NCBI RefSeq assembly: GCF_017742215.1
Contig: NZ_JAGHKP010000002.1
Coordinates: 1,026,737-1,090,736 of the forward strand
Direction: 5' to 3'
Length of the DNA: 64,000 nt
From: Chitinophaga chungangae
Lineage (GTDB): Bacteria; Bacteroidota; Bacteroidia; Chitinophagales; Chitinophagaceae
Below are positions 1 to 64,000 of the stretch, piece by piece. The notes beneath the pieces are model-generated. The model saw nothing but the letters and a program-made list of their open reading frames with translations, was not told where the DNA came from and ran no database searches. The position numbers were made by a program, and so were the translations under genes. Every line of letters starts with the position of its first letter. The first letter of the stretch is position 1.

Positions 1-341
1 ACAGGTATTTTCTGGAGAAACTCATCAAATCCGGATTCGTCGTGGGAGGAATACATGCCATACGCGTCGAGTACATAGCCTTTGCGGCCTTCCCGGTCTT
101 CCAGGAGGTACAGTACAGAGTTGTCTGATGGGTCTGATTCCCCTTCAAAACGGTAGGTTTTGATGATCTTGAGATCTTCAGGGTTATAGATTTGTTCGCC
201 GTTGGGAGATTGCATCCTGCCGTGGTCGCTTACTTTAAATTCATTGTCGAATCCTTTCGAGTGAAGCTTGCTCATGATCTGTGAAAGGGTCGTCATTTCC
301 CCAGGCTTATTTGCATTATTGTTCGTGTTCGGTGTTTCCAT
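1..341 (-). CDS. Conserved hypothetical protein, 3' part outside window
   Basis: An open frame reads leftward from an ATG at 341 and is still open at the window edge, giving at least 113 residues. The protein starts METPNTNNNANKPGEM, is hydrophilic and acidic, and has no signal peptide or membrane segment. It contains HGRMQSPNGEQIYNPED and a later EGESDPSDNSVLYLLED stretch. It resembles a small family of about 120 residues common in Bacteroidota that automatic annotation sometimes labels phosphoribosylpyrophosphate synthetase; I see no PRPP-synthetase motif, so I give no function. It is divergent from ku, with 233 bases between the two starts. Confidence 0.75.
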   Translation of the reverse strand, partial: METPNTNNNANKPGEMTTLSQIMSKLHSKGFDNEFKVSDHGRMQSPNGEQIYNPEDLKIIKTYRFEGESDPSDNSVLYLLEDREGRKGYVLDAYGMYSSHDESGFDEFLQKIP

Positions 342-574
342 AATGATCGGGTTTAGTTTTTAATGTTGAAATGCCAAAACCTATGCCATAGAAATCTGGC
401 CTGATTGTTGGCTGATAATTTTCAGAAATCATTAACACCGTATTTATTCGACGAATGTATTCCCCCCAATAGTTATGCATATTAAAGAAACACGGCCGTT
501 CCGTTCCCGGGGCGGCTATTTCTTTTTCAGCCCCGTGGTATAATCATTGTTGTAGAATAGGAAAACCTCTCCCC

Positions 575-1351
575 ATGCGATCAATATGGACAGGCAGCAT
601 AGGTTTTGGGCTGGTGAACATACCGGTGAAGTTGTACAGCGCCGTGCAAGACAGCCGGCTCGACCTCGATATGCTGGATAAAAAAGACCACTCCCGCATC
701 CGTTTCCAGCGGATCAACGAAAAAACAGGCAAAGAAGTGGCCTGGGAAAACATCGTGAAGGCTTACAATCTCAACGACGAGTACGTGGTGCTGGACGAAT
801 CTGACTTTGAGGACGCGGCGCCCAAAAAGAGCAAAGTGATAGAAATTTCCACCTTCACTGCCACCAGCGAAATAGACGCGATATATTTCGAATCGCCGTA
901 CTTCATCGCTCCGGATAAAAGTGGCGCCAAAGCTTACGAGCTGCTGCGCGCCACGCTCGAAAAAACGGGGAAGGTAGGCATCGCGCTGTTCGTATTGCGC
1001 TCTCAGGAGCACCTGGCCGTTGTACGCGCGAAAGAAGATTACCTTATGCTGCACCGCCTGCGATTTGCGGAAGAAGTGCGCACGGCAGACGATCTCACGC
1101 TTCCCTCCAAAACCACCATTCCCAAAAAGGAGCTGGACATGGCCGTGAAGCTGGTGAACCAATACACCGAGCCGTTCGACATTTCGCAATACAAAGACGA
1201 ATACGCGAAGGAACTGCTGCGCATCATCAAAGCCAAAGCCAGCGGCAAACGCGCGAAAGTGAAGAAAATGAAAGTGGTGACCACCAAAAGCACCGATCTG
1301 TTCGACCAGCTCAAAGCCAGCCTTGGCACGGGTAAAAAACGAGCGTCATGA
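575..1351 (+). CDS. ku: Ku DNA end-binding protein
   Basis: Bacterial Ku forms a homodimeric ring on broken DNA ends and recruits LigD for non-homologous end joining. The 258-residue protein opens with the family's typical MRSIWTGSIGFGLVNIPVKL and has the single Ku70/80 beta-barrel core of about 230 residues. A short lysine-rich tail follows (KRAKVKKMKVV, then GTGKKRAS), a region that in bacterial Ku usually contributes to DNA and ligase contacts. Length is normal for the family. The stop overlaps the ligD start by four bases (ATGA at 1348-1351), so the two are almost certainly translated as a coupled pair. The divergent 233-base intergenic region upstream probably holds the promoter; I could not assign it. 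Confidence 0.97.
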   Translation: MRSIWTGSIGFGLVNIPVKLYSAVQDSRLDLDMLDKKDHSRIRFQRINEKTGKEVAWENIVKAYNLNDEYVVLDESDFEDAAPKKSKVIEISTFTATSEIDAIYFESPYFIAPDKSGAKAYELLRATLEKTGKVGIALFVLRSQEHLAVVRAKEDYLMLHRLRFAEEVRTADDLTLPSKTTIPKKELDMAVKLVNQYTEPFDISQYKDEYAKELLRIIKAKASGKRAKVKKMKVVTTKSTDLFDQLKASLGTGKKRAS

Positions 1352-4005
1352 GCCTGCAGAAATATCACCAGAAACGGGACTTCCAACAAACGTCCGAGCC
1401 GCGCTCCGGCAAATCCAAAGGCAAAGCGCACATCTTCGTGGTACAGCGCCACCATGCCACCCGGCTGCATTACGACTTCCGGCTGGAGATGGACGGCGTG
1501 CTGAAAAGCTGGGCCGTTCCGAAAGGCCCCAGCCTGAACCCGGAAGACAAACGGCTGGCCATGGCGGTGGAAGACCATCCTTACGATTACAAGGATTTTG
1601 AAGGAGAAATACCGCCCGGCAATTACGGCGCGGGTTATGTGTACGTGTGGGATAAAGGCACTTACGAGCTGCTGCACGAAAACGGCAGATCGTTCGACGC
1701 TTCGGCGCTGAAAGAATGGAAAGACGGCAACCTGAAAGTGGTGCTTCACGGCAAAAAACTGAAAGGGGAATTTGCGCTGGTGAAAATGAAAGGCGGGCGC
1801 GAAGAGAACGCCTGGCTGATGATCAAACACCGCGACAAATACGCGGTAGACGAGGCTTACGACAGCGAGGAACATACACCGAAACGCGTGATCGAAAAGC
1901 TGAAGGGGCCTTCGAACAACAAAGCGGCCGAAACCAAAGGCAGGAGAACGCCGGCGAAAAAGGCCACGCCAAAAAAGAAAGCCGCCACCGCAAAAAAGGC
2001 CAGTCCGCGCGCGAAAAAAAGCGCCGCTGGCGCCGCGAAAAAGCCGGCGGCGAAAAAGGATTCGGAACACACGTCGCGCATGAAAACCTTTTACGCCCCC
2101 ATGCTCACCACGCTGGTAGATGCGCCTTTCGACCGCGAAGGCTGGATCTTCGAACCGAAATGGGACGGGTACCGCGCCATTGCCGCGGTGAAAGACGGGG
2201 AAACCGAATTGTATTCGCGTAACAAACTCTCGTTCAACGAAGCATACGCTCCTATTGTTGAAGCTGTGGAGAATATTCCCCACAATGTTGTGCTGGACGG
2301 CGAGATCATTATTCTCGGCGCAAACAAAAAATCGGATTTCCAGGCCTTGCAGAATTACCGTTCCACCGGCAAAGGCAAACTGGTGTACCAGGTGTTCGAC
2401 CTGCTTCATCTCGACGGGCATGAGCTGGGAGAATTGCCGCTGACGGAAAGGAAGATCCTGCTGGAAGAACTGGTAAAGCAGCTGGACGATCCGCGGGTGC
2501 AGTATTCCGCGCATGTTGCCGGCAAAGGCGTGCAGTTGTTCGAAAAAGCGGCAAAGGCGGGATGGGAAGGTATTATCGCGAAAGATGGCGAAAGCGGGTA
2601 TGCCGGCGGCGTACGCACGATGAGCTGGCTGAAGATCAAAGTGACAGGCCGGCAGGAAGCCGTGATCTGCGGGTACACCGCCCCGCGGGGAGCGCGTAAG
2701 AACATCGGCGCTTTGCTGCTCGGCGTGTATGAAGGAAAAAAACTGCGGTATATCGGTCTTTGCGGCGGCGGTTTCAACGACGTGGGGCTGAAAAGCCTGT
2801 ATGAAAAACTGCAGGATTACCGGCAGGATGATTCGCCGTTCGAAGAAAAGATCAAAACCAATATGCCGGTCACCTGGCTGAAACCGGAGCTCGTATGCGA
2901 AGTGAAATTTTCAGAATGGACGCAGGGAGGACTGCTGCGCCAGCCCATTTTTATTGCGCTGAGGGAAGACAAACCCGCCACCGCCGTAAAACGCGAAGTG
3001 GCCCAACATATCACTGGCGCCGGGAAAAAAACGGCCGCCGCTAAAAAAGAACCCATGCACAAACCCAAGGCAAACATGCAGGAGCCCGCCGAAGTGGCAA
3101 AAGACCGGGTGCTGACGCTCAACAAACAGGAAGTGCAGCTCACCAATCAACAGAAGATCTATTGGCCCAAAGAAAAGATCACCAAAGGGCAGCTGATCGA
3201 TTATTATTTATCGGTGGCGGATTATATTTTGCCGCACCTGAAAGACCGGGCATTGTCGCTGCACCGCTTCCCGAACGGCATTGCCGGGCAGAGCTTTTAC
3301 CAGAAAGACCTCGACCTGGAGCAGGTGCCGGCGTGGCTGAAAACCACGCAGGTGCATTCCGAATCCACCAACAAAGTGATCGACTACCTGGTATGCAACA
3401 ACGAAGCAACGCTGGCGTATATGGTGAACCTCGGCTGTATCGAGATCAACCCATGGTTGTCCCGCATACGCAAACCGGAGAATCCCGATTACGTCGTGCT
3501 CGACCTCGACCCTGAAGACATTGCGTTTACCGCCGTGGTGGAAACCGCGCAAACCATCCGCAAGATCCTCGAATCGCACGACATCGTTTCTTACTGCAAA
3601 ACTTCCGGCGCCAGCGGGCTGCATATTTACGTGCCCACCGGCGGGAAATATCCATACGAAACCTGCCGCCTTTTTGCGGAATACATTGCACAAACCGCCA
3701 ACGAACAGTTGCCGGAAATCACCAGTATCATCCGCGCCAAAGCGAAAAGAAAAAATAAGGTCTATATCGATTTTCTGCAGAACGCATGGGGCCAGACGAT
3801 CGCCAGCCCGTATTCGGCAAGGCCGCAGCCCGGCGCGACCGTAGCCACGCCGCTGCAATGGAAGGAAGTGAACGCAAAACTCGACATCAAAGATTTCCAT
3901 ATCGGGAACACGCTTAAAAGACTGGAAAAACAAGGCGATCTGTGGGAAAATATCCTGAAAGAAAAAAACGACCTGAAGACAATTCTGAAATCGGTGGCAC
4001 AATAG
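1348..4005 (+). CDS. ligD: ATP-dependent DNA ligase D, three-domain form
   Basis: LigD is the multifunctional repair enzyme of bacterial end joining: it trims 3' ends, fills gaps and seals. At 885 residues the order is phosphoesterase (about 28-185, with HHATRLHYDFRLEMDG and WAVPKGPS), a Lys/Ala-rich linker (about 190-245), adenylating ligase (about 250-560, EPKWDGYR with nucleophile Lys271) and a C-terminal primase-polymerase (about 595-885, catalytic pair Asp719/Asp721 in VVLDLDPED). The PE-LIG-POL order is one of the known LigD arrangements. It overlaps ku by four bases. A second, shorter LigD lies at 44009-46138 without the phosphoesterase domain, so this is probably the main end-joining ligase; that division of labour is inference. 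Confidence 0.97.
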   Translation: MSLQKYHQKRDFQQTSEPRSGKSKGKAHIFVVQRHHATRLHYDFRLEMDGVLKSWAVPKGPSLNPEDKRLAMAVEDHPYDYKDFEGEIPPGNYGAGYVYVWDKGTYELLHENGRSFDASALKEWKDGNLKVVLHGKKLKGEFALVKMKGGREENAWLMIKHRDKYAVDEAYDSEEHTPKRVIEKLKGPSNNKAAETKGRRTPAKKATPKKKAATAKKASPRAKKSAAGAAKKPAAKKDSEHTSRMKTFYAPMLTTLVDAPFDREGWIFEPKWDGYRAIAAVKDGETELYSRNKLSFNEAYAPIVEAVENIPHNVVLDGEIIILGANKKSDFQALQNYRSTGKGKLVYQVFDLLHLDGHELGELPLTERKILLEELVKQLDDPRVQYSAHVAGKGVQLFEKAAKAGWEGIIAKDGESGYAGGVRTMSWLKIKVTGRQEAVICGYTAPRGARKNIGALLLGVYEGKKLRYIGLCGGGFNDVGLKSLYEKLQDYRQDDSPFEEKIKTNMPVTWLKPELVCEVKFSEWTQGGLLRQPIFIALREDKPATAVKREVAQHITGAGKKTAAAKKEPMHKPKANMQEPAEVAKDRVLTLNKQEVQLTNQQKIYWPKEKITKGQLIDYYLSVADYILPHLKDRALSLHRFPNGIAGQSFYQKDLDLEQVPAWLKTTQVHSESTNKVIDYLVCNNEATLAYMVNLGCIEINPWLSRIRKPENPDYVVLDLDPEDIAFTAVVETAQTIRKILESHDIVSYCKTSGASGLHIYVPTGGKYPYETCRLFAEYIAQTANEQLPEITSIIRAKAKRKNKVYIDFLQNAWGQTIASPYSARPQPGATVATPLQWKEVNAKLDIKDFHIGNTLKRLEKQGDLWENILKEKNDLKTILKSVAQ

Positions 4006-4079
4006 GCACGTTATTGGCTTTGGTATACACAGACTGAAAGGGGGTGATGAAGCATGTTATTCACTAAATCCAAACGCGT

Positions 4080-4574
4080 ATGCAACAAACAATGCAATCA
4101 CCACGAAAACTGCCATGGATCTATGGCGTATTGATAGGGCTGGTCAGTATTTTATTTACCCTGTTCTTTTATATCACACGTTGGATGACCGATCTGTGGA
4201 CGGGGTATTTCGTGAGCGCCGTCATTTTTATCGGGACGATGATTGCCGTAATGCACGCCAATAAGGCTTATGGAGGAAGAGTATCTTTGGGAAGATTGTT
4301 TTTGTCGGGCCTGCTGGCGGCTTTTGTAGCCGTCGTGATGGTATCCACCGCTAATTTACTGTTCCAGCTGGCCACGGAACCCGTAGCGGGCACGGGCGTA
4401 GACCTTCCCTCCGAAGGGAACCGCATCAGCGAATACAGCGATACAAAAAGACAGGGTTTCTGGATCTTCACTGTTACCAATATATTTTTTACGAACGCGG
4501 TAATGGGCGGCTTGGGCGCTTTTATAGGCGCGATAACGGTAAAACGCAACCAGAAAACCACCGACGCGAAATAA
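4080..4574 (+). CDS. DUF4199 family membrane protein
   Basis: A 164-residue integral membrane protein with about four hydrophobic segments (roughly 12-32, 38-60, 76-98 and 130-152) and a short charged C-terminal tail (VKRNQKTTDAK). Spacing and content fit the DUF4199 family widespread in Bacteroidota, whose function is not established. It lies 74 bases after ligD on the same strand and is followed by a strong terminator, so it may be the last gene of the ku-ligD transcript or have its own promoter. The first ATG is used; an alternative Met at residue 5 would make little difference. Confidence 0.8.
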   Translation: MQQTMQSPRKLPWIYGVLIGLVSILFTLFFYITRWMTDLWTGYFVSAVIFIGTMIAVMHANKAYGGRVSLGRLFLSGLLAAFVAVVMVSTANLLFQLATEPVAGTGVDLPSEGNRISEYSDTKRQGFWIFTVTNIFFTNAVMGGLGAFIGAITVKRNQKTTDAK

Positions 4575-4600
4575 CGGATAAACGGATCAATCATATTGTA

Positions 4601-4639
4601 ACCCGGGGCTGGCCAATGCGGCTGCGCCCCGGTTTTTTA
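4601..4639 (+). terminator. Rho-independent terminator after DUF4199 gene
   Basis: CCGGGGC at 4603-4609 pairs with GCCCCGG at 4626-4632 and is followed by a run of T. It closes the ku-ligD-DUF4199 transcript before the regulator gene. Confidence 0.9.
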
Positions 4640-4658
4640 TTTAATGTCGATAACTGTT

Positions 4659-4666
4659 TACTTTTG
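4659..4666 (+). promoter_or_regulatory. Candidate -7 element, nearly leaderless regulator mRNA
   Basis: TACTTTTG matches the Bacteroidota -7 consensus TAnnTTTG. It lies only five bases before the ATG at 4672, so the predicted start of transcription falls at or next to the start codon. I see no clear -33 TTTG at the right spacing, so the call rests on the -7 alone. Confidence 0.45.
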
Positions 4667-4671
4667 CATCC

Positions 4672-6006
4672 ATGTCTAAAGGTACCATACTGATCATCGA
4701 CGACGAAGAACAGCTCCGTAAACTGCTGGGCAGGTTACTGGCACTGGAAGGTTATTCCATTCTCGAGGCGGGAAACATCAAATCCGCGCTGAAGCTGCTG
4801 GAGCGGGAAGAGGTGCAGGTGGTGCTGTCTGACGTGAAACTCCCGGACGGCAACGGCGTGGAGCTCACCCAAACCATCAAACAGCATTACCCCGAAATAG
4901 AAACCATCGTGCTCACGGCTTACGGCAACATCGAAGACGGCGTGCGGGCGATCAAAAACGGCGCGTTCGACTACATCACCAAAGGCGACGACAACAACCG
5001 CATCCTGCCGCTGGTAAGCAAAGCCATGGACAAAGCCCGCCTGCAATACCGCGTGCGCTCGCTGGAAGACAGGATCGGCGGCAAGCACGATTTCGAAAAC
5101 ATCATCGGCGAATCCCCCGAGATAAAAGAAGCCATCGCGCTGGCGAAAAAAGTAGCGGGAACGGACGTAACCGTGCTGCTGCTCGGCGAAACCGGTTCCG
5201 GCAAGGAAGTGTTCGCGCAGGCCATTCACCGGGCCAGCGAGCGCGGCCAGCAGCCTTTCGTGGCCGTGAACTGCAGCGCTTTCGGGAAAGACATCCTGGA
5301 GAGCGAGCTTTTCGGCCATAAAGCAGGCGCTTTTACCAGCGCGGTAAAAGACAAAAAAGGTTTTCTCGAAGAAGCCCACAACGGCACGCTTTTCCTCGAC
5401 GAGATCGGCGAAATGGCCATCGAGCTGCAGGCCAAACTGCTGCGCGTGCTTGAAACGCGCGAGTTCTATAAAGTAGGGGATTCCAAGCCCATCAGGGTCA
5501 ACATCCGCATTGTTGCCGCCACCAACCGCGAGCTGGAAAAAGAGATCTCGGAAGGGCGTTTCAGGGCCGATCTTTATTACCGCCTCTCCGCTTTCCAGAT
5601 CACTTTGCCTTCGCTGAACGAGCGCAGGAAAGATATTCCGCTGCTCGCGCAATATTTTATCCGCCAGCTTGCGCCCAAGAACGGGAGAAAAATTTCAGGG
5701 ATGACGGAAGCGTTCAGCAAAGCGCTGCGCGAGCACAGCTGGAAAGGCAATATCCGGGAATTGCGGAACGTGATAGAAAGGGCCGTGATATTGTCAGACA
5801 CGCCGGAACTGGATATTTCCGCCCTCCCGCTGGACTTCAGCATGAACGGCCCGGCAGACGACGCCCTCACCCTTGCGGACGCCGAGCGCCGGCACATCAT
5901 CCGCATCCTTCACCTCGTAAAAGGCAACAAAACAAAAGCCGCCGAAGTGATGCAGATCGGTCTTACCACGCTGTACAACAAGATCAAAGAATACAATATC
6001 CAATAA
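4672..6006 (+). CDS. NtrC-family sigma-54-dependent response regulator
   Basis: A cytoplasmic response regulator that activates sigma-54 promoters. The 444 residues contain an N-terminal receiver domain (phospho-acceptor Asp54 in [11 protein letters not shown]), an AAA+ activator domain (Walker A GETGSGKE at 172-179, GAFTSA loop at 219-224, Walker B TLFLDEIG near 239-246) and a C-terminal Fis-type helix-turn-helix (about 400-444, [20 protein letters not shown]). The sigma-54 contact loop is GAFTSA rather than the classical GAFTGA. It lies directly upstream of the kdp genes, which have a candidate sigma-54 promoter, so it probably replaces KdpE here. Its partner is probably the kinase at 13263-14966. 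Both pairings are inference from position. Confidence 0.93.
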
Positions 6007-6042
6007 CCCGTTTTTGCAGATACCCTTCAGATTCTGCACGGT

Positions 6043-6069
6043 TTCCGGCATTGGCATCCTGTGCCGGAA
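6043..6069. promoter_or_regulatory. Inverted repeat, candidate enhancer site for the kdp activator
   Basis: TTCCGGCA at 6043-6050 and TGCCGGAA at 6062-6069 form a perfect 8-base inverted repeat with an 11-base spacer. Half-site centres are about 19 bases apart, close to two helical turns, and the repeat is centred some 63 bases upstream of the -24 GG at 6119. That position suits an activator binding site. It lies just after the regulator's stop codon and could instead be its terminator, though no clean T-run follows. Confidence 0.45.
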
Positions 6070-6117
6070 TTGATTAATTATTTGAAATCCAGTTATTTAA
6101 GACTTCGTTAACCCCTC

Positions 6118-6133
6118 TGGCATTCCGCTCGCT
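6118..6133 (+). promoter_or_regulatory. Candidate sigma-54 (-24/-12) promoter of the kdp operon
   Basis: TGGCATTCCGCTCGCT shows the sigma-54 pattern: TGGCA at -24, exactly ten bases between the GG (6119-6120) and the GC (6131-6132). It lies between a sigma-54 activator gene and the kdp genes and points toward kdp. Transcription would start near 6144, leaving a leader of about 190 bases. Confidence 0.6.
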
Positions 6134-6157
6134 GATACCGGTGCAAATTAAATCATC

Positions 6158-6337
6158 ATGTTACCGGACGCCAAAGTACCGTTATTGATCGCCCACCAGA
6201 TACCCGCTTTAACGCCGGATATGCAGCCGGGCGCTTTGTTACCAAATCCATCGGGGTATGCTCCGTTGAAATCGTACCTGCCCGCATCGCTGCAACAAGT
6301 CCGTCATCAAATCATCTTAAATAACGCATTATGTTAA
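6158..6337 (+). CDS. Possible 59-codon leader ORF upstream of kdp
   Basis: An ATG at 6158 opens 59 codons (starting MLPDAKVPLLIAHQIPALTP). The frame ends at TAA 6335-6337, overlapping by seven bases the start of the next small ORF (ATG at 6331). The product is Leu/Pro-rich and unlike any family I know. The stop/start overlap could couple translation of a leader to the small membrane protein, but the frame may equally be open by chance. No ribosome binding site is evident. Confidence 0.2.
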   Translation: MLPDAKVPLLIAHQIPALTPDMQPGALLPNPSGYAPLKSYLPASLQQVRHQIILNNALC

Positions 6338-6414
6338 TCGCACTACTGCTCCTTGCGGGCCTCGTTTGTTTCTGGCTGTTCTTCAAGTCCGTGGACTATT
6401 TCGAAAATATTTAA
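6331..6414 (+). CDS. 27-residue single-span membrane protein before kdpF
   Basis: A tiny ORF (MLIALLLLAGLVCFWLFF then KSVDYFENI) encoding one hydrophobic segment and a short polar tail. Size, topology and position match the micro-proteins of Kdp-like transporters. It lies 12 bases before kdpF and 115 before kdpA. I infer that it is translated and may associate with the Kdp complex or act as a second KdpF-like subunit. It is not a recognised KdpF by sequence, whereas the next ORF is. Confidence 0.55.
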   Translation: MLIALLLLAGLVCFWLFFKSVDYFENI

Positions 6415-6426
6415 ACCGACCGATCT

Positions 6427-6507
6427 ATGATGAACGCATTATTCGTTTTGTCTGTCCTGGTCTTCATTTACATGATCTATGTATTGCTGAAGCCGGAAAA
6501 ATTCTGA
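6427..6507 (+). CDS. kdpF: KdpF, small subunit of the K+-transporting ATPase
   Basis: A 26-residue membrane peptide (MMNALFVLSVLVFIYMIYVL then LKPEKF). The single span followed by a Leu-x-Pro-Glu-Lys-Phe end is the hallmark of KdpF, which stabilises the KdpABC complex in the inner membrane. It sits 22 bases before kdpA, as in other kdp operons. Being so short, it is easily missed by gene callers. Confidence 0.88.
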   Translation: MMNALFVLSVLVFIYMIYVLLKPEKF

Positions 6508-6529
6508 ATCCCTAACTGTCTTTTAAAAA

Positions 6530-8245
6530 ATGAATACAGAACTGCTGGGCGTCATAGCCACCTATGCGCTGACATTGATCATAGCCATCCCGCTTGGCCG
6601 TTACATCGCCAAAGTGTTTAAAGGTGAAAAAACCTGGATGGACTTTCTCGCGCCGCTCGAAAGGCTGATCTACAGGATCAGCGGCATCAATCCGAAAGAG
6701 GAGATGAACTGGAAACAGCACCTGAAAGCGCTGCTCACCATTAACCTCATCTGGTTCGTGTACGGTTTTTTCCTGCTGATCTTCCAGGACAAATTGCCGC
6801 TGAACCCGGACGGCAACCCCGCGCAAACGCCGGACCTTGCTTTTAACACGGTGATCAGTTTCCTCGTGAACTGCAACCTGCAGCACTACTCCGGCGAATC
6901 GGGCCTTACTTACCTGACGCAATTATTCGTCATTACTTTTCTTCAGTTTTTAAGCGCCGCCACCGGCATTGCCGCGCTCATCGTGGTGTTTAAGGCGCTG
7001 AAAGACAAAACGGTCACCCAGCTCGGGAACTTCTGGGAGTTTTTCGTAAAAACCAACACCCGCCTGCTGTTGCCCGTCTGCTTGGTGATCGCGCTCATAC
7101 TTTCCTTTAACGGCACGCCCGCCAGCTATGCAGGCAAAGACGCCATCGTGACCATGCAGGGCGATACCGTAGGGGTGTCCCGCGGGCCCGCTGCAAGCAT
7201 GATCGCCATCAAACACCTCGGTACCAATGGCGGCGGCTGGTTTGGCGCCAACTCCATTCACCCGCTGGAAAACCCGAACTATCTCACCAATATGACCGAA
7301 GCGATCGCGCAAACCATCATTCCTGTTGCGATGATCTTTGCGCTTGGTTTCTTTATCCGGCGTAAGAAGTTCGCTTACGTGATATTCGGGGTGATGACGG
7401 CCGGCATGCTGCTGTTGCTGATCCCGACCATCATACAGGAAACGGGCGGCAACCCGGCCATCGCCAGGATGGGCATCCTGCAATCCACCGGTGCCATGGA
7501 AGGTAAAGAAGTACGGTTCGGGCCAACTGCCACGGCTTACTGGAGCACTATCACCACGATCATTTCCACCGGTTCCATCAACGGGTTTCACGACAGCACC
7601 ATGCCGCTCACCGGTATGATGCAGCTGGTGGCCATGATGACCAACTGCTTTTACGGCGGTTGCGGAGTGGGCATTCTCAACTACTTCGTGTTCATCATCA
7701 TCGCCGTATTTATTTCGGGATTGATGGTAGGCCGAACGCCGGAGTTCATGGGGCACAAGGTCGAAGCGCGGGAAGTAAAGATCGCCGCGCTGGTAGCTTT
7801 GCTGCATCCGTTCCTGATATTGGCGGGCACTGCATTGTCTTCCTTCGCCGTCGCGCACGGCTGGGGCGCGGGATGGGCCACGCCGCCGGGCAACTGGCTG
7901 AACAACCCGGGCTACCACGGTTTCTCCGAAATGCTGTACGAATACACTTCCGCCGCGGCCAACAACGGTTCCGGGTTTGAAGGGCTGACGGACAACAATA
8001 TTTTCTGGAACGTAAGCACCGGGTTCGTGCTGATCCTGTCGCGTTTCCTTCCGATCATCGGGCCGGTGGCCATTGCGGGCCTGCTGGCGCAGAAGAAATA
8101 CATCCCCGGATCGGCGGGCACGCTGAAAACGGATACCGCCACTTTCGGCGTGATGACCTTTGCCGTGATCGTGATCATCGCCGCGCTGGCATTTTTCCCG
8201 TCACTCGCACTGGGGCCTATTGCGGAATATTTCTCCCTGTATTAA
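6530..8245 (+). CDS. kdpA: K+-transporting ATPase subunit A
   Basis: KdpA is the ion-selective channel-like subunit of the high-affinity potassium pump KdpFABC. The 571-residue polytopic protein has the family length and about ten membrane spans. Recognisable pore segments include SGLTYLTQLFVITFLQFLSA, the THLGTNGGGWFGANS-type loop (here KHLGTNGGGWFGANSIHPLENP) and NNGSGFEGL. The start ATG at 6530 is 22 bases after kdpF. It is the first large gene of an operon continuing through kdpB and kdpC into the porin and sensor genes. Confidence 0.98.
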   Translation: MNTELLGVIATYALTLIIAIPLGRYIAKVFKGEKTWMDFLAPLERLIYRISGINPKEEMNWKQHLKALLTINLIWFVYGFFLLIFQDKLPLNPDGNPAQTPDLAFNTVISFLVNCNLQHYSGESGLTYLTQLFVITFLQFLSAATGIAALIVVFKALKDKTVTQLGNFWEFFVKTNTRLLLPVCLVIALILSFNGTPASYAGKDAIVTMQGDTVGVSRGPAASMIAIKHLGTNGGGWFGANSIHPLENPNYLTNMTEAIAQTIIPVAMIFALGFFIRRKKFAYVIFGVMTAGMLLLLIPTIIQETGGNPAIARMGILQSTGAMEGKEVRFGPTATAYWSTITTIISTGSINGFHDSTMPLTGMMQLVAMMTNCFYGGCGVGILNYFVFIIIAVFISGLMVGRTPEFMGHKVEAREVKIAALVALLHPFLILAGTALSSFAVAHGWGAGWATPPGNWLNNPGYHGFSEMLYEYTSAAANNGSGFEGLTDNNIFWNVSTGFVLILSRFLPIIGPVAIAGLLAQKKYIPGSAGTLKTDTATFGVMTFAVIVIIAALAFFPSLALGPIAEYFSLY

Positions 8246-8266
8246 TAAAAAAATGCTGAATTGATC

Positions 8267-10315
8267 ATGAGAACAAAAAATAATACACTGTTCCCGGCGG
8301 ACCTGGTGAAGGAAAGCCTGAAACAATCCTTCGTAAAACTGAGCCCGCGGGCGCTGATCAAAAACCCGGTGATGTTCACCGTAGAGCTGGGCACCATCGT
8401 GATGCTGATCGTTACGCTCCGGACGCTGTTCACGGGTGACCAGTCGCAGGGCAGCTTCGGCTATAACCTCACTGTTTTTATGGTGCTGCTGCTTACCGTG
8501 CTGTTCGGCAACTTCGCCGAAGCGATTGCTGAGGCGCGGGGAAAGGCGCAGGCTGAAAGTCTTCGTAAAACAAGGGAAGAAACGCCCGCCAAAAAGATCC
8601 TGGCCGTAGGCGAGATCTTCACGGACGAAATAAAAGTGGTGTCTTCTTCCCAGCTGAAAAAAGGCGACCTGTTCGTTTGCGAAGCGGGAGACATCATCCC
8701 GGCAGACGGCGAGATCGTAAAAGGCCTCGCCAGCATCGACGAATCGGCCATCACCGGCGAAAGCGCCCCCGTGATCCGCGAAGCGGGCGGCGATAAAAGC
8801 AGCGTGGTAGGCGGCACCAAAGTGCTCAGCGACCGAATTGTGGTAAGCGTGACCACCGAAGCCGGCGAATCGTTCCTCGATAAAATGATCGCGCTGGTAG
8901 AAGGCGCCACCCGTCAGAAAACACCCAACGAAATCGCGCTCACCATCCTGCTGGCCAGTTTCACGCTGGTGTTTATCATCGTATGCGTTACGCTGAAACC
9001 GTTCGCCGATTACGCCAATACGCCCATCACCATCGCCGCGTTCATATCATTGTTCGTGTGCCTGATACCCACCACTATCGGCGGTTTGTTATCTGCCATC
9101 GGTATCGCCGGCATGGACCGTGCGCTGCGCGCCAACGTGATCACCAAATCGGGAAAGGCCGTGGAAACCGCCGGAGACGTGGATGTGCTGCTGCTGGACA
9201 AAACCGGCACCATCACCATCGGCAACCGCAAGGCCACGAATTTTTATCCCGCGAACGGTTACTCCGAAGCGGAATTTATCCGCATCAGCGCGCTAAGCTC
9301 CCTGGCGGACGATACGCCCGAAGGAAAGTCCATCGTAGAGTTGGCGGGTAAAGACATCGTAAGCCGCCTTTCGCCGGACGGCGGCACCATGGTGAAATTC
9401 ACCGCCGAAACCCGCAGCAGCGGCATCAACCTGGCAGACGGCACCCGCATCCGAAAAGGCGCGTACGACGCCATCCGCAACCTCTCCCGGCACGAAGGCC
9501 AGCCCTTCCCGCCGGAAACCGAGGCCAAAGTGAAAGAAATTTCCGGCAACGGCGGCACCCCGCTGGTGGTGGCCGTAAACAATAAAATAATGGGTGTGAT
9601 CGAGCTGCAGGACATTATCAAACCCGGCATCCAGGAACGTTTTGAACGGCTGCGCAAAATGGGCGTGAAAACCGTGATGGTAACGGGAGACAATCCGCTC
9701 ACCGCGAAATACATCGCCGAAAAAGCGGGTGTGGACGATTTTATCGCTGAAGCGAAACCGGAAGATAAAATGCGCTACATCAAAAAAGAGCAGCACGAAG
9801 GCCGCCTGGTAGCCATGATGGGCGACGGCACCAACGACGCGCCAGCCCTGGCGCAGGCAGACGTTGGCGTGGCGATGAACAGCGGCACGCAGGCCGCGAA
9901 GGAGGCGGGCAACATGGTAGACCTGGACAACGATCCTACCAAGCTCATCGAGATCGTGGAGATCGGCAAACAGCTGCTGATGACGCGCGGAACACTTACC
10001 ACATTTTCCATCGCGAACGACGTGGCCAAATATTTTGCCATCGTGCCGGCGCTCTTCATCCTGTCTATTCCCGCTTTGCAGGGTATCAACATCATGCAGC
10101 TGCATAGTCCAGAAACGGCGGTCCTCAGCGCGGTGATCTTCAACGCGATCATCATCCCGCTGCTGATACCGCTGGCTTTGAAAGGCGTAACATACAGACC
10201 GGTAGGCGCCAGCGCGCTGCTGCGCCGTAATCTTCTCATCTACGGCCTCGGCGGCGTGATCGTGCCTTTTATCGGCATCAAACTGATCGATATCGTAGTG
10301 GCTTTATTCTTTTAA
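8267..10315 (+). CDS. kdpB: K+-transporting ATPase subunit B (P-type ATPase)
   Basis: KdpB is the ATP-hydrolysing P-type subunit of the Kdp pump. The 682-residue product carries the phosphorylation motif DKTGTIT with Asp311, the actuator motif [10 protein letters not shown], and the hinge motif [19 protein letters not shown] chose the ATG at 8267, which gives the typical KdpB length; an in-frame TTG two codons earlier is less likely. The gap to kdpA is 21 bases and to kdpC 12 bases, consistent with one transcript. Confidence 0.98.
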
Positions 10316-10327
10316 TCTGAACAGATC

Positions 10328-10888
10328 ATGAAAAAATATTTTTTCCCTGCATTAAAACTGACCGTGGTAATGGTCTTGCTGACCGCGGGCATTTATCCCC
10401 TGTTGATCGCAGGCATTTCCAAACTGGCTCCGGGCAAGGGAGACGGGGTAACCGTGACGAACAAAGGCAAAGTAGTGGGCTACGCGAACGTGGGCCAGCA
10501 ATTTACGGACGACAAATATTTCCAGGGCCGCCCTTCGGCTGTGGGGTATAATGCGGCCGGCTCCGGCGGTTCCAACAAAGGTCCGTCTAACGGAGATTAT
10601 CTGAAAGTGGTGCAGGAACGGATAGACACCTTCCTGGCACATAACCCCGGGGTAAAAAAGGAAAACATTCCCGCGGAACTTGTAACAGCGTCAGGCAGCG
10701 GGCTGGACCCTCATCTGTCTCCGGCCGCCGCCCTGCTGCAGGTCCCCAGGATTGCCAAACTCCGCAACCTGCCGGAAAACAAACTGAACGAACTGGTGAA
10801 AGAAAACACGAAAGGCCCGCTGCTGGGCATGTTTGGCCCTTCCACCGTAAATGTGCTCCGGTTGAATATTGCGCTGGACAATCTGTAA
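10328..10888 (+). CDS. kdpC: K+-transporting ATPase subunit C
   Basis: KdpC is the single-span periplasmic subunit that raises the ATP affinity of KdpB. At 186 residues it has one N-terminal membrane segment (about 9-30), then the family signatures FQGRPSAVGYNAAGSGGSN and SGSGLDPHLSPAAALLQ, and a C-terminal VNVLRLNIALD. Length and order are normal. It is followed by a 117-base gap containing a strong hairpin before the porin gene. Confidence 0.97.
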   Translation: MKKYFFPALKLTVVMVLLTAGIYPLLIAGISKLAPGKGDGVTVTNKGKVVGYANVGQQFTDDKYFQGRPSAVGYNAAGSGGSNKGPSNGDYLKVVQERIDTFLAHNPGVKKENIPAELVTASGSGLDPHLSPAAALLQVPRIAKLRNLPENKLNELVKENTKGPLLGMFGPSTVNVLRLNIALDNL

Positions 10889-10925
10889 TAGGTCACACGA
10901 CGTTCCTGCCTGTGAAAAACGTACA

Positions 10926-10964
10926 TCACGCTTTCCCGGGGCAATGCGCGCCCGGGGAGCGTGA
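10926..10964 (+). other. Strong intra-operon hairpin between kdpC and porin
   Basis: TCACGCT (10926-10932) and CCCGGG (10935-10940) pair with CCCGGG (10951-10956) and AGCGTGA (10958-10964), leaving a ten-base loop and a small internal loop. No T-run follows, so it is more likely an RNA processing or stability element than a terminator. Confidence 0.6.
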
Positions 10965-11005
10965 GCGGTACGGACATTCTGGACTTTTTAAACACACGCT
11001 ATAAA

Positions 11006-12082
11006 ATGAAGAAGATATTGATGATCGCCGCCGGCGCTATGTTTTGCATGCATGCAATGGCACAGGGCCAGCCGGAGAAAACGGAACCGAAACTGACGAT
11101 TTCCGGTTATGCGGAAGCTTATTATTCCTACGATTTCAACGAGCCGGAAAACCACACCCGTCCGGGGTTTTTGTACAACCATACCCGCCACAACGAACTG
11201 AACGTTAACCTTGCATACCTCAAAGCCAATTACAGCAGCGGCCGCGTAAGGGCCAACGTAGCCCTGATGGCGGGCACTTACGGCCAGTACAACCTGGCCG
11301 CGGAACAGGAATTGCTCCGCTACGTGTACGAAGCGAACGCAGGCGTTCGCGTCGGGAAAAACGTATGGATAGACGCGGGCATCATGCCTTCGCATATCGG
11401 GTTCGAAAGCGCGGTGTCCAAAGATTGTTACACGCTCACCCGCAGCATCATGGCGGAAAATACACCGTACTACGAAACCGGCGCCAAAGTTACCTGGACG
11501 CCGGATGAAAAATGGACAATATCCGCCATGTACCTCAACGGCTGGCAAAGGATCAAACGGCCTGACGCCAATCAAGCGCCCGCTTTCGGCACGCAGCTGA
11601 CCTTTAAACCCGGCAGCAGGGTAACGCTCAACTGGAGCACGTTCGTGGGCAACGACAAACCCGATTCCGTACGCCAGATGCGTTACTTCAACGATGTTTA
11701 CGGTATCTTTAATATCACGGACAAATTCAGCCTGATAGCGGGTTGCGACTATGGCATGGAAGAAAAACAGCAAGGCGAAAGCGGCGTCAACAGCTGGTAC
11801 AGCCCGATGGCCGTGGCGCGGTACGCTTTCACGGAAAAAATAGCCATGGCGGCGCGGTATGAATATTATAACGACGAAAAAGGGGTGATCATCGCCACGG
11901 GAACGCCGAACGGTTTTAAGACCAGCGGTTATTCCCTGAACCTGGACGTCGCTCCCGCGGGCAATGTGCTGTTCCGCGTGGAAGGGAAAATGTACGACAG
12001 TAAAGACGGGATCTTTACCAAAAACCTGGAAACGAAGAGCACCAACGTGGCTATCACCACATCGCTGGCAGTTTCATTTTAA
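11006..12082 (+). CDS. Outer-membrane porin-like beta-barrel, kdp-associated
   Basis: A 358-residue exported protein. The signal peptide MKKILMIAAGAMFCMHAMAQ ends in the Ala-Met-Ala-Gln cleavage site usual for this phylum. The mature part has alternating amphipathic strands with many Tyr, Trp and Gly residues (for example LTISGYAEAYYSYDF and ARYEYYNDEKG) and ends in Phe (TTSLAVSF), as outer-membrane barrels do. It fits the Bacteroidota porin family often found in kdp operons, so it may admit K+ or respond to osmotic conditions; that role is inference. An upstream in-frame GTG at 10961 lies inside the preceding hairpin, so I start at the ATG before the signal peptide. Confidence 0.85.
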   Translation: MKKILMIAAGAMFCMHAMAQGQPEKTEPKLTISGYAEAYYSYDFNEPENHTRPGFLYNHTRHNELNVNLAYLKANYSSGRVRANVALMAGTYGQYNLAAEQELLRYVYEANAGVRVGKNVWIDAGIMPSHIGFESAVSKDCYTLTRSIMAENTPYYETGAKVTWTPDEKWTISAMYLNGWQRIKRPDANQAPAFGTQLTFKPGSRVTLNWSTFVGNDKPDSVRQMRYFNDVYGIFNITDKFSLIAGCDYGMEEKQQGESGVNSWYSPMAVARYAFTEKIAMAARYEYYNDEKGVIIATGTPNGFKTSGYSLNLDVAPAGNVLFRVEGKMYDSKDGIFTKNLETKSTNVAITTSLAVSF

Positions 12083-12097
12083 ACCATAACAAAATCC

Positions 12098-12141
12098 CAT
12101 CTCAGCAGCGGAGCCTTGTTTACAAGCGCTCCGCTGAGGTG
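12098..12141 (+). other. Strong intra-operon hairpin between porin and kdpD
   Basis: CTCAGC plus GGAGC on the left (12101-12106 and 12110-12114) pair with GCTCCGCTGAG at 12128-12138, and the stem is extended inward by CTTGT/ACAAG (12115-12119 with 12122-12126). A three-base bulge (AGC, 12107-12109) interrupts the left arm. No T-run follows. With the hairpin at 10926 it brackets the porin gene. Confidence 0.65.
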
Positions 12142-12159
12142 GTTTAACAAGATCGGCAC

Positions 12160-13266
12160 ATGATGCAACGGTTTTTACATCCGGCGAACAAAGCCGGGCG
12201 CGGTCAGTTTAAAATTTACATCGGCATGAGCGCCGGCGTGGGCAAAAGCTACAGGATGCTGCAGGAAGCTCATGCCATGCTGCGCAAGGGTTTGAACGTG
12301 CAGATCGGGTATATCGAAACGCACGGGCGAAGGGAAACGGAAGCCCTGCTGGAAGGGCTGCCCCTGATCCCGCGGCGGCAGGTTTTCTACAAAGGCAAAA
12401 TGCTCGACGAAATGGACCTCAACGCCATCCTGCTGCTGGCGCCGGAATGGGTGATCGTGGACGAGCTGGCCCATTCCAACATACCCGGTTCCAAAAACGA
12501 AAAACGCTGGCAGGACGTAATGGACCTGCTCAACGCCGGCATCAACGTGATCTCCGCCGTCAACATCCAGCACATGGAAAGCATCAACCACCAGGTGAAA
12601 GCCATCACCGGCGTGGAAGTGCAGGAACGTGTGCCGGACAGCATGCTGCAAATAGCGGACGAAGTGGTGAACATCGACCTGACGGCAGATGAGCTCATCA
12701 CCCGGCTGAAAGAAGGCAAAATATACGACCCGGGCAAAGTGGAAAACGCTTTGCGCAACTTTTTCCAGTCAGACAAAATTCTCCAACTGCGGGAACTGGC
12801 GCTGAAAGAAGTAGCTTCGCAGGTAGAAAGGAAAGTGGAAACCGAAATACCGCGTAACCGGCAGATGCGCCACGAACGTTTCCTGGCCTGCATTTCCAGC
12901 AACGGGGAAATAGCCCGGAAAGTGATCCGCAAAACCGCGCGGCTGGCCGCGTATTATCACGGCGAATGGTATGTGCTGTATGTGCAGACGCCGAAAGAAA
13001 GCGCGGGCCGCATCAACCTGGCTTCGCAGCGCCACCTGATCAATAACCTGAAACTGGCCACCGAGCTGGGCGCGGAAGTGCTCAGGGTGCAGCATGCCAA
13101 CGTTGCGGAGGCCATTATCGAAACGGCGCGCGAAAAAGAGATCACCACCGTGTGCATCGGCAAACCGCATATCAGCCTTTTCGGCATTATTTTGCGAACA
13201 AGCGTGTTTAACCAGTTATTAAAAACATTATCCTCTCACGAAACCGACCTCGTAATATTGTCATGA
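12160..13266 (+). CDS. kdpD: KdpD N-terminal sensor protein without kinase domain
   Basis: Classical KdpD couples an N-terminal cytoplasmic sensor to a membrane histidine kinase. This 368-residue protein contains only the sensor half. It has the KdpD domain (about 18-225; Walker A-like GMSAGVGKSYRM, Walker B-like VIVDELAHSN, and NVISAVNIQHMES) followed by a universal-stress-protein-like domain (about 245-368). There are no membrane spans and no kinase core. It ends in a four-base overlap with the next gene, a complete histidine kinase, so the two are presumably co-translated and act together. This split form is known in Bacteroidota. Confidence 0.93.
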   Translation: MMQRFLHPANKAGRGQFKIYIGMSAGVGKSYRMLQEAHAMLRKGLNVQIGYIETHGRRETEALLEGLPLIPRRQVFYKGKMLDEMDLNAILLLAPEWVIVDELAHSNIPGSKNEKRWQDVMDLLNAGINVISAVNIQHMESINHQVKAITGVEVQERVPDSMLQIADEVVNIDLTADELITRLKEGKIYDPGKVENALRNFFQSDKILQLRELALKEVASQVERKVETEIPRNRQMRHERFLACISSNGEIARKVIRKTARLAAYYHGEWYVLYVQTPKESAGRINLASQRHLINNLKLATELGAEVLRVQHANVAEAIIETAREKEITTVCIGKPHISLFGIILRTSVFNQLLKTLSSHETDLVILS

Positions 13267-14962
13267 CCAAACTCAGGCTTAAATCAAAGATCACGATCGG
13301 GGTGTTGTTCCTTTTCCTGATGCTGCTGCTGGTGAGCATTTTGGGATATTATTACCTCGACCGTGTAAACCGCGGCTCCCGCGCGATCCTGGAAGACAAC
13401 TACGAATCCGTGGAGTATACCCGCAACATGCTCCGCACCCTCGACAGCTGGGGCCAGGCGCCTTTTTCTTCACAGCAGGAATTTGAGGCCAACCTCGTAA
13501 AACAGGAAAAGAACGTGACAGAGCCCGGCGAAGGCGCGCCCACGCAATCTATACGCAAACGGTACGGATCGCTTAAAAACGGCGACAGCTCCCAATTGCA
13601 GGCGATCAAAAAAGACCTTTTCGCCGTGATGGAAGTGAACATGAAAGCGATCGTGAACAAAAACGAAGCGGCCATGGAAACGGCGGACAAAGCGCTGCTA
13701 TACATTGCTATTATCAGCGGCGTATGTTTCCTGCTGGGCGTTACGTTCGTTTACAATTTTCCCGGTTACATCGCCGACCCTATCCACAAACTTACCGAAG
13801 GCATCAGGGGCATCGCGGAGAAAAAATACGAACAGCGGCTGTATTTCAAATCCGGCGACGAGTTTGGCGAGCTGGCCGCGGCGTTTAATACCATGGCGCA
13901 AAAGCTGGATGAATACGAGCACAGCAACCTCGCGCGCATCCTATTTGAAAAACAGCGCGCCGAAGCGGTGATCAGCAGCCTGAAAGACGCCACCATCGGG
14001 TTGGACAACCAAAACACCATTCTTTTCGCCAACAATGAGGCCCTTCAGCTGCTCGGCGTTCCGGATAAAGAACTGGTAGGCAAAGCCGCCGGCGAAGCGG
14101 CCCAACGCAACGACCTGCTGAAATTCCTGCTGGAAAAGGGCCCCGGCGGCCCCATCAAGATCGTGGTGAACAACCGCGAAAGTTTTTTTATGCGCGAAGC
14201 GGTGGACATTTTTCATGAAAAAGAAAAGATCGGTTACGTCATCATCCTCAAAAACATCACGGCTTTTAAAGAGCAGGACCTCGCGAAAACGCATTTTATC
14301 GCCACCATCTCCCACGAACTGAAAACGCCGCTGGCCGCCACGGATTTCAGTCTCAAGCTGCTGGACGACGAACGCACCGGCCCGCTGCTGCCGGAACAGA
14401 AAGAACTGCTGGACGGCATCCGCAACGACAACCGGCGGATGATCCGCATGGTAAGCGAACTGCTCGACTTTTCAAAAGTGGAAAGCGGCAATATCCAGCT
14501 GCAGATACAGCCGGTGAAACCCCGGCAGATCGTGCAATACGCGCTGGATACGGTGAACAAACAGGCCGCGGGCAAACAGGTGAACATCCGCGCAACGCTG
14601 CCGCCCGACCCCGTGCAGATCAGCGCGGACGCGGAAAAGAGCGCGTGGGTGCTGGTGAACCTGCTCACCAACGCCATCCGTTATTCCGCCCCCGGCGCGG
14701 AAGTGGAGCTGGACGTGCTCGCCACCGGCACCGGCGCCCTGCACTTCAGCGTGCGCGATCACGGCAAAGGCATCGATCCGGCATTCAGGAATAAAATATT
14801 TGAAAGATTTTTCCAGGTGCCCGGGGCGGACGATGCGAAGGGAAGCGGCCTGGGCCTGGCCATCGCCAAAGAGTTCATCGAGGCGCAGGGCGGCAGCATC
14901 GGCGTGGAAAGCGAACCGGGAAAAGGCAGCCGCTTCTGGTTTTCGCTGCCTTTGTACAGGAG

Positions 14963-14966
<4 letters not shown>
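13263..14966 (+). CDS. Sensor histidine kinase, partner of split KdpD
   Basis: A 567-residue membrane kinase. It has membrane spans at about 7-29 and 146-168 flanking a periplasmic region, a HAMP segment (about 170-225), a PAS-like domain (about 235-340), a HisKA domain with His351 in TISHELKTPL, and an ATPase domain (NLLTNAIRYS, DHGKGIDPAF, GSGLGLAIAKEF). It overlaps the KdpD sensor gene by four bases and is the last gene of the kdp operon. The receiver is probably the NtrC-type regulator at 4672-6006, since no KdpE is present. Its 3' end overlaps the convergent hybrid-kinase gene by four bases. Confidence 0.93.
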
Positions 14967-17929
<2,963 letters not shown>

Positions 17930-18060
17930 TTACCAGGTAATTTATTCAGGGTCGTCTCTGCGTGTGGCTTTTTCGGAACAAGGGGATCTTTTCGAGTATT
18001 CGGTTGCGCGCTCAATTTACTTAAAATCTGTTTAACGGCGGCTGTGTAATTACCATGCAT

Positions 18061-18068
18061 TATTTTTG
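18061..18068 (+). promoter_or_regulatory. Candidate -7 element for the barrel gene at 18147
   Basis: TATTTTTG matches TAnnTTTG. Transcription would start near 18075, leaving a leader of about 70 bases. No -33 TTTG is seen at the expected distance. Confidence 0.35.
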
Positions 18069-18146
18069 CAATATTTTAACCAATTGATTTATTTGCATTC
18101 CATTAAATTTGCCTGATATTCTTTTTGCCAAGCATTTAAACATATT

Positions 18147-18860
18147 ATGAAAAAATTACTTTTTACGCTGGGATTAATCGCGGTTTCCGCAGGTGTTTTC
18201 GCACAGGATAACAACGGGGCTGGCGCAGCGGCCATTGGTAAAGCCAGGGAAAAGGTGTCCTTTTCACGGGACTTCCTTGTGATCGGTATTTCTTACGACG
18301 GATGGGCTTCGGCTCCGGACAGCGTTAAGACCAAAGGGCTGAGCCGCGGGTTCAATATCGCCCTGATGTACGATTTCCCGGTTACGAAAGAGCATTTCAG
18401 CGTGGCTTTGGGTCTTGGCTTCAGCTCCAGCAGCGTTTTCCTCGACGACCAATATATCGACATGACCAACGGCCAGTCCAGCGCCGTGCGTTTCGTAAAC
18501 GACGCCGACAAGTACAAAAAATACAAAGTGGCCACCAACTACCTTGAGGTTCCCCTCGAGTTCCGCTTCCGCGCCGTGTCAGACAATGCCAATAAGGGCT
18601 TCAAAGCCTCTATCGGCGCCAAAGTGGGCATGCTCGTGAATGCGCACACCAAAGGCAAGAACAGCCTGGGTGGGGAGAAGAATATCATCAAGGAACAAAA
18701 CAAACGTTTCTTCAACCCCTGGCGTTTCGCCGGAACGGCGCGCGTCGGTTACGGGAACTTTGCCGTATTCGGCACCGTGAACCTGAACCCGCTGTTCAAA
18801 GACAACACCAACCTGGACATTCGTCCTTATTCCATCGGTATAGCCCTCAGCGGTTTATAA
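18147..18860 (+). CDS. Outer-membrane beta-barrel protein, PorT/OMP family
   Basis: A 237-residue exported protein with the signal peptide MKKLLFTLGLIAVSAGVFAQ and a mature part rich in alternating hydrophobic strands (FNIALMYDFPV, SVALGLGFSSSSVFL, NYLEVPLEFRFRA, ASIGAKVGMLV). It fits the small outer-membrane barrel families (OMP_b-brl type) common in Bacteroidota. No partner or substrate can be inferred. It stands alone: the hybrid kinase upstream is divergent and a strong terminator follows. Confidence 0.8.
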   Translation: MKKLLFTLGLIAVSAGVFAQDNNGAGAAAIGKAREKVSFSRDFLVIGISYDGWASAPDSVKTKGLSRGFNIALMYDFPVTKEHFSVALGLGFSSSSVFLDDQYIDMTNGQSSAVRFVNDADKYKKYKVATNYLEVPLEFRFRAVSDNANKGFKASIGAKVGMLVNAHTKGKNSLGGEKNIIKEQNKRFFNPWRFAGTARVGYGNFAVFGTVNLNPLFKDNTNLDIRPYSIGIALSGL

Positions 18861-18880
18861 TACACGAAGTTTTAACAGAA

Positions 18881-18915
18881 AGCCGCCCTGGTATTGCTCC
18901 GGGGCGGCTTTTTTA
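18881..18915 (+). terminator. Rho-independent terminator after barrel gene
   Basis: AGCCGCCC at 18881-18888 pairs with GGGCGGCT at 18902-18909, followed by a T-run. It separates the barrel gene from the convergent hydratase gene. Confidence 0.92.
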
Positions 18916-18949
18916 TTGCCGGCGAGGGTAGTATTGCAGCCTTTTACGT

Positions 18950-19732
18950 TTATTTTCCTTTGAAAGCCGGTTTTCTCTTTTCCAGGAAGGCGTTTACGCC
19001 TTCTTCGTTGTCTTCCGTGTTGCCGGCTATTTCCTGGCAATACGCTTCATAGTCCAGTACGGCGTCCAATTGTTCGGTCATGCCTTTGGTGAGCATTTTT
19101 TTCATCAGCGCGATCGCTTTCGTGGGGGCGTTGGCGTAAAATTCCGCTTCGGCCTGCACAGCGGCGTCCAGCTCTTCGTGTTTCACCACTTTGTTCACCA
19201 ACCCCATCTGCAAAGCCTCCGCGGCCGTGAGTTTGGTGGCTTTGGTAGCCAGTTCGAAAGCGCGGTGGTAACCCACGGCGCGCGGCAAAAAGTAAGAAGA
19301 GCCCGAATCGAGCACCAGCGCGATGTTGATGAATATTTCGATCATGCTGGCCTGTTCGGAAGCGATGATCACGTCGCAGGCCAGGGCCAGGGAGCAGCCT
19401 GCGCCCGCCGCCACGCCGTTGAGCTTGCATATCACGGGTTTGGGCATGTTGCGGATGGCCCGGATGATAGGATTGTACCGTTTGTGCAGCGATTCCCCGA
19501 GATTCCGCCTGCCGGCGGCTTCCAGCGAAGCTTTCAGGTCCTGCCCGCTGCTGAACGCCTTGCCCGCACCGGTAAGCACAACGGCGCGCACGGTCTCGTC
19601 TTTCTCCGCCTGTTTTAAAGCGTCCTGCAATTCGTAACTGAGGGCATCGTTGAAAGCGTTGTAAACGTCGGGGCGGTTAAGGGTGATGGCCGCAATATTG
19701 TTTTGGATGTCGAGGTTAAGCGTAGTGAACAT
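18950..19732 (-). CDS. Enoyl-CoA hydratase/isomerase family protein
   Basis: A 260-residue crotonase-fold enzyme. It has the CoA-binding and oxyanion-hole segments GAGKAFSSGQDLK and KLNGVAAGAGCSLALACD, and the segment LVLDSGSSYFLPRAVG, which matches the PaaG-type subgroup acting on phenylacetate ring-opened CoA esters more closely than fatty-acid hydratases. No phenylacetate or beta-oxidation genes lie nearby, so the substrate is not determined. The frame ends 18 codons after EEGVNAFLEKRKPAF, a normal C-terminus for the family. It is transcribed in the same direction as the upstream S9 peptidase, 51 bases apart. Confidence 0.9.
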   Translation of the reverse strand: MFTTLNLDIQNNIAAITLNRPDVYNAFNDALSYELQDALKQAEKDETVRAVVLTGAGKAFSSGQDLKASLEAAGRRNLGESLHKRYNPIIRAIRNMPKPVICKLNGVAAGAGCSLALACDVIIASEQASMIEIFINIALVLDSGSSYFLPRAVGYHRAFELATKATKLTAAEALQMGLVNKVVKHEELDAAVQAEAEFYANAPTKAIALMKKMLTKGMTEQLDAVLDYEAYCQEIAGNTEDNEEGVNAFLEKRKPAFKGK

Positions 19733-19783
19733 GGTATGGTTTTTAAAAAAGGGATGCGGCCTGCAAGCCGCATCCCGTAAGGA

Positions 19784-21787
19784 TTATAACGTTTCTTTCA
19801 GCCAGCCGAAAAATTCCCGCTGCCAAACGATGGCGTTTTGCGCGCTCAGCACCCAGTGGTTTTCTTCGGGGAAATACACCAGTTTGCTCTTCAGCCCTTT
19901 CAACTGCGCGGCCTGGTAAGCCTGAAGCCCCTGCTCGATGCCCACGCGGAAATCGATGCCGCCCTGCACGACCATAATGGGCCTGTTCCAGTTATTGACA
20001 AGATTGCTGGGATTAAATTGTTCGTAGCTTTTGGCGTTTGCGGGGTCGAAATACGCGCCGATGTCCCAGTTGGCGAACCACAGTTCTTCGGTGGTGCCGT
20101 ACCAGCTGCGCAGGTCGAACAGGCCGTCGTGCGCGATGAAGGTTTTAAAACGGTTTTGATGAACGCCCGCCAGCATGTACACGGAATAACCGCCGTAACT
20201 CGCGCCCACCGCGCCCAGGCGCGATTTGTCCACGTATGGTTCTTTGCTCACGTCGTCGATGGCGGAGAGGTAATCGCGGATGGGCTGGCCGCCCCAGTCT
20301 TTGCTGATATCGGCATTCCATTTCACGCCGTGGCCGGGCATGCCCCTGCGGTTGGGCGCCACGATAATGTAACCTTCCGCCGCCATCAGCTGGAAGTTCC
20401 AGCGGTAGGAATAAAACTGGCTCACGGCGGATTGCGGGCCGCCCTGGCAATACAGCAGCGCAGGGTATTTTTTACTGGCGTCGAAATTTGGCGGATAGAT
20501 CACCCACACCAGCATCTGCTGCCCGTCCGTGGTTTTTACCCAGCGTTCTTCCACTTTGCTTTGCTCCAGTTTGCCGTAAATATCGTTGTTCACGCCAGTG
20601 AGCTGTTTCACGGCGCCGCTTTTCAGGTCTACCGTATACAGTTCCGCGGCGTGGTTCATGTCCGTGCGCGTTACCACCATGGTATTGCCGTGCTGGCCCA
20701 CGAAGCCGTTCAGGTCGTGCTGGCCTTTGGTGAGCTGGCGAACGTTTCCGCCGGTTACTTCAAATAACTGCTCCGTGCCTTTGGTAACGGCCAGGAAAAA
20801 AATGCGGCGGTCGTTTTTGCTGAAACAGGCTGCAGACACGGTGCCGTCCCACTTTTCGGTGAGATTGACGCGTTTGCCTGTAGCCAGGTCGTATTCGATG
20901 ATGTCGTTTTTATCGGCCTCGAACCCGTCGCGCGCCATGCTGAGCCACAGCATACGTTTGCCGTCCGCGCTGAAAGCGGGCGCCACGTCGTAACCCGGCA
21001 TGCCTTCGGAAAGATTTTCCGTTTGGCCGGTGGCGAGGGTGTAACGGTAAATGTCGGTATTGGTGCTAACGGCGTATTCCCTGCCGTATTTCTTTTTACT
21101 TACGTAAACGATCTGCTTGCCATCCGGGCTCCAGGTGAAGTCTTCCGCGCCACCGAAAGGCATCTGGGGGCAGTCGAACTTCTCGTCTTTCATGATGTCC
21201 ACCGGCTCGCCGACCTTGCCCGTGGCCGCGTCCCAGTCGGCGAAGAATACGTGGTTGAAACTGCCGTCTTCCCAGGTGTCCCAATGGCGGTAGTTCAGGC
21301 TGGTATATACCTGCGCGTTGGATTTGGGAAGATCGGGATAACGGTCTGCCCCGGTGATTTTTTCCAGTTTCACTTCTTTGGAGAAAAGGATGTGTTTGCC
21401 ATCCGGCGAAATGCGTGCATTCTGCAGCCCGCCTTCCGTTTCGGTGCGTTGTTTGGCGTTGGCGCCGTCGCTGTCCATTTCCCACAACTGGCCTTTGTAG
21501 CTGTACAGGATGCGGCCGTCGGGCAGCAGCTGCACTACGGATTCCCCGCCCGGGGCGGTCGTAAGCTGCCTGGCCGCGCCGCCGGAAACGGGGATGGACC
21601 AGAGATTGCGCTCGCTTTTGTTTTCCTGCATATTGTAGCGGGAAACGCCGAATATGACCGATCCGTCGTCTGTTATCGTTTCCCCGCTTACCCTGCCAAG
21701 TTGCCACAGCAGCTCGGGGCTCATTTTTTGTTGTGCCATGCTTTGCTGAATGAATAAAATACCTGCTAACAGGAATGTTTTACGCAT
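19784..21787 (-). CDS. Secreted S9 family prolyl-oligopeptidase-like serine peptidase
   Basis: A 667-residue exported peptidase with signal peptide MRKTFLLAGILFIQQSMAQQ. The N-terminal two-thirds is a WD40-like beta-propeller (repeats such as ISPDGKHILFSK, WSPDGKQIVYVSK, FSADGKRMLWLS) and the C-terminal third an alpha/beta hydrolase. The catalytic triad is visible: Ser530 in GASYGGYSVYML, Asp in VVQGGIDFRVG and His in PEENHWVLS. It belongs to the dipeptidyl/acylaminoacyl peptidase group, which releases short peptides in the periplasm. Length is normal. It is divergent from hflX. Confidence 0.93.
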   Translation of the reverse strand: MRKTFLLAGILFIQQSMAQQKMSPELLWQLGRVSGETITDDGSVIFGVSRYNMQENKSERNLWSIPVSGGAARQLTTAPGGESVVQLLPDGRILYSYKGQLWEMDSDGANAKQRTETEGGLQNARISPDGKHILFSKEVKLEKITGADRYPDLPKSNAQVYTSLNYRHWDTWEDGSFNHVFFADWDAATGKVGEPVDIMKDEKFDCPQMPFGGAEDFTWSPDGKQIVYVSKKKYGREYAVSTNTDIYRYTLATGQTENLSEGMPGYDVAPAFSADGKRMLWLSMARDGFEADKNDIIEYDLATGKRVNLTEKWDGTVSAACFSKNDRRIFFLAVTKGTEQLFEVTGGNVRQLTKGQHDLNGFVGQHGNTMVVTRTDMNHAAELYTVDLKSGAVKQLTGVNNDIYGKLEQSKVEERWVKTTDGQQMLVWVIYPPNFDASKKYPALLYCQGGPQSAVSQFYSYRWNFQLMAAEGYIIVAPNRRGMPGHGVKWNADISKDWGGQPIRDYLSAIDDVSKEPYVDKSRLGAVGASYGGYSVYMLAGVHQNRFKTFIAHDGLFDLRSWYGTTEELWFANWDIGAYFDPANAKSYEQFNPSNLVNNWNRPIMVVQGGIDFRVGIEQGLQAYQAAQLKGLKSKLVYFPEENHWVLSAQNAIVWQREFFGWLKETL

Positions 21788-21861
21788 TGGTGTAGATTTT
21801 GTTGTGGTGAGGCATAAATGTAGGAAAATTTAGCCTGATGCCTCACCCGGCGGTAATTCAT

Positions 21862-21869
21862 TAACTTTG
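21862..21869 (+). promoter_or_regulatory. Candidate -7 element for hflX
   Basis: TAACTTTG is an exact TAnnTTTG match, 19 bases before the TTG start at 21889. Transcription would start about 13 bases before the coding region. No -33 element is obvious. Confidence 0.45.
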
Positions 21870-21888
21870 CAAAAATTCTGAATATACT

Positions 21889-23079
21889 TTGATAGAAAAA
21901 ACACAGGCAGTAGCCCAGGACGAGCGCGCGGTGCTGGTAGGACTGATCCATAAAGAGCAAACCGAAGCGCAGGTGCAGGAGTACCTGGACGAACTGGCCT
22001 TCCTGGCAGACACGGCCGGCGCCACCGCGGTGAAACGTTTTACGCAGCGGCTGCCGCACCCGGACAGGGCCACTTTCATCGGCAAGGGCAAACTGGAAGA
22101 AGTAAGGCAATACGTGGCGGGGAAAGATATCAGCATCGTTATTTTTGACGACGAGCTTACCGGCTCGCAGATCTCCAACATACAAAAGGAGCTGAAAGTA
22201 AAGGTGATCGACCGGAGCGACCTCATTCTGGACATCTTCGCGCGCCGCGCCCGCACCGCACAAGCAAAAGTGCAGGTGGAGCTGGCGCAATACCAGTACA
22301 TCCTGCCGCGCCTCCGCGGCATGTGGACGCACCTCGAGCGCCAGAAAGGCGGTATCGGCATGAGAGGCCCCGGTGAAACGGAGATCGAAACGGACCGCCG
22401 TATCGTGAAGGATAAAATTTCGCTGCTGCGCAAACGGCTCGCGGAAATCGACAAACAATCGCTTACCCAGCGGAAAGACCGCGGGGAATACATCCGTGTG
22501 GCGCTCGTGGGTTATACGAACGTGGGCAAAAGCACCATCATGAACGTGCTGAGCAAAAGCGAAGTGTTCGCCGAAAACAAACTGTTCGCCACGCTCGACA
22601 CCACCACCCGCAAAGTGGTGTTCGAACAAACGCCGTTCCTGCTGAGCGATACGGTAGGGTTCATCCGCAAACTGCCGCACCACCTGGTGGAAAGCTTCAA
22701 ATCCACGCTGGACGAAGTGCGGGAAAGCGACATCCTCATGCATGTGGTCGATATCAGTCATCCGAAATACGAAGACCAGATCGAAGTGGTGAACCGCACG
22801 CTGACCGAGCTGAAATCGCTGGACAAGCCCACGGTCCTCGTCTTCAACAAAATGGACCTGTACGAAAAACAGACCTTCGACGAATGGCTGACGGAGGATG
22901 TGAAAAAAGATATCCTCAACCAATTTAAAGAAAGCTGGCAGCACCGCTCGCACGGCAACGCAGTATTTATTTCCGCCACGGAAAGAATGAATATCGAGGA
23001 ACTGCGCAAAACCATACTGGATAAGGTTGTGCAGCTGTACCGCGAACGTTACCCCTATAAATCCGAATTTTTCTTTTGA
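21889..23079 (+). CDS. hflX: Ribosome-associated GTPase HflX
   Basis: HflX splits stalled or heat-damaged ribosomes. The 396-residue protein has the glycine-rich HflX N-terminal domain (HPDRATFIGKGKLEEVRQ, then RGMWTHLERQKGGIGMRGPG) and a G domain with GYTNVGKST (G1), DTVGFIRKLPHHLVESFKST (G3 region) and NKMDL (G4). The first in-frame start is TTG at 21889, with no suitable ATG nearby, so a TTG start is accepted. The stop overlaps the next start in a TGATG arrangement, coupling it to the Rieske gene. Confidence 0.95.
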   Translation: MIEKTQAVAQDERAVLVGLIHKEQTEAQVQEYLDELAFLADTAGATAVKRFTQRLPHPDRATFIGKGKLEEVRQYVAGKDISIVIFDDELTGSQISNIQKELKVKVIDRSDLILDIFARRARTAQAKVQVELAQYQYILPRLRGMWTHLERQKGGIGMRGPGETEIETDRRIVKDKISLLRKRLAEIDKQSLTQRKDRGEYIRVALVGYTNVGKSTIMNVLSKSEVFAENKLFATLDTTTRKVVFEQTPFLLSDTVGFIRKLPHHLVESFKSTLDEVRESDILMHVVDISHPKYEDQIEVVNRTLTELKSLDKPTVLVFNKMDLYEKQTFDEWLTEDVKKDILNQFKESWQHRSHGNAVFISATERMNIEELRKTILDKVVQLYRERYPYKSEFFF

Positions 23080-23423
23080 TGGCCAAACAATACAACTGGC
23101 ACCGCTTTGCCGACGCAGGCGACCCCGTGGCGGGCGAAGCGGCTATTTCCGTGCATGAAGTGAACGGCAAAAAGATCTGTTTTACCCGCTACCAGGGCGA
23201 GTTGTACGCCTTCGCGCACAAATGCCCGCATGCGGGCGGCATGATGTCTGACGGGTTTATCGACGAGCGTGGGAACGTAGTTTGCCCGCTGCACCGTTAC
23301 AAATTCAATATCCGTAACGGGTACAACAGCAGCGGCGAAGGTTTTTACCTGAAAACATACCCGCTGGAACAACGGGAAGACGGGCAATACCTTGGCCTGG
23401 AAAAAAGCTGGCTGAGCTGGTAG
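23079..23423 (+). CDS. Rieske [2Fe-2S] ferredoxin-like protein
   Basis: A 114-residue cytoplasmic protein with a complete Rieske cluster motif, CPH followed 17 residues later by CPLHRY. It lacks a signal peptide or membrane anchor, so it resembles the small Rieske ferredoxins that feed electrons to oxygenases or act in nitrite reductase-like modules. Its ATG at 23079 overlaps the hflX stop (TGATG), so it is translationally coupled to hflX. I know of no direct functional link between the two. Confidence 0.9.
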   Translation: MAKQYNWHRFADAGDPVAGEAAISVHEVNGKKICFTRYQGELYAFAHKCPHAGGMMSDGFIDERGNVVCPLHRYKFNIRNGYNSSGEGFYLKTYPLEQREDGQYLGLEKSWLSW

Positions 23424-23508
23424 CGGCGCGGCCCTAACGATCGCCTTACAGCAATTTGGCGGTCATTAAATTTAACGAAAACCGCGCGGGGGGATGTTAA
23501 CAAATCGA

Positions 23509-23534
23509 AAAGGCCGCCCCCTCCGGAGCGGCCT
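23509..23534 (-). terminator. Terminator of the SusCD-GH31 transcript
   Basis: On the minus strand AGGCCGC (from 23534) pairs with GCGGCCT (to 23511), followed by TTTTC. It lies 28 bases after the GH31 stop. A second hairpin, GCCGGTG/CACCGGC, lies between it and the stop. Confidence 0.75.
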
Positions 23535-23561
23535 GCGCCGGTGAGCGAACGCACCGGCATG

Positions 23562-26015
23562 TTATTGACCAAAACGAATTTTGATCACTTCAGCACTATT
23601 TAGCACCAGCACTTTTAATACCGCACAACTCACCGCGGGATTGGATTCTCCCTGCGGATCGAAACGGGATACGGGCTGGATGAATGCGGTATTTCCCTGT
23701 TCAACATCCGCCGGTTTACCATCGACCGAAATCTGCTGTTGACCGAAACCGTGGAGGACCAGCTGGATATGTTTGAATTTGGAGCGCAGTTTTCCGCTGG
23801 CCTGCTCCAGGGTGAGGGAATTTTCCTGCGGGCGGTAGGAAATGTTGCGCTGGAAAAATCCGTCTTTTTCATAATCGAACGTTTCCCCATCGTCTTCATA
23901 ATACCTGAAATCGTTACCGATATTGCCTTTGTAAACATGGAGGAACAGCGTGTCCGAAGGTTTTTCCCGTGTGCTTTGCACCAGCGACTGCATGGGAATA
24001 ATGCTGCTTTCTTTGACGTACACGGGCAGCGTGTGCATGCCCAGCGTCAGCATTTTTTCCCGGCCGCCGTTTTCTTTGCCGTCGTCGTACAGGTTGTACC
24101 AGTCCCCTTCGGGGAAATACACCGGCGCATACGCCTGTTTGCTTTCAAACGGCGCGATGAGGAACGCGGGGCCGAACTGGTATTCGTTCTGGAAACGCGT
24201 GTCGTACACTTTCGGGTCGTGCGTATTGGCCAACGCCAGCGTGCGCATGAGCGGCAGGCCGGTTTGTGTGGCGTCGTAAAAACAGGAATAGATGTACGGC
24301 AACAGTTTGTACCGCAGGTTGATGTAGTTGCGTGAAATTTCCAGCACTTCTTCACCGAAAGCCCATGGTTCCGCAGATTTGGTGTTGATGCCGGTGTGGC
24401 TCCTGCAATACGGCGTGAAAGCGCCGATCTGTATCCAGCGGGCGTACAGCGCGGGGCTGCCATTGCCGGTGAACCCGCCAACGTCCATGCCGGTGAAAGG
24501 CACGCCGCTGAGGCCCAAACTGTTCATGAGGCGAACGCCCAGCAGCATGTGATCGTCTTCGGCGCGGTTGTCGCCCGTCCAGATGGCGGAATAACGCTGC
24601 AGACCGGCGTAGCCGGCGCGGGTAAGGATGAAGGGGCGCTGGTTGGGCACGGCTTCTTTGGCGCCTTCGTAGCTGGCGCGCACCATGGCCAGGCCGTACA
24701 CGTTGTGCGCCTGCTGGTGCGTCACCGGGTTGCCTTCAAAATCGAACAGCACATTGTCCGGCATACGCTGGCCCCAGGTAGCGATCTCGTTCATATCGTT
24801 CCAGAGGCCGGAAACGCCCGCGTTGGTAAAAAGTTTCACCTGCTGTTTCCACCAGCTTCTGCCTTTGGCGCTGGTGAAATCAGGGAAATGACACCAGCCG
24901 GGCCATACCTGGCCGGTGTAGTTTTTCCCGTCGCTGTATTTGATGAAAATGTCATCCTTCAGCCCGCTTTCATAAGCATGGTAACCCTTTTCCACCTTGA
25001 TGCCCGGGTCTACGATCACCGTGGTGCGGAAGCCGAGTTTCTGCAGCTGCGCGTTCATGCCCGTGGGATCGGGGAAACGTTGTTTGTTCCAGGTGAAAAG
25101 TTTGTAAGCGTCCATGTAATGAATGTCCAGCGTAATGCCGTCTGCCGGCACCTGTTTTTCGCGCAGCGTTTGCGCGACGCGCAGCACTTCGGCTTCCGGG
25201 TAATAGCTATAGCGGTTTTGCTGGTAGCCGAGGCTCCAGAGCGGCGGCATTTTCATGCGGCCGGTGAGTTGCGTGTATGCGGAAACAATGCCCGCCACCT
25301 GCGGGTGGTAGATGAAATAATAATTCATTTCGCCGCCGTTGGCGGAGAAAGAGGAAAAACGGTCGTTGCTCGCGCCGAAATTAAAATCGCTGCGGAACGT
25401 GTTGTCGAAAAAGATGCCATAGCTCAGGCCGTGATGTACGCCGATGTAAAAAGGAATGGTGGAATAGATCGGGTCCTGCGTAACCGTATAGCCGTAAGCG
25501 TCGGTATTCCAGTTGGTGTAGGAGCTGCCTTTGCGGTCGAGATTGCCGGTCTTTTCACCCAAACCGATAAACCGTTCGCCTTCCTGCATCGTTTTGTATG
25601 TGGTCACTTCCTCGCCGATCCAGCTGGTGCCCAGCCCCGGTTCGTCTGCATTGATCACTTTGCCGTCTTTGGTGTAGAAGGTAACGGAGAAAGGATTTTT
25701 GCCGATGCGCGCCACCAGCGAATCCGTTGCTATCCGCACTTCTTCCCCGTTCTGCGTTACCTGTGGCGCAAATGCCTGCGGCTGGGCGGTCACGGCGTAA
25801 GAGAAGTCTTTGGCGAGCGGCTGTTTGTCCATTCTCACGCGTATCACGGAAGGACTGTAAGCAGTGATCACGGCAAATGCATTTTGCGTGCGGATGCTTA
25901 CCTCCTGCCCTTTGATGTTTACGGCGGTTACCTTTCCGGGCGTTTTTACCGGCTGCGCCATGGCCGCTATGGAAAGCAGCAGGCAGCAGCAAAGTGTGAT
26001 TGTTCCTTTCATCAT
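23562..26015 (-). CDS. Glycoside hydrolase family 31 alpha-glycosidase
   Basis: An exported retaining alpha-glycosidase of 817 residues with signal peptide (TITLCCCLLLSIAAMAQ). Domains are an N-terminal beta-sandwich (about 30-220), a catalytic barrel (about 230-590) with the GH31 nucleophile motif GLWNDMNE and the region PFTGMDVGGFTGNGSPALYA, then C-terminal sandwiches including a DUF5110-like part. Members hydrolyse alpha-glucosides or alpha-xylosides; the exact substrate cannot be read from these motifs. Two adjacent Met codons are possible starts (26015, 26012). It is the third gene of the susC-susD operon, separated from susD by a strong hairpin. Confidence 0.93.
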   Translation of the reverse strand: MMKGTITLCCCLLLSIAAMAQPVKTPGKVTAVNIKGQEVSIRTQNAFAVITAYSPSVIRVRMDKQPLAKDFSYAVTAQPQAFAPQVTQNGEEVRIATDSLVARIGKNPFSVTFYTKDGKVINADEPGLGTSWIGEEVTTYKTMQEGERFIGLGEKTGNLDRKGSSYTNWNTDAYGYTVTQDPIYSTIPFYIGVHHGLSYGIFFDNTFRSDFNFGASNDRFSSFSANGGEMNYYFIYHPQVAGIVSAYTQLTGRMKMPPLWSLGYQQNRYSYYPEAEVLRVAQTLREKQVPADGITLDIHYMDAYKLFTWNKQRFPDPTGMNAQLQKLGFRTTVIVDPGIKVEKGYHAYESGLKDDIFIKYSDGKNYTGQVWPGWCHFPDFTSAKGRSWWKQQVKLFTNAGVSGLWNDMNEIATWGQRMPDNVLFDFEGNPVTHQQAHNVYGLAMVRASYEGAKEAVPNQRPFILTRAGYAGLQRYSAIWTGDNRAEDDHMLLGVRLMNSLGLSGVPFTGMDVGGFTGNGSPALYARWIQIGAFTPYCRSHTGINTKSAEPWAFGEEVLEISRNYINLRYKLLPYIYSCFYDATQTGLPLMRTLALANTHDPKVYDTRFQNEYQFGPAFLIAPFESKQAYAPVYFPEGDWYNLYDDGKENGGREKMLTLGMHTLPVYVKESSIIPMQSLVQSTREKPSDTLFLHVYKGNIGNDFRYYEDDGETFDYEKDGFFQRNISYRPQENSLTLEQASGKLRSKFKHIQLVLHGFGQQQISVDGKPADVEQGNTAFIQPVSRFDPQGESNPAVSCAVLKVLVLNSAEVIKIRFGQ

Positions 26016-26043
26016 GTCGTGGGTTTTTGCAAAAAAGAATCCG

Positions 26044-26070
26044 GCAAGAGGCGTGTGTTACGCCTCTTGC
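26044..26070 (-). other. Intergenic hairpin between susD and GH31 gene
   Basis: An 11-base perfect stem, GCAAGAGGCGT at 26044-26054 with ACGCCTCTTGC at 26060-26070, encloses a five-base loop. On the transcribed minus strand it is followed within seven bases by a T-rich stretch. It could be a leaky terminator or a stability element that sets GH31 expression below SusCD. Confidence 0.7.
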
Positions 26071-26101
26071 GGGGATGGTGCCGCCTGTGGAAACAAGGCG
26101 G

Positions 26102-27652
26102 TTAGTACCCTGGATTCTGTTTGAGGTTGGGGTTAACAGCCAGATCGCTTACAGGTATCGGGAAAAGCAGGTTCCGCGGATCGTCTGAAGGTTTCAGCTG
26201 CCAGGGTTGGAGATATTTGTTAAACCGGATAAGGTCCTGCCGGCGCCAGCCTTCCCAGTACAATTCGCGGCCGCGCTCGTCGAGCAATACGTCCAGCGTA
26301 AGAGCGGCCAGCGGTGTGGCTTTGCGTTTCACGCGCAGCTGGTTCACGATCAGCAATGCGCCGGCGGCGTTGCCATTGCGCAGCAGGGCTTCGGCTTTCA
26401 TCAGCATTACGTCCGCCAGGCGGAAAAACACCCAGTCGTTGTTGCCGTTGTTGCTGTTGGAGCCGCCGGGCGTTACCATATCGGGCGGGTATTTCACCAC
26501 GCGGATGCCTTTGATCTCGAGATCGTTGCCGCTTTCCTGCAGGGCCAGCTCGCGGGTGAAGGCGAGATTGTTGCCTTTGCGGTCTTTGAGGGCGTTGCCG
26601 TCTTTGTCGTACTGCTGACCGACGAGCATGCCTACATGCAGGCCGGTTAACGGCGTTACGCTGGCGTATGCGCCGCCGCGGCGGGTATCCACCGCTTCAA
26701 ATTTGTCGTAGAAGGCGGATACGGTAGAAAAACCGTTCCATCCGCCCGGCGTCTGGTGATAATGCAGCGTGGGCGCCCAGTGGCAGAAGGCGGCGTTTCC
26801 CGCGCGCACGGTGCTTTGACCGGGACCGTTTTGCTGGGTGAAAATGTTTTCGGTGCCGATCTCGTCGTTGTTATAAGCGAGGTTGTCGAAATAATTATTG
26901 GCGAGCGAATAACGCCCGGAAGTGAGGATCTGATCGCAGAGCGTAACCACCTGGGTGAGGTCCGCCGCGTCGAACGCGGGCTGCGCCGGGTTGAGGAACG
27001 CGCCTTTGTTGAGATGCGTTTTGATGAGCAGCGTACGGGCCCCGTCTTTATTGGCGACATAAGCCGGCACGTTCGCGGAACGTTCGGGCAAGTCGGGTAT
27101 AATCGCAGTCAGCTCCGCGATGATAAAATTCACCGCTTCCTCGCCCGCCAGCACTTTAGGCGCCTGGCGCAGGTCTTCGCCCGGTTCGCGGAACGGCACC
27201 TGGCCGAATGCGTCCAGCACGGAGAACATGGAAAGGGCGCGGAGAAAACGCGCTTCCGCTGCCTGTTGTTTCGACGGGCGGAAGTTCAGCACGTTGGTGG
27301 CGGAATACTGCAGCAGCAGCAGGTTAGTGAAAGTGGCGCCTATGATGGGATGTTCGGCCGTCCAGGTGTGGGTTTTGAGGGAACGCCACTGGCCGTTGTC
27401 GTCCCAGTCGCCGCCGCGGGTGGGGGCCACTGCTTCGTCAGACGGCATTTCCTGCAGGGCCCAGAGATTGCTCTGGTCCTGGTAAGGCAGTTGCAGCCCG
27501 TCATAGGCGGTTTTCAATAAGGATGCCACCTGGATCACGGAATCGGCCTGGCTTCTTTCGAGGGTGGAGCCGAGCTGTTCGTCCAGCTTGGTGCAGCTTG
27601 CCAGTGTAAGGCTGGCCAGCGCGACCATTGATATTTTTTTATAGAAATGCAT
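26102..27652 (-). CDS. SusD/RagB-family glycan-binding lipoprotein
   Basis: A 516-residue surface lipoprotein that caps the SusC transporter and binds its glycan. It has a signal sequence with lipobox LASC (residues about 17-20) and the helical TPR-rich SusD fold. Typical motifs include ATNVLNFRPSKQQAAEARFLRAL, RADVMLMKAEALLRNG-like RLADVMLMKAEALLRNGN, and the C-terminal family ending with LLFPIPVSDLAVNPNLKQNPGY. It lies 28 bases after susC and 86 before the GH31 gene, all in one direction. Confidence 0.96.
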   Translation of the reverse strand: MHFYKKISMVALASLTLASCTKLDEQLGSTLERSQADSVIQVASLLKTAYDGLQLPYQDQSNLWALQEMPSDEAVAPTRGGDWDDNGQWRSLKTHTWTAEHPIIGATFTNLLLLQYSATNVLNFRPSKQQAAEARFLRALSMFSVLDAFGQVPFREPGEDLRQAPKVLAGEEAVNFIIAELTAIIPDLPERSANVPAYVANKDGARTLLIKTHLNKGAFLNPAQPAFDAADLTQVVTLCDQILTSGRYSLANNYFDNLAYNNDEIGTENIFTQQNGPGQSTVRAGNAAFCHWAPTLHYHQTPGGWNGFSTVSAFYDKFEAVDTRRGGAYASVTPLTGLHVGMLVGQQYDKDGNALKDRKGNNLAFTRELALQESGNDLEIKGIRVVKYPPDMVTPGGSNSNNGNNDWVFFRLADVMLMKAEALLRNGNAAGALLIVNQLRVKRKATPLAALTLDVLLDERGRELYWEGWRRQDLIRFNKYLQPWQLKPSDDPRNLLFPIPVSDLAVNPNLKQNPGY

Positions 27653-27680
27653 GATCGTTCGTTTTTGAGTGAATAATGGA

Positions 27681-30632
27681 TTAGAGAGACACGCTTACGC
27701 CAAGGATGATGTTGCGCGCCGTCGGGTAAGGCGAATATTCGATGCCGAATGAATTGACGCCGTTGATGCTTTTATCCGTATTCACTTCCGGATCGAACCC
27801 GCTGTAATTGGTGATCACAAAAAGGTTCTGGCCGGTGAGGGAAATATTCACGTTTTTGAAAACTTTGCCGATGTTGCCAAGACTGTAACTGACGGTTGCG
27901 TTTGTCAGTTTCATAAAATCTCCTTTTTCGAGATACCGGGAAGAAGTGGTGATCGGGTTGGCGAGGTTCTCGTTGTTGCCCATCAGGCTCCGGGCGATGT
28001 TGCGGGAAGAAAGGTTGTTCACCGGCAATACGGTATTGGCCGTGTTGTTGTAAATATCCTGCCCGAACGCGCCGTTGAAATTGATGGCCAGGTACCATTT
28101 TTTGTAAGACAGGTCGGTGCCGATGCCGAGCAATTGTTTCGGGTTCGGGTCGCCCATGTAGTACATGGTGTTGCCGTTGTCCGCATATTGTGCAAGACCG
28201 TCTTTATCGAGCCCTTCGTATTTGCGCACGTAGAACACGTTGAGCGGATGGCCGTTGGCGAAACGCTGAACGGTAGCGCCGGTTACGCCCTGGCCGCTGA
28301 TCGCGCCGGTAAGCACGTCCGGCCCGGTGTAGTTCTGCAGTTCGTTGCTGATGAAAGTGGCGTTTACGCCGAGGCCCCAGAGCAGATCTTTACCCCGTAC
28401 GATCTCCCCGCGCAGGGCCAGTTCCACGCCTTTGTTGGTGATATCCCCGGGCATGTTGATCCAAAGGTTGGAAGCGGGGCCGGGCACGATGGCGGTGTAG
28501 TTGAACAGGAGATCGGTGGTTTTTTTATGGAAATAATCCACGCTGCCGCTGATCCTGGAATCGAGGATGGCGAAATCGAGACCGGCGTTCAGCTGGTTGG
28601 ATTTTTCCCATTTCAGGTCGGGGTTGGCTACGTTTACCTGTCTTGCGCCACCCGAGCCGGCCAGTGCGTATTGTTCCTGTGCGGCTCCGGCAGGGAATTC
28701 CTGGTTGCCGGTAATGCCCCATCCGAGGCGCAGGGCCAGGTTCTGGAAGAAGCTGCTTCCTTTCATGAATTCTTCACTGCTGATATTCCATTTCGCCGCG
28801 AAAGAAGGGAAATAACCGTAGCGGTTGTTCTTCCCGAATTTATTGGAACCGTCTGCGCGCATGGTGGCGGTGAGCAGGTATTTGTCCTGCAGGTTGGCCG
28901 TTACCCTTCCGAAAATGGATTGCAGCTCAGATTGCGGGTTCACGTAAGAAGAAATAAAAGTATTGCTCTGCAAAGCGTTCTGCAAAATACTGGTGTACGG
29001 CAGGGCGTCGGTGGTGAAGCCGAGCGCGCCGAGGTCTACGCCTTTGTACACAAAGTCCTGGTACTCGTAACCCACCACCGCGTTGAGATTGAGGGCGGTG
29101 GAAAGTTGTTTGTTGTAGCTCAGGGTGTGGGTGAACAGTTTGGTGGTGAGCTCGGCATTGCCGTAGTATGCCTGGCCGAGGCCTTCCACGCCGGGCAGGG
29201 TGATGTACCCTTTCAGTTCGGTGCGGCGGATGCCGGTTTGGCGGTTGATGGAAAAGAGGAAACGGTATTCCAGGTCGTCGGTGACCTTGAAATACGGGCT
29301 GATGCTGCCGAGGATGTAGGAAATATTGGCGTTATCGTCCCAGGCTTCAGACATGGCGAGCGGGTTCACCGCGGCGTTGCCGCCCAGCTGGTTCAGCGAG
29401 CCGTCCGGTTTATGCAGTGGCACCGTGGGGTTCCACTGCAGCGCCTGGCCGATGAGGCTTCCGCGATAGTCTGCGTTGTTGCTGATGGGGGCGAGCTGTT
29501 CCACGGTTTGTGCGGCCATGAGGTTAAAATCGAGGCCGAGTTTTTTGCTTTCCAGGAATTTGAACTGGCCGGAGAGGTTGCCGGTATATTTTTTCAGGCC
29601 GGATTTACGCACGATGCCTTCCTGGTTCATGAGGCCGAAAGAAGCGCGGTAACGGCCGTTTTCGCCGCCGCCGCTGATGCCGACGTTGAAGTTTTGCGTA
29701 ATGCCGGTGCGGGTGATGGACTTCATGCCGTCTTCGTTGGCGCCGCCGTCGCCGCTGGTGAACTTATACGATTCGAGCACGCCGCGGAATTCATCCGCGC
29801 TCAATACTTTCAGTTTTTTCATGATGGTGGATGCGCCCACGGAATAGTTGAAATCCAGTTTGGCAGGGCCTTCCACACCCTTTTTGGTAGTGATGATGAT
29901 CACGCCGTTGGAGCCGCGGGAACCGTAAATGGCGGTGGCGGACGCGTCTTTTAAAACGTCCATCGACGCGATATCGAAAGCGTTCACGAAGTTGAGCGGG
30001 TTAGCGTCTGGCGTAATGCCGAGCCCGTTCGCATTGATGTTGGGGCGGGCAACGCGGCCGTCCAGCGGAACGCCGTCTATCACGTAAAGCGGCTGGTTGC
30101 CGGAGCGAACGGACGATACCCCGCGGATGCGCACGGTAGTGGCTGCGCCGGGAGCGCCGCTGGTGTTCACCACCATCAGGCCGGCCACTTTACCCTGTAT
30201 GAGCTGGTCCGGCGCATTGGCGATGCCCTTGTTAAAATCTTTGGCTTTCAGCGAAGCAACGGAGCCTGTAAGGTCTTTTTTACGGGCGGTGCCGTAGCCT
30301 ACCACCACCACGTCGGTAAGGGTGGTGTTCTCGGTTTGCAGGGTCACGTTCACTTCCGATTTCCCCGCGATGCTCACTTCCTGCTGGGTGTAGCCGATAA
30401 AACTAACGAGCAGCGTAGTGGCGGAAGCGGGCACATTGAGCTTAAACACGCCGTTTGCGTCGGTAACGGTGCCGGTGGAAGTGCCTTTCACCTGTACGCT
30501 GGCGCCGATGATGATCTCGCCTTTGTCGTCGGTGATCTTTCCGGTAACGGGTTTTGTCTGGGCCACAACTGCCGCCGCGAAGAAAATAAGCGGACAGAAA
30601 AGCAGCGCTTTTAGTAGACGGATTTTGGTCAT
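27681..30632 (-). CDS. SusC/RagA TonB-dependent transporter
   Basis: A 983-residue outer-membrane transporter that imports oligosaccharides with SusD. It has a signal peptide (FFAAAVVAQ), a carboxypeptidase-regulatory-like N-terminal domain (VTGKITDDKGEIIIGASVQV), a TonB-box-like TLTDVVVVGYG, a plug domain (QPLYVIDGVPLDG; ASATAIYGSRGSNGVIIITT) and a large barrel. There is no STN signalling domain, unlike the transporter at 61357, so regulation probably comes from the upstream SusR-like protein rather than a FecR. A well-formed promoter and a leader inverted repeat lie upstream. Confidence 0.97.
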   Translation of the reverse strand: MTKIRLLKALLFCPLIFFAAAVVAQTKPVTGKITDDKGEIIIGASVQVKGTSTGTVTDANGVFKLNVPASATTLLVSFIGYTQQEVSIAGKSEVNVTLQTENTTLTDVVVVGYGTARKKDLTGSVASLKAKDFNKGIANAPDQLIQGKVAGLMVVNTSGAPGAATTVRIRGVSSVRSGNQPLYVIDGVPLDGRVARPNINANGLGITPDANPLNFVNAFDIASMDVLKDASATAIYGSRGSNGVIIITTKKGVEGPAKLDFNYSVGASTIMKKLKVLSADEFRGVLESYKFTSGDGGANEDGMKSITRTGITQNFNVGISGGGENGRYRASFGLMNQEGIVRKSGLKKYTGNLSGQFKFLESKKLGLDFNLMAAQTVEQLAPISNNADYRGSLIGQALQWNPTVPLHKPDGSLNQLGGNAAVNPLAMSEAWDDNANISYILGSISPYFKVTDDLEYRFLFSINRQTGIRRTELKGYITLPGVEGLGQAYYGNAELTTKLFTHTLSYNKQLSTALNLNAVVGYEYQDFVYKGVDLGALGFTTDALPYTSILQNALQSNTFISSYVNPQSELQSIFGRVTANLQDKYLLTATMRADGSNKFGKNNRYGYFPSFAAKWNISSEEFMKGSSFFQNLALRLGWGITGNQEFPAGAAQEQYALAGSGGARQVNVANPDLKWEKSNQLNAGLDFAILDSRISGSVDYFHKKTTDLLFNYTAIVPGPASNLWINMPGDITNKGVELALRGEIVRGKDLLWGLGVNATFISNELQNYTGPDVLTGAISGQGVTGATVQRFANGHPLNVFYVRKYEGLDKDGLAQYADNGNTMYYMGDPNPKQLLGIGTDLSYKKWYLAINFNGAFGQDIYNNTANTVLPVNNLSSRNIARSLMGNNENLANPITTSSRYLEKGDFMKLTNATVSYSLGNIGKVFKNVNISLTGQNLFVITNYSGFDPEVNTDKSINGVNSFGIEYSPYPTARNIILGVSVSL

Positions 30633-30662
30633 AACGTAGTATTTAGTGAGTTTTTAGGATAA

Positions 30663-30685
30663 GTACAGTGGGTGGAATACTGTAC
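30663..30685 (-). promoter_or_regulatory. Inverted repeat in the susC leader
   Basis: GTACAGT (30663-30669) and ACTGTAC (30679-30685) form a perfect 7-base inverted repeat with a nine-base spacer. It falls between the predicted transcription start (about 30708) and the susC ATG at 30632. It could be an operator or an RNA hairpin. Confidence 0.5.
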
Positions 30686-30714
30686 GTGGAATCGTGTTTT
30701 TGGTTGAACAAGAT

Positions 30715-30745
30715 CAAAGTAACCGGGAATAACAGTGGCGGCAAA
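30715..30745 (-). promoter_or_regulatory. Bacteroidota-type promoter for the susC operon
   Basis: On the minus strand TTTG (30745-30742) is followed after exactly 19 bases by TTACTTTG (30722-30715), close to the consensus TTTG-N19-TAnnTTTG with one mismatch in the -7. It directs transcription toward susC, with a start predicted near 30708. Confidence 0.75.
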
Positions 30746-30858
30746 TTAGTATGGTCGGATTATAGAAATTAAAGGGCGATTTGGATAAGTTGACCAAATT
30801 AAGGGGTTGGTATATAGAAGGTTATGATTACATATAAATAATCGTAATATTGCTCGGT

Positions 30859-32451
30859 TTATATCTTAATTTCCATGATCCGGTCTTCAAATTCCTCGTT
30901 TGGGAGGATGGATTTGTTGCGGATGCGGGTTTTGTAGGCGTAAATGGTGTTCACGGAATATTCGAGGATGCGGGCGATCTTTTCGTTTTCGGAGATGCCG
31001 ATACGGATCAGGGCGTAGATGCGGAGGTCGGTATTGAGGAGCTCGTTTTCTTTGAGGTGGATGCGGTCTTCTTCTTTAAAAAAGGAGTTGAACTCGGAGA
31101 CGAAATTGGGGAAGATGCGGAGGAAGATGCGGTCGAAGTTGTGGAAAAGCTCTTCGCGTTCCTGTTTGATATTAATATTATTGACGATGTAGCGGATCTC
31201 GGCGTATTTGTGGTCGGTAAGACGGCTGTCCACCTGGTTCTTCAGTTTTTCTATCTTTTCGATGAAGGACGTGGCGATATGGAAGCAGTAACCGATGTAT
31301 TCTTCCTTTATCTTATTGGATTCCAGCAGTTTGTCGTTGATTTCCTGTTGGCGCTGGTGGGCTTTGGTGATGATGTTCTGGGCGGTTTTGAGTTTGCGGA
31401 ACTGTTTGAAGATGATAAACGACAGAACGATAGACGCCAGCAGCAGGAAGATGGCGATGCCGAGGTAGACGAACAGCCGGTTTTTCTGGCTTTCGACGGT
31501 ATTGAACCTTTCGCCTTCGATAATGGGGAGAATGGCGCTGACCTGCACTTTGCGCTGGCGGGCGCCGTAGAAGGTGGCGTCTTCCACCGCCCGTTCGATA
31601 TATTTGGAGGCATTTTTCACGTCGCCCGTCTGGAACAGGATGGAGGCGAGGTTAAAAGCCGCGGTAGTTTCCTTGATGGAGCCCTTTGTATCGGCCATGG
31701 CTGATTCCGCGAGCAGCCCGATGGCTTTGTCGTATTCCTTCCGGGAGACGTAAATGGAGCCCAGGTTGGCCTTGATCATGGCTTGCTGGTGGAAGGTAAG
31801 GTTGAGGGCGAGGCATCGGTTGAGGTAATATTGGGCGGAATCCATCTGCCCCATTTTAAAGAATTTGTAGCCGAGACAGCTGAGGCGTTCGAAGTGATTG
31901 TCCGGGTACATGGCCGCCGCCGAATCCGTAAAACGCTGGGCTTCGCGGAGGTATTGGGGGGAATAGTGGCGGTCGTTCACATAATCGGCGAGGTCGTAAT
32001 AATACCGCCGTACGAGCACGAAATACTCCGCCTTCATGGAATCCCGCAGGTGGCGGACGCTGAGGGTATCCAGCACGGCGGCAGTTTCGCGGAACATGCC
32101 GGAGGAGAGCAGGATAAAGCCGAGTTTGATATTGGCGTAAGCGATCCGGCCTGGGTCGTTCATTTTTTCGGCGATGGCGCCGAGGGTGAGGGCGTAAGAG
32201 AAGGCGGAATCGTAGTTAAAGGCCTTATAGGCTTCGTAGAGTTTGAGGCAGGCGTTGTATTTTTGTTCCGGGAGGCGGGCGTTGTGGAAGTTGATTTTGA
32301 GGGCGTTCAGCTGGGCATATTTTTGCGCATCGAATTCGCGGGTTTTTTCGATCGTGAGGTTGAGCTGATGCAGCAGGCTGTCTTTACCGGGCAGGGCAAA
32401 AACCCTGGGGTTTATGAAGATCAGCAGCAGGGTGAACGGGATCCACTTCAT
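30859..32451 (-). CDS. SusR-like membrane transcriptional regulator (DUF6377 type)
   Basis: A 530-residue regulator with a signal sequence ([12 protein letters not shown]), a TPR-type helical periplasmic region (about 30-320), one membrane span (about 335-355, [21 protein letters not shown] in part), a coiled stretch, and a C-terminal DNA-binding domain with LuxR-like helix-turn-helix ([27 protein letters not shown] in part). This is the layout of SusR-type regulators, which sense a sugar in the periplasm and activate sus operons. It lies upstream of the susC promoter on the same strand, 226 bases away, so it is the likely activator of this locus. Confidence 0.88.
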
Positions 32452-32515
32452 ATTAATTCTGGCTGCTATAAAGATATCAGAAATAGGGGTGTTTAGAAAA
32501 AAAGTTGAAATAGAT

Positions 32516-32545
32516 TTTGCAGAAATAAAATTTTGTCTATTTTTG
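32516..32545 (+). promoter_or_regulatory. Promoter of tRNA-Asn
   Basis: TTTG at 32516-32519, an 18-base spacer and TATTTTTG at 32538-32545 match the Bacteroidota consensus. The tRNA starts 45 bases downstream. Confidence 0.75.
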
Positions 32546-32589
32546 CAATCCCAATTTGCGATTGAGATTCAATAACGAAGCGGGAAAAT

Positions 32590-32663
32590 TCCTCCTTAGC
32601 TCAGTTGGTTAGAGCATCTGACTGTTAATCAGAGGGTCGCTGGTTCAAGTCCAGCAGGGGGAG
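32590..32663 (+). tRNA. tRNA-Asn (anticodon GTT)
   Basis: A 74-base gene folding as a complete cloverleaf: acceptor TCCTCCT with AGGGGGA, D arm GCTC/GAGC, anticodon stem TCTGA/TCAGA around the loop CTGTTAA, and T arm GCTGG/CCAGC around TTCAAGT. The anticodon is GTT (Asn). The discriminator is G and the CCA end is not encoded. It marks the left edge of the AT-rich island. Confidence 0.97.
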
Positions 32664-32686
32664 CAGAAAGTTATCAAAACCGAATG

Positions 32687-32718
32687 AAGGATCGCGAGAG
32701 CGGTCCTTTTGTTTTTTT
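32687..32718 (+). terminator. Terminator after tRNA-Asn
   Basis: AAGGATCGC pairs with GCGGTCCTT around a GAGA tetraloop (32687-32708, one G-T pair), followed by TT, a G and seven T. Confidence 0.88.
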
Positions 32719-32746
32719 GGGAAATGTCAACAATGGAATAATGCCC

Positions 32747-32911
32747 TTAAATACTACTCCTTAACGTATCCGCTAATAATTGCCAGTAGAAATTTCGTTC
32801 TTTAGTATAAGAATGTTGTAGGCAAGGTTCTCCAATCCTTTCCAAATCAGCGAATGTTTCATTGCGGATTTTTTTATCTACAAAGCAATAAAAAATCTGA
32901 AATACAGTAAA
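32747..32911 (-). pseudogene. Possible decayed C-terminal gene fragment after tRNA
   Basis: The roughly 250 bases between the tRNA terminator and the helicase gene hold no intact gene. On the minus strand 54 codons stay open from just after a stop and end at TAA (32749-32747). The peptide looks protein-like (for example IRNETFADLERIGEPCLQHS) but has no start codon. It may be the tail of a gene lost when the island formed, or chance in AT-rich DNA. I do not recognise it. Confidence 0.2.
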
Positions 32912-32962
32912 TTAGCTCTAATTTTTTGCTAGTAGAATGACATTAAGAAATAGAGAAAAACG

Positions 32963-35857
32963 ATGCCCCTTACTTTATATCACGCCAAATACTTTTCATA
33001 TGATCTAACGAGGCAACTCCCGTCGTCGGACCTGGGGAAGTTTGCGGCATCTCTCCAGAATGCTCAGGTAGACCTGAATCCTCATCAGGTGGATGCTGCA
33101 CTATTTGCTTTTCAGTCACCTTTATCTCAGGGAGCTATATTAGCAGATGAAGTCGGGCTAGGTAAAACTATAGAAGCAGGAATTATATTATCCCAGCAAT
33201 GGGCTGAAAAGAAACGAAAACTGTTAATCATTACTCCTGCTAATTTAAGGAAGCAATGGAGCCAGGAGCTGGCAGATAAGTTTTATCTGCCATCCGTTAT
33301 CATTGAAACAAAATCTTTCAATGAAGAAATAAAAAACGGCAATCTCAATCCGTTTGTGCAGGCTGACAATATTGTCATTTGCTCCTATCAATTTGCGAAA
33401 TCAAAGTCCGAATATATTGAACAAACTAAATGGGACTTAATTATTGTAGACGAAGCGCATCGCCTGCGAAATGTGTACAAACCGTCCAGCAAAACAGCCA
33501 ATGCAATTAAGAACAGTATTCGCAGGTATAAAAAGGTATTGCTGACGGCTACACCGCTCCAGAACTCCATCCTGGAGCTATATGGATTGGTTAGTATTAT
33601 TGATGATTATGTCTTTGGTGACTTAAAGAGTTTTAAAGCACAATATTCCAGGTTAATTGACGAGGGAAACTATCAGGAATTAAGGAGCCGTATCCAACCA
33701 GTTTGCCACAGAACGTTAAGGCGGCAGGTACTGGAATATATTAACTATACCGAACGCATCGCTATATGCCAGGAATTTATACCTACGGATGAAGAATATC
33801 AATTATATCGATTTGTTTCGGATTATCTCCAAAGAGATAAACTGTATGCTTTGCCCAATAGCCAAAGACAGTTAATGACCTTAATCTTGAGGAAATTATT
33901 GGCTTCTTCTTCGTATGCTATTTACGGTACGTTAGATGCATTAGTAAAGAAACTGGAAGGCATTCTTGACAAGCAAGAGACGGATAATTTATTGCTTAAA
34001 TTAGATGCTGACTACGAAACAGCAGATGAGTTAGAGGATGAGTGGCAGGATGAAGACGTGTTAATTAATGACGAACCTTATTCCGACGATGATATTGAAC
34101 AGATAAGAGCAGAATTAATAGACTTAAGGCAATTTCGTTCGCTTGCCTATACTATTCAGAAGAATTCAAAAGCTGAGCAGTTGTTAGTTGCTTTAGAAAG
34201 GGGATTTTCTGAGCTGCAGCGATTGGGCGCCAATAAAAAGGCATTGATATTTACCGAAAGCAGGAGAACGCAGGATTTTTTGTATCGGATGCTTGAAGTA
34301 AATGGTTATAAAGATGAGCTGGTTCTGTTCAATGGCGTAAATAATGACCGCGAATCGGGAAAAATTTATAAGAAATGGTTGGCTGAAAATAAGAAGACCG
34401 ATAGGGTGACAGGTTCTCCGACTGCGGATAAACGAGCTTCTTTAGTCGAGTATTTCAAGAATAACGCGACTATAATGATTGCTACTGAGGCTGCTGCAGA
34501 GGGCATCAATCTACAGTTCTGTTCATTGATTGTCAACTTTGATCTTCCCTGGAATCCTCAGAGAATTGAGCAACGCATTGGTCGTTGTCACCGTTATGGA
34601 CAGAAACATGATGTAGTTGTTATTAACTTTTTAAATAGGAAAAACGCTGCTGATGTAAGAGTTTATCAGCTTTTAGATGAAAAATTTCAGTTATTTAATG
34701 GTGTTTTTGGTGCGAGCGATGAGGTTTTGGGTGTAATAGGGAATGGCGTAGATTTTGAAAAAAGAATTGCCGCTATTTATCAGGATTGCCGCACACCGGA
34801 AGAGATACAGAAAGCTTTTGATAAATTGCAGGATGAATTGAAACCTCAGATTTCGGAGCGTATCCATGAAGTAAGGACAACTTTAATGGAAAATTTTGAC
34901 GAAGAGGTAAGAGAGAAACTAAAGAGTAATTTGTTGGAAGCCAAAAGGCATCTGACAGGATTTGAAGATAAGCTTTGGAAAGTTACGCAGTTCTACCTGA
35001 GTGACTGCGCTGAGTTTTCCTCCGATTATACATTTAAGCTTACCAGTAACCCCTTTCCCGGGGAAAAAATCCATGAAGGGCCTTATATGATTCTAAAATC
35101 ATCGGACGAGCAGCGAAAATCCGATATTCCAGTGCCTGATGATACCAATATTTACCGGATAGGTCATAAATTGGCTCAAAGAATATTGTCTGAATGTAAG
35201 TCTTTAGAGAGCCCGGTTAAAGAAATTATATTTGACTATAAAAATACACCTACGAAGGTCGCATTGTTGGAGCAACTTGTTGGCCAATCTGGCTGGATGC
35301 AAGTACATTTTTTTTCAATTCAATCTTTTGAGCCGGAGGATTATTTGTTATTGGTATGTATGACTGATAGCGGTAGGTTTATTGATCATGAGACCGCGCA
35401 CCGGTTTTTTTCTTTGCATGCAGAGGAAAAAGGTATATGTGAGCTTACTGATAACTTGAAATTGACGCTGCAAGAGGAGGCTTATAAGATAAGACAGGGG
35501 ATTGTCAATGATAATGCCGCCAGGAGCCGGGATTTTTTTGACACAGAAATGGATAAGCTGGATCAGTGGGCGGACGATATGAAAATTAGCCTGGAGAAAG
35601 AAATCAGGGATTTGGACGCAGAGATAAAACTGAAAAAGGCGGAAGCAAAAAAGGCCCTAAATCTGGAGCTGAAAATCGGGTTACAGCGAGAGGTGAAAGA
35701 ATTAGAAAAGAAACGTAACGGGAAGCGCCAAACTCTTTTTGTAGCACAAGATGAAATAGACGCAAAAAAGGACAACCTGCTTTCGGAAATCGAAGCCAGG
35801 TTAAATCAAAAACTTGAACAAGAAGAGCTGTTTACTATTAGATGGGTTATTGTATAA
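32963..35857 (+). CDS. SNF2/HepA-type helicase-related ATPase of the defence island
   Basis: A 964-residue superfamily 2 ATPase with Walker A DEVGLGKT at 62-69, DEAH box at 163-166, TATPLQNS (motif III), and a second RecA domain ending in RIEQRIGRCHRYGQ (motif VI). The SNF2/RapA-like core is followed by a long charged C-terminal region predicted to form coiled coils (about 850-945). SNF2 proteins translocate on double-stranded DNA and may remodel bound proteins. It is the first gene of a three-gene set with a type III-like methyltransferase 91 bases downstream and a restriction subunit. Composition is markedly AT-rich, unlike the backbone, indicating horizontal transfer. A related helicase (DrmD) occurs in DISARM, but no other DISARM gene is present. 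Confidence 0.9.
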   Translation: MPLTLYHAKYFSYDLTRQLPSSDLGKFAASLQNAQVDLNPHQVDAALFAFQSPLSQGAILADEVGLGKTIEAGIILSQQWAEKKRKLLIITPANLRKQWSQELADKFYLPSVIIETKSFNEEIKNGNLNPFVQADNIVICSYQFAKSKSEYIEQTKWDLIIVDEAHRLRNVYKPSSKTANAIKNSIRRYKKVLLTATPLQNSILELYGLVSIIDDYVFGDLKSFKAQYSRLIDEGNYQELRSRIQPVCHRTLRRQVLEYINYTERIAICQEFIPTDEEYQLYRFVSDYLQRDKLYALPNSQRQLMTLILRKLLASSSYAIYGTLDALVKKLEGILDKQETDNLLLKLDADYETADELEDEWQDEDVLINDEPYSDDDIEQIRAELIDLRQFRSLAYTIQKNSKAEQLLVALERGFSELQRLGANKKALIFTESRRTQDFLYRMLEVNGYKDELVLFNGVNNDRESGKIYKKWLAENKKTDRVTGSPTADKRASLVEYFKNNATIMIATEAAAEGINLQFCSLIVNFDLPWNPQRIEQRIGRCHRYGQKHDVVVINFLNRKNAADVRVYQLLDEKFQLFNGVFGASDEVLGVIGNGVDFEKRIAAIYQDCRTPEEIQKAFDKLQDELKPQISERIHEVRTTLMENFDEEVREKLKSNLLEAKRHLTGFEDKLWKVTQFYLSDCAEFSSDYTFKLTSNPFPGEKIHEGPYMILKSSDEQRKSDIPVPDDTNIYRIGHKLAQRILSECKSLESPVKEIIFDYKNTPTKVALLEQLVGQSGWMQVHFFSIQSFEPEDYLLLVCMTDSGRFIDHETAHRFFSLHAEEKGICELTDNLKLTLQEEAYKIRQGIVNDNAARSRDFFDTEMDKLDQWADDMKISLEKEIRDLDAEIKLKKAEAKKALNLELKIGLQREVKELEKKRNGKRQTLFVAQDEIDAKKDNLLSEIEARLNQKLEQEELFTIRWVIV

Positions 35858-35948
35858 GCATACGTCAAGCGATGCTTGAGCGCATTTATTGGTAGGCTAT
35901 GACCCTGCTGGATGAAAAGAACTTATTATCTATAAGTGAAAAAAATTA

Positions 35949-37880
35949 ATGGCAAAGAAACGACTACAAAAATTAGAACTAACGTGGATTGGTAAGGGCG
36001 AGGAGCTAAAGCTCGAGCCCCGTATTCTAGTAGAGAGTCCGGAATATTCTTATGGAGATCCGGATACCGGAAATATGCTTATTCAAGGTGACAACTTATT
36101 GGCATTAAAAGCACTGGAACAGGAGTACGCCGGGAAGGTAAAGTGCATCTATATAGATCCTCCTTTCAATACTGGCGCCGCCTTTGAAAATTATGATGAT
36201 GGAATAGAGCATTCGATTTGGTTGGACTTAATGTATCGAAGATTACGTGTGTTATATTCTCTTCTTCACAACGAGGGCTCAATATTTGTTCATCTAGATG
36301 ACAATGAAGCAGATTATTGCAAGGTAATTTTAGATGCTATTTTTGGCAGAAATAACTTTATAAGCAGAATCACCGTGGATGCCCGCTCCCCTTCTGCCTT
36401 TAGTACGGTAAATCCTGGTGTTTTCAAATCGTCTGAGTATATGCTTTGGTATGCAAAAAACAAGTCTGCTTGGGAGAGTAGGAGTATGAGAATTGCATCT
36501 ACAAGAGATATGGCCTATAATAGGTTTATTGTAAATAGGGACGAAGACGAATCGAAATGGATTTTTATTCCTTTAAAGCAGGCTTTTCTGGAATGTGTAA
36601 ATAAGGATAAGCTTGGTGAGATAGAGAGCTTTCTGGCAAGTATTTATAGCAAATGCCAAGGTTTAACAAAAAAACAGATCGAGTTGTGGATTAAAGAAAA
36701 TATTACGTTTCATTTAGGGTTTAATTTGAAGCTCGTTTCAAACTATCTTCACAATAAGCTTGCTATGGAGAATTATTCAATCTTTAAACAAGCTGTTTAC
36801 ATGTATATTTTAGAGAAATGTTCTTATAACTATACCGAGGTGGATTTTGACGACTTTGTTTTTAAGAATTCTCACAGTGTGTTTAGAGAGACTGAAATAT
36901 CTGATGATGGGGCTGGGCAGGAGATAGTTCGTTTGAAATATACGTCGCTTGAAGCGCCATCAAAAATATTTAAGTTAATTAGAGGTAACGAACTTGCTCC
37001 TGTTTACATATCGAATGGAAAACAAATATCTTTTTATAGCAAGAATGTTGAGGAAATAGACGGAAAACTTTCTTCAACTAAATTATTAACAAATATTTGG
37101 ACTGATATTTCTTGGGAAGGAATAGCCAAAGAGGGAGGTGTGAAATTTAAAAAAGGAAAGAAGCCTGAAAGGTTATTGAAGCGTTGTTTAGAATTAGCGA
37201 CAAATGAAGGTGATTTGGTTCTTGATTCCTTTTTAGGTTCAGGAACTACCGCAGCGGTCGCTCATAAAATGCGTAGAAAATATATAGGTATTGAATTAGG
37301 CGAGCAAGCTGTGACCCATAGTTTCTCTAGATTAAAATCAGTTGTCGACAATGATCAAACCGGTATAAGCAAAGCCGTCAACTGGAAAGGCGGCGGCGGC
37401 TTCAAATTCTATACCTTAGCCCCAAGTTTATTGAAGCTAGATAAATTCGACAACTGGATTATCAGCGAAGAATATAATGCCGATATGCTGGCGGCTGCCA
37501 TGGCTAAGCAGGAGGGCTTTGTTTATCGACCAAGCGAAACACAGTACTGGAAACAAGGCCAGAGTAGCGAACAAGATTTTATTTTTACGACAACGCAATT
37601 TTTTACATTGGAGGCATTGGATCGTATCCATGAAACCATGCAGACTGGAGAAAGCCTTTTGATTTGTTGTAAGGCATTTCAACAAGAATGCATATCAAAA
37701 TATTCCAATATTACCATAAAGAAAATCCCCCAACTTTTACTAAACCGATGCGAATTTGGTAAGGACGATTACAGTTTGAACATTGTCAATCTGCCTACTG
37801 AGAAGAAAAACAGTATTTCAACCAATGACAAAAGTAGTAAACAAATAAAACCCAAAACCTTGTTTGAAGAAGATGAATAA
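35949..37880 (+). CDS. Type III-like adenine-specific DNA methyltransferase (Mod)
   Basis: A 643-residue N6-adenine methyltransferase. The catalytic motif IDPPFNTG (Asp70-Phe73) precedes the SAM-binding motif DSFLGSGTT (426-434). This order, with a target-recognition region of about 350 residues in between, is the beta class used by type III Mod subunits. The N-terminus carries MLIQGDNLLALKAL, typical of Mod. Modification of one strand of an asymmetric site would protect the host; the site itself cannot be read from the sequence. Its last eight bases overlap the start of the restriction subunit. AT-rich codon use matches its two neighbours. Confidence 0.93.
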   Translation: MAKKRLQKLELTWIGKGEELKLEPRILVESPEYSYGDPDTGNMLIQGDNLLALKALEQEYAGKVKCIYIDPPFNTGAAFENYDDGIEHSIWLDLMYRRLRVLYSLLHNEGSIFVHLDDNEADYCKVILDAIFGRNNFISRITVDARSPSAFSTVNPGVFKSSEYMLWYAKNKSAWESRSMRIASTRDMAYNRFIVNRDEDESKWIFIPLKQAFLECVNKDKLGEIESFLASIYSKCQGLTKKQIELWIKENITFHLGFNLKLVSNYLHNKLAMENYSIFKQAVYMYILEKCSYNYTEVDFDDFVFKNSHSVFRETEISDDGAGQEIVRLKYTSLEAPSKIFKLIRGNELAPVYISNGKQISFYSKNVEEIDGKLSSTKLLTNIWTDISWEGIAKEGGVKFKKGKKPERLLKRCLELATNEGDLVLDSFLGSGTTAAVAHKMRRKYIGIELGEQAVTHSFSRLKSVVDNDQTGISKAVNWKGGGGFKFYTLAPSLLKLDKFDNWIISEEYNADMLAAAMAKQEGFVYRPSETQYWKQGQSSEQDFIFTTTQFFTLEALDRIHETMQTGESLLICCKAFQQECISKYSNITIKKIPQLLLNRCEFGKDDYSLNIVNLPTEKKNSISTNDKSSKQIKPKTLFEEDE

Positions 37881-40572
37881 ACAAATATTAGATAATATTA
37901 AACAACGTTTATCCCTGCGTCAGCCTTTGCAAAACGCATTGGACATTATGGCTGATATTGCTGATAAATTGAAGCTGTCGAAAGCAGCCGTCAAAGAAGC
38001 TGAATATGAGCATTATCTTAAAGAGTGTCAGGAACGCATTCTTAAAAATTATCCAGCCTGCACAGATTTTCAAAGAGCGTTTCCATCCATTACATTTTCA
38101 ATTGCTACTGGCGTAGGGAAAACCCGGTTGATGGGTGCCTGTATTACCTACCTATACCTGGAAAGGGGAATCAGGAATTTCTTTGTTCTGGCGCCCAACC
38201 TTACTATTTATGATAAGTTGATTAAGGATTTTGGTGATCCGTCGCATGCTAAGTATGTGTTCAGTGGGATTGCTGAATTTGTACATAACCGTCCCGTTAT
38301 CATCACAGGTGATAATTATTCGCAACAAGGAAGCCTGTATGCGGAGAGCGAGATTCGCATCAATATTTTCAATATTTCTAAATTCAACTCCGACAATAGA
38401 GGGACCAGAAAAGAAGGCGTATCGCTTGCTCCCAAAATCAAAAGACTTTCTGAATACCTGGGTGAATCCTATTGGAATTACCTTTCCGGCCAGGATGATC
38501 TGGTAATCCTAATGGACGAGGCGCATCGTTACCATGCTGATGCATCCAAGAGTGCGATTAACGAACTGAGCCCCGTAATGGGAATTGAACTGACGGCAAC
38601 TCCCTTTGATGAAAAGAACATGCCTTTTAAGAATATTGTGTATGAATACAATCTGGCGCAGGCATTGGCGGATGGTCAGTATGTAAAAAATCCCGCTATT
38701 GCTAAGCGGAAGAACTTTCAGAAAGGCAATCTCACAGAGAAGGAGGTGGAACTAATCAAATTAGAAGATGCAGTTTCCATTCATCAGGATACCAAAACCG
38801 AACTGGAGCTCTACTCCAGGTCTAATAATGTAAAGTTGGTCAAGCCATTTATACTTGTTATCTGTAAGGATATCAATCATGCAAAGGAAACCTTTGACTT
38901 TATTAACTCGGAGGAATTTTATAAGGGAGAGTTTATTGGCAAGGTATTACAGATAGATAGCTCTACCAGAAAAGAAGAAGAAATTGATCGCCAGTTTGTT
39001 TCTTTGGAAGACCCTGATAACGAAATCGAAATTGTAATCCATGTTAATATGCTTAAAGAAGGGTGGGATGTTACCAATCTATACACGATTGTCCCGCTTC
39101 GGGCGGCAAATGCAGGTGTATTGATTGAGCAAACTATAGGCAGAGGGTTACGTTTGCCGTATGACGGCAAAAGAACTGGAGTAGATAAAGTTGATAAGCT
39201 AACCATTATTGCTCATGATAATTTTGATTCCGTTATTGCCGAAGCCCAAAATCCGAATTCGATACTCAATAAAGTATCTTTTGTAGAATTGGAGGATGCT
39301 GATCTGAATGTCAAAACTAAGGTAATCACGTCGCCTTCGGTAATAGATCAGCAACTGCAAACTGAGCAGGAAAAGATAGCGGCGATCGTTAACGTTAAAG
39401 AGAAGGAAAAGGCTCAGAATAATCTGGATGCGAAAAAGGCAATCGTCAATGTGTTGCCCTCTTTCAATAAATCCTCATTGGTAAAGAACGCCAGCGACTT
39501 AACAAAGCCTGAAGTAAAGGACGAAGTCATCCGTAGAATCACAGAAGATTTGAATAAGGGGCAAAGCAACTTATTTACACCTCAGATTGTAGAAGCAATT
39601 AAATTGGAATATGAAGACGTTGTAGCGGCATTTCAGCAACATATCATAGAGATTCCTCGCATGGACTTGGTTCAGGGAGAGATCAAAGCTTGGTTTGATG
39701 ATTTTGATCTGGATAGCTCCGGTTTTGATTTCAAGGCGTTGGATGAACAAATAATTCGAATGGGGTTGAAAGACAGAGTGGTGGAAACCTTGGGGGTATA
39801 TTCTAGTGGATCTTACGGAGATCCTCTTGATCTTATAGTAAGTGAATTGCTCAACTACCCGGAGATTGACTATGACGACAACGCCGACTTATTGTACAAA
39901 TTAGCCACACAAGCTAACGAAGCATTAGCCAGTACGCTGGATGGGGAAAGGGAGATAAGCAAGACGGTATTTCAATTTAAGAAAGCTATCGCAGCTCGGA
40001 TACACGACCAGATGCAAACACATTTTAGATTGACAAAACCTGATTATATAGCGCCTACCGTCTTGCCGTTCACCAGAATTGAACCGCATAGTTTTTCCGC
40101 TTTGGCAGATAACGGATATAGGGATTACAGAGATGTTGTAACACCAATATCATTCATACCTAAGCTGGTTTTTAATGGTTTTGAAAAGTCGTGTCATTTT
40201 GAATATAAGTTCGACTCGAAAACTGAACAAGATTTAGCGTTCGTTCTGGAGAATGATAAGGAAGTGCTGAAGTGGCTGCGTCCGGCGCCGAACCAGTTTC
40301 GGATTTATTGGAATAATAATTCTAGCCGCTATGAACCAGATTTCATAGTAGAAATTGCAGATACCATATTTATGGTAGAGCCAAAATCTAGCGCAAATAT
40401 TCAGGACGTTGATGTACTGGAGAAAAAAGAGGCGGCTGTTCAGTATTGCAAATTTGCGACCGAGCATAATGTGAAAAATGGTGGTAAGCAATGGAGATAT
40501 TTGTTGATTCCCCACAATGAAATTTCAAGAACTGTTTCTTTCAGTTATTTGACTGTCAAATTCGGTGAGTAG
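37873..40572 (+). CDS. Type III-like restriction subunit (Res) with C-terminal nuclease
   Basis: An 899-residue ATP-dependent restriction subunit. The helicase motor has Walker A ATGVGKT (78-84), DEAH at 215-218, ELTATPF (motif III) and IEQTIGRGLRLPY (motif VI). The C-terminal region carries a PD-ExK nuclease signature with Pro822-Asp823 and Glu836-x-Lys838 in EPDFIVEI and MVEPKSS. It would cleave unmodified DNA together with Mod. I start at the ATG at 37873, which overlaps the mod stop by eight bases; an upstream in-frame TTG at 37864 is less likely. Length is within the usual range for Res proteins. Confidence 0.93.
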   Translation: MNKQILDNIKQRLSLRQPLQNALDIMADIADKLKLSKAAVKEAEYEHYLKECQERILKNYPACTDFQRAFPSITFSIATGVGKTRLMGACITYLYLERGIRNFFVLAPNLTIYDKLIKDFGDPSHAKYVFSGIAEFVHNRPVIITGDNYSQQGSLYAESEIRINIFNISKFNSDNRGTRKEGVSLAPKIKRLSEYLGESYWNYLSGQDDLVILMDEAHRYHADASKSAINELSPVMGIELTATPFDEKNMPFKNIVYEYNLAQALADGQYVKNPAIAKRKNFQKGNLTEKEVELIKLEDAVSIHQDTKTELELYSRSNNVKLVKPFILVICKDINHAKETFDFINSEEFYKGEFIGKVLQIDSSTRKEEEIDRQFVSLEDPDNEIEIVIHVNMLKEGWDVTNLYTIVPLRAANAGVLIEQTIGRGLRLPYDGKRTGVDKVDKLTIIAHDNFDSVIAEAQNPNSILNKVSFVELEDADLNVKTKVITSPSVIDQQLQTEQEKIAAIVNVKEKEKAQNNLDAKKAIVNVLPSFNKSSLVKNASDLTKPEVKDEVIRRITEDLNKGQSNLFTPQIVEAIKLEYEDVVAAFQQHIIEIPRMDLVQGEIKAWFDDFDLDSSGFDFKALDEQIIRMGLKDRVVETLGVYSSGSYGDPLDLIVSELLNYPEIDYDDNADLLYKLATQANEALASTLDGEREISKTVFQFKKAIAARIHDQMQTHFRLTKPDYIAPTVLPFTRIEPHSFSALADNGYRDYRDVVTPISFIPKLVFNGFEKSCHFEYKFDSKTEQDLAFVLENDKEVLKWLRPAPNQFRIYWNNNSSRYEPDFIVEIADTIFMVEPKSSANIQDVDVLEKKEAAVQYCKFATEHNVKNGGKQWRYLLIPHNEISRTVSFSYLTVKFGE

Positions 40573-40737
40573 GAAAAAAATAGCACTAATTATTTTGGCA
40601 TATTTACGGTAGTGTTTAGATAACTGTGTAAAGGTTAGGATGGTAGGAATGGGAGTTCAGGGATATTGTATCTGTAACATTACATTCTCCACCCATTCAA
40701 ATTTCTATTGCCGAATTTGCAATCATCGATTAGTCTT

Positions 40738-41724
40738 TCACGTCTTTTCCAGTTGCCGCAGTCGACCTTGATACGATTGCCAGTAATTGCGTTTAGTGGT
40801 TTCATCCAGATAGGACGCCAACGTTAATTCCTGCACCTTATCTGTTTCGGAAAGCATAATTTGCCTGATTGCATCGAAGGAGGCCCGGGAAATGCCTGCC
40901 TGATCGGCCAATACGGAGAACTGCTGCATAATTTTCCCCTGCGCTAAATTTCCGGGTAACAGGCCATCATCTAAGGCGAAATCCTTGTCCTTAATATGAA
41001 TCCGGCTGTTAAGCAAGTCATACGCCGGACTCAGACGGTAATCACCCATTGGTGTTTCGAGAAGAGAAAAATTCTTGAAATGTGCATCACCATTTGAAAA
41101 GAGATAGTTGAACATGAGCAGCTTCAGTAATTTCGGCGCTTCCACGGGATAAGCCGGGACGTGTACTTGCATGAGCAGGAATAGCTGCAAATAGTTGCCG
41201 AGATATTTATAGTGTTCTCCGTGTGATTGGGGCGTACGCCCGGCTAGTGATGCAAAATCTTCCTGCGCGAGTTTTCTATCATTTTCATCGACATCAAAAC
41301 GTTTGGTGATGTACGCGGGTGCTCCATTCCGGAAGAAGATCAGCGCATTCTCCGCCGTTTCAATATGATATACTTGTCGCGCGATCTGCATGGTAAGGTG
41401 TTCATTTGCGGGCATCTGGTCCGGTCGCCGGCCGGCTGCCGGAATTGGTTTCAGGATGTAACTTCCTCGTTCGCCCTCGTTAATCAATCGAAGTTTGTTC
41501 TTCTCGAGCAGAACGGAGAATTTTTCTTGTACACCGGAGATAGATATGCGTTTTCTGTTCTCATCAAAGAGTTCATCCATTGCCGGATTAGTCGCGGGAG
41601 AATCATAGGGAAGAAGATGACTGACCTTGCGGCCCTTGAAGACCCTGACGAGTGCCGTTCGACTATAGGTATGGTAGCCAGCGGCCAGCGTACCGGGACA
41701 ATGTTGGATATCTGGTAAAGGCAT
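40738..41724 (-). CDS. HipT-like toxin kinase of a split HipA module
   Basis: A 328-residue HipA-fold Ser/Thr kinase lacking the N-terminal subdomain that full HipA carries. It has the glycine-rich-loop phosphorylation motif SISGVQEK with Ser61 and Ser63, the catalytic loop NGDAHFKN (Asp213, Asn218), and the metal-binding SPAYDLLNS (Asp236). The Ser-Ile-Ser pair resembles that reported for E. coli HipT of the HipBST system. HipA-type kinases phosphorylate aminoacyl-tRNA synthetases and halt growth; the target here is unknown. It follows hipS by two bases and hipB in the same operon, on the strand opposite the restriction genes. Confidence 0.88.
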   Translation of the reverse strand: MPLPDIQHCPGTLAAGYHTYSRTALVRVFKGRKVSHLLPYDSPATNPAMDELFDENRKRISISGVQEKFSVLLEKNKLRLINEGERGSYILKPIPAAGRRPDQMPANEHLTMQIARQVYHIETAENALIFFRNGAPAYITKRFDVDENDRKLAQEDFASLAGRTPQSHGEHYKYLGNYLQLFLLMQVHVPAYPVEAPKLLKLLMFNYLFSNGDAHFKNFSLLETPMGDYRLSPAYDLLNSRIHIKDKDFALDDGLLPGNLAQGKIMQQFSVLADQAGISRASFDAIRQIMLSETDKVQELTLASYLDETTKRNYWQSYQGRLRQLEKT

Positions 41725-41726
41725 GG

Positions 41727-42050
41727 TTAATCGATTTTAGACACGGTAACCGCGCCGATGGTATCTGTTTGGGCAATCGTCAGCAGTAACCCGAAATAGT
41801 CGGTCTTGTCCAAGTGGTTAAGTTGGCAAACGACCTGTTTGTTTGATCCTTCCGGCAGCATGTTGTAGAAGAACGGGAATAGGTGATTAGAATGGTATGG
41901 GGAGGCGGTCTTCGGCAATGTAAGGCTGATCGCCGGCTTGCTACTGTCTTCTACCCACGATGCGTTATACTGGAATGTGAACGTACCGTCATCATGTTGT
42001 GTTAAGACGCCGGCTTCTTGCCCTTTGAAAAGAATGTTAGCTGCTCTCAT
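41727..42050 (-). CDS. HipS-like small subunit (HipA N-terminal subdomain)
   Basis: A 107-residue protein that corresponds to the N-terminal subdomain missing from the neighbouring kinase. Motifs include SLTLPKTASPYHSNHLFPFF and FYNMLPEGSNK, which are found in full-length HipA before the kinase core. In the HipBST system of E. coli this small protein (HipS) is the antitoxin. The ATG at 42050 overlaps the stop of hipB by four bases, so the two are translationally coupled, and the kinase follows after two bases. That it neutralises the kinase here is inference from the family. Confidence 0.87.
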   Translation of the reverse strand: MRAANILFKGQEAGVLTQHDDGTFTFQYNASWVEDSSKPAISLTLPKTASPYHSNHLFPFFYNMLPEGSNKQVVCQLNHLDKTDYFGLLLTIAQTDTIGAVTVSKID

Positions 42051-42265
42051 GCGTTAATCCCCCTGTTTTTAATGATGACCGTTACCTCAAGGCCCAGTGC
42101 GTCACCGAGCTTTTGGAGCGTTTGCAAGGTAGGATTGCCCTTGCCGCTTTCAAATTGTTTCAAGGTTCTCAATGCTACGCCGGAAAGTTGAGCGAGCGTC
42201 TCCTGCGTCACATTTAGAGATTCCCTTCTGGCTTTCACGATGTTGAAAATTTCTTTGGAGTGCAT
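42047..42265 (-). CDS. HipB-like XRE-family DNA-binding protein
   Basis: A 72-residue helix-turn-helix protein of the Cro/C1 type (VTQETLAQLSGVALRTLKQF and NPTLQTLQKLGDALG), the usual HipB fold and size. It is the first gene of the split HipA operon and probably represses it by binding upstream repeats. Candidates are an inverted repeat at 42318-42339 and a direct repeat ATAGTA at 42267 and 42281, immediately before its start codon. Confidence 0.88.
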   Translation of the reverse strand: MHSKEIFNIVKARRESLNVTQETLAQLSGVALRTLKQFESGKGNPTLQTLQKLGDALGLEVTVIIKNRGINA

Positions 42266-42317
42266 TATAGTACCTATTTCATAGTAAAATTAAGCATTCT
42301 GGATTAAAATTCAATAT

Positions 42318-42339
42318 AAAGTGCAGTGAAAAGCACTTT
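42318..42339. promoter_or_regulatory. Inverted repeat upstream of hipB, possible operator
   Basis: AAAGTGC at 42318-42324 and GCACTTT at 42333-42339 form a perfect 7-base inverted repeat with an eight-base spacer, centred about 63 bases before the hipB ATG. It could be a HipB operator or an RNA hairpin. Confidence 0.4.
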
Positions 42340-42376
42340 TTAATTAAAATATGTATGAAGCACGGGCAAATACAAT

Positions 42377-42402
42377 AAAAAGGGCAGTATAGTGCCCTTT
42401 TT
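42377..42402. terminator. Bidirectional hairpin terminator
   Basis: AAAAAGGGCA at 42377-42386 pairs with TGCCCTTTTT at 42393-42402 around a six-base loop, giving a T-run on both strands. It sits between the hip module and the AbiEii fragment, insulating both directions. Confidence 0.85.
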
Positions 42403-42480
42403 GAATAATTCATCTTTCCATTCGTCCTTAAAGCCACCCAATGCTGCAAATATTCCCTTTCCATCGAAACAGGGGCATAA

Positions 42481-43083
42481 ATGCGTGAATTTTCTTGGAA
42501 AGCCATTCATTTCGGGTGTTTGGAAAAGAAAAAATCCATAAAATTCACCATAGAATCGGCATTCCTCAAATCCGAAACGTTTTGGAAAGAATTGGTGTTG
42601 GACGGCATTATTCTCCAGGCTGGCGTACAGGCGTCCCCGGGAATTAAGATCAAACTGGAAGTTGACCGACGGCCCCCACTCGGCTTCAAAACAGAAGAGA
42701 AATTGTTATTGAGACCGTTTTCGTTTTATGTAAAGTGTTTTACGCTGCCATGCCTTTTTGCAGAAAAAATGCATGTGCTGCTGTTCCGGAACTGGAAACA
42801 GCGGGTGAAGGGCCGCGATTGGTATGATCTTGAGTGGTATATTAAAAAAGGCATACCCCTCAACCTGCATCACTTTCTTCTCCGTGCGCAGGATACGGGC
42901 GATTGGCCTGCAGGCGAAATTACTGGAGAACAAGTCTTGCAATTATTAAAAGAAAAGATAGCCGCCGTTTCGTTTGACGCGATCCGGGAAGACATCGTCA
43001 GGTTTATTCCCGACGAAAACGTACTCGACATCTGGAGCCCGCAATATTTTAACGCCCTTGCCGACAAAATCAAATTCACCTGA
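42481..43083 (+). pseudogene. 5'-truncated AbiEii-type nucleotidyltransferase toxin
   Basis: The 200-residue frame matches the C-terminal part of AbiEii/AbiGii toxins, most clearly FTLPCLFAEKMHVLLFRNWK and QRVKGRDWYDLEWYIKK. The N-terminal nucleotidyltransferase motif of intact members (a GGTAL and a DLDF-type segment) is absent. In front of the frame are only 78 bases, then a terminator hairpin, so there is no room for the missing part. It is most likely a non-functional remnant; an AbiEi antitoxin gene is also missing. The start Met is simply the first one and may not be a real start. Confidence 0.75.
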
Positions 43084-43461
43084 ACAGCACACCCACACCC
43101 AACCAGGCGGACTATGGTCTCACCCACCTCGTTGCGGATCCCGGAAAGAAAAAACAAACAATCGACAGGAGATTGGCGGGATAAACAGTCCACGGCGAAA
43201 GATATTTCGAAACAACCGGCGCACAGTTGCTGTAATGCAAGATCCGGCAGTTCGATCTGCACCTGCTGATGCTCACCTTCGCCCAGTCCTATGGTATAAC
43301 GCCGCCCGGGCGCATACACGGCATAATAAGTAAAAGGCTCCAATGTTCTTTTCTGGCCGCGGGCATTTTCACTTTCCCCTCAATACCTTTCTTCGTTGCA
43401 CCTAGATCCATAGCTAAGGGGTAAATGCTCTCCCGGTAAGTTAATTAGTTTGCTACGCAAA
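43084..43461. other. 378-base stretch without a confident gene
   Basis: This stretch joins the island to the backbone. A minus-strand frame starting at ATG 43343 stays open through it and into the antisense of the AbiEii fragment (to 42870). Its first 86 residues (beginning MEPFTYYAVYAPGRRYTIGL) do not overlap another gene and could be a fragment of a real protein, but I recognise no family. I see no clear hairpin, attachment repeat or promoter. Confidence 0.3.
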
Positions 43462-44016
43462 TCAAAGATCCCCCATCTCCAGTCCTTCCTCCACCAAAGC
43501 CGCCGCCCTGGCCCGCAAGTCCTCATTCCCCTTATCACAGGTTTTCAGCACCGCCCGGTATTCCTTCAGAAAAACTTTCGCAAAATCCGGGTCATGCTCC
43601 ACCACGTCTTTCGCATTGTCGAGAATGTCCGCGTATTTGATGGTTTGCGATTGGGGTGAAGTGGAAGCCAGCCGCATCAGCTCCCGTGTTTTCCTGGCGC
43701 GGCGGTTCAGGCGCGGATAGGCGGCTTTCGTGAAAACGTCCGTCAGTTCTGTTACATAACGCAGCACAAGGTTAGCAGTATCATGATCCATGACCGATTC
43801 GAGGAAATCAAGCAATTCACGCGAAGAAACAGGCGTATCCTCCACCACATCGTGCAGCAACGCGGCGGCAAGCATCGCCATATCGCTGGAATATTCGCGA
43901 ACGGTTTCCATCACCCGGATGGGATGCACGATATACCGCTCCGGCGAATATTTCCGCGTCTGGTTGCCGTGCGCTTTGTCCGCAAAGTCGCGAACCGCCT
44001 GTAATATCTTATCCAT
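43462..44016 (-). CDS. SpoT/MESH1-like HD-domain hydrolase
   Basis: A 184-residue HD-domain protein. YIVHPIRVMETVREYSS, then ALLHDVVEDT, then IKYADILDNAKDV follow the order and spacing of the alarmone-hydrolase HD domain of SpoT and of small alarmone hydrolases (H, HD, D). There is no synthetase, TGS or ACT domain, so a stand-alone (p)ppGpp or related nucleotide hydrolase is likely but not proven. I start at ATG 44016, which overlaps the ligD end by eight bases; a longer frame to 44115 would lie within ligD and lacks homology-like sequence. It is the last gene of a four-gene operon. Confidence 0.8.
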   Translation of the reverse strand: MDKILQAVRDFADKAHGNQTRKYSPERYIVHPIRVMETVREYSSDMAMLAAALLHDVVEDTPVSSRELLDFLESVMDHDTANLVLRYVTELTDVFTKAAYPRLNRRARKTRELMRLASTSPQSQTIKYADILDNAKDVVEHDPDFAKVFLKEYRAVLKTCDKGNEDLRARAAALVEEGLEMGDL

Positions 44017-46138
44017 TCTTCGACCTGTATTTTGAAATGACAGCCTGCAAAGCGATTCCCTTCCCCAGCACCGGTTTAAAAATATCCCCGAGGCTTTCGG
44101 CGCGTTCGGCGGCATTGAAAATGTTGAAATCCTTCATCCGCAAACCTTTCTTCACTTCATTCCACTCCAAAGGCATCGACACCGTGGCGCCCGGTTTTGG
44201 CCGGAGGGCATAAGGCGCGGCCAGCGTCGCATGCGGACGGTTCTGTAAAAAATCCAAATACATCTTCCCGCCACGGTCCCGCACCGCCCGCTCGATGCTC
44301 GTAAACCGCGGTATCTCCCGGTGCACCAGCGTTACGATGATGCGCGCAAACTCTTTCGATTGTTCGTAAGTGTATTTTGCGCCAAGCGGAATGTAAATAT
44401 GCAGCCCGGTGGAACCGCTCGTTTTGCAATAACACGGCACTCCCATATCGTCCAGCACGGATTTGGTCACCAGCGCGGCTTCCACTACCTGGTCGAACGA
44501 CTGCTTCGCAGGGTCGAGGTCGATGATGCACCAGGTAGGATGTTCCGGTTTTTTGATGGTGCTGCTCCAGGGGTTCAGCTCGATGCAGCCCAGGCCGGCC
44601 ATATACAACAGGCTGGCCTCGTCCGTGGCGAGCATGAAGTTTTTTTTCTCCCCCTCGCTCGTTTCATACGGGTATTGCTCGATCCAGGCAGGAACTTTGC
44701 CCGTTACGTCTTTCTGGTAAAAACTTTCGCCGGTAATGCCGTTCGGGTGGCGGTTGAGCGACTGCGGCCGGTTTTTTAAATAAGGCAGAATAAACGGCGC
44801 AATGCGGTAATAATAATTGATCAGATCTCTTTTGGTGATCTTTTCCTTCGGCCAGTAAATTTTGCTGAGGTTCGTGAATTTCAGTTCTTCGCCGTTCACT
44901 TTCCGCACCTGCGTTTCGTCGGTCGGGTTCAGTAATGTTTTGCGGGAACTTTCCCCGCGAGGCGTAATGCCCGCCAGCGGTGAAACGATCTTCGAAACAG
45001 GAATTTCTTTTTCCAATCCCACCGCCTGCGCTTTTTTATCTTCCCGCAACCCTTCGAAAGACGGATGCCGCATCACCCCGTCAGATGTCATTTCCGCGAA
45101 GCTAACTTCCGCCACTATCGAGGGTTTCAGCCAAAATGCCTGCGCCTTCGGCGGATTGGGCCTGAAACGTGACGGTTTATTCACGTCCGGCTCTGTTGTG
45201 AACGGGCTCTTTTTTACCAGCAACGGCTTAAATTGCTGGAGCATGTCTTTTTGCTGCTGCTGGTTGAAGCCCGTGCCCACTTTGCCGGTATATTCCAGCT
45301 TGCCTTTGTTGTACACGCCCACCAGCAACGCGCTGAATGGTTTGGAAGAATCTTCATTTTTGGTATACCCGCCGATCACCACTTCCTGCCTTTTCTGCGA
45401 TTTGATCTTCAGCCATTCTTTCGTCCGTTCTCCGCTGTGGTAAAGGCTATCGGCCTTTTTAGCGAGAATGCCTTCCAGCCCCATTTCCCGCGCCGCGTTC
45501 AGCATTTCTTCGCCGGAAGTTTCAAAATCATGACTGAGCCGGATGAGCCCGGTTTTCGGTATAAGTTTCTTCAACTGCTCGCGCCTCGCAGTCAGCGGCA
45601 GACCGGTAAGGTCTTTGCCTTGGTACCACAACAGGTCGAACACAAAATATTGCAGCTCGCCGTCCGCTTCGCTGCGCCATTGCTGCAACGCGGAAAAGTT
45701 CGCCGTGCCCTGCTCGTTCACCACCACTACTTCACCATCCACCACGGCATTAATTCCCCACTTTTCGAGCGCGGCGTAAACAGGATAAAATTTTTCGTTG
45801 AAGGATTTATTGTTGCGGGAACGAAGCTCCGTCATGCCTTTTTTCATGAAAGCGATGGCGCGGTAACCGTCCCACTTGATCTCGTACAGCCAGCCTTCGC
45901 GGTCGAACGGCTGGTCAACCAGCGTGGCGAGCATCGGCAGGATTTCCGACGGTAACGGTTTTGCCGGCGCTTTTTTCACCGCGACGGTCATTCCGCCGGA
46001 AGGTGGTTTTGCTGCAGCCGCTGTTTTCCCGGCAGGTTTTTTCGCCGCTGCCGCAATCTTCATCGCTGCTTTTTTCGCTGCGGGTTTGTCCTGCGCCTTT
46101 ATCGCCTTTCCCTTTTTTATCGTCCGGGTTACTGCCAT
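44009..46138 (-). CDS. ligD: Second DNA ligase D, ligase-polymerase form without phosphoesterase
   Basis: A 709-residue LigD paralogue. A Lys/Ala-rich N-terminal tail (about 1-60) replaces the phosphoesterase domain of the copy at 1348-4005. The adenylating ligase (about 65-385, Lys88 in YEIKWDGYR) is followed by the primase-polymerase (about 420-709, catalytic IIDLDPA, CKTSGSTGLHIYIP). It could seal and fill breaks but not trim 3' ends by itself. No Ku gene is adjacent; instead it follows a zinc alcohol dehydrogenase by one base and overlaps an HD hydrolase by eight. The basic tail is reminiscent of histone-like linkers and may bind DNA. Confidence 0.95.
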   Translation of the reverse strand: MAVTRTIKKGKAIKAQDKPAAKKAAMKIAAAAKKPAGKTAAAAKPPSGGMTVAVKKAPAKPLPSEILPMLATLVDQPFDREGWLYEIKWDGYRAIAFMKKGMTELRSRNNKSFNEKFYPVYAALEKWGINAVVDGEVVVVNEQGTANFSALQQWRSEADGELQYFVFDLLWYQGKDLTGLPLTARREQLKKLIPKTGLIRLSHDFETSGEEMLNAAREMGLEGILAKKADSLYHSGERTKEWLKIKSQKRQEVVIGGYTKNEDSSKPFSALLVGVYNKGKLEYTGKVGTGFNQQQQKDMLQQFKPLLVKKSPFTTEPDVNKPSRFRPNPPKAQAFWLKPSIVAEVSFAEMTSDGVMRHPSFEGLREDKKAQAVGLEKEIPVSKIVSPLAGITPRGESSRKTLLNPTDETQVRKVNGEELKFTNLSKIYWPKEKITKRDLINYYYRIAPFILPYLKNRPQSLNRHPNGITGESFYQKDVTGKVPAWIEQYPYETSEGEKKNFMLATDEASLLYMAGLGCIELNPWSSTIKKPEHPTWCIIDLDPAKQSFDQVVEAALVTKSVLDDMGVPCYCKTSGSTGLHIYIPLGAKYTYEQSKEFARIIVTLVHREIPRFTSIERAVRDRGGKMYLDFLQNRPHATLAAPYALRPKPGATVSMPLEWNEVKKGLRMKDFNIFNAAERAESLGDIFKPVLGKGIALQAVISKYRSKNG

Positions 46139-46139
46139 A

Positions 46140-47303
46140 TTACGCTCCGGGTTTTAATATTACTTTAACGCAGTCGTCTTCTTTTTTGTTGAAGATCTCA
46201 TACGCATGCGCCGCCTGGCTGAGCGGCAGGGTATGACTGATAATATCGTCCAGCTTCACTTTCCCGGTGACCACCAGCTCGATCAAATGATCGATATACT
46301 TATGCACCGGCGCCTGCCCCTGGCGGATCGTAATGCCTTTGTCGAACATGCGGTGAACGGGGAAATTGTCGTACGGACTGGCGTACACGCCCACAACAGT
46401 GACCGTACCGGCGCGGCGCACCGCCCTGAAACACATTTCCAGCACTTTCATGGAACCTTTCTCAAAATTCACCACGGCTTTCAGTTTGTCCATTACATCG
46501 CGCTCCGGTTCGTAACCCACCGCATCCACGCACACGTCCGCCCCGCGGCCTTCCGTGATGCTGCGGATGTATTCCACCGGGTCCGTTTCATGCGGGTTCA
46601 CCGTTTCCACGTTATTCACCAGCCGCGCGCGTTCCAGGCGGTAATTGAGCGGATCGATGGCGATCACCCGGCTGGCGCCCTGCAGCCACGCTGCTTTCTG
46701 CGCCATCAGGCCCACCGGGCCGGAACCGAATATCGCCACCACTTCGCCGCCTTTCATCTGCGCCCAGTCGATGGCACTCCAGCCGGTGGGGAAAATATCG
46801 GTGAGGAACAATGCCTGTTCGTCCGTCAGCGTATCCGGCACGCGCCGCGGGCCGAAATCCGCGTAAGGCACACGCACGTAATCCGCCTGGCCGCCGGAAT
46901 AACCGCCGTACAGATCGGTATACCCGAAAAGACCGCCGCCTTTTTCTTTCAGCAGGTCGCCGTCCGGGCCGTACATTTCGGGGTTGGAATGCTCGCAGTT
47001 CGTGCTGGAGCCGTGTGTGCAGAAAAAACAATGCCCACAGGCAACGGGAAAAGGCACTACCACGCGATCGCCCACTTTCAGGTTCGAAACGCCGCGGCCC
47101 GTTTCCATCACGGTGCCCATAAACTCATGCCCCATGATCATATCTTTCGCCTGCGGCACGGAACCGTGGAGGATATGCAGGTCTGAACCGCAAATGGCTG
47201 TAGACGAGACTTTCAGGATCACGTCGCTCATGTCTTCGATCTTCGGGTCGTCCACGGTGTCTACCTGGATCTTTCCCGGATGGTGAAATACTGCTGCTTT
47301 CAT
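46140..47303 (-). CDS. Zinc-dependent alcohol dehydrogenase (formaldehyde dehydrogenase-like)
   Basis: A 387-residue medium-chain dehydrogenase. It has catalytic zinc ligands in AICGSDLHI and GHEFMGTV, a structural-zinc cluster in CGHCFFCTHGSSTNC, and the NAD-binding turn GSGPVGLMAQKAA. Length and the insert around YGGYSGGQADYVRVP match the glutathione-independent or -dependent formaldehyde dehydrogenase-like group. The substrate is not certain. It lies five bases after the FAD/Rieske oxidoreductase and one base before ligD, in one operon. Confidence 0.93.
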   Translation of the reverse strand: MKAAVFHHPGKIQVDTVDDPKIEDMSDVILKVSSTAICGSDLHILHGSVPQAKDMIMGHEFMGTVMETGRGVSNLKVGDRVVVPFPVACGHCFFCTHGSSTNCEHSNPEMYGPDGDLLKEKGGGLFGYTDLYGGYSGGQADYVRVPYADFGPRRVPDTLTDEQALFLTDIFPTGWSAIDWAQMKGGEVVAIFGSGPVGLMAQKAAWLQGASRVIAIDPLNYRLERARLVNNVETVNPHETDPVEYIRSITEGRGADVCVDAVGYEPERDVMDKLKAVVNFEKGSMKVLEMCFRAVRRAGTVTVVGVYASPYDNFPVHRMFDKGITIRQGQAPVHKYIDHLIELVVTGKVKLDDIISHTLPLSQAAHAYEIFNKKEDDCVKVILKPGA

Positions 47304-47308
47304 ATCTT

Positions 47309-48853
47309 TTATTTTTTTGAATGTTCCAGGGCTTTTTCCATAGGGGCAGCTTCAAGGCTCATGGAAGCCGGGCCCGTCAGCACATTACCGTCCGGATCAT
47401 AACGCGCGCCGTGGCAAGGGCAATCCCACGACAGCTCGGCGTTGTTCCACTTCACTTCGCACTGCAGATGCGTGCAAACGGGGGATACGGCGTGAATGCC
47501 GCCTTTGCCGTCTTTGTGTATCGCGATCTTTTCGTCTTCATACGACACCACTTTCCCTTCGCCCGGCGCCATATCGGCCAGCTGCTTCAGGTCTTCATGC
47601 GGCAGCAGTTTACTGACGAACTGTTTCACCACATCGGCATTATGGCTGATAAAACTTTTGAAGCCAGCCACAGGTTTGATGCGGTTGGGGTCGAACAATG
47701 TCTCGTATTGCGCGGCGCCTTTCGCAACCAGGTCGCGCAGCAGGATGGCAGCCACGTTGCTGTAGGTCATGCCGTTCCCGCCAAAGCCCGTCGCTACGTA
47801 AATGTGCTCCTGCTGCCCGGGAAGGTGCCCGATGTAAGGCAGCCCGTCCGCCGGTTCAAAGTACTGCGACGACCATTTATAGCTGATCTCTTTGACGTTG
47901 AAATATTTGCGGATGTGGCTTTCGAGCTGCGTGAAATGCGCGGCGGCATTGGCCGTTTCGCCGGTTTTATGGTCTTTCCCGCCCGCGATCAGGTATGGCT
48001 GCCCGTTTACCATCTGCGTGCGGTAATAATGATAAGGGTCTTCCATATCGTAACTCAGGTCTTCGGGGTATGCTTCATCGCTGAGGGTTACGGCCATGGC
48101 GTAACTGCGGTAAGGCACACAGCGGAGATGCAGCAGGTTTACGCCCGGCGGAATGTGTGTGGCGTAAATAAGGTCTTTCGCCACAAAGCGCCCCTGGCTG
48201 GTTTCAACGGTCACGCCATCGGCGTTATTCTCCACGCCGGTCACCCGCGTTTGCTGTAAAATGGCGCCGCCGAGCGATTCGAATGCGCGCGCCAGCGCAA
48301 ACACATATTTTACCGGGTGGAATTTCGCCTGGCCTTTTACGCGCATGGCGGTAGTAAAAGGAATGGGCAGCGGAATGTTGTTTGCGGCAAATGCCTCCAC
48401 GCCGGCGTCAACGGTTGCGTCTAACAGCTGTTGCAATGTCTTGTCCTGATCGCCGTTCTGGGCAAACAAATACGCATCTGCTTCGGAAAATCCACAGTCG
48501 ATATTGAGCCGCGATACATTGCTGCGGATCAGCTGTAGCGCGTCCTGCGCCGCTTGTGCGGTGGCTTTGGCATTGTCTTTCCCGAAATTTTTCGCAATGG
48601 TTGCATACGGCGTGTCCAGTAAAGTATTGATATGCGCCGTGGTGCCGCCGGTAGTGCCGAAGCACAGCTCCCGCGCTTCCAGCACCAGGCAGCGTTTGCC
48701 GCGCTCCGCCATCAGCAGGGCCGTGCTGATGCCCGTAATGCCGCCGCCCGCCACGATCACGTCGAAATCTTTTGTATCGGTGATGGGCGCAGGCTTGTAG
48801 GCGGTTTCCCCGTTTTGCCAAAGACTGGTGCAATGGCCGTCGCGCTGGATCAT
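47309..48853 (-). CDS. FAD-dependent oxidoreductase with C-terminal Rieske domain
   Basis: A 514-residue fusion of a DAO-type FAD oxidoreductase (dinucleotide motif GGGITGISTALLMAERG near residue 35; GFGGNGMTYSNVAA) and a Rieske [2Fe-2S] domain at the C-terminus (CTHLQ and CPCHGARYDPDG). This combination is known in bacteria, but its substrate is generally not established. I start at ATG 48853 (MIQRDGHCTSLWQ); the open frame extends upstream to 49021, with other Met codons, but those residues look non-homologous. First gene of the operon with adh, ligD and the HD protein, and divergent from a Crp/Fnr regulator. Confidence 0.9.
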   Translation of the reverse strand: MIQRDGHCTSLWQNGETAYKPAPITDTKDFDVIVAGGGITGISTALLMAERGKRCLVLEARELCFGTTGGTTAHINTLLDTPYATIAKNFGKDNAKATAQAAQDALQLIRSNVSRLNIDCGFSEADAYLFAQNGDQDKTLQQLLDATVDAGVEAFAANNIPLPIPFTTAMRVKGQAKFHPVKYVFALARAFESLGGAILQQTRVTGVENNADGVTVETSQGRFVAKDLIYATHIPPGVNLLHLRCVPYRSYAMAVTLSDEAYPEDLSYDMEDPYHYYRTQMVNGQPYLIAGGKDHKTGETANAAAHFTQLESHIRKYFNVKEISYKWSSQYFEPADGLPYIGHLPGQQEHIYVATGFGGNGMTYSNVAAILLRDLVAKGAAQYETLFDPNRIKPVAGFKSFISHNADVVKQFVSKLLPHEDLKQLADMAPGEGKVVSYEDEKIAIHKDGKGGIHAVSPVCTHLQCEVKWNNAELSWDCPCHGARYDPDGNVLTGPASMSLEAAPMEKALEHSKK

Positions 48854-49105
48854 GACAATCGGTTTTGGTTCATTACCTGTCTTCCAAAGCATATGCCCAA
48901 ACCGTTTGATCACAAACAACTGTGAGCGTGGAAGCGGTTTTTCGCGGAATGAGTTCTTTCCATATATTTGCGCCAGCCTTTTTGTTAACCGCAGCATATC
49001 CGAAAAAAACCGATGTTGCATGCGTTCAACCAGAATTAACCCGGCGGTAACGACGTGTTGTGGAAACTCTCGCCAGATGAGCTATCCGCATTTTTGTACG
49101 ACAAC

Positions 49106-49675
49106 ATGTTCAGTTATTTCAGGCGCATCTATCCGCTTTGCAGGGAAGTGGAAGATGAGATACTCGGCCATTCTGTGGTCGTAAAATTCAAAAAAGGAGA
49201 CATTATTCTTAAACACGGGCAGGTATGCCGGTATTGTTATTTTGCAGGCCACGGGCTGGCAAGAGCGTATTATACCAGCGAAAGCGGGAAAGACGTTTCT
49301 TCCTGGTTCATGAAGGAAGGAGACATCATCATTGCCGTACAAAGTTTTTTTGAACAGATGCCCAGCAGGGAAACGATCGAAGCGGTGGAAGACCTCGTTT
49401 GTATTGGCCTGAAACATGGAGCGCTGCAGGAAATCTACCAAAAATTCCCGGAGTTCAATTTCATCGGCAGGATCTTAACGCAGAAATATTACATCCAGAT
49501 GGAAGAAAGAGCGTTTATGCTGCGCATGGACAACTCGGATGAAAAGTACCGGAAATTCGAAGCGTATCACCCGGAAATACTGACGCGCGTGCAGATAAAG
49601 GACATCGCTTCCTATCTCGGCATTGCGCCGGCCACGCTCAGCAGGATCAGGAACAGAAGAAGAATGATTTCTTGA
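49106..49675 (+). CDS. Crp/Fnr-family transcriptional regulator
   Basis: A 189-residue regulator with a cyclic-nucleotide-binding-type barrel (about 20-125, VVKFKKGDIILKHGQ and SWFMKEGDIIIAVQSFFEQ) and a C-terminal winged helix-turn-helix (IKDIASYLGIAPATLSRIRN). It belongs to the Bacteroidota group that lacks the FNR cysteine cluster. The frame is open from a GTG at 49055, but the ATG at 49106 (MFSYFRRIYPL) gives the usual length. It is divergent from the FAD/Rieske-adh-ligD-HD operon and may control it, which is inference from position. Confidence 0.88.
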   Translation: MFSYFRRIYPLCREVEDEILGHSVVVKFKKGDIILKHGQVCRYCYFAGHGLARAYYTSESGKDVSSWFMKEGDIIIAVQSFFEQMPSRETIEAVEDLVCIGLKHGALQEIYQKFPEFNFIGRILTQKYYIQMEERAFMLRMDNSDEKYRKFEAYHPEILTRVQIKDIASYLGIAPATLSRIRNRRRMIS

Positions 49676-49759
49676 CAAATGTCAAGCGAGGGAAAAAATG
49701 GTTGATGGAACTTTGTCTTGTCAGATGATATCCGTTAACCAATTAAACCTTGTTCTGAT

Positions 49760-50125
49760 ATGAAGAATACGATCGGCAAGAAATTTTTTTACATCCGGAT
49801 GCTGCACGGCTTTACCCAGGAATACGTTGCGCGGAAAGCGGGTATTTCCACTACGTCTTACATCGACCTGGAAGCGGGCCGCGTGAAGAACCTGGCGGTG
49901 AAACGCATAGAGAATATCCTGGCTTTATACGGGCTTACGGTCGAGCATTTTTTTTCGTTCGGGCCGGACGATCTGTTAAAACTGATAAAAGGAGAGATCA
50001 GCATATCGGGAGAAAAACACCTACGGGAAATGACTATCAGGATAGAGGCCATGTACCAGTTATTATTTCATTTGGTGGATAAGTTGTCCGCCAGCCGGGT
50101 TGGCAATCGCGTTGGTAAAACGTAA
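49760..50125 (+). CDS. XRE-family helix-turn-helix protein
   Basis: A 121-residue protein with an N-terminal Cro/C1-type domain (FTQEYVARKAGISTTSYIDL then AVKRIENILALYGLTVEHFF) and a helical tail (about 75-121) that may dimerise. It is the third gene on the plus strand after the Crp/Fnr gene gap of 84 bases. No toxin gene is adjacent, so there is no reason to call it an antitoxin. Confidence 0.85.
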   Translation: MKNTIGKKFFYIRMLHGFTQEYVARKAGISTTSYIDLEAGRVKNLAVKRIENILALYGLTVEHFFSFGPDDLLKLIKGEISISGEKHLREMTIRIEAMYQLLFHLVDKLSASRVGNRVGKT

Positions 50126-50178
50126 CTTTACCCAAACGCCCCAAAATCCGGTTCACCCCTAAATCCGTATCTATTACG

Positions 50179-50919
50179 ATGCAACACCTTATTAAACCGT
50201 ATCTGGTTTGTTACTCGGTGCTCAGCAGTCATGAGTACATCCACCAGGCCCAGGACGCGCTGGTGCCGCTTTCACAGGAATTGCTTTTTGCCGCCCGTAC
50301 AGGCAATCCCGTTGTTGCCCAACTGCAGGCCCTTGCCACGGTAGACCGCAACGAACTGCTCCGCCAGCTGGATACAGACCGGCTGAAAATGACCTTCTGG
50401 ATCAATGTTTACAATGCTGCCGTACAGATCGCGCTGGAGGGCAACAGCACCCTGTTTGAAAACAGGGCCGCGTTTTTCCGCAAAAACATCATCACCGTAG
50501 CCGGCCACCCGCTCAGCCTCGACGATATCGAGCACGGCATCCTGCGCCGCTCCTTGCTGAGGCTTCGCGCGGGAAGGCTGCTGCCCAACGGCTTCGAAAA
50601 AATGTTCCGCGTCACCCGGTTGGACCCCCGTATTCATTTCGCCCTCAATTACGGCGCCCGCAGCTGCCCGCCCATCGAGTATTACGACGACGCCCGCATC
50701 GACGAGCAGCTGGACCTCGCCATGAAAAGCCATCTCCAGGAAACCCGGCAAACCCCCGGCGCCATTTTCCTGCCGGCTTTTATGAACTGGTACCGCGGCG
50801 ATTTCGGCGGCAAAAAAGGCATGCGCCGCATCCTGCAAAAGCTGGGCCTGCCCGAGTTTGAAGCCATCCGCTTCCAGCGGTTCGACTGGAGCCTGTTCCC
50901 CCATAACTACCGGGAATAA
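50179..50919 (+). CDS. DUF547 domain-containing protein
   Basis: A 246-residue protein with the DUF547 signatures KMTFWINVYNAAVQIAL, HPLSLDDIEHGILR and LDPRIHFALNYGARSCPPIE. The family's function is not established; it is often found in secreted or redox-linked proteins. I see no signal peptide here, so this copy may be cytoplasmic. It is followed by a 147-base gap and an acyltransferase gene on the same strand. Confidence 0.85.
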   Translation: MQHLIKPYLVCYSVLSSHEYIHQAQDALVPLSQELLFAARTGNPVVAQLQALATVDRNELLRQLDTDRLKMTFWINVYNAAVQIALEGNSTLFENRAAFFRKNIITVAGHPLSLDDIEHGILRRSLLRLRAGRLLPNGFEKMFRVTRLDPRIHFALNYGARSCPPIEYYDDARIDEQLDLAMKSHLQETRQTPGAIFLPAFMNWYRGDFGGKKGMRRILQKLGLPEFEAIRFQRFDWSLFPHNYRE

Positions 50920-51066
50920 GATTTAGAATAATTTTTGGTTTTCAGGCTTGTTTTCAGCAAAACAATGAGCGATATTACAGCCCTTCTTTGTTCATTCAAC
51001 CCCGTTTACCGGTGCACGGAATGTGAATGTTCCCGGTAAAAGGGCGGTTTTAAAAACTGTGCCGTC

Positions 51067-51966
51067 TTGTTGTACGCATTGCTGAAAATCTGGGCCAGGC
51101 TTGCTTTGTGGCTCTATTGCGGGAAAATTACCTTTCGTTACCGGGGCAGCAATGCGCCCTGCATTCTTGCCTGTACGCATCCCAATTCTTTCCTCGACGC
51201 CATCGTGATGGGCGCCTACATGCCGCGCAGCCTGCACTTCCTGGCGCGGGGAGACGCGTTCCGCAAACCGCGCGTCGCTTCCCTGCTGAAAGCCATGCAT
51301 ATGATCCCCATTTTCAGGCTGAGCGAAGGAAAAGAAAACCTCCAGCGCAACGAAGAAACGTTTAAGCTCTCGCTGAACGTGCTGCGGCAAAACGGCTGCA
51401 TCCTCATTTTTCCCGAAGGCATTTGCGTGAACGAAAACAAGGTGAGGCCGCTCAAAAAAGGCACCGCCCGGTTGGGCGCCAGCGCCTGGGAAGAGCCCGG
51501 GCTCGATCACCTCGTCATCCAGCCGGTATCTATCAACTACAGCTCTTTCACGGCTGTGCCGAAACATATCGAGGTCGTATTCGGGGAGCAGATCAAAAAA
51601 GGAGACGCGGAAAATGTGCGGGAAGTGAACGACATACTGTACAACCGCCTGGAAGCCGGCATGCACAAAGCCGCAGCGCGTAAAGGGCATTCCATATTGC
51701 TGGTGTTTCCCGCATTGATCGGGTATATCACGCAGCGGTGGTTTTATGTGATGTGGAGGAATTTTGCGAAGAAAAAAACAAGGAACACCGTGTTTTACGA
51801 TTCCGTGGTGTTTTGCCTGCTGATGCTGACCTATCCTGTTTTCGTACTGGCGGTAACGTTGTTGCTGGTATTGATCGCAGGCCCATGGGGCTGGCTGGCG
51901 TTTCCGCTCTTGCCATTCACCGCATGGGCCTACAAAGAATACCGTTTATTTCACACGGCTGAGTGA
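51067..51966 (+). CDS. PlsC-type 1-acylglycerol-phosphate acyltransferase
   Basis: A 299-residue membrane acyltransferase that would acylate a lysophospholipid or related lipid precursor. It carries THPNSFLDA, an HPN..D variant of the HX4D motif seen in a Bacteroidota subgroup, and the acyl-acceptor motif IFPEGICVN. Two hydrophobic segments lie near the C-terminus (about 240-282). The best start is TTG at 51067, since the frame has no nearby ATG. The 3' end overlaps the convergent VOC gene by 21 bases. Confidence 0.85.
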   Translation: MLYALLKIWARLALWLYCGKITFRYRGSNAPCILACTHPNSFLDAIVMGAYMPRSLHFLARGDAFRKPRVASLLKAMHMIPIFRLSEGKENLQRNEETFKLSLNVLRQNGCILIFPEGICVNENKVRPLKKGTARLGASAWEEPGLDHLVIQPVSINYSSFTAVPKHIEVVFGEQIKKGDAENVREVNDILYNRLEAGMHKAAARKGHSILLVFPALIGYITQRWFYVMWRNFAKKKTRNTVFYDSVVFCLLMLTYPVFVLAVTLLLVLIAGPWGWLAFPLLPFTAWAYKEYRLFHTAE

Positions 51967-52962
51967 CAGCATGCGGATCATCCAATCCGGCAGCGGCTTC
52001 TCCAGCGAGCGTTTTTTCAAATTCAGATAAAGCCCCCATTTCTTGAACAGCGGCACCTTATGCGTTTCCACCAGCTCTATCAGCGTGCCGTCAGGATCTT
52101 CGATATAACAGAAACGGCCCGCCGCGCTTTCCATGGCGAAAGAATCTTCGCTGTCGATCGAGAAAGTATACCCGTTCGCCAGCGCATGTTCTTTCAGCGC
52201 GCACATGTTGATCACGTCGAAACAAAGATGAATGAAACCGCAATCGCCCCAGAAACGGTTGTCGTAGATCTTTACCGGCTCCCTGTCCAGCGCCTGCACC
52301 AGTTCTATTTCCGCTGAGCCCAGCAGTTTATTGAACGCGCCGATGCCGCCGGGATGCTTGCGCAGCAACACTTTGCGGAAAGAAGGCGTGGTTTCGTCGT
52401 AGATCATGTCGCGGATGCCGAGAATGTCGCGGTAAAAAGCGATGGCCTTGTCCATATCGCGCACGCCGATCACCGCGCCAGACACGCCGCCGCATACGCC
52501 GCTGTTGTTATGGAACCAGTGGTGGCCGGGCACGAACTCGAAATGATTGTTGTTGGCGTCCGTTACCTGGAACCGCATGTGGCCTTCCGCGTCTTTGTAA
52601 GGCTCGCCCACCTGCAGCCCTTCGTATTGCAGCAGGTGTTTGCGCGCGGCGGCAAGGTCGCGGCATTTGATCTTGGCCGCATAGATGCCGAGGTCGCCGT
52701 ATTGCGGTTTCTGTAAAGGTTCGGCGGGCTGCCTGTCCTGGAACTGCCAGATCTCGAAGCCGCCGCCGCCCTGCATATTCAGGGAAAGCACTGCCCTGCG
52801 GCGATATACGGTGCCTCCCGTGTAAGGCGTCATGAGGGCGGCTTCGGAAGTATCGTCGAAAATGAGCACGTTCATACCGAAGTGGTCCTTGTAACCTAAC
52901 ATGGATTCGCGCACGTTTTTCACGCCGATCCCTATTTGCTGTATTCCTGTGATATATGCCAT
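51946..52962 (-). CDS. VOC-family dioxygenase/glyoxalase-like protein
   Basis: A 338-residue protein with two vicinal-oxygen-chelate modules (about 5-145, GIQQIGIGVKNVRES; and about 160-300, SGAVIGVRDMDKAIAFYRDI). The second module ends in CYIEDPDGTLIELVETH, the usual metal-ligand glutamate context. Substrate unknown. It lies 10 bases after an SDR gene on the same strand and overlaps the end of the convergent acyltransferase. Confidence 0.85.
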   Translation of the reverse strand: MAYITGIQQIGIGVKNVRESMLGYKDHFGMNVLIFDDTSEAALMTPYTGGTVYRRRAVLSLNMQGGGGFEIWQFQDRQPAEPLQKPQYGDLGIYAAKIKCRDLAAARKHLLQYEGLQVGEPYKDAEGHMRFQVTDANNNHFEFVPGHHWFHNNSGVCGGVSGAVIGVRDMDKAIAFYRDILGIRDMIYDETTPSFRKVLLRKHPGGIGAFNKLLGSAEIELVQALDREPVKIYDNRFWGDCGFIHLCFDVINMCALKEHALANGYTFSIDSEDSFAMESAAGRFCYIEDPDGTLIELVETHKVPLFKKWGLYLNLKKRSLEKPLPDWMIRMLSLSRVK

Positions 52963-52972
52963 AATAATAGGA

Positions 52973-53767
52973 TTATGTGTGTTTCATCCCGGCTTTCCGG
53001 GCAATGGTATAGTATAAGGGACTGATATTTTTCCGTAGCCACCAGAGCACTTTTTCGCTCCTCGCTATCATTACGTGTTTTTCTTTTTTTCTCATCGCCT
53101 TCAGTATCCTCGCGGCACAGTCCGCCACGGGAATGCCGTTTGCCTGCCCTTCGTCCATCTGGTTGTGCGCGGCGCCGCTTGCGGTAACGGCGCTGAGCGA
53201 GATCGGCGTGTTCACTCTCCCCGGGCTTACGATGGTAATATCGAATCCCGGGATGGTGTGCTCTACCTGCAACGTTTCGAAATACCCTTTCAGCGCGTGT
53301 TTGGAAGCGGCATAAGTGGTTCTGAGCGGAAAGCCCATCAAACCGGCCATGCTGCTGATCACTACTACCTGCCCGTGTTTCCGCTGCCTGAAATGTGGCA
53401 GCAGCTGGCGGGTGAGGGTAACCGGCGCGAAAAAATTGATCTCCATCAGCCTGCGCTCCACTTCCGGCAGCGTATCTTCCGCCAATGCCCGCTGGGTAAC
53501 GCCCGCGTTGTTGATCAGTATGTCTATCCCGTCAAAAGCGGCCAATGCGGCGGCGGCCAGTTCGGGCGTTGCGTCTTTTTCAAGATCGGCCGGCAACAGT
53601 TTGCAGGGCGTTTCGCATTGCTGCTGCACTGCTTCCAGCGCTCCGGCGTTCCTCCCGGTGAGTATCAGCTTCGCTCCTTCGCGGGAAAGCTGCCTGGCCA
53701 GCTCGGCTCCCAGGCCGGAAGAAGCGCCCGTGATCCACACCACTTTGTCTGAAAAATAACCCATCAT
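52973..53767 (-). CDS. Short-chain dehydrogenase/reductase
   Basis: A 264-residue SDR with the cofactor motif TGASSGLGAEL, the NNAG motif (ILINNAGVTQ) and the catalytic YAASK. The C-terminal tail (about 225-264) is basic and mildly hydrophobic, as in the DHRS7-like group associated with membranes. Two adjacent Met codons are possible starts (53767, 53764). It probably forms an operon with the VOC gene 10 bases downstream; the substrate is not known. Confidence 0.9.
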   Translation of the reverse strand: MMGYFSDKVVWITGASSGLGAELARQLSREGAKLILTGRNAGALEAVQQQCETPCKLLPADLEKDATPELAAAALAAFDGIDILINNAGVTQRALAEDTLPEVERRLMEINFFAPVTLTRQLLPHFRQRKHGQVVVISSMAGLMGFPLRTTYAASKHALKGYFETLQVEHTIPGFDITIVSPGRVNTPISLSAVTASGAAHNQMDEGQANGIPVADCAARILKAMRKKEKHVMIARSEKVLWWLRKNISPLYYTIARKAGMKHT

Positions 53768-54108
53768 CGTTTTCTTTGCGTTTCAACGGTTGCGCATATA
53801 CGCGTGCAAGCCTTTAACGAAACCAGCTCAGGCAAATTGTGCCCTCCGGTCCCGGATTGCAGCATCTGGATGCGGCTGCCGTGCATACGCAGGCATTAAA
53901 TAGTATGTTTCGCAGGGAGCAGCGTGGCGCTTGGTTAGTTCGCATATTTCCTGGCGTTGGTATAGTTTTATGAGCGCCGGCATCCCCGCAAGCTGAACGG
54001 TAAGACCCAGGTTTATGCATAGTTTCACACCCCTCATCTCTTCGAACAGTTGTAGTCGATACAGGCTGAAGATAAGCAATTTTAAAAATCTTTTAATACC
54101 TTGACCAG
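53768..54108. other. 341-base intergenic stretch between divergent genes
   Basis: It separates the SDR operon (minus) from the GH29 gene (plus) and should hold both promoters, but I could not place a convincing -33/-7 pair. An 83-codon minus-strand frame (53828-54079) has no recognisable domain and poor protein-like composition, so I do not call it. Confidence 0.5.
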
Positions 54109-56247
54109 ATGAAAAGATTATTGTATATAATCGCCGCCTGCCTGCTTTACGGCGTAACCGCGCCCGCGCAGATCAGCCCGGCGGCTATGCGGCAGTGGAA
54201 AGACCGGAAATATTCCATGTTCATCCACTTTGGCGTGTATTCCAAACTGGGCGGGGTATGGGAAGGCAAACCCGTCAGCCGCGGCCTCAGCGAACAGATC
54301 AGGGCCCATGCCGCCGGCCTTTACAGCGATACTTACGAAGAGGTGGCCGCCACCTTCGACCCCGAAAAATGGAACCCCGACAGTATCGCCCTGCTCGCCA
54401 AAAACGCCGGCATGGGCGCTATCGTGATCACTTCCAAACACCACGACGGCTTCGCCCTCTGGGACTGCGCTTATACCACGTTCGACATCATGGACGCTTC
54501 TCCCTATAAAAAAGATATCCTGAAAGGCCTGTCTGAAGCCTGCAAGCGCCATGGCATCGCATTCGGGTTGTATTTTTCGCTCATCGACTGGCATTTCCCG
54601 GCCGCCATGCCCATCTCCGGGCATAATTCCGATTCCATCCCGCCCGATCATCATACTTATAATAAAAACCAGGTGACCGAGCTGCTCAGCAAATACGGCC
54701 CCGTTTCCGAGCTGTGGTTCGATATGGGCAGCATGACGCTCGAACAAAGCCGGGAAATGCGCGAACTGGTGCACCGCCTTCAGCCCGATTGCCTCATCGG
54801 CAGCCGCATCGGCAACAATATGGGCGATTTTACCGTGATGGGCGACAACCAGGAGCCGGATTACATCATCGGCGTGCCCTGGCAAAGCCCCGCCTCGTTT
54901 TTCCACGAAACATGGGGCTATCGTTCCTGGCAGGAAAGGGGCGACATCCGTAAAAAAGAAAGGGAAAAACTGACCAGCCTCGTACGGGTAGCTTCCCGGG
55001 GCGGCAATTTCCTGCTCAATATCGGGCCGAAAGGCGATGGTACCGTGGTGCCTTTTGAAGAAGAAACACTGCTGGCCATCGGCGATTGGCTGAAAAAGAA
55101 CGGCGAAGCCATTTACGGGACCAACCCCGATCCTTTCCATGTACCGTTCGAATGGGGCAGCGTTACCAGCCGGGAAAATAAACTGTACCTGTTCATGATG
55201 AAACAGCCGAACAACAATACCATCCTGCTGCCCGGTCTGAAAGGAAAAGTAAAGGAAGCCTACCTGCTCGAAGGCAAAATCCCGCTGAAAACCACTTCCA
55301 TCAAAGAAGGCATGTTGGTACAGGTGCCCGCCGGGCTGGACGTAAGCCAGTGGTTCAAAGTGATCGTGCTCGACATGCCGGGCGGCTACACCGTGCCGCC
55401 GGTGAACATCGTACCGCTCGCGAAATCGGCGGAACTGGACAACGGGAACGCTTTCAAATATTTCAGCAACGCCACGGTAGATTACAACACCAGCTTCACC
55501 AGCACCATCAAAAACGCCTGGACGTTGCAGCCGGCTGCCAGCGGCACTTTCAAGCCGGTGTTGTATTATGCGACGGAAGAAAAGGACCGGAAAATAAAAT
55601 TGCAGCTGGGCGCAAACACCAGCGAAGTAACGCTTGACGGCGGGGAAGAACTGAAGCTGGACAACGACCTCCGCAATACCCGCTTCAGCGAACTGTACCT
55701 GCTGGGGCCGCTGTATTCCGGCGTGGGCGGCACGCACGGCGACCTTCACAACGTAGACCTTTCCAAACCCTGGCCGCGCGCCAACGGGCAAAAATGGGCG
55801 AAACATCCCGGATACGCCAACGGCACGCAATATTCGCTGCCCGCCGGCCTGATGACGGGTTATTATGCGCTGCAGGAGATCACGTCTCCCCGCGCGCAGC
55901 AGCTCCTCGTAAAAGTGACCGGCGGCGATGCGGTAATGGTGTTCCTGAACGGGAAAGATCTCTTCATCCAGAACAATCCCTACAAAAAAGACAGCATCGT
56001 ACATTATGTGCTGCTGCCGCTTTCCGAAGGAAAAAACCAGCTGGTGGTGAAACTTTTCAACCACTTCAAAAAATCGCTTCCTTTTAATATCGACTATGCC
56101 GTTCCGCAGGTGTATTACCGCAAAACGCTTCCGCCGGTGGAAATGGAGAAAGGAAAATATTATCCCGTCAGCTGGCAGCTGGCCAACCCGCTTACGCCGC
56201 ACGACGAAATGGGAATGCCAAACTTAAAACTGGAGATCACCCAATAA
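54109..56247 (+). CDS. Secreted GH29 alpha-L-fucosidase
   Basis: A 712-residue exported fucosidase with signal peptide (LLYIIAACLLYGVTAPAQ). The N-terminal catalytic barrel (about 25-345) has the GH29 features HFGVYSKLGGVWEG, KHHDGFALWDC and the nucleophile region ELWFDMGSM with Asp205. A carbohydrate-active C-terminal part of about 360 residues follows, longer than minimal family members. It would release fucose from host or plant glycans. It stands alone on its transcript, with a strong terminator after it. Confidence 0.93.
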   Translation: MKRLLYIIAACLLYGVTAPAQISPAAMRQWKDRKYSMFIHFGVYSKLGGVWEGKPVSRGLSEQIRAHAAGLYSDTYEEVAATFDPEKWNPDSIALLAKNAGMGAIVITSKHHDGFALWDCAYTTFDIMDASPYKKDILKGLSEACKRHGIAFGLYFSLIDWHFPAAMPISGHNSDSIPPDHHTYNKNQVTELLSKYGPVSELWFDMGSMTLEQSREMRELVHRLQPDCLIGSRIGNNMGDFTVMGDNQEPDYIIGVPWQSPASFFHETWGYRSWQERGDIRKKEREKLTSLVRVASRGGNFLLNIGPKGDGTVVPFEEETLLAIGDWLKKNGEAIYGTNPDPFHVPFEWGSVTSRENKLYLFMMKQPNNNTILLPGLKGKVKEAYLLEGKIPLKTTSIKEGMLVQVPAGLDVSQWFKVIVLDMPGGYTVPPVNIVPLAKSAELDNGNAFKYFSNATVDYNTSFTSTIKNAWTLQPAASGTFKPVLYYATEEKDRKIKLQLGANTSEVTLDGGEELKLDNDLRNTRFSELYLLGPLYSGVGGTHGDLHNVDLSKPWPRANGQKWAKHPGYANGTQYSLPAGLMTGYYALQEITSPRAQQLLVKVTGGDAVMVFLNGKDLFIQNNPYKKDSIVHYVLLPLSEGKNQLVVKLFNHFKKSLPFNIDYAVPQVYYRKTLPPVEMEKGKYYPVSWQLANPLTPHDEMGMPNLKLEITQ

Positions 56248-56252
56248 ATACA

Positions 56253-56282
56253 AAAGGCCCCGCCACCGCGGGGCTTTTTTTT
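56253..56282 (+). terminator. Rho-independent terminator after GH29 gene
   Basis: GCCCCGC at 56257-56263 pairs with GCGGGGC at 56268-56274 around a CACC loop, followed by a run of T. Confidence 0.93.
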
Positions 56283-56335
56283 CCGGGCAACCGCCCGCGC
56301 ATTTTTCGCGTAACCATCGCAGTAACCATTACTTT

Positions 56336-56734
56336 ATGAAGAAGCTCATTTTTCTCGCGGTGTTTTTCGCCGCATGTTCCTCCAACAACAACGATAACGC
56401 CGGCCCCGGCGCGGTAACGTCTGGTACCTGGCGCGTCAGCCACTTTTCCGAGCGGGGAGACGATGAAACGGGCGATTTTTCCGGCTACAGTTTCTCCTTT
56501 TCCGGCAACGGCAGCGCCACCGCCGTAAGATCCGGAAACAGCCAAACGGGCACCTGGTCGGTAAACGGCAGCAGCACCCGTTTTTCCATCGACTTCGGGG
56601 CGAAAACCGACGCCAATAAACCGCTCGGGGAGCTCACCGACGACTGGAAAGTGATCTCCATTTCGGCCAGCGAGATCAAACTGACGGACGACAATGCCAC
56701 CAGCGCCGAATTCCTGACCTTCGCAAAGAATTGA
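56336..56734 (+). CDS. Small exported lipoprotein of unknown function
   Basis: A 132-residue protein with a signal peptide ending in the lipobox FAAC (residues about 11-14), an Asn/Asp-rich linker and a beta-rich body (SGTWRVSHFSERGDDETG, FSFSGNGSATAV). The overall pattern resembles short lipocalin-like Bacteroidota lipoproteins. No family is firmly recognised. It sits alone between the GH29 terminator and the promoter of the L,D-transpeptidase-like gene. Confidence 0.75.
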   Translation: MKKLIFLAVFFAACSSNNNDNAGPGAVTSGTWRVSHFSERGDDETGDFSGYSFSFSGNGSATAVRSGNSQTGTWSVNGSSTRFSIDFGAKTDANKPLGELTDDWKVISISASEIKLTDDNATSAEFLTFAKN

Positions 56735-56809
56735 TTTTCAATAGTACATTTTTGACGGGAATTCGACAATTCAATGATTGTAACAACAATACCCATAATG
56801 GATTTTTCG

Positions 56810-56817
56810 TATCTTTG
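56810..56817 (+). promoter_or_regulatory. Candidate -7 element for the transpeptidase-like gene
   Basis: TATCTTTG is an exact TAnnTTTG match, 48 bases before the ATG at 56866. A -33 TTTG is not evident. Confidence 0.45.
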
Positions 56818-56865
56818 TGCCTGCCAACAACCATTATTGAAAAACCATTTTTTGTAAGGAAAGAT

Positions 56866-57615
56866 ATGAAGCGGATGAAATTACGCATTAGCAAAAAAAG
56901 ATACATACTGCCTTTTGTGGCACTAACTTCTCTATTCAGCCTGAAAGTATCCTCTATCGGTAAAAAGAACAGCGGTATTGTGGCGCCCGTTGCGGCTACC
57001 GCCACTGCTATGTCTGCCGAAGCTGCTTTGTACGAAACTTTGTCGCTGGATTCGCTGGGGCTGTCGCCCGAGGCGTACCAGTACGCCTTGCAGGGGCACG
57101 ACCGCCTGCAGAAAGAAGGGAAGCTTCGCAACGACGATATTTTGTCGATCGTGGACTTCAGTTTGCCTTCAACGAAAAAAAGGCTGTTTGTGATAGACCT
57201 TGCGTCGGGGAAACTGCTGTTTAATTCCCTGGTGAGCCACGGCAGAAATTCCGGGAGGGATATGGCTACGGCTTTTTCCAACGCGCCCGAAAGTTTTAAA
57301 AGCAGCCTGGGTTTTTATGTGACCGGCAACACGTACCGCGGGGCGCATGGTTATTCGCTGCGGCTCGAAGGCGAGGAAGAAGGGATCAACAATAACGCCA
57401 TGGACCGCGGCATCGTGATGCATGCGGCGGATTATGTGAATGAAAAACTCGCCCGCATGCAGGGTTATATCGGCAGAAGCCTCGGCTGCCCCGCCATACC
57501 GCCCGCATTGCATAAAAAGATCATTGCGAAGATCCAGAACGGCAGTTGCCTGTTCATGTACAGTCCCGATGAAAAATACCTGTCTTCGACAAAGATGTTT
57601 CAGCATACTGTATAA
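56866..57615 (+). CDS. Murein L,D-transpeptidase-like (YkuD_2) exported protein
   Basis: A 249-residue protein with an N-terminal hydrophobic segment (about 14-30) and a YkuD_2-type domain (about 85-245). The catalytic region shows VMHAADYV (His) and GRSLGCPAIP (Cys). Such enzymes cross-link or remodel peptidoglycan, though this subfamily is poorly studied. The frame stays open upstream, but the ATG at 56866 follows the -7 element and precedes the membrane segment, so I use it. Followed at 53 bases by the GH9 gene, which has its own -7 element. Confidence 0.88.
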   Translation: MKRMKLRISKKRYILPFVALTSLFSLKVSSIGKKNSGIVAPVAATATAMSAEAALYETLSLDSLGLSPEAYQYALQGHDRLQKEGKLRNDDILSIVDFSLPSTKKRLFVIDLASGKLLFNSLVSHGRNSGRDMATAFSNAPESFKSSLGFYVTGNTYRGAHGYSLRLEGEEEGINNNAMDRGIVMHAADYVNEKLARMQGYIGRSLGCPAIPPALHKKIIAKIQNGSCLFMYSPDEKYLSSTKMFQHTV

Positions 57616-57642
57616 CAACCGTGCATAATTCGGGGATTGTCT

Positions 57643-57650
57643 TACTTTTG
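57643..57650 (+). promoter_or_regulatory. Candidate -7 element for the GH9 gene
   Basis: TACTTTTG matches TAnnTTTG, 17 bases before the GH9 ATG at 57668. No good -33 element at the expected spacing. Confidence 0.45.
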
Positions 57651-57667
57651 AGGACATCCCCGGCCAA

Positions 57668-59461
57668 ATGAAGATACTTAGCACGATCACCCTTTTATTT
57701 CTTCTACCATTACTGATAGCTGCAGAGAAACAAACGCCGGAAGCATATATCCGTATCAATCAACTCGGGTATTTGCCTTCCGGCGTTAAAGCAGCGGTTT
57801 GGGGAAGCCCTGGTAACCAGACCATCAGCGATTTCCACCTGGTGGATTTCACCAATGGGAAAGTCGTGTTTACCGGCCCTGCCAGTAAGCCTTTCGGCAG
57901 TTACGGCCCTTTCGCGCAAACTTACCGTCTCGATTTTTCCGCTTTCCTGCGCCCCGGCGTGTATTACCTGAAGGCGGGCGGAGTAGTGTCTCCCGTGTTC
58001 CGCATCGGGAAAGACGTGTACAACGGCGCCGCGGATTTTTGTCTCCGTTACCTCCGCCAGCAGCGCTGCGGTTTTAATCCCTATTTAAAAGATTCCTGTC
58101 ATACCGCAGACGGCTACACGCTCTACGGCCCCATGCCCGACAGCACGAAGATAGACGCCATAGGCGGCTGGCACGACGCCAGCGATTACCTCCAGTATTC
58201 CACTACGTCCGCCAACACCGTATATCACCTGCTGGCCGCTTACCGCGACTTCCCGCAGGTGTTTTCCGACCATCACGACGCCAACGGGCTTTCCGGGCAG
58301 AACAGTACCGCTGACGTGCTCGACGAAGCGCGCTGGGGGCTGGACTGGCTGCTGCGCATGCATCCGCAGCCGGACTGGCTGTTCAACCAGATCGCGGACG
58401 ACCGTGATCACCGCGGCATGCGTCTTCCAGCGCTGGATTCTTTTTATGGAAGGGGGCATGAACGGCCTGTTTATTTCTGCTCCGGCCAGCCGCAGGTACA
58501 AGGCGTGAAATACAACAAAATGAACAAAAGCACCGGCATGGCTTCCACGGCGGGAAAATTCGCCAGCGCGTTCGCCCTCGGGTATGCGGTACTGGAAACA
58601 AAAGACCCGGCGTATGCCCGCAAACTCAGGATGAAAGCCGGAACGTCGTACGCGCTTGGATTGGAGAACCCCGGCGTGCAGCAAACCGCTTCGGTACTGT
58701 CGCCATACATCTACGCGGAAGACAACTGGACGGACGATATGGAGCTCGCAGCCGCGGAGCTGTTCGCCATCACGAGGGACCGCAGCTACCTGAAAGAAGG
58801 CATGAAATATGCGGCCGGCGAAACCATTACGCCCTGGCTGGGCGCCGATACGGCCAATCATTATCAATGGTATCCTTTCATTAATATCGGGCATTACGAA
58901 ATGGCGCTGAACGCGCCCGGCAATGATAAAAAACTGCTGACGGGATATTACCGGGAAGGCATTGACCGGGTATGGCAAAAAGCGAACAAAAACGCGTTTT
59001 ACCGCGGCGTTCCTTTCATCTGGTGCAGCAACAATCTTACCGCTGCTTTTGCGATACAATGTTACTGGTACGAAAACCTGAGCGGGAAAAACGATTACGC
59101 CGCGCTTGCGCAGGCGAATGTAGACTGGCTTTTCGGCTGCAATCCCTGGGGCACCAGCATGGTGTACGGTTTGCCCGAGTACGGCGATGCGCCGGCAGAC
59201 CCGCATTCCGCATTCACACATTTAAAAAATTACCCGATAGACGGCGGGCTGGTAGACGGCCCGGTGTACGGCTCGATCTATAAAAGCCTCATCGGTATAC
59301 GCCTTGCAGACCCCGACGAATATGCGCCTTTTCAAAGCGACCTGGTGGTGTACCACGACGATTACGGCGATTACAGCACCAACGAACCTACGATGGACGG
59401 CACCGCGTCGCTGATCTACTTGCTGGCGTTGAAGGAAAATGAAGGAATGAAAACAAAGTAG
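57668..59461 (+). CDS. Secreted GH9 endo-glucanase
   Basis: A 597-residue exported glucanase with signal peptide (ILSTITLLFLLPLLIAAE), an N-terminal Ig-like (CelD_N) domain (about 25-110) and a GH9 (alpha/alpha)6 barrel (about 115-595). Catalytic residues are visible: Asp170 and Asp173 in GGWHDASDYLQY and the acid Glu573 in STNEPTMDGTASL. It would cut beta-1,4-glucans such as cellulose or hemicellulose oligomers. Its stop is three bases from the stop of the convergent ECF sigma factor. Confidence 0.93.
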   Translation: MKILSTITLLFLLPLLIAAEKQTPEAYIRINQLGYLPSGVKAAVWGSPGNQTISDFHLVDFTNGKVVFTGPASKPFGSYGPFAQTYRLDFSAFLRPGVYYLKAGGVVSPVFRIGKDVYNGAADFCLRYLRQQRCGFNPYLKDSCHTADGYTLYGPMPDSTKIDAIGGWHDASDYLQYSTTSANTVYHLLAAYRDFPQVFSDHHDANGLSGQNSTADVLDEARWGLDWLLRMHPQPDWLFNQIADDRDHRGMRLPALDSFYGRGHERPVYFCSGQPQVQGVKYNKMNKSTGMASTAGKFASAFALGYAVLETKDPAYARKLRMKAGTSYALGLENPGVQQTASVLSPYIYAEDNWTDDMELAAAELFAITRDRSYLKEGMKYAAGETITPWLGADTANHYQWYPFINIGHYEMALNAPGNDKKLLTGYYREGIDRVWQKANKNAFYRGVPFIWCSNNLTAAFAIQCYWYENLSGKNDYAALAQANVDWLFGCNPWGTSMVYGLPEYGDAPADPHSAFTHLKNYPIDGGLVDGPVYGSIYKSLIGIRLADPDEYAPFQSDLVVYHDDYGDYSTNEPTMDGTASLIYLLALKENEGMKTK

Positions 59462-59464
59462 GCG

Positions 59465-60109
59465 TTACCACCATCCGATCAAAAAACCGATCAGCAGCGT
59501 GGTGCGCTGCAGGCCGTTGCGCAGCAGCCGCAAAGCCTTGCGCATATGCTGTTCCACCGTATTCACGGAAATGCCGGAACGTTCCGCGATCTCTTTGTTG
59601 CTCAGCTCTTCCGAGCGGCTCAGCAGGAACACCTGCCGGCATTTGTCCGGCAGCTGGCGGATGGCGTCGGCCATTTGAAGCGAGAGCTCTTTGTGTGAGA
59701 GATAGGTTTCCACATCGTTGGAAACGGCTGGCGGGCGCGTTTCCTGGAACACTTCGTATTTGTGATGGATGTATTGGCGGTGCAGGTAATTCAGCACACG
59801 GTTGCGCAACGCGGTAAAAACGTAGGCTTTGAATGAAGTGTGAATGTCGAGGCGGTCTTTCCTTTCCAGCAATTCCAGGAATACTTCCTGTACAAATTCG
59901 CGGGCGGTTTCTTTGTCGCCGGTTTTTTCATATGCCTTTTTCAGCAACATCACCGCATAACGTTGGTACAACGCGTCAAACGCTGCCTGGTCGCCCTTTT
60001 TCCAGTATGTGAGCAAATCTGCGTCCGTATGGTGTGTGTAGTGTGGGATAGACTTTGGTTGTTTTCGTAAATAAATGTAAGGAAAAATAAGGGCTATTTT
60101 CAAAGTCAA
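59465..60109 (-). CDS. ECF-type RNA polymerase sigma factor
   Basis: A sigma-70 family ECF factor of about 214 residues with region 2 (DALYQRYAVMLLKKAYEKTG to FVQEVFLELL) and region 4 (QLPDKCRQVFLLSRSEELSN and IAERSGISVNTVEQHMRKAL). It would direct transcription of the adjacent FecR and STN-transporter genes. The start is uncertain: the frame begins at a TTG at 60109 and there is no ATG before region 2, so a rare start codon must be used. It is divergent from fecR, 85 bases away. Confidence 0.9.
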   Translation of the reverse strand: MTLKIALIFPYIYLRKQPKSIPHYTHHTDADLLTYWKKGDQAAFDALYQRYAVMLLKKAYEKTGDKETAREFVQEVFLELLERKDRLDIHTSFKAYVFTALRNRVLNYLHRQYIHHKYEVFQETRPPAVSNDVETYLSHKELSLQMADAIRQLPDKCRQVFLLSRSEELSNKEIAERSGISVNTVEQHMRKALRLLRNGLQRTTLLIGFLIGWW

Positions 60110-60194
60110 AACAAAAAGAAATATTTTTTTAATGGGGTAACGGTTCGTGTTTTATTGTTTGTCTTTTAGGATAAGAGACGTATAATTACCGCTT

Positions 60195-61175
60195 ATGGGC
60201 ATGATCGATGTAAAAGAACTGCTGGAGAAATATAAAGCGGGCGCCTGCACGCGGGAAGAGCTGCGTGTGCTGGAAGAATGGTATGAAAGCTGGCGCCATC
60301 CGGACGCAAAGCCTGTGCAGTGGCGGCCGGACGAAGAGCTCACACAGGAACTGCTGGAGGATTTCCGCGAGATACGCCGAAGCAGGGAAACGCTTTTCCG
60401 CCGCGGAACGGCCGGAGCCTGGTGGAAAGCCGCGGCAGTGGCCATTCCCATTATCGGGATCGGCGCATTGTTGTGGATAAGCCGGCCTTCCGTGAACACG
60501 CCCGCCTCCGGGCCGGTACTGGCCGTAGCGCCGCCCGGGCCGGACAGCAAACGTTTCATCCTGCTGCCCGACAGCAGTACCGTGGTATTGCGGGAGGGCA
60601 GCACCCTCATATATCCCGATGCGTTCACAGGCGATACCCGTGAAGTAACGCTCACCGGAGAAGGGTATTTCGACATCAAAGAACAATCCGGCAAACCTTT
60701 CCGCATCCGCTCGGGCAAACTGATCACCACCGTGCTGGGCACTTCCTTCAATATCAAAGCCTATCCGGGCCAGCCTTCCGTAACGGTCACCGTGTCTGCC
60801 GGCAAGGTGAAAATAGAAGAAGGCGGCAGCAACAAGCTGCTCGGCATTTTATTGCCGGACCAGCAGATCGTATATGAAAACGAAACGGCGGCCACCAAAC
60901 CCGTGAAAGCCGCGGAGACAGTAGCCTGGATAAAAAAAGGCATGGACTTCAACAACGTGCCCTTCGAAGAGATCGCGCGGCGGATAGGGGAGCAGTACCA
61001 GGCGAAGATCTTTTTCGCCAACGACGCACTTCGTAAATGCCGCATCCGTGCTACATTTGAAGGCACCGAAACGCTCGATGAAATAATGTATATCCTTTGC
61101 ACCGTCGGCAATGCCACCTACACTATCCGGAATAATGAAGTGACGCTCAATGGAGATGGCTGCATGAAAGAATAA
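60195..61175 (+). CDS. FecR-family anti-sigma factor
   Basis: A 326-residue membrane anti-sigma factor with an N-terminal cytoplasmic part (about 1-75), one membrane span (about 80-100, AAAVAIPIIGIGALLW), a periplasmic FecR domain (about 115-220, VTLTGEGYFDIKEQSG) and a C-terminal DUF4974-like domain (about 240-320). It should hold the adjacent ECF factor inactive until the STN-bearing transporter signals. The start is ATG at 60195; a second Met two codons later is possible. Confidence 0.93.
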   Translation: MGMIDVKELLEKYKAGACTREELRVLEEWYESWRHPDAKPVQWRPDEELTQELLEDFREIRRSRETLFRRGTAGAWWKAAAVAIPIIGIGALLWISRPSVNTPASGPVLAVAPPGPDSKRFILLPDSSTVVLREGSTLIYPDAFTGDTREVTLTGEGYFDIKEQSGKPFRIRSGKLITTVLGTSFNIKAYPGQPSVTVTVSAGKVKIEEGGSNKLLGILLPDQQIVYENETAATKPVKAAETVAWIKKGMDFNNVPFEEIARRIGEQYQAKIFFANDALRKCRIRATFEGTETLDEIMYILCTVGNATYTIRNNEVTLNGDGCMKE

Positions 61176-61264
61176 CACACCGCTAACAATGTTCAAGTAA
61201 CCAAAATCTTATGCCATGACCCGGATAATTTCTCCGCCTTCCTGAGAATTACGGAAATGAAAAA

Positions 61265-61294
61265 CCCCTCCGTGCTGTGGTAGGTCGGGAGGGG
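61265..61294 (+). other. Leader hairpin between fecR and the STN transporter
   Basis: CCCCTCC at 61265-61271 pairs with GGAGGGG at 61288-61294 around a long loop. No T-run follows, so it is probably a leader structure of the transporter mRNA rather than a terminator. Confidence 0.45.
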
Positions 61295-61356
61295 AACAGC
61301 TTAAAACGCAAACAGCCCGAAGGCTGATTCTTCAACATTTTAAACTATTGCAATTT

Positions 61357-64000
61357 ATGCAAAAATCAGCGGTTTTTGCTAAAGAGCGGCTATTGCCTGC
61401 TCTGGCGTCAGCTGTTTGTTCCACGCAAATGCGTTTCATTATGAGATTGAGCCTTACCACCATCATTTGTATGCTGGTTAGTATTCACCTCCTTTGGGCC
61501 ATGCCTATCAAGGGGCAGGCGCTGGATGATAAAAAAGTCACCATGGAGGCCGCCGACGTAACGCTTGAAAAGGCGCTGTCGCAGCTGGAAAAGCTGTCTG
61601 GCTTCCACATCGCGTATGCTTCCGAGAACGTGGAGCGTTTCGGCCGCGTGCGGCTGCCCATGGCCACGCGCAGCGTAAGCGCCACGCTCGTTGCGCTGCT
61701 GCGGCAAACCGGCCTGGGGTATCAGCTCACCGAAAAAACGATCATGATCGTTCCGGAACACGACCTGCCTTCCGCTGAAACCACCGCACAACCGGCCGAT
61801 ACCACCATCGAAATAAAAGGAAAAGTGACAGATGAAACGGGCCATCCCATGCCCGGCGTGTCCGTCCGCATCAACGGCACCACAAAAGGCGTATTCACAG
61901 ACGGGCTCGGCGCATTTACGCTTTCTGCGAACCGCGGGCAGGTGCTTGTGTTCACTTCCGTGGGCGCCATTCCGCAGGAATACGTAGTGAGAAGCGCCGC
62001 CAATATCAACATCGCGCTGAAGGCAGACAGCCGGAAACTGGAAGACATTGTGGTAGTGGGTTACGGTAAACAGCGCAAGGCCAATCTTACCGGCGCCGTA
62101 TCGACCGTAGACGTAAAACGCACGCTGGGATCGCGGCCTATTACCGACGTGGGGCGCGGGCTGCAGGGCGCGGTGCCGGGCCTTACCATCACCACCGCCA
62201 GCGGCGACCTGGGGCGCAACCCCAACATCCGGCTGCGCGGCATGACGGGCTCGCTCAACACCGGCGCGGCCGGCGCGCAACCGCTGATATTGGTGGATAA
62301 CGTGGAGGTTCCCAGCCTGCAGATGATCAACCCGCAAGACATTGAATCCGTATCCGTATTAAAAGACGCCGCCTCCGCTTCCATTTACGGAACGCGCGGC
62401 GCATGGGGCGTGATACTCATCACCACCAAATCGGGCGCAAAAGGCGCACCCGCGGCCATCAATTATACCAACAACTTTTCCTGGAGCAAACCCACCGCCG
62501 TGCCCGAGATCGCGGGGGCCGTGGAAGGGGCGGAAGCCGTGCTGCTCAACCGCCGCCGCTCTTCCAACAATCCCGCCGTCAATTCTTTCGGCGTATTGGG
62601 CATGTATTTCGACGACATCGGCATCCAGAAAATGAAAGAATGGGAAGAAAAATACGCCGGGCAGGACCTTGGCGACGAAATGGTGCCCGGCCGCGACTTC
62701 GAAATAAGGAACGGCAACTTCTACCCTTACCGCCCCTGGGATGCGAACGAACGGTACATGAAGAAGTACGCCTTCCAGCAGAAACACGATCTTTCCGTGG
62801 CCGGTGGCGGCGATAAGACCAGCTATCATCTCGGGCTGGGATATCTCAGCCAGACGGGCATGCTCAAATTCAAAACAGACCGCTTCGACCGCTACAACGC
62901 CACGCTCAGCATTAACACCGCCGTAAACAGCTGGCTGGATGTACGCGGCAAAATGATGCTGTCGCAGTCGAAACTCGAAACGCCTTTTTCTTTCTCCGCC
63001 ACACAACTCGGCCCATGGTATTATCTCTACCGCTGGCCGAAAGTATATCCTTACGGCACTTACCAGGGCAAACCGTTCCGCAGCGCCGTAACGGAAATGC
63101 AGCAGGCAAAAATGGACGAAGACAAAAGCACTTTCACGCGCGTGCAGGTGGGCGCTACGCTGAAACCCATGAAAGATCTGACCATCGATGTGGATTACAC
63201 ATATTCCAGCACTAACCAGCATATTCATTCCGTGGGCGGCGAAACCGGCGCGATCAACTTCTGGTTCGGCAATTTCAGCTATGTGCCCAATTACCAGGGT
63301 CCGGAATGGAACCGCGTAAAATATACTTCCAACTGGAACGATATGAACACCGGCCGCGCATTCGTCACTTACACGAAAAACCTCGGCGAACATCACCTCA
63401 AAGGCATCGTGGGCATGGACGTAGACCTGTTCCGCAACTGGTCGCAGGTGTCTGAAAGAAGGGGGTTGATAGACCCGAACCTCGGCGAGATCGGTTTGTC
63501 TACCGGCGACCAGTTCGTAAGCGGCAAACGTGGGCATTGGGCTACCAACGGGTATTTCGCGCGTATCAACTACGATTATAAAAATAAATTCCTGCTGGAA
63601 GTGAACGGCCGTTACGATGGTTCGTCCAAATTCCCGAAACACGACCAGTTCGGGTTTTTCCCCTCAGTGTCCGCTGGATATGTATTGACTGAAGAACATT
63701 TCATGGAGCTGACCAAACCTTTCCTGTCGTTCCTGAAACTGCGCGGCAGCTACGGCTCCATCGGCAACCAGAACGTAGGCGATGTAACGTTCCTTTCCGT
63801 GATGTCGTCCAGCACATCCAACTGGCTGATCGGCAATACGAACATGATCACGTTCAGCACGCCCAACCTCGTGCCACGCACGCTCACCTGGGAAACCATC
63901 TCGACGCTTGATTTCGGGGTAGACGCGCGTTTCCTCGACAACCGCCTCGGCGTCACTTTCGACTGGTACAACCGCACCACGCAGAACATGATCGGCGAAA
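61357..64000 (+). CDS. STN-domain SusC/FecA-type TonB transporter, 3' part outside window
   Basis: A SusC-family outer-membrane transporter, open from ATG at 61357 to the right edge (at least 881 residues). A long N-terminal extension and signal (about 1-52) is followed by an STN domain (about 60-130, TLEKALSQLEKLSGFHIAYA), a carboxypeptidase-regulatory-like domain (EIKGKVTDETGHPMPGVSV), the TonB-box region LEDIVVVGYGKQ, and the plug (QPLILVDNVEVP, ASASIYGTRGAWGVILITT). The STN domain lets it signal through FecR to the ECF factor next door, as in FecA. The 5' end has other Met codons (61429, 61441), of which the latter may be the real start before the signal peptide. Confidence 0.92.
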   Translation, partial: MQKSAVFAKERLLPALASAVCSTQMRFIMRLSLTTIICMLVSIHLLWAMPIKGQALDDKKVTMEAADVTLEKALSQLEKLSGFHIAYASENVERFGRVRLPMATRSVSATLVALLRQTGLGYQLTEKTIMIVPEHDLPSAETTAQPADTTIEIKGKVTDETGHPMPGVSVRINGTTKGVFTDGLGAFTLSANRGQVLVFTSVGAIPQEYVVRSAANINIALKADSRKLEDIVVVGYGKQRKANLTGAVSTVDVKRTLGSRPITDVGRGLQGAVPGLTITTASGDLGRNPNIRLRGMTGSLNTGAAGAQPLILVDNVEVPSLQMINPQDIESVSVLKDAASASIYGTRGAWGVILITTKSGAKGAPAAINYTNNFSWSKPTAVPEIAGAVEGAEAVLLNRRRSSNNPAVNSFGVLGMYFDDIGIQKMKEWEEKYAGQDLGDEMVPGRDFEIRNGNFYPYRPWDANERYMKKYAFQQKHDLSVAGGGDKTSYHLGLGYLSQTGMLKFKTDRFDRYNATLSINTAVNSWLDVRGKMMLSQSKLETPFSFSATQLGPWYYLYRWPKVYPYGTYQGKPFRSAVTEMQQAKMDEDKSTFTRVQVGATLKPMKDLTIDVDYTYSSTNQHIHSVGGETGAINFWFGNFSYVPNYQGPEWNRVKYTSNWNDMNTGRAFVTYTKNLGEHHLKGIVGMDVDLFRNWSQVSERRGLIDPNLGEIGLSTGDQFVSGKRGHWATNGYFARINYDYKNKFLLEVNGRYDGSSKFPKHDQFGFFPSVSAGYVLTEEHFMELTKPFLSFLKLRGSYGSIGNQNVGDVTFLSVMSSSTSNWLIGNTNMITFSTPNLVPRTLTWETISTLDFGVDARFLDNRLGVTFDWYNRTTQNMIGE

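Follow-up and report, generated by a model that had tools for sequence, protein, structure and literature searches.

A SNF2-type ATPase gene linked to type III mod and res genes in Chitinophaga chungangae

Introduction

What does a SNF2-type ATPase do in front of the mod and res genes of a type III restriction system? Textbooks describe type III enzymes as two-gene systems. Many type III systems carry a third gene that encodes a motor, and the role of this gene has been in question since 2021. Here we analysed such a locus in a 64,000 bp stretch of the Chitinophaga chungangae genome (contig NZ_JAGHKP010000002.1), which is referred to below as the window. A preliminary description had read the locus as a single three-gene unit in which the SNF2 motor helps restriction. 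The present analysis places the third gene in a family, closest to DrmD of DISARM and with a possibly RapA-like tail; it associates the same motor with several unrelated Mod-Res lineages, and it points to the spaces around mod as places where other genes, including many defence genes, are exchanged.

Results

Layout of the locus

The ORF list of the window contained three ORFs on the forward strand, encoding the SNF2 ATPase (32,963 bp–35,857 bp; 964 aa), Mod (35,949 bp–37,880 bp; 643 aa) and Res (37,873 bp–40,572 bp; 899 aa). The SNF2 gene is 91 bases 5′ of mod on the same strand. The overlap between mod and res is exactly 8 bases when Res starts at the ATG at 37,873 bp; the ORF tool placed this start at a TTG at 37,864 bp, nine bases further out. 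The layout therefore agreed with the preliminary description, as did the AT-rich composition that it had attributed to all three genes, the GC content being 0.37–0.41 across 33–41 kb versus approximately 0.54 in the flanking DNA. A tRNA-Asn gene (32,590 bp–32,664 bp, forward strand) is at the left edge of the variable region, and similarity to a congener (G397) ended at 32,667 bp and restarted at 43,459 bp. The three-gene system was probably acquired horizontally, downstream of tRNA-Asn. A mobile element with tRNA-derived attachment repeats was considered and rejected, as none of the direct repeats listed between 32,400 bp and 43,600 bp included the end of the tRNA.

A scan of the 298 bases between the tRNA and the SNF2 gene, with the Bacteroidetes-type promoter consensus, found no site with one mismatch or fewer. 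A perfect match was present 5′ of the tRNA (32,516 bp–32,545 bp), the number of matches in the window being near that expected by chance. The 91 bases between SNF2 and mod (35,858 bp–35,948 bp, forward strand; slot 1), which often hold variable cargo in relatives, are empty in the window and had no listed terminator-like site. Three-frame translation of this gap, and its comparison with the sister locus L009, recognised no remnant of cargo.

The Mod and Res subunits

PADLOC (MTase_III, 5e-162), domain (N6_N4_Mtase, 6e-42) and PDB sequence matches identified Mod as a beta-class type III DNA methyltransferase of either m6A or m4C type, and its best solved relatives by sequence were the Mods 6k0w and 4zcf (EcoP15I). 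Motif IV, in the beta-class form DPPY/F, is present as DPPF at residue 70 (36,156 bp–36,167 bp), and motif I as FLGSGT at residue 428. The preliminary description was right about the class; its further specification of an adenine methyltransferase was an assumption, as m4C enzymes also occur among type III Mods of the beta class (Murray et al. 2021, PMC8259958, as excerpted). Assignment of the base from motifs was dropped because DPPY/F is found in m4C type III Mods as well. The central region of Mod (about residues 200–404; 36,546 bp–37,160 bp, forward strand) differs between close relatives and is likely to be the target-recognition domain. Six exact peptide patterns from Mod, a weak test, had no match in viral_contigs.

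Res was identified as a type III SF2 ATPase-nuclease by its matches to ResIII (4e-22) and to the PADLOC profile REase_III (8e-166). An alignment of 23 Res sequences showed that G80–T84 of the Walker A motif (38,107 bp–38,124 bp), D215, E216 and H218 are invariant, as are P822, D823, E836 and K838 of the PD-(D/E)xK nuclease motif (E836-x-K838; 40,336 bp–40,386 bp), which upheld the earlier reading of a restriction subunit with a PD-ExK motif. A search of the PDB with the Res sequence returned no match at 0.001. The catalytic motifs of Mod and Res are the same as those of the classical type III enzymes EcoP1I and EcoP15I.

The SNF2 ATPase

The first gene of the unit encodes a SNF2/DrmD-like ATPase with matches to SNF2-rel_dom (1e-35) and Helicase_C. 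An alignment of 40 SNF2 sequences revealed invariant residues at 62–69 (the Walker A stretch; 33,146 bp–33,169 bp), at D163, E164 and H166 of the DEAH box (residues 163–166; 33,449 bp–33,460 bp), and at Q533, R534 and E536–R541 (motif VI). SNF2 and Res shared only general SF2 helicase models (ResIII and SWI2_SNF2), SNF2-rel_dom being found in SNF2, and the domain search matched no nuclease family in the SNF2 ATPase. Its C-terminal module (residues 645–964; 34,895 bp–35,857 bp) had no Pfam match and is predicted to consist of an alpha+beta part, a long helical hairpin and a terminal strand, and may resemble the C-terminal region of RapA. The domain matches and the predicted hairpin fit the HepA/SNF2-type ATPase with a coiled-coil tail that had been described previously.

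The motor core was closest to DISARM DrmD, scoring 687 bits against DrmD_b, for which the cut-off is 950. Four relatives scored 665–737 bits, such that all five members tested were under the cut-off, and in the window SNF2 the match covered the motor core only (22–657 of the 868 profile positions), leaving the tail unmatched. Against the NCBIfam RapA model the SNF2 protein scored 175 bits, and the equivalog cut-off of 576 was not reached. RapA structures 8spg and 8so8 aligned to residues 1–964 and 3–964 of the predicted SNF2 model, over 662 and 692 residues respectively (Z 16.5 and 15.7, rmsd about 12), whereas most other matches listed for the whole model stop near residue 650. With the C-terminal model alone, four RapA entries matched over nearly its full length (240–246 residues, rmsd 6.1–8.1) with Z of 9.2–10.0, a Z of about 10 being near the chance level that helical models can reach; among the matches listed, those other than RapA were mostly confined to the hairpin. 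Plain Foldseek with the tail returned no match at E ≤ 0.001, RapA being picked out along the tail only by structural re-alignment, and nothing significant came from searching the PDB with a profile of the tail. The RapA similarity of the predicted structure is at the level of fold only, and the tail is possibly RapA-like. When the whole SNF2 model was compared with viral structure models, the matches were generic SNF2 helicases, and one short unannotated record among 50,697 phage records matched SNF2 at E ≤ 1e-60.

Known relatives

The arrangement is not unprecedented; it was published by Murray et al. in 2021, the excerpted text of which describes a helicase-like ATPase that is conserved 5′ of mod in the type III systems Eco86II and BspHIV and in more than 500 genomes (PMC8259958). 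BLAST showed that the Eco86II ATPase belongs to the same family as the window SNF2, with 44% identity over 978 columns (the whole length; 804 bits). In both, as in BspHIV, mod and res directly follow the ATPase gene. The Eco86II Mod differs in being 1040 aa long and only about 31% identical to the window Mod in the methylase core, and its Res shares only 34% identity over 55 residues with that of the window. Judged by its genes, the window encodes a type III system of the Eco86II/BspHIV kind, and the SNF2-Mod-Res arrangement is not new; Eco86II and BspHIV are m4C systems and the likeness to them is one of genes alone. Classical type III systems differ from the window and its relatives in having no third gene linked to mod and res. 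Two loci whose Res scored above the cut-off of PRK15483, the model for classical type III Res (L179 and L180), had adjacent mod and res genes, no ORF between them and no SNF2 profile match.

DISARM had been named as the only other system known to pair such a helicase with a methylase. According to the excerpts consulted, this pairing also exists in BREX type 3 and BREX-related systems (PMC12839542) and in ARMADA (PMC12458937). BrxHII of BREX type 3 and the BREX-related Swi2/Snf2 helicases, which are paired with a methyltransferase, resemble RapA and the window SNF2 in having a Swi2/Snf2 core, followed in the predicted structure of the window SNF2 by a possibly RapA-like C-terminal region. The window differs from these systems in that its Mod and Res are type III, and PglZ, BrxC and DUF499 had no match among the six island proteins scanned.

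Conservation of the three genes

A sample of 395 genomes of the phylum contained 29 with a SNF2 match, and 18 of these neighbourhoods were followed. Downstream of SNF2, Mod was present in 17/18 neighbourhoods and Res in 16/18, both incomplete ones stopping at contig ends. All 46 loci that have the three genes showed the order SNF2-Mod-Res, counting same-strand matches only, and the full match lists contained no core match on the opposite strand; one of the 46 (L113) retains a remnant of SNF2 only. A methyltransferase was downstream of SNF2 in each of the 11 plasmid records examined. The comparison supports the three genes being one conserved unit, as the preliminary description had supposed.

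The same SNF2 family was found with Mod-Res classes A, B and C, representing at least three lineages (class being that of the best BLAST seed). Among ten judged loci with the Res type of the window, SNF2 was absent from two (L111 and L112) and a remnant in L113. In the 18 neighbourhoods, SNF2 was never alone where enough sequence was available; one of 32 scan loci (L037) does keep it without intact Mod-Res. In other type III loci, this position is occupied by a different SNF2-type helicase. Several plasmid loci had small HTH genes or a WYL gene directly upstream.

Genes carried in the gaps

Co-directional extra genes were present in 40/46 SNF2-Mod-Res loci, many of them from known or candidate defence families, and their exchange was almost independent of SNF2 phylogeny. 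Of 20 cargo representatives, 18 matched PADLOC defence or candidate families, a result that is partly circular because an embedding screen was the source of the PDC names. The six cargo-free loci, which include Eco86II, retain SNF2 as one long ORF, and the copy in the window has no cargo in its slots. Comparison with the relatives shows the gaps between the three genes as apparent exchange sites, into which other genes, many with defence functions, have repeatedly been swapped. Cargo as a property of the SNF2 chassis was weakened by control type III loci without this motor, in which an ORF of at least 90 aa was found between mod and res in 10 of the 16 where Mod was found.

Discussion

As judged from its motifs, the locus encodes a SNF2 protein whose motor motifs are intact, followed in a conserved order by a type III Mod and a type III Res, the latter with an intact nuclease motif. 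We consider it somewhat better than an even call that this is a three-gene restriction-modification system of the Eco86II/BspHIV kind in which SNF2 displaces proteins in trans. From known type III biochemistry, Mod would methylate host DNA at an asymmetric site, on one strand, and at unmodified sites the Mod-Res complex would spend ATP in leaving the site, slide, and cut when two complexes meet. With moderate to low confidence, SNF2 may be a RapA/DrmD-like double-stranded DNA motor outside the core Mod-Res enzyme, which in the infected cell would displace proteins that hide sites or block sliding, such as RNA polymerase and phage DNA-binding proteins. Such action in trans would explain the strict linkage, the dispensability in vitro and the partnership with several unrelated Mod-Res lineages. 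In its favour we count the Eco86II homology, the linkage, the three Mod-Res classes, the RapA-like predicted architecture and the dispensability reported in the excerpts of PMC8259958; against it, the loci without the motor (L111, L112 and the remnant in L113), L037, the fold-level nature of the RapA similarity and the weak tail match. The earlier suggestion that the motor helps restriction went further than the evidence and is unproven, because methylation did not require the Eco86II ATPase and a preparation that cut partially contained no detected ATPase, as far as the excerpted account goes (PMC8259958); 2/10 loci also do without it. Two questions now become testable: whether the motor clears protein roadblocks for sliding complexes, and whether the embedded genes depend on the motor.

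A broader reading, which we hold tentatively and think somewhat unlikely, is that SNF2-Mod-Res forms an exchangeable immune chassis. The conserved motor gene, together with the ends of mod and res, which are also conserved, would act as recombination handles that allow whole defence modules in the two slots and the recognition centre of Mod to be swapped. The motor would stay constant across several Mod-Res lineages because each of them relies on it to prepare phage DNA that is covered with protein.

The same dispensability of the Eco86II ATPase, together with the RapA-like predicted fold and the upstream HTH or WYL genes of several plasmid loci, which suggest tight control, would also suit a restriction-alleviation factor that limits harm by stripping Mod-Res from host DNA or from replication or transcription conflicts. 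This appears fairly improbable: Mod-Res loci without SNF2 persist, therefore SNF2 is not essential against self-damage, and classical type III systems manage without such a gene. We are similarly doubtful that SNF2 merely accompanies type III operons as an independent one-gene defence or as a gene for the recycling of RNA polymerase. Its pairing with several Mod-Res types, its retention in L037 and the different helicase at the same position elsewhere would fit this, whereas in the neighbourhoods followed it was never alone where enough sequence was available, and in the 46 complete loci it was always upstream of Mod in the same order.

The frequency of co-directional cargo and its PADLOC matches could instead mean that SNF2 serves the embedded genes, as a sensor or loading motor for invading or stalled DNA that activates the defence genes in the slots, the window being a cargo-less remnant. 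We regard this as quite improbable, since the cargo-free loci keep SNF2 as one long ORF, cargo also lies between mod and res where this motor is absent, the cargo families are mechanistically unrelated, and the PADLOC matches carry the circularity described above. A DISARM variant in which DrmD joined a type III Mod-Res was rejected as extremely improbable, despite DrmD_b being the best family, because all five members tested were below its cut-off with a match to the motor core only, the genome yielded no MZB (DrmB-type) domain and, in agreement with the preliminary description, the six island proteins scanned contained no DrmA, DrmB or DrmC beyond a generic helicase match of SNF2 to the DrmA model.

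The cargo itself has precedents in extra defence genes that sit inside other defence operons (Payne et al. 2024, preprint, as cited in excerpts of PMC12255303 and PMC12988326) and in DarTG2 between the genes of a type I RM operon (PMC12255303). Unlike in these cases, the host operon here is SNF2-Mod-Res, which offers two slots, both empty in the window, and a variable Mod centre.

The SNF2, Mod and Res genes and their published precedent

The AT-rich stretch of the window (GC content 0.37–0.41, compared with about 0.54 around it) lies directly downstream of a tRNA-Asn gene (32590–32664) and encodes three plus-strand genes: an ATPase with SNF2 and Helicase_C domains (SNF2, 32963–35857), a type III methyltransferase (Mod, 35949–37880) and a type III restriction subunit (Res, 37873–40572). 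Domain and defence libraries agreed on all three identities, and the reading of Mod and Res in the preliminary description was upheld by the PADLOC profiles MTase_III (5e-162) and REase_III (8e-166). The 8-base overlap of mod and res, also described there, was confirmed with an ATG start of Res. Alignments showed the motor motifs to be invariant in 40 SNF2 sequences and the nuclease motifs to be likewise invariant in 23 Res sequences. A second SNF2 of this family was absent from the genome, where the next best match scored 61 bits against 2154 bits.

The arrangement has a precedent, as an ATPase 5′ of mod was published in 2021. Murray et al. 2021 (PMC8259958) describe a helicase-like ATPase that is conserved on the 5′ side of mod in the three-gene type III systems Eco86II and BspHIV; more than 500 genomes have homologues of it adjoining Mod and Res. 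They report that methylation did not require the ATPase and that none of its peptides was seen in a partially purified, partially cutting Eco86II preparation. The term 'SNF2' is absent from that paper. The record of E. coli NCTC86 contains Eco86II, whose ATPase showed 44% identity to the window SNF2 over 978 columns (804 bits), whereas the Eco86II Mod and Res belonged to other subtypes than those of the window. As the ATPases are homologous and the Mod and Res subtypes differ, the window is a member of the published kind, in which the motor is the constant element.

Conservation of the gene order

A scan of genome contigs with the window SNF2 protein yielded 32 loci, a non-random set picked by similarity to the window. 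In 29 of these a same-strand Mod gene followed SNF2, counting L018, which has an N-terminal piece only, and Res was downstream in 26. Of the six loci lacking Res, L014, L027 and L039 are cut off by the end of the contig, and the other three (L018, L026 and L037) are genuine exceptions. In L037 (9989–18060) SNF2 is followed by a RhuM-like gene, doc, a Mod reduced to a short stretch near its start and a 1094-amino acid PLD-SNF2 protein, an apparent replacement of Mod-Res with retention of the motor.

A better, independent sample comprised 395 evenly drawn Bacteroidota genomes, including that of the window. SNF2 was found in 29 (E ≤ 1e-100) and the window-type Res in 16 (E ≤ 1e-60). Wider stretches from 17 of the 29, together with the window, gave 18 neighbourhoods; in the remaining 11 genomes the SNF2 match lay on a contig shorter than 14 kb or, once, at a contig end. 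Mod was present in 17/18 and Res in 16/18 neighbourhoods, which bears out the earlier proposal that the three genes form a single unit, and both incomplete loci (L099 and L108) stop at contig ends. Within this count, the Res call in L102–L104 rests on a short 64-bit match inside an open reading frame (ORF) of 986–994 amino acids, and the likewise weak match in L100 (62 bits) was confirmed by a type III Res family model (2.9e-101). Viewed from the Res side, 10 of the 16 genomes could be judged: an intact SNF2 lay upstream in seven, a remnant in one (L113) and none in two (L111 and L112). Only the two ends of SNF2 are left in L113 (1160–1575), as after an internal deletion, while its cargo, Mod and Res are still long ORFs.

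SNF2 was also detected in 46 of 72,556 plasmid records (E ≤ 1e-100). In each of the 11 records that were opened, a co-directional DNA methyltransferase gene lay 3′ of SNF2 (L189 has just a short annotated piece, which precedes an insertion sequence). In nine of the 11, Res or a helicase annotated as DEAD/DEAH-box came after the methyltransferase. When one SNF2 gene from E. coli was searched at the DNA level, matches occurred in 246 of 5,426 E. coli genomes; these are mostly distant relatives, since just two covered at least 80% of the gene. There was one SNF2 match in 50,697 phage records.

Small HTH genes directly precede or overlap the SNF2 start on plasmids of Pseudomonadota and Planctomycetota (L183, 8808–9035; L184, 8792–8992; L185, 8783–8992) and in L042 and L044, and L189 has a WYL gene there (8081–8992). 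These are probably operon regulators. No comparable small HTH ORF was listed ahead of SNF2 in the window.

Cargo between the genes and its exchange

Extra genes between SNF2 and mod (slot 1) or between mod and res, termed cargo, were surveyed in 57 loci: the window, the 32 scan loci, five named records and 19 loci of the Bacteroidota sample. L094, on the same contig as L024, and seven later plasmid loci were not counted. All three genes were present in 46 loci, always in the order SNF2-Mod-Res, L113 being included with its SNF2 remnant only. At least one co-directional ORF of at least 75 amino acids occupied the slots in 40 of the 46; cargo was found in the SNF2-mod gap in 32, in the mod-res gap in 19 and in both in 11, with 90 cargo ORFs in the direction of the operon and three against. 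The six cargo-free loci were the window, L015, L020, L044, L064 (Eco86II) and L106. Across the 57 loci, the 99 cargo ORFs, which were called mechanically and may include some short ones that are not genes, fell into 39 single-linkage clusters, eight of which occurred in both slots.

Pfam matches were obtained for 22 of 30 cargo representatives, the families being SLFN_AlbA_2, DUF3800, BRO-N, GmrSD, AAA_15/AAA_21, HTH with Peptidase_M78, RhuM, Fic, Abi_2, YhcG, DUF6119, AAA_13, AIPR, DUF4276 and one transposase. PADLOC families were matched by 18/20 representatives (9/10 at 1e-5 and 9/10 at 1e-10), including the named systems AbiD, AbiU, SoFic, PD-T4-5, PD-Lambda-2_B and HEC-01; many others were PDC candidates, and this support is partly circular because those candidates originate from an embedding screen (PMC12988326).

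On an SNF2 tree of 48 rows, slot-1 content, scored on the 46 rows with Mod (20 states, 16 rows empty), required 27 changes against a mean of 29.1 for shuffled labels, 27 of 500 shuffles being as low as observed; what fills slot 1 thus varies almost without regard to SNF2 descent. Mod class required only five changes. Alignment of L012 with L022 showed 89% similarity through SNF2, ending 4 bases past its stop codon; similarity resumed 4 bases ahead of the Mod start, was lost in the middle of Mod and reached 92% at the Mod end and in the portion of Res preceding the L022 contig end. The pairs L012/L029 and L097/L109 followed the same pattern, the joins falling no more than about 20 bases from gene ends, and in L018/L019 similarity broke off 10 bases short of the end of SNF2 and returned approximately 70 bases inside the Mod ORF. 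From these alignments, cargo looks to have been exchanged by recombination in the flanking conserved genes. Among the matches listed from titles and abstract starts of open-licence literature, none besides Murray et al. named the triplet or swapped cargo; priority for the latter observation cannot be claimed.

As a control, a second lineage of type III Res was analysed in 20 neighbourhoods, several of them in genera already represented, and Mod was found in 16. An ORF of at least 90 amino acids lay between mod and res in 10 of these 16 (all except L165, L175, L176, L178, L179 and L180), which counts against a special role of the window-type motor. A different SNF2-type ORF was upstream in 7/20, with DUF4391 next in L167 and L175.

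The latter two loci (L167, 2192–12066; L175, 1865–10677) have a parallel layout of a different SNF2-type helicase (about 950–1100 amino acids), DUF4391 (confirmed by Pfam), Mod and a PRK15483-like Res, and the same layout was seen in L168, L170 and L176 by profile and by eye. Some of these loci carry an extra gene after Mod (YhcG in L167). A second kind of SNF2 motor heads some type III operons.

The motor and its predicted role

The NCBIfam model DrmD_b, built for the DISARM helicase, scored 665–737 bits for the window SNF2 and four type III-linked relatives, below its cut-off of 950, and in all five the match was confined to the motor core. AlphaFold2 models of the whole SNF2 (pLDDT 72) and of its tail alone (pLDDT 86.5) were re-aligned to PDB. 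The core aligned with ZorD and eukaryotic SNF2 motors (Z up to 17.6), and two entries of the Swi2/Snf2 ATPase RapA extended along the full model (662 and 692 aligned residues at an rmsd of about 12). Four RapA entries matched the tail over nearly its full length (240–246 residues, Z 9.2–10.0), most other tail matches being limited to a helical hairpin; a plain Foldseek search with the tail gave no significant match. The evidence suggests, with modest strength, a resemblance in fold to RapA as opposed to orthology, and a RapA-like fold would favour a protein-displacing, double-stranded DNA motor.

In the best supported reading, marking and cutting are the work of the type III Mod-Res enzyme, and the SNF2 motor would act beside this enzyme and not within it, as a predicted helper that would clear DNA-bound proteins for recognition and sliding. 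Strict linkage, the sharing of the motor by several Mod-Res lineages and its possibly RapA-like form argue for such a helper; the negative findings in print, together with the loss of SNF2 from some relatives, speak against an obligatory subunit.

Surroundings of the island

Congener genome G397 has the same tRNA-Asn followed by an unrelated stretch of approximately 15 kb, the common sequence returning from window position 43459. In congener G406 the hipA end of the island is present (92%), and the interval from there to the tRNA holds different genes that resemble, by eye, a type I RM set. The tRNA-Asn site (window 32590–32664; L126 and L127) is a variable insertion site within the genus, and on these comparisons the island locus is a variable site.

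Behind the restriction-modification genes, the minus-strand region 40738–42280 holds a HipA-type toxin as two ORFs, encoding HipA_C (40738–41724) and the HipA N-terminal domain (41727–42050), with an HTH partner, apparent by eye, beside them. This hipA end is 92% identical to congener locus L127, whose other genes at the site differ. An AbiEii-family ORF (42481–43083) starts inside its profile (PADLOC positions 93–269 of 270) and is probably what remains of a type IV toxin that has lost its N terminus. Upstream of the island, on the minus strand (23562–30632), a SusC/SusD-like pair and a glycoside hydrolase, recognised by eye, constitute an ordinary Bacteroidota polysaccharide locus.
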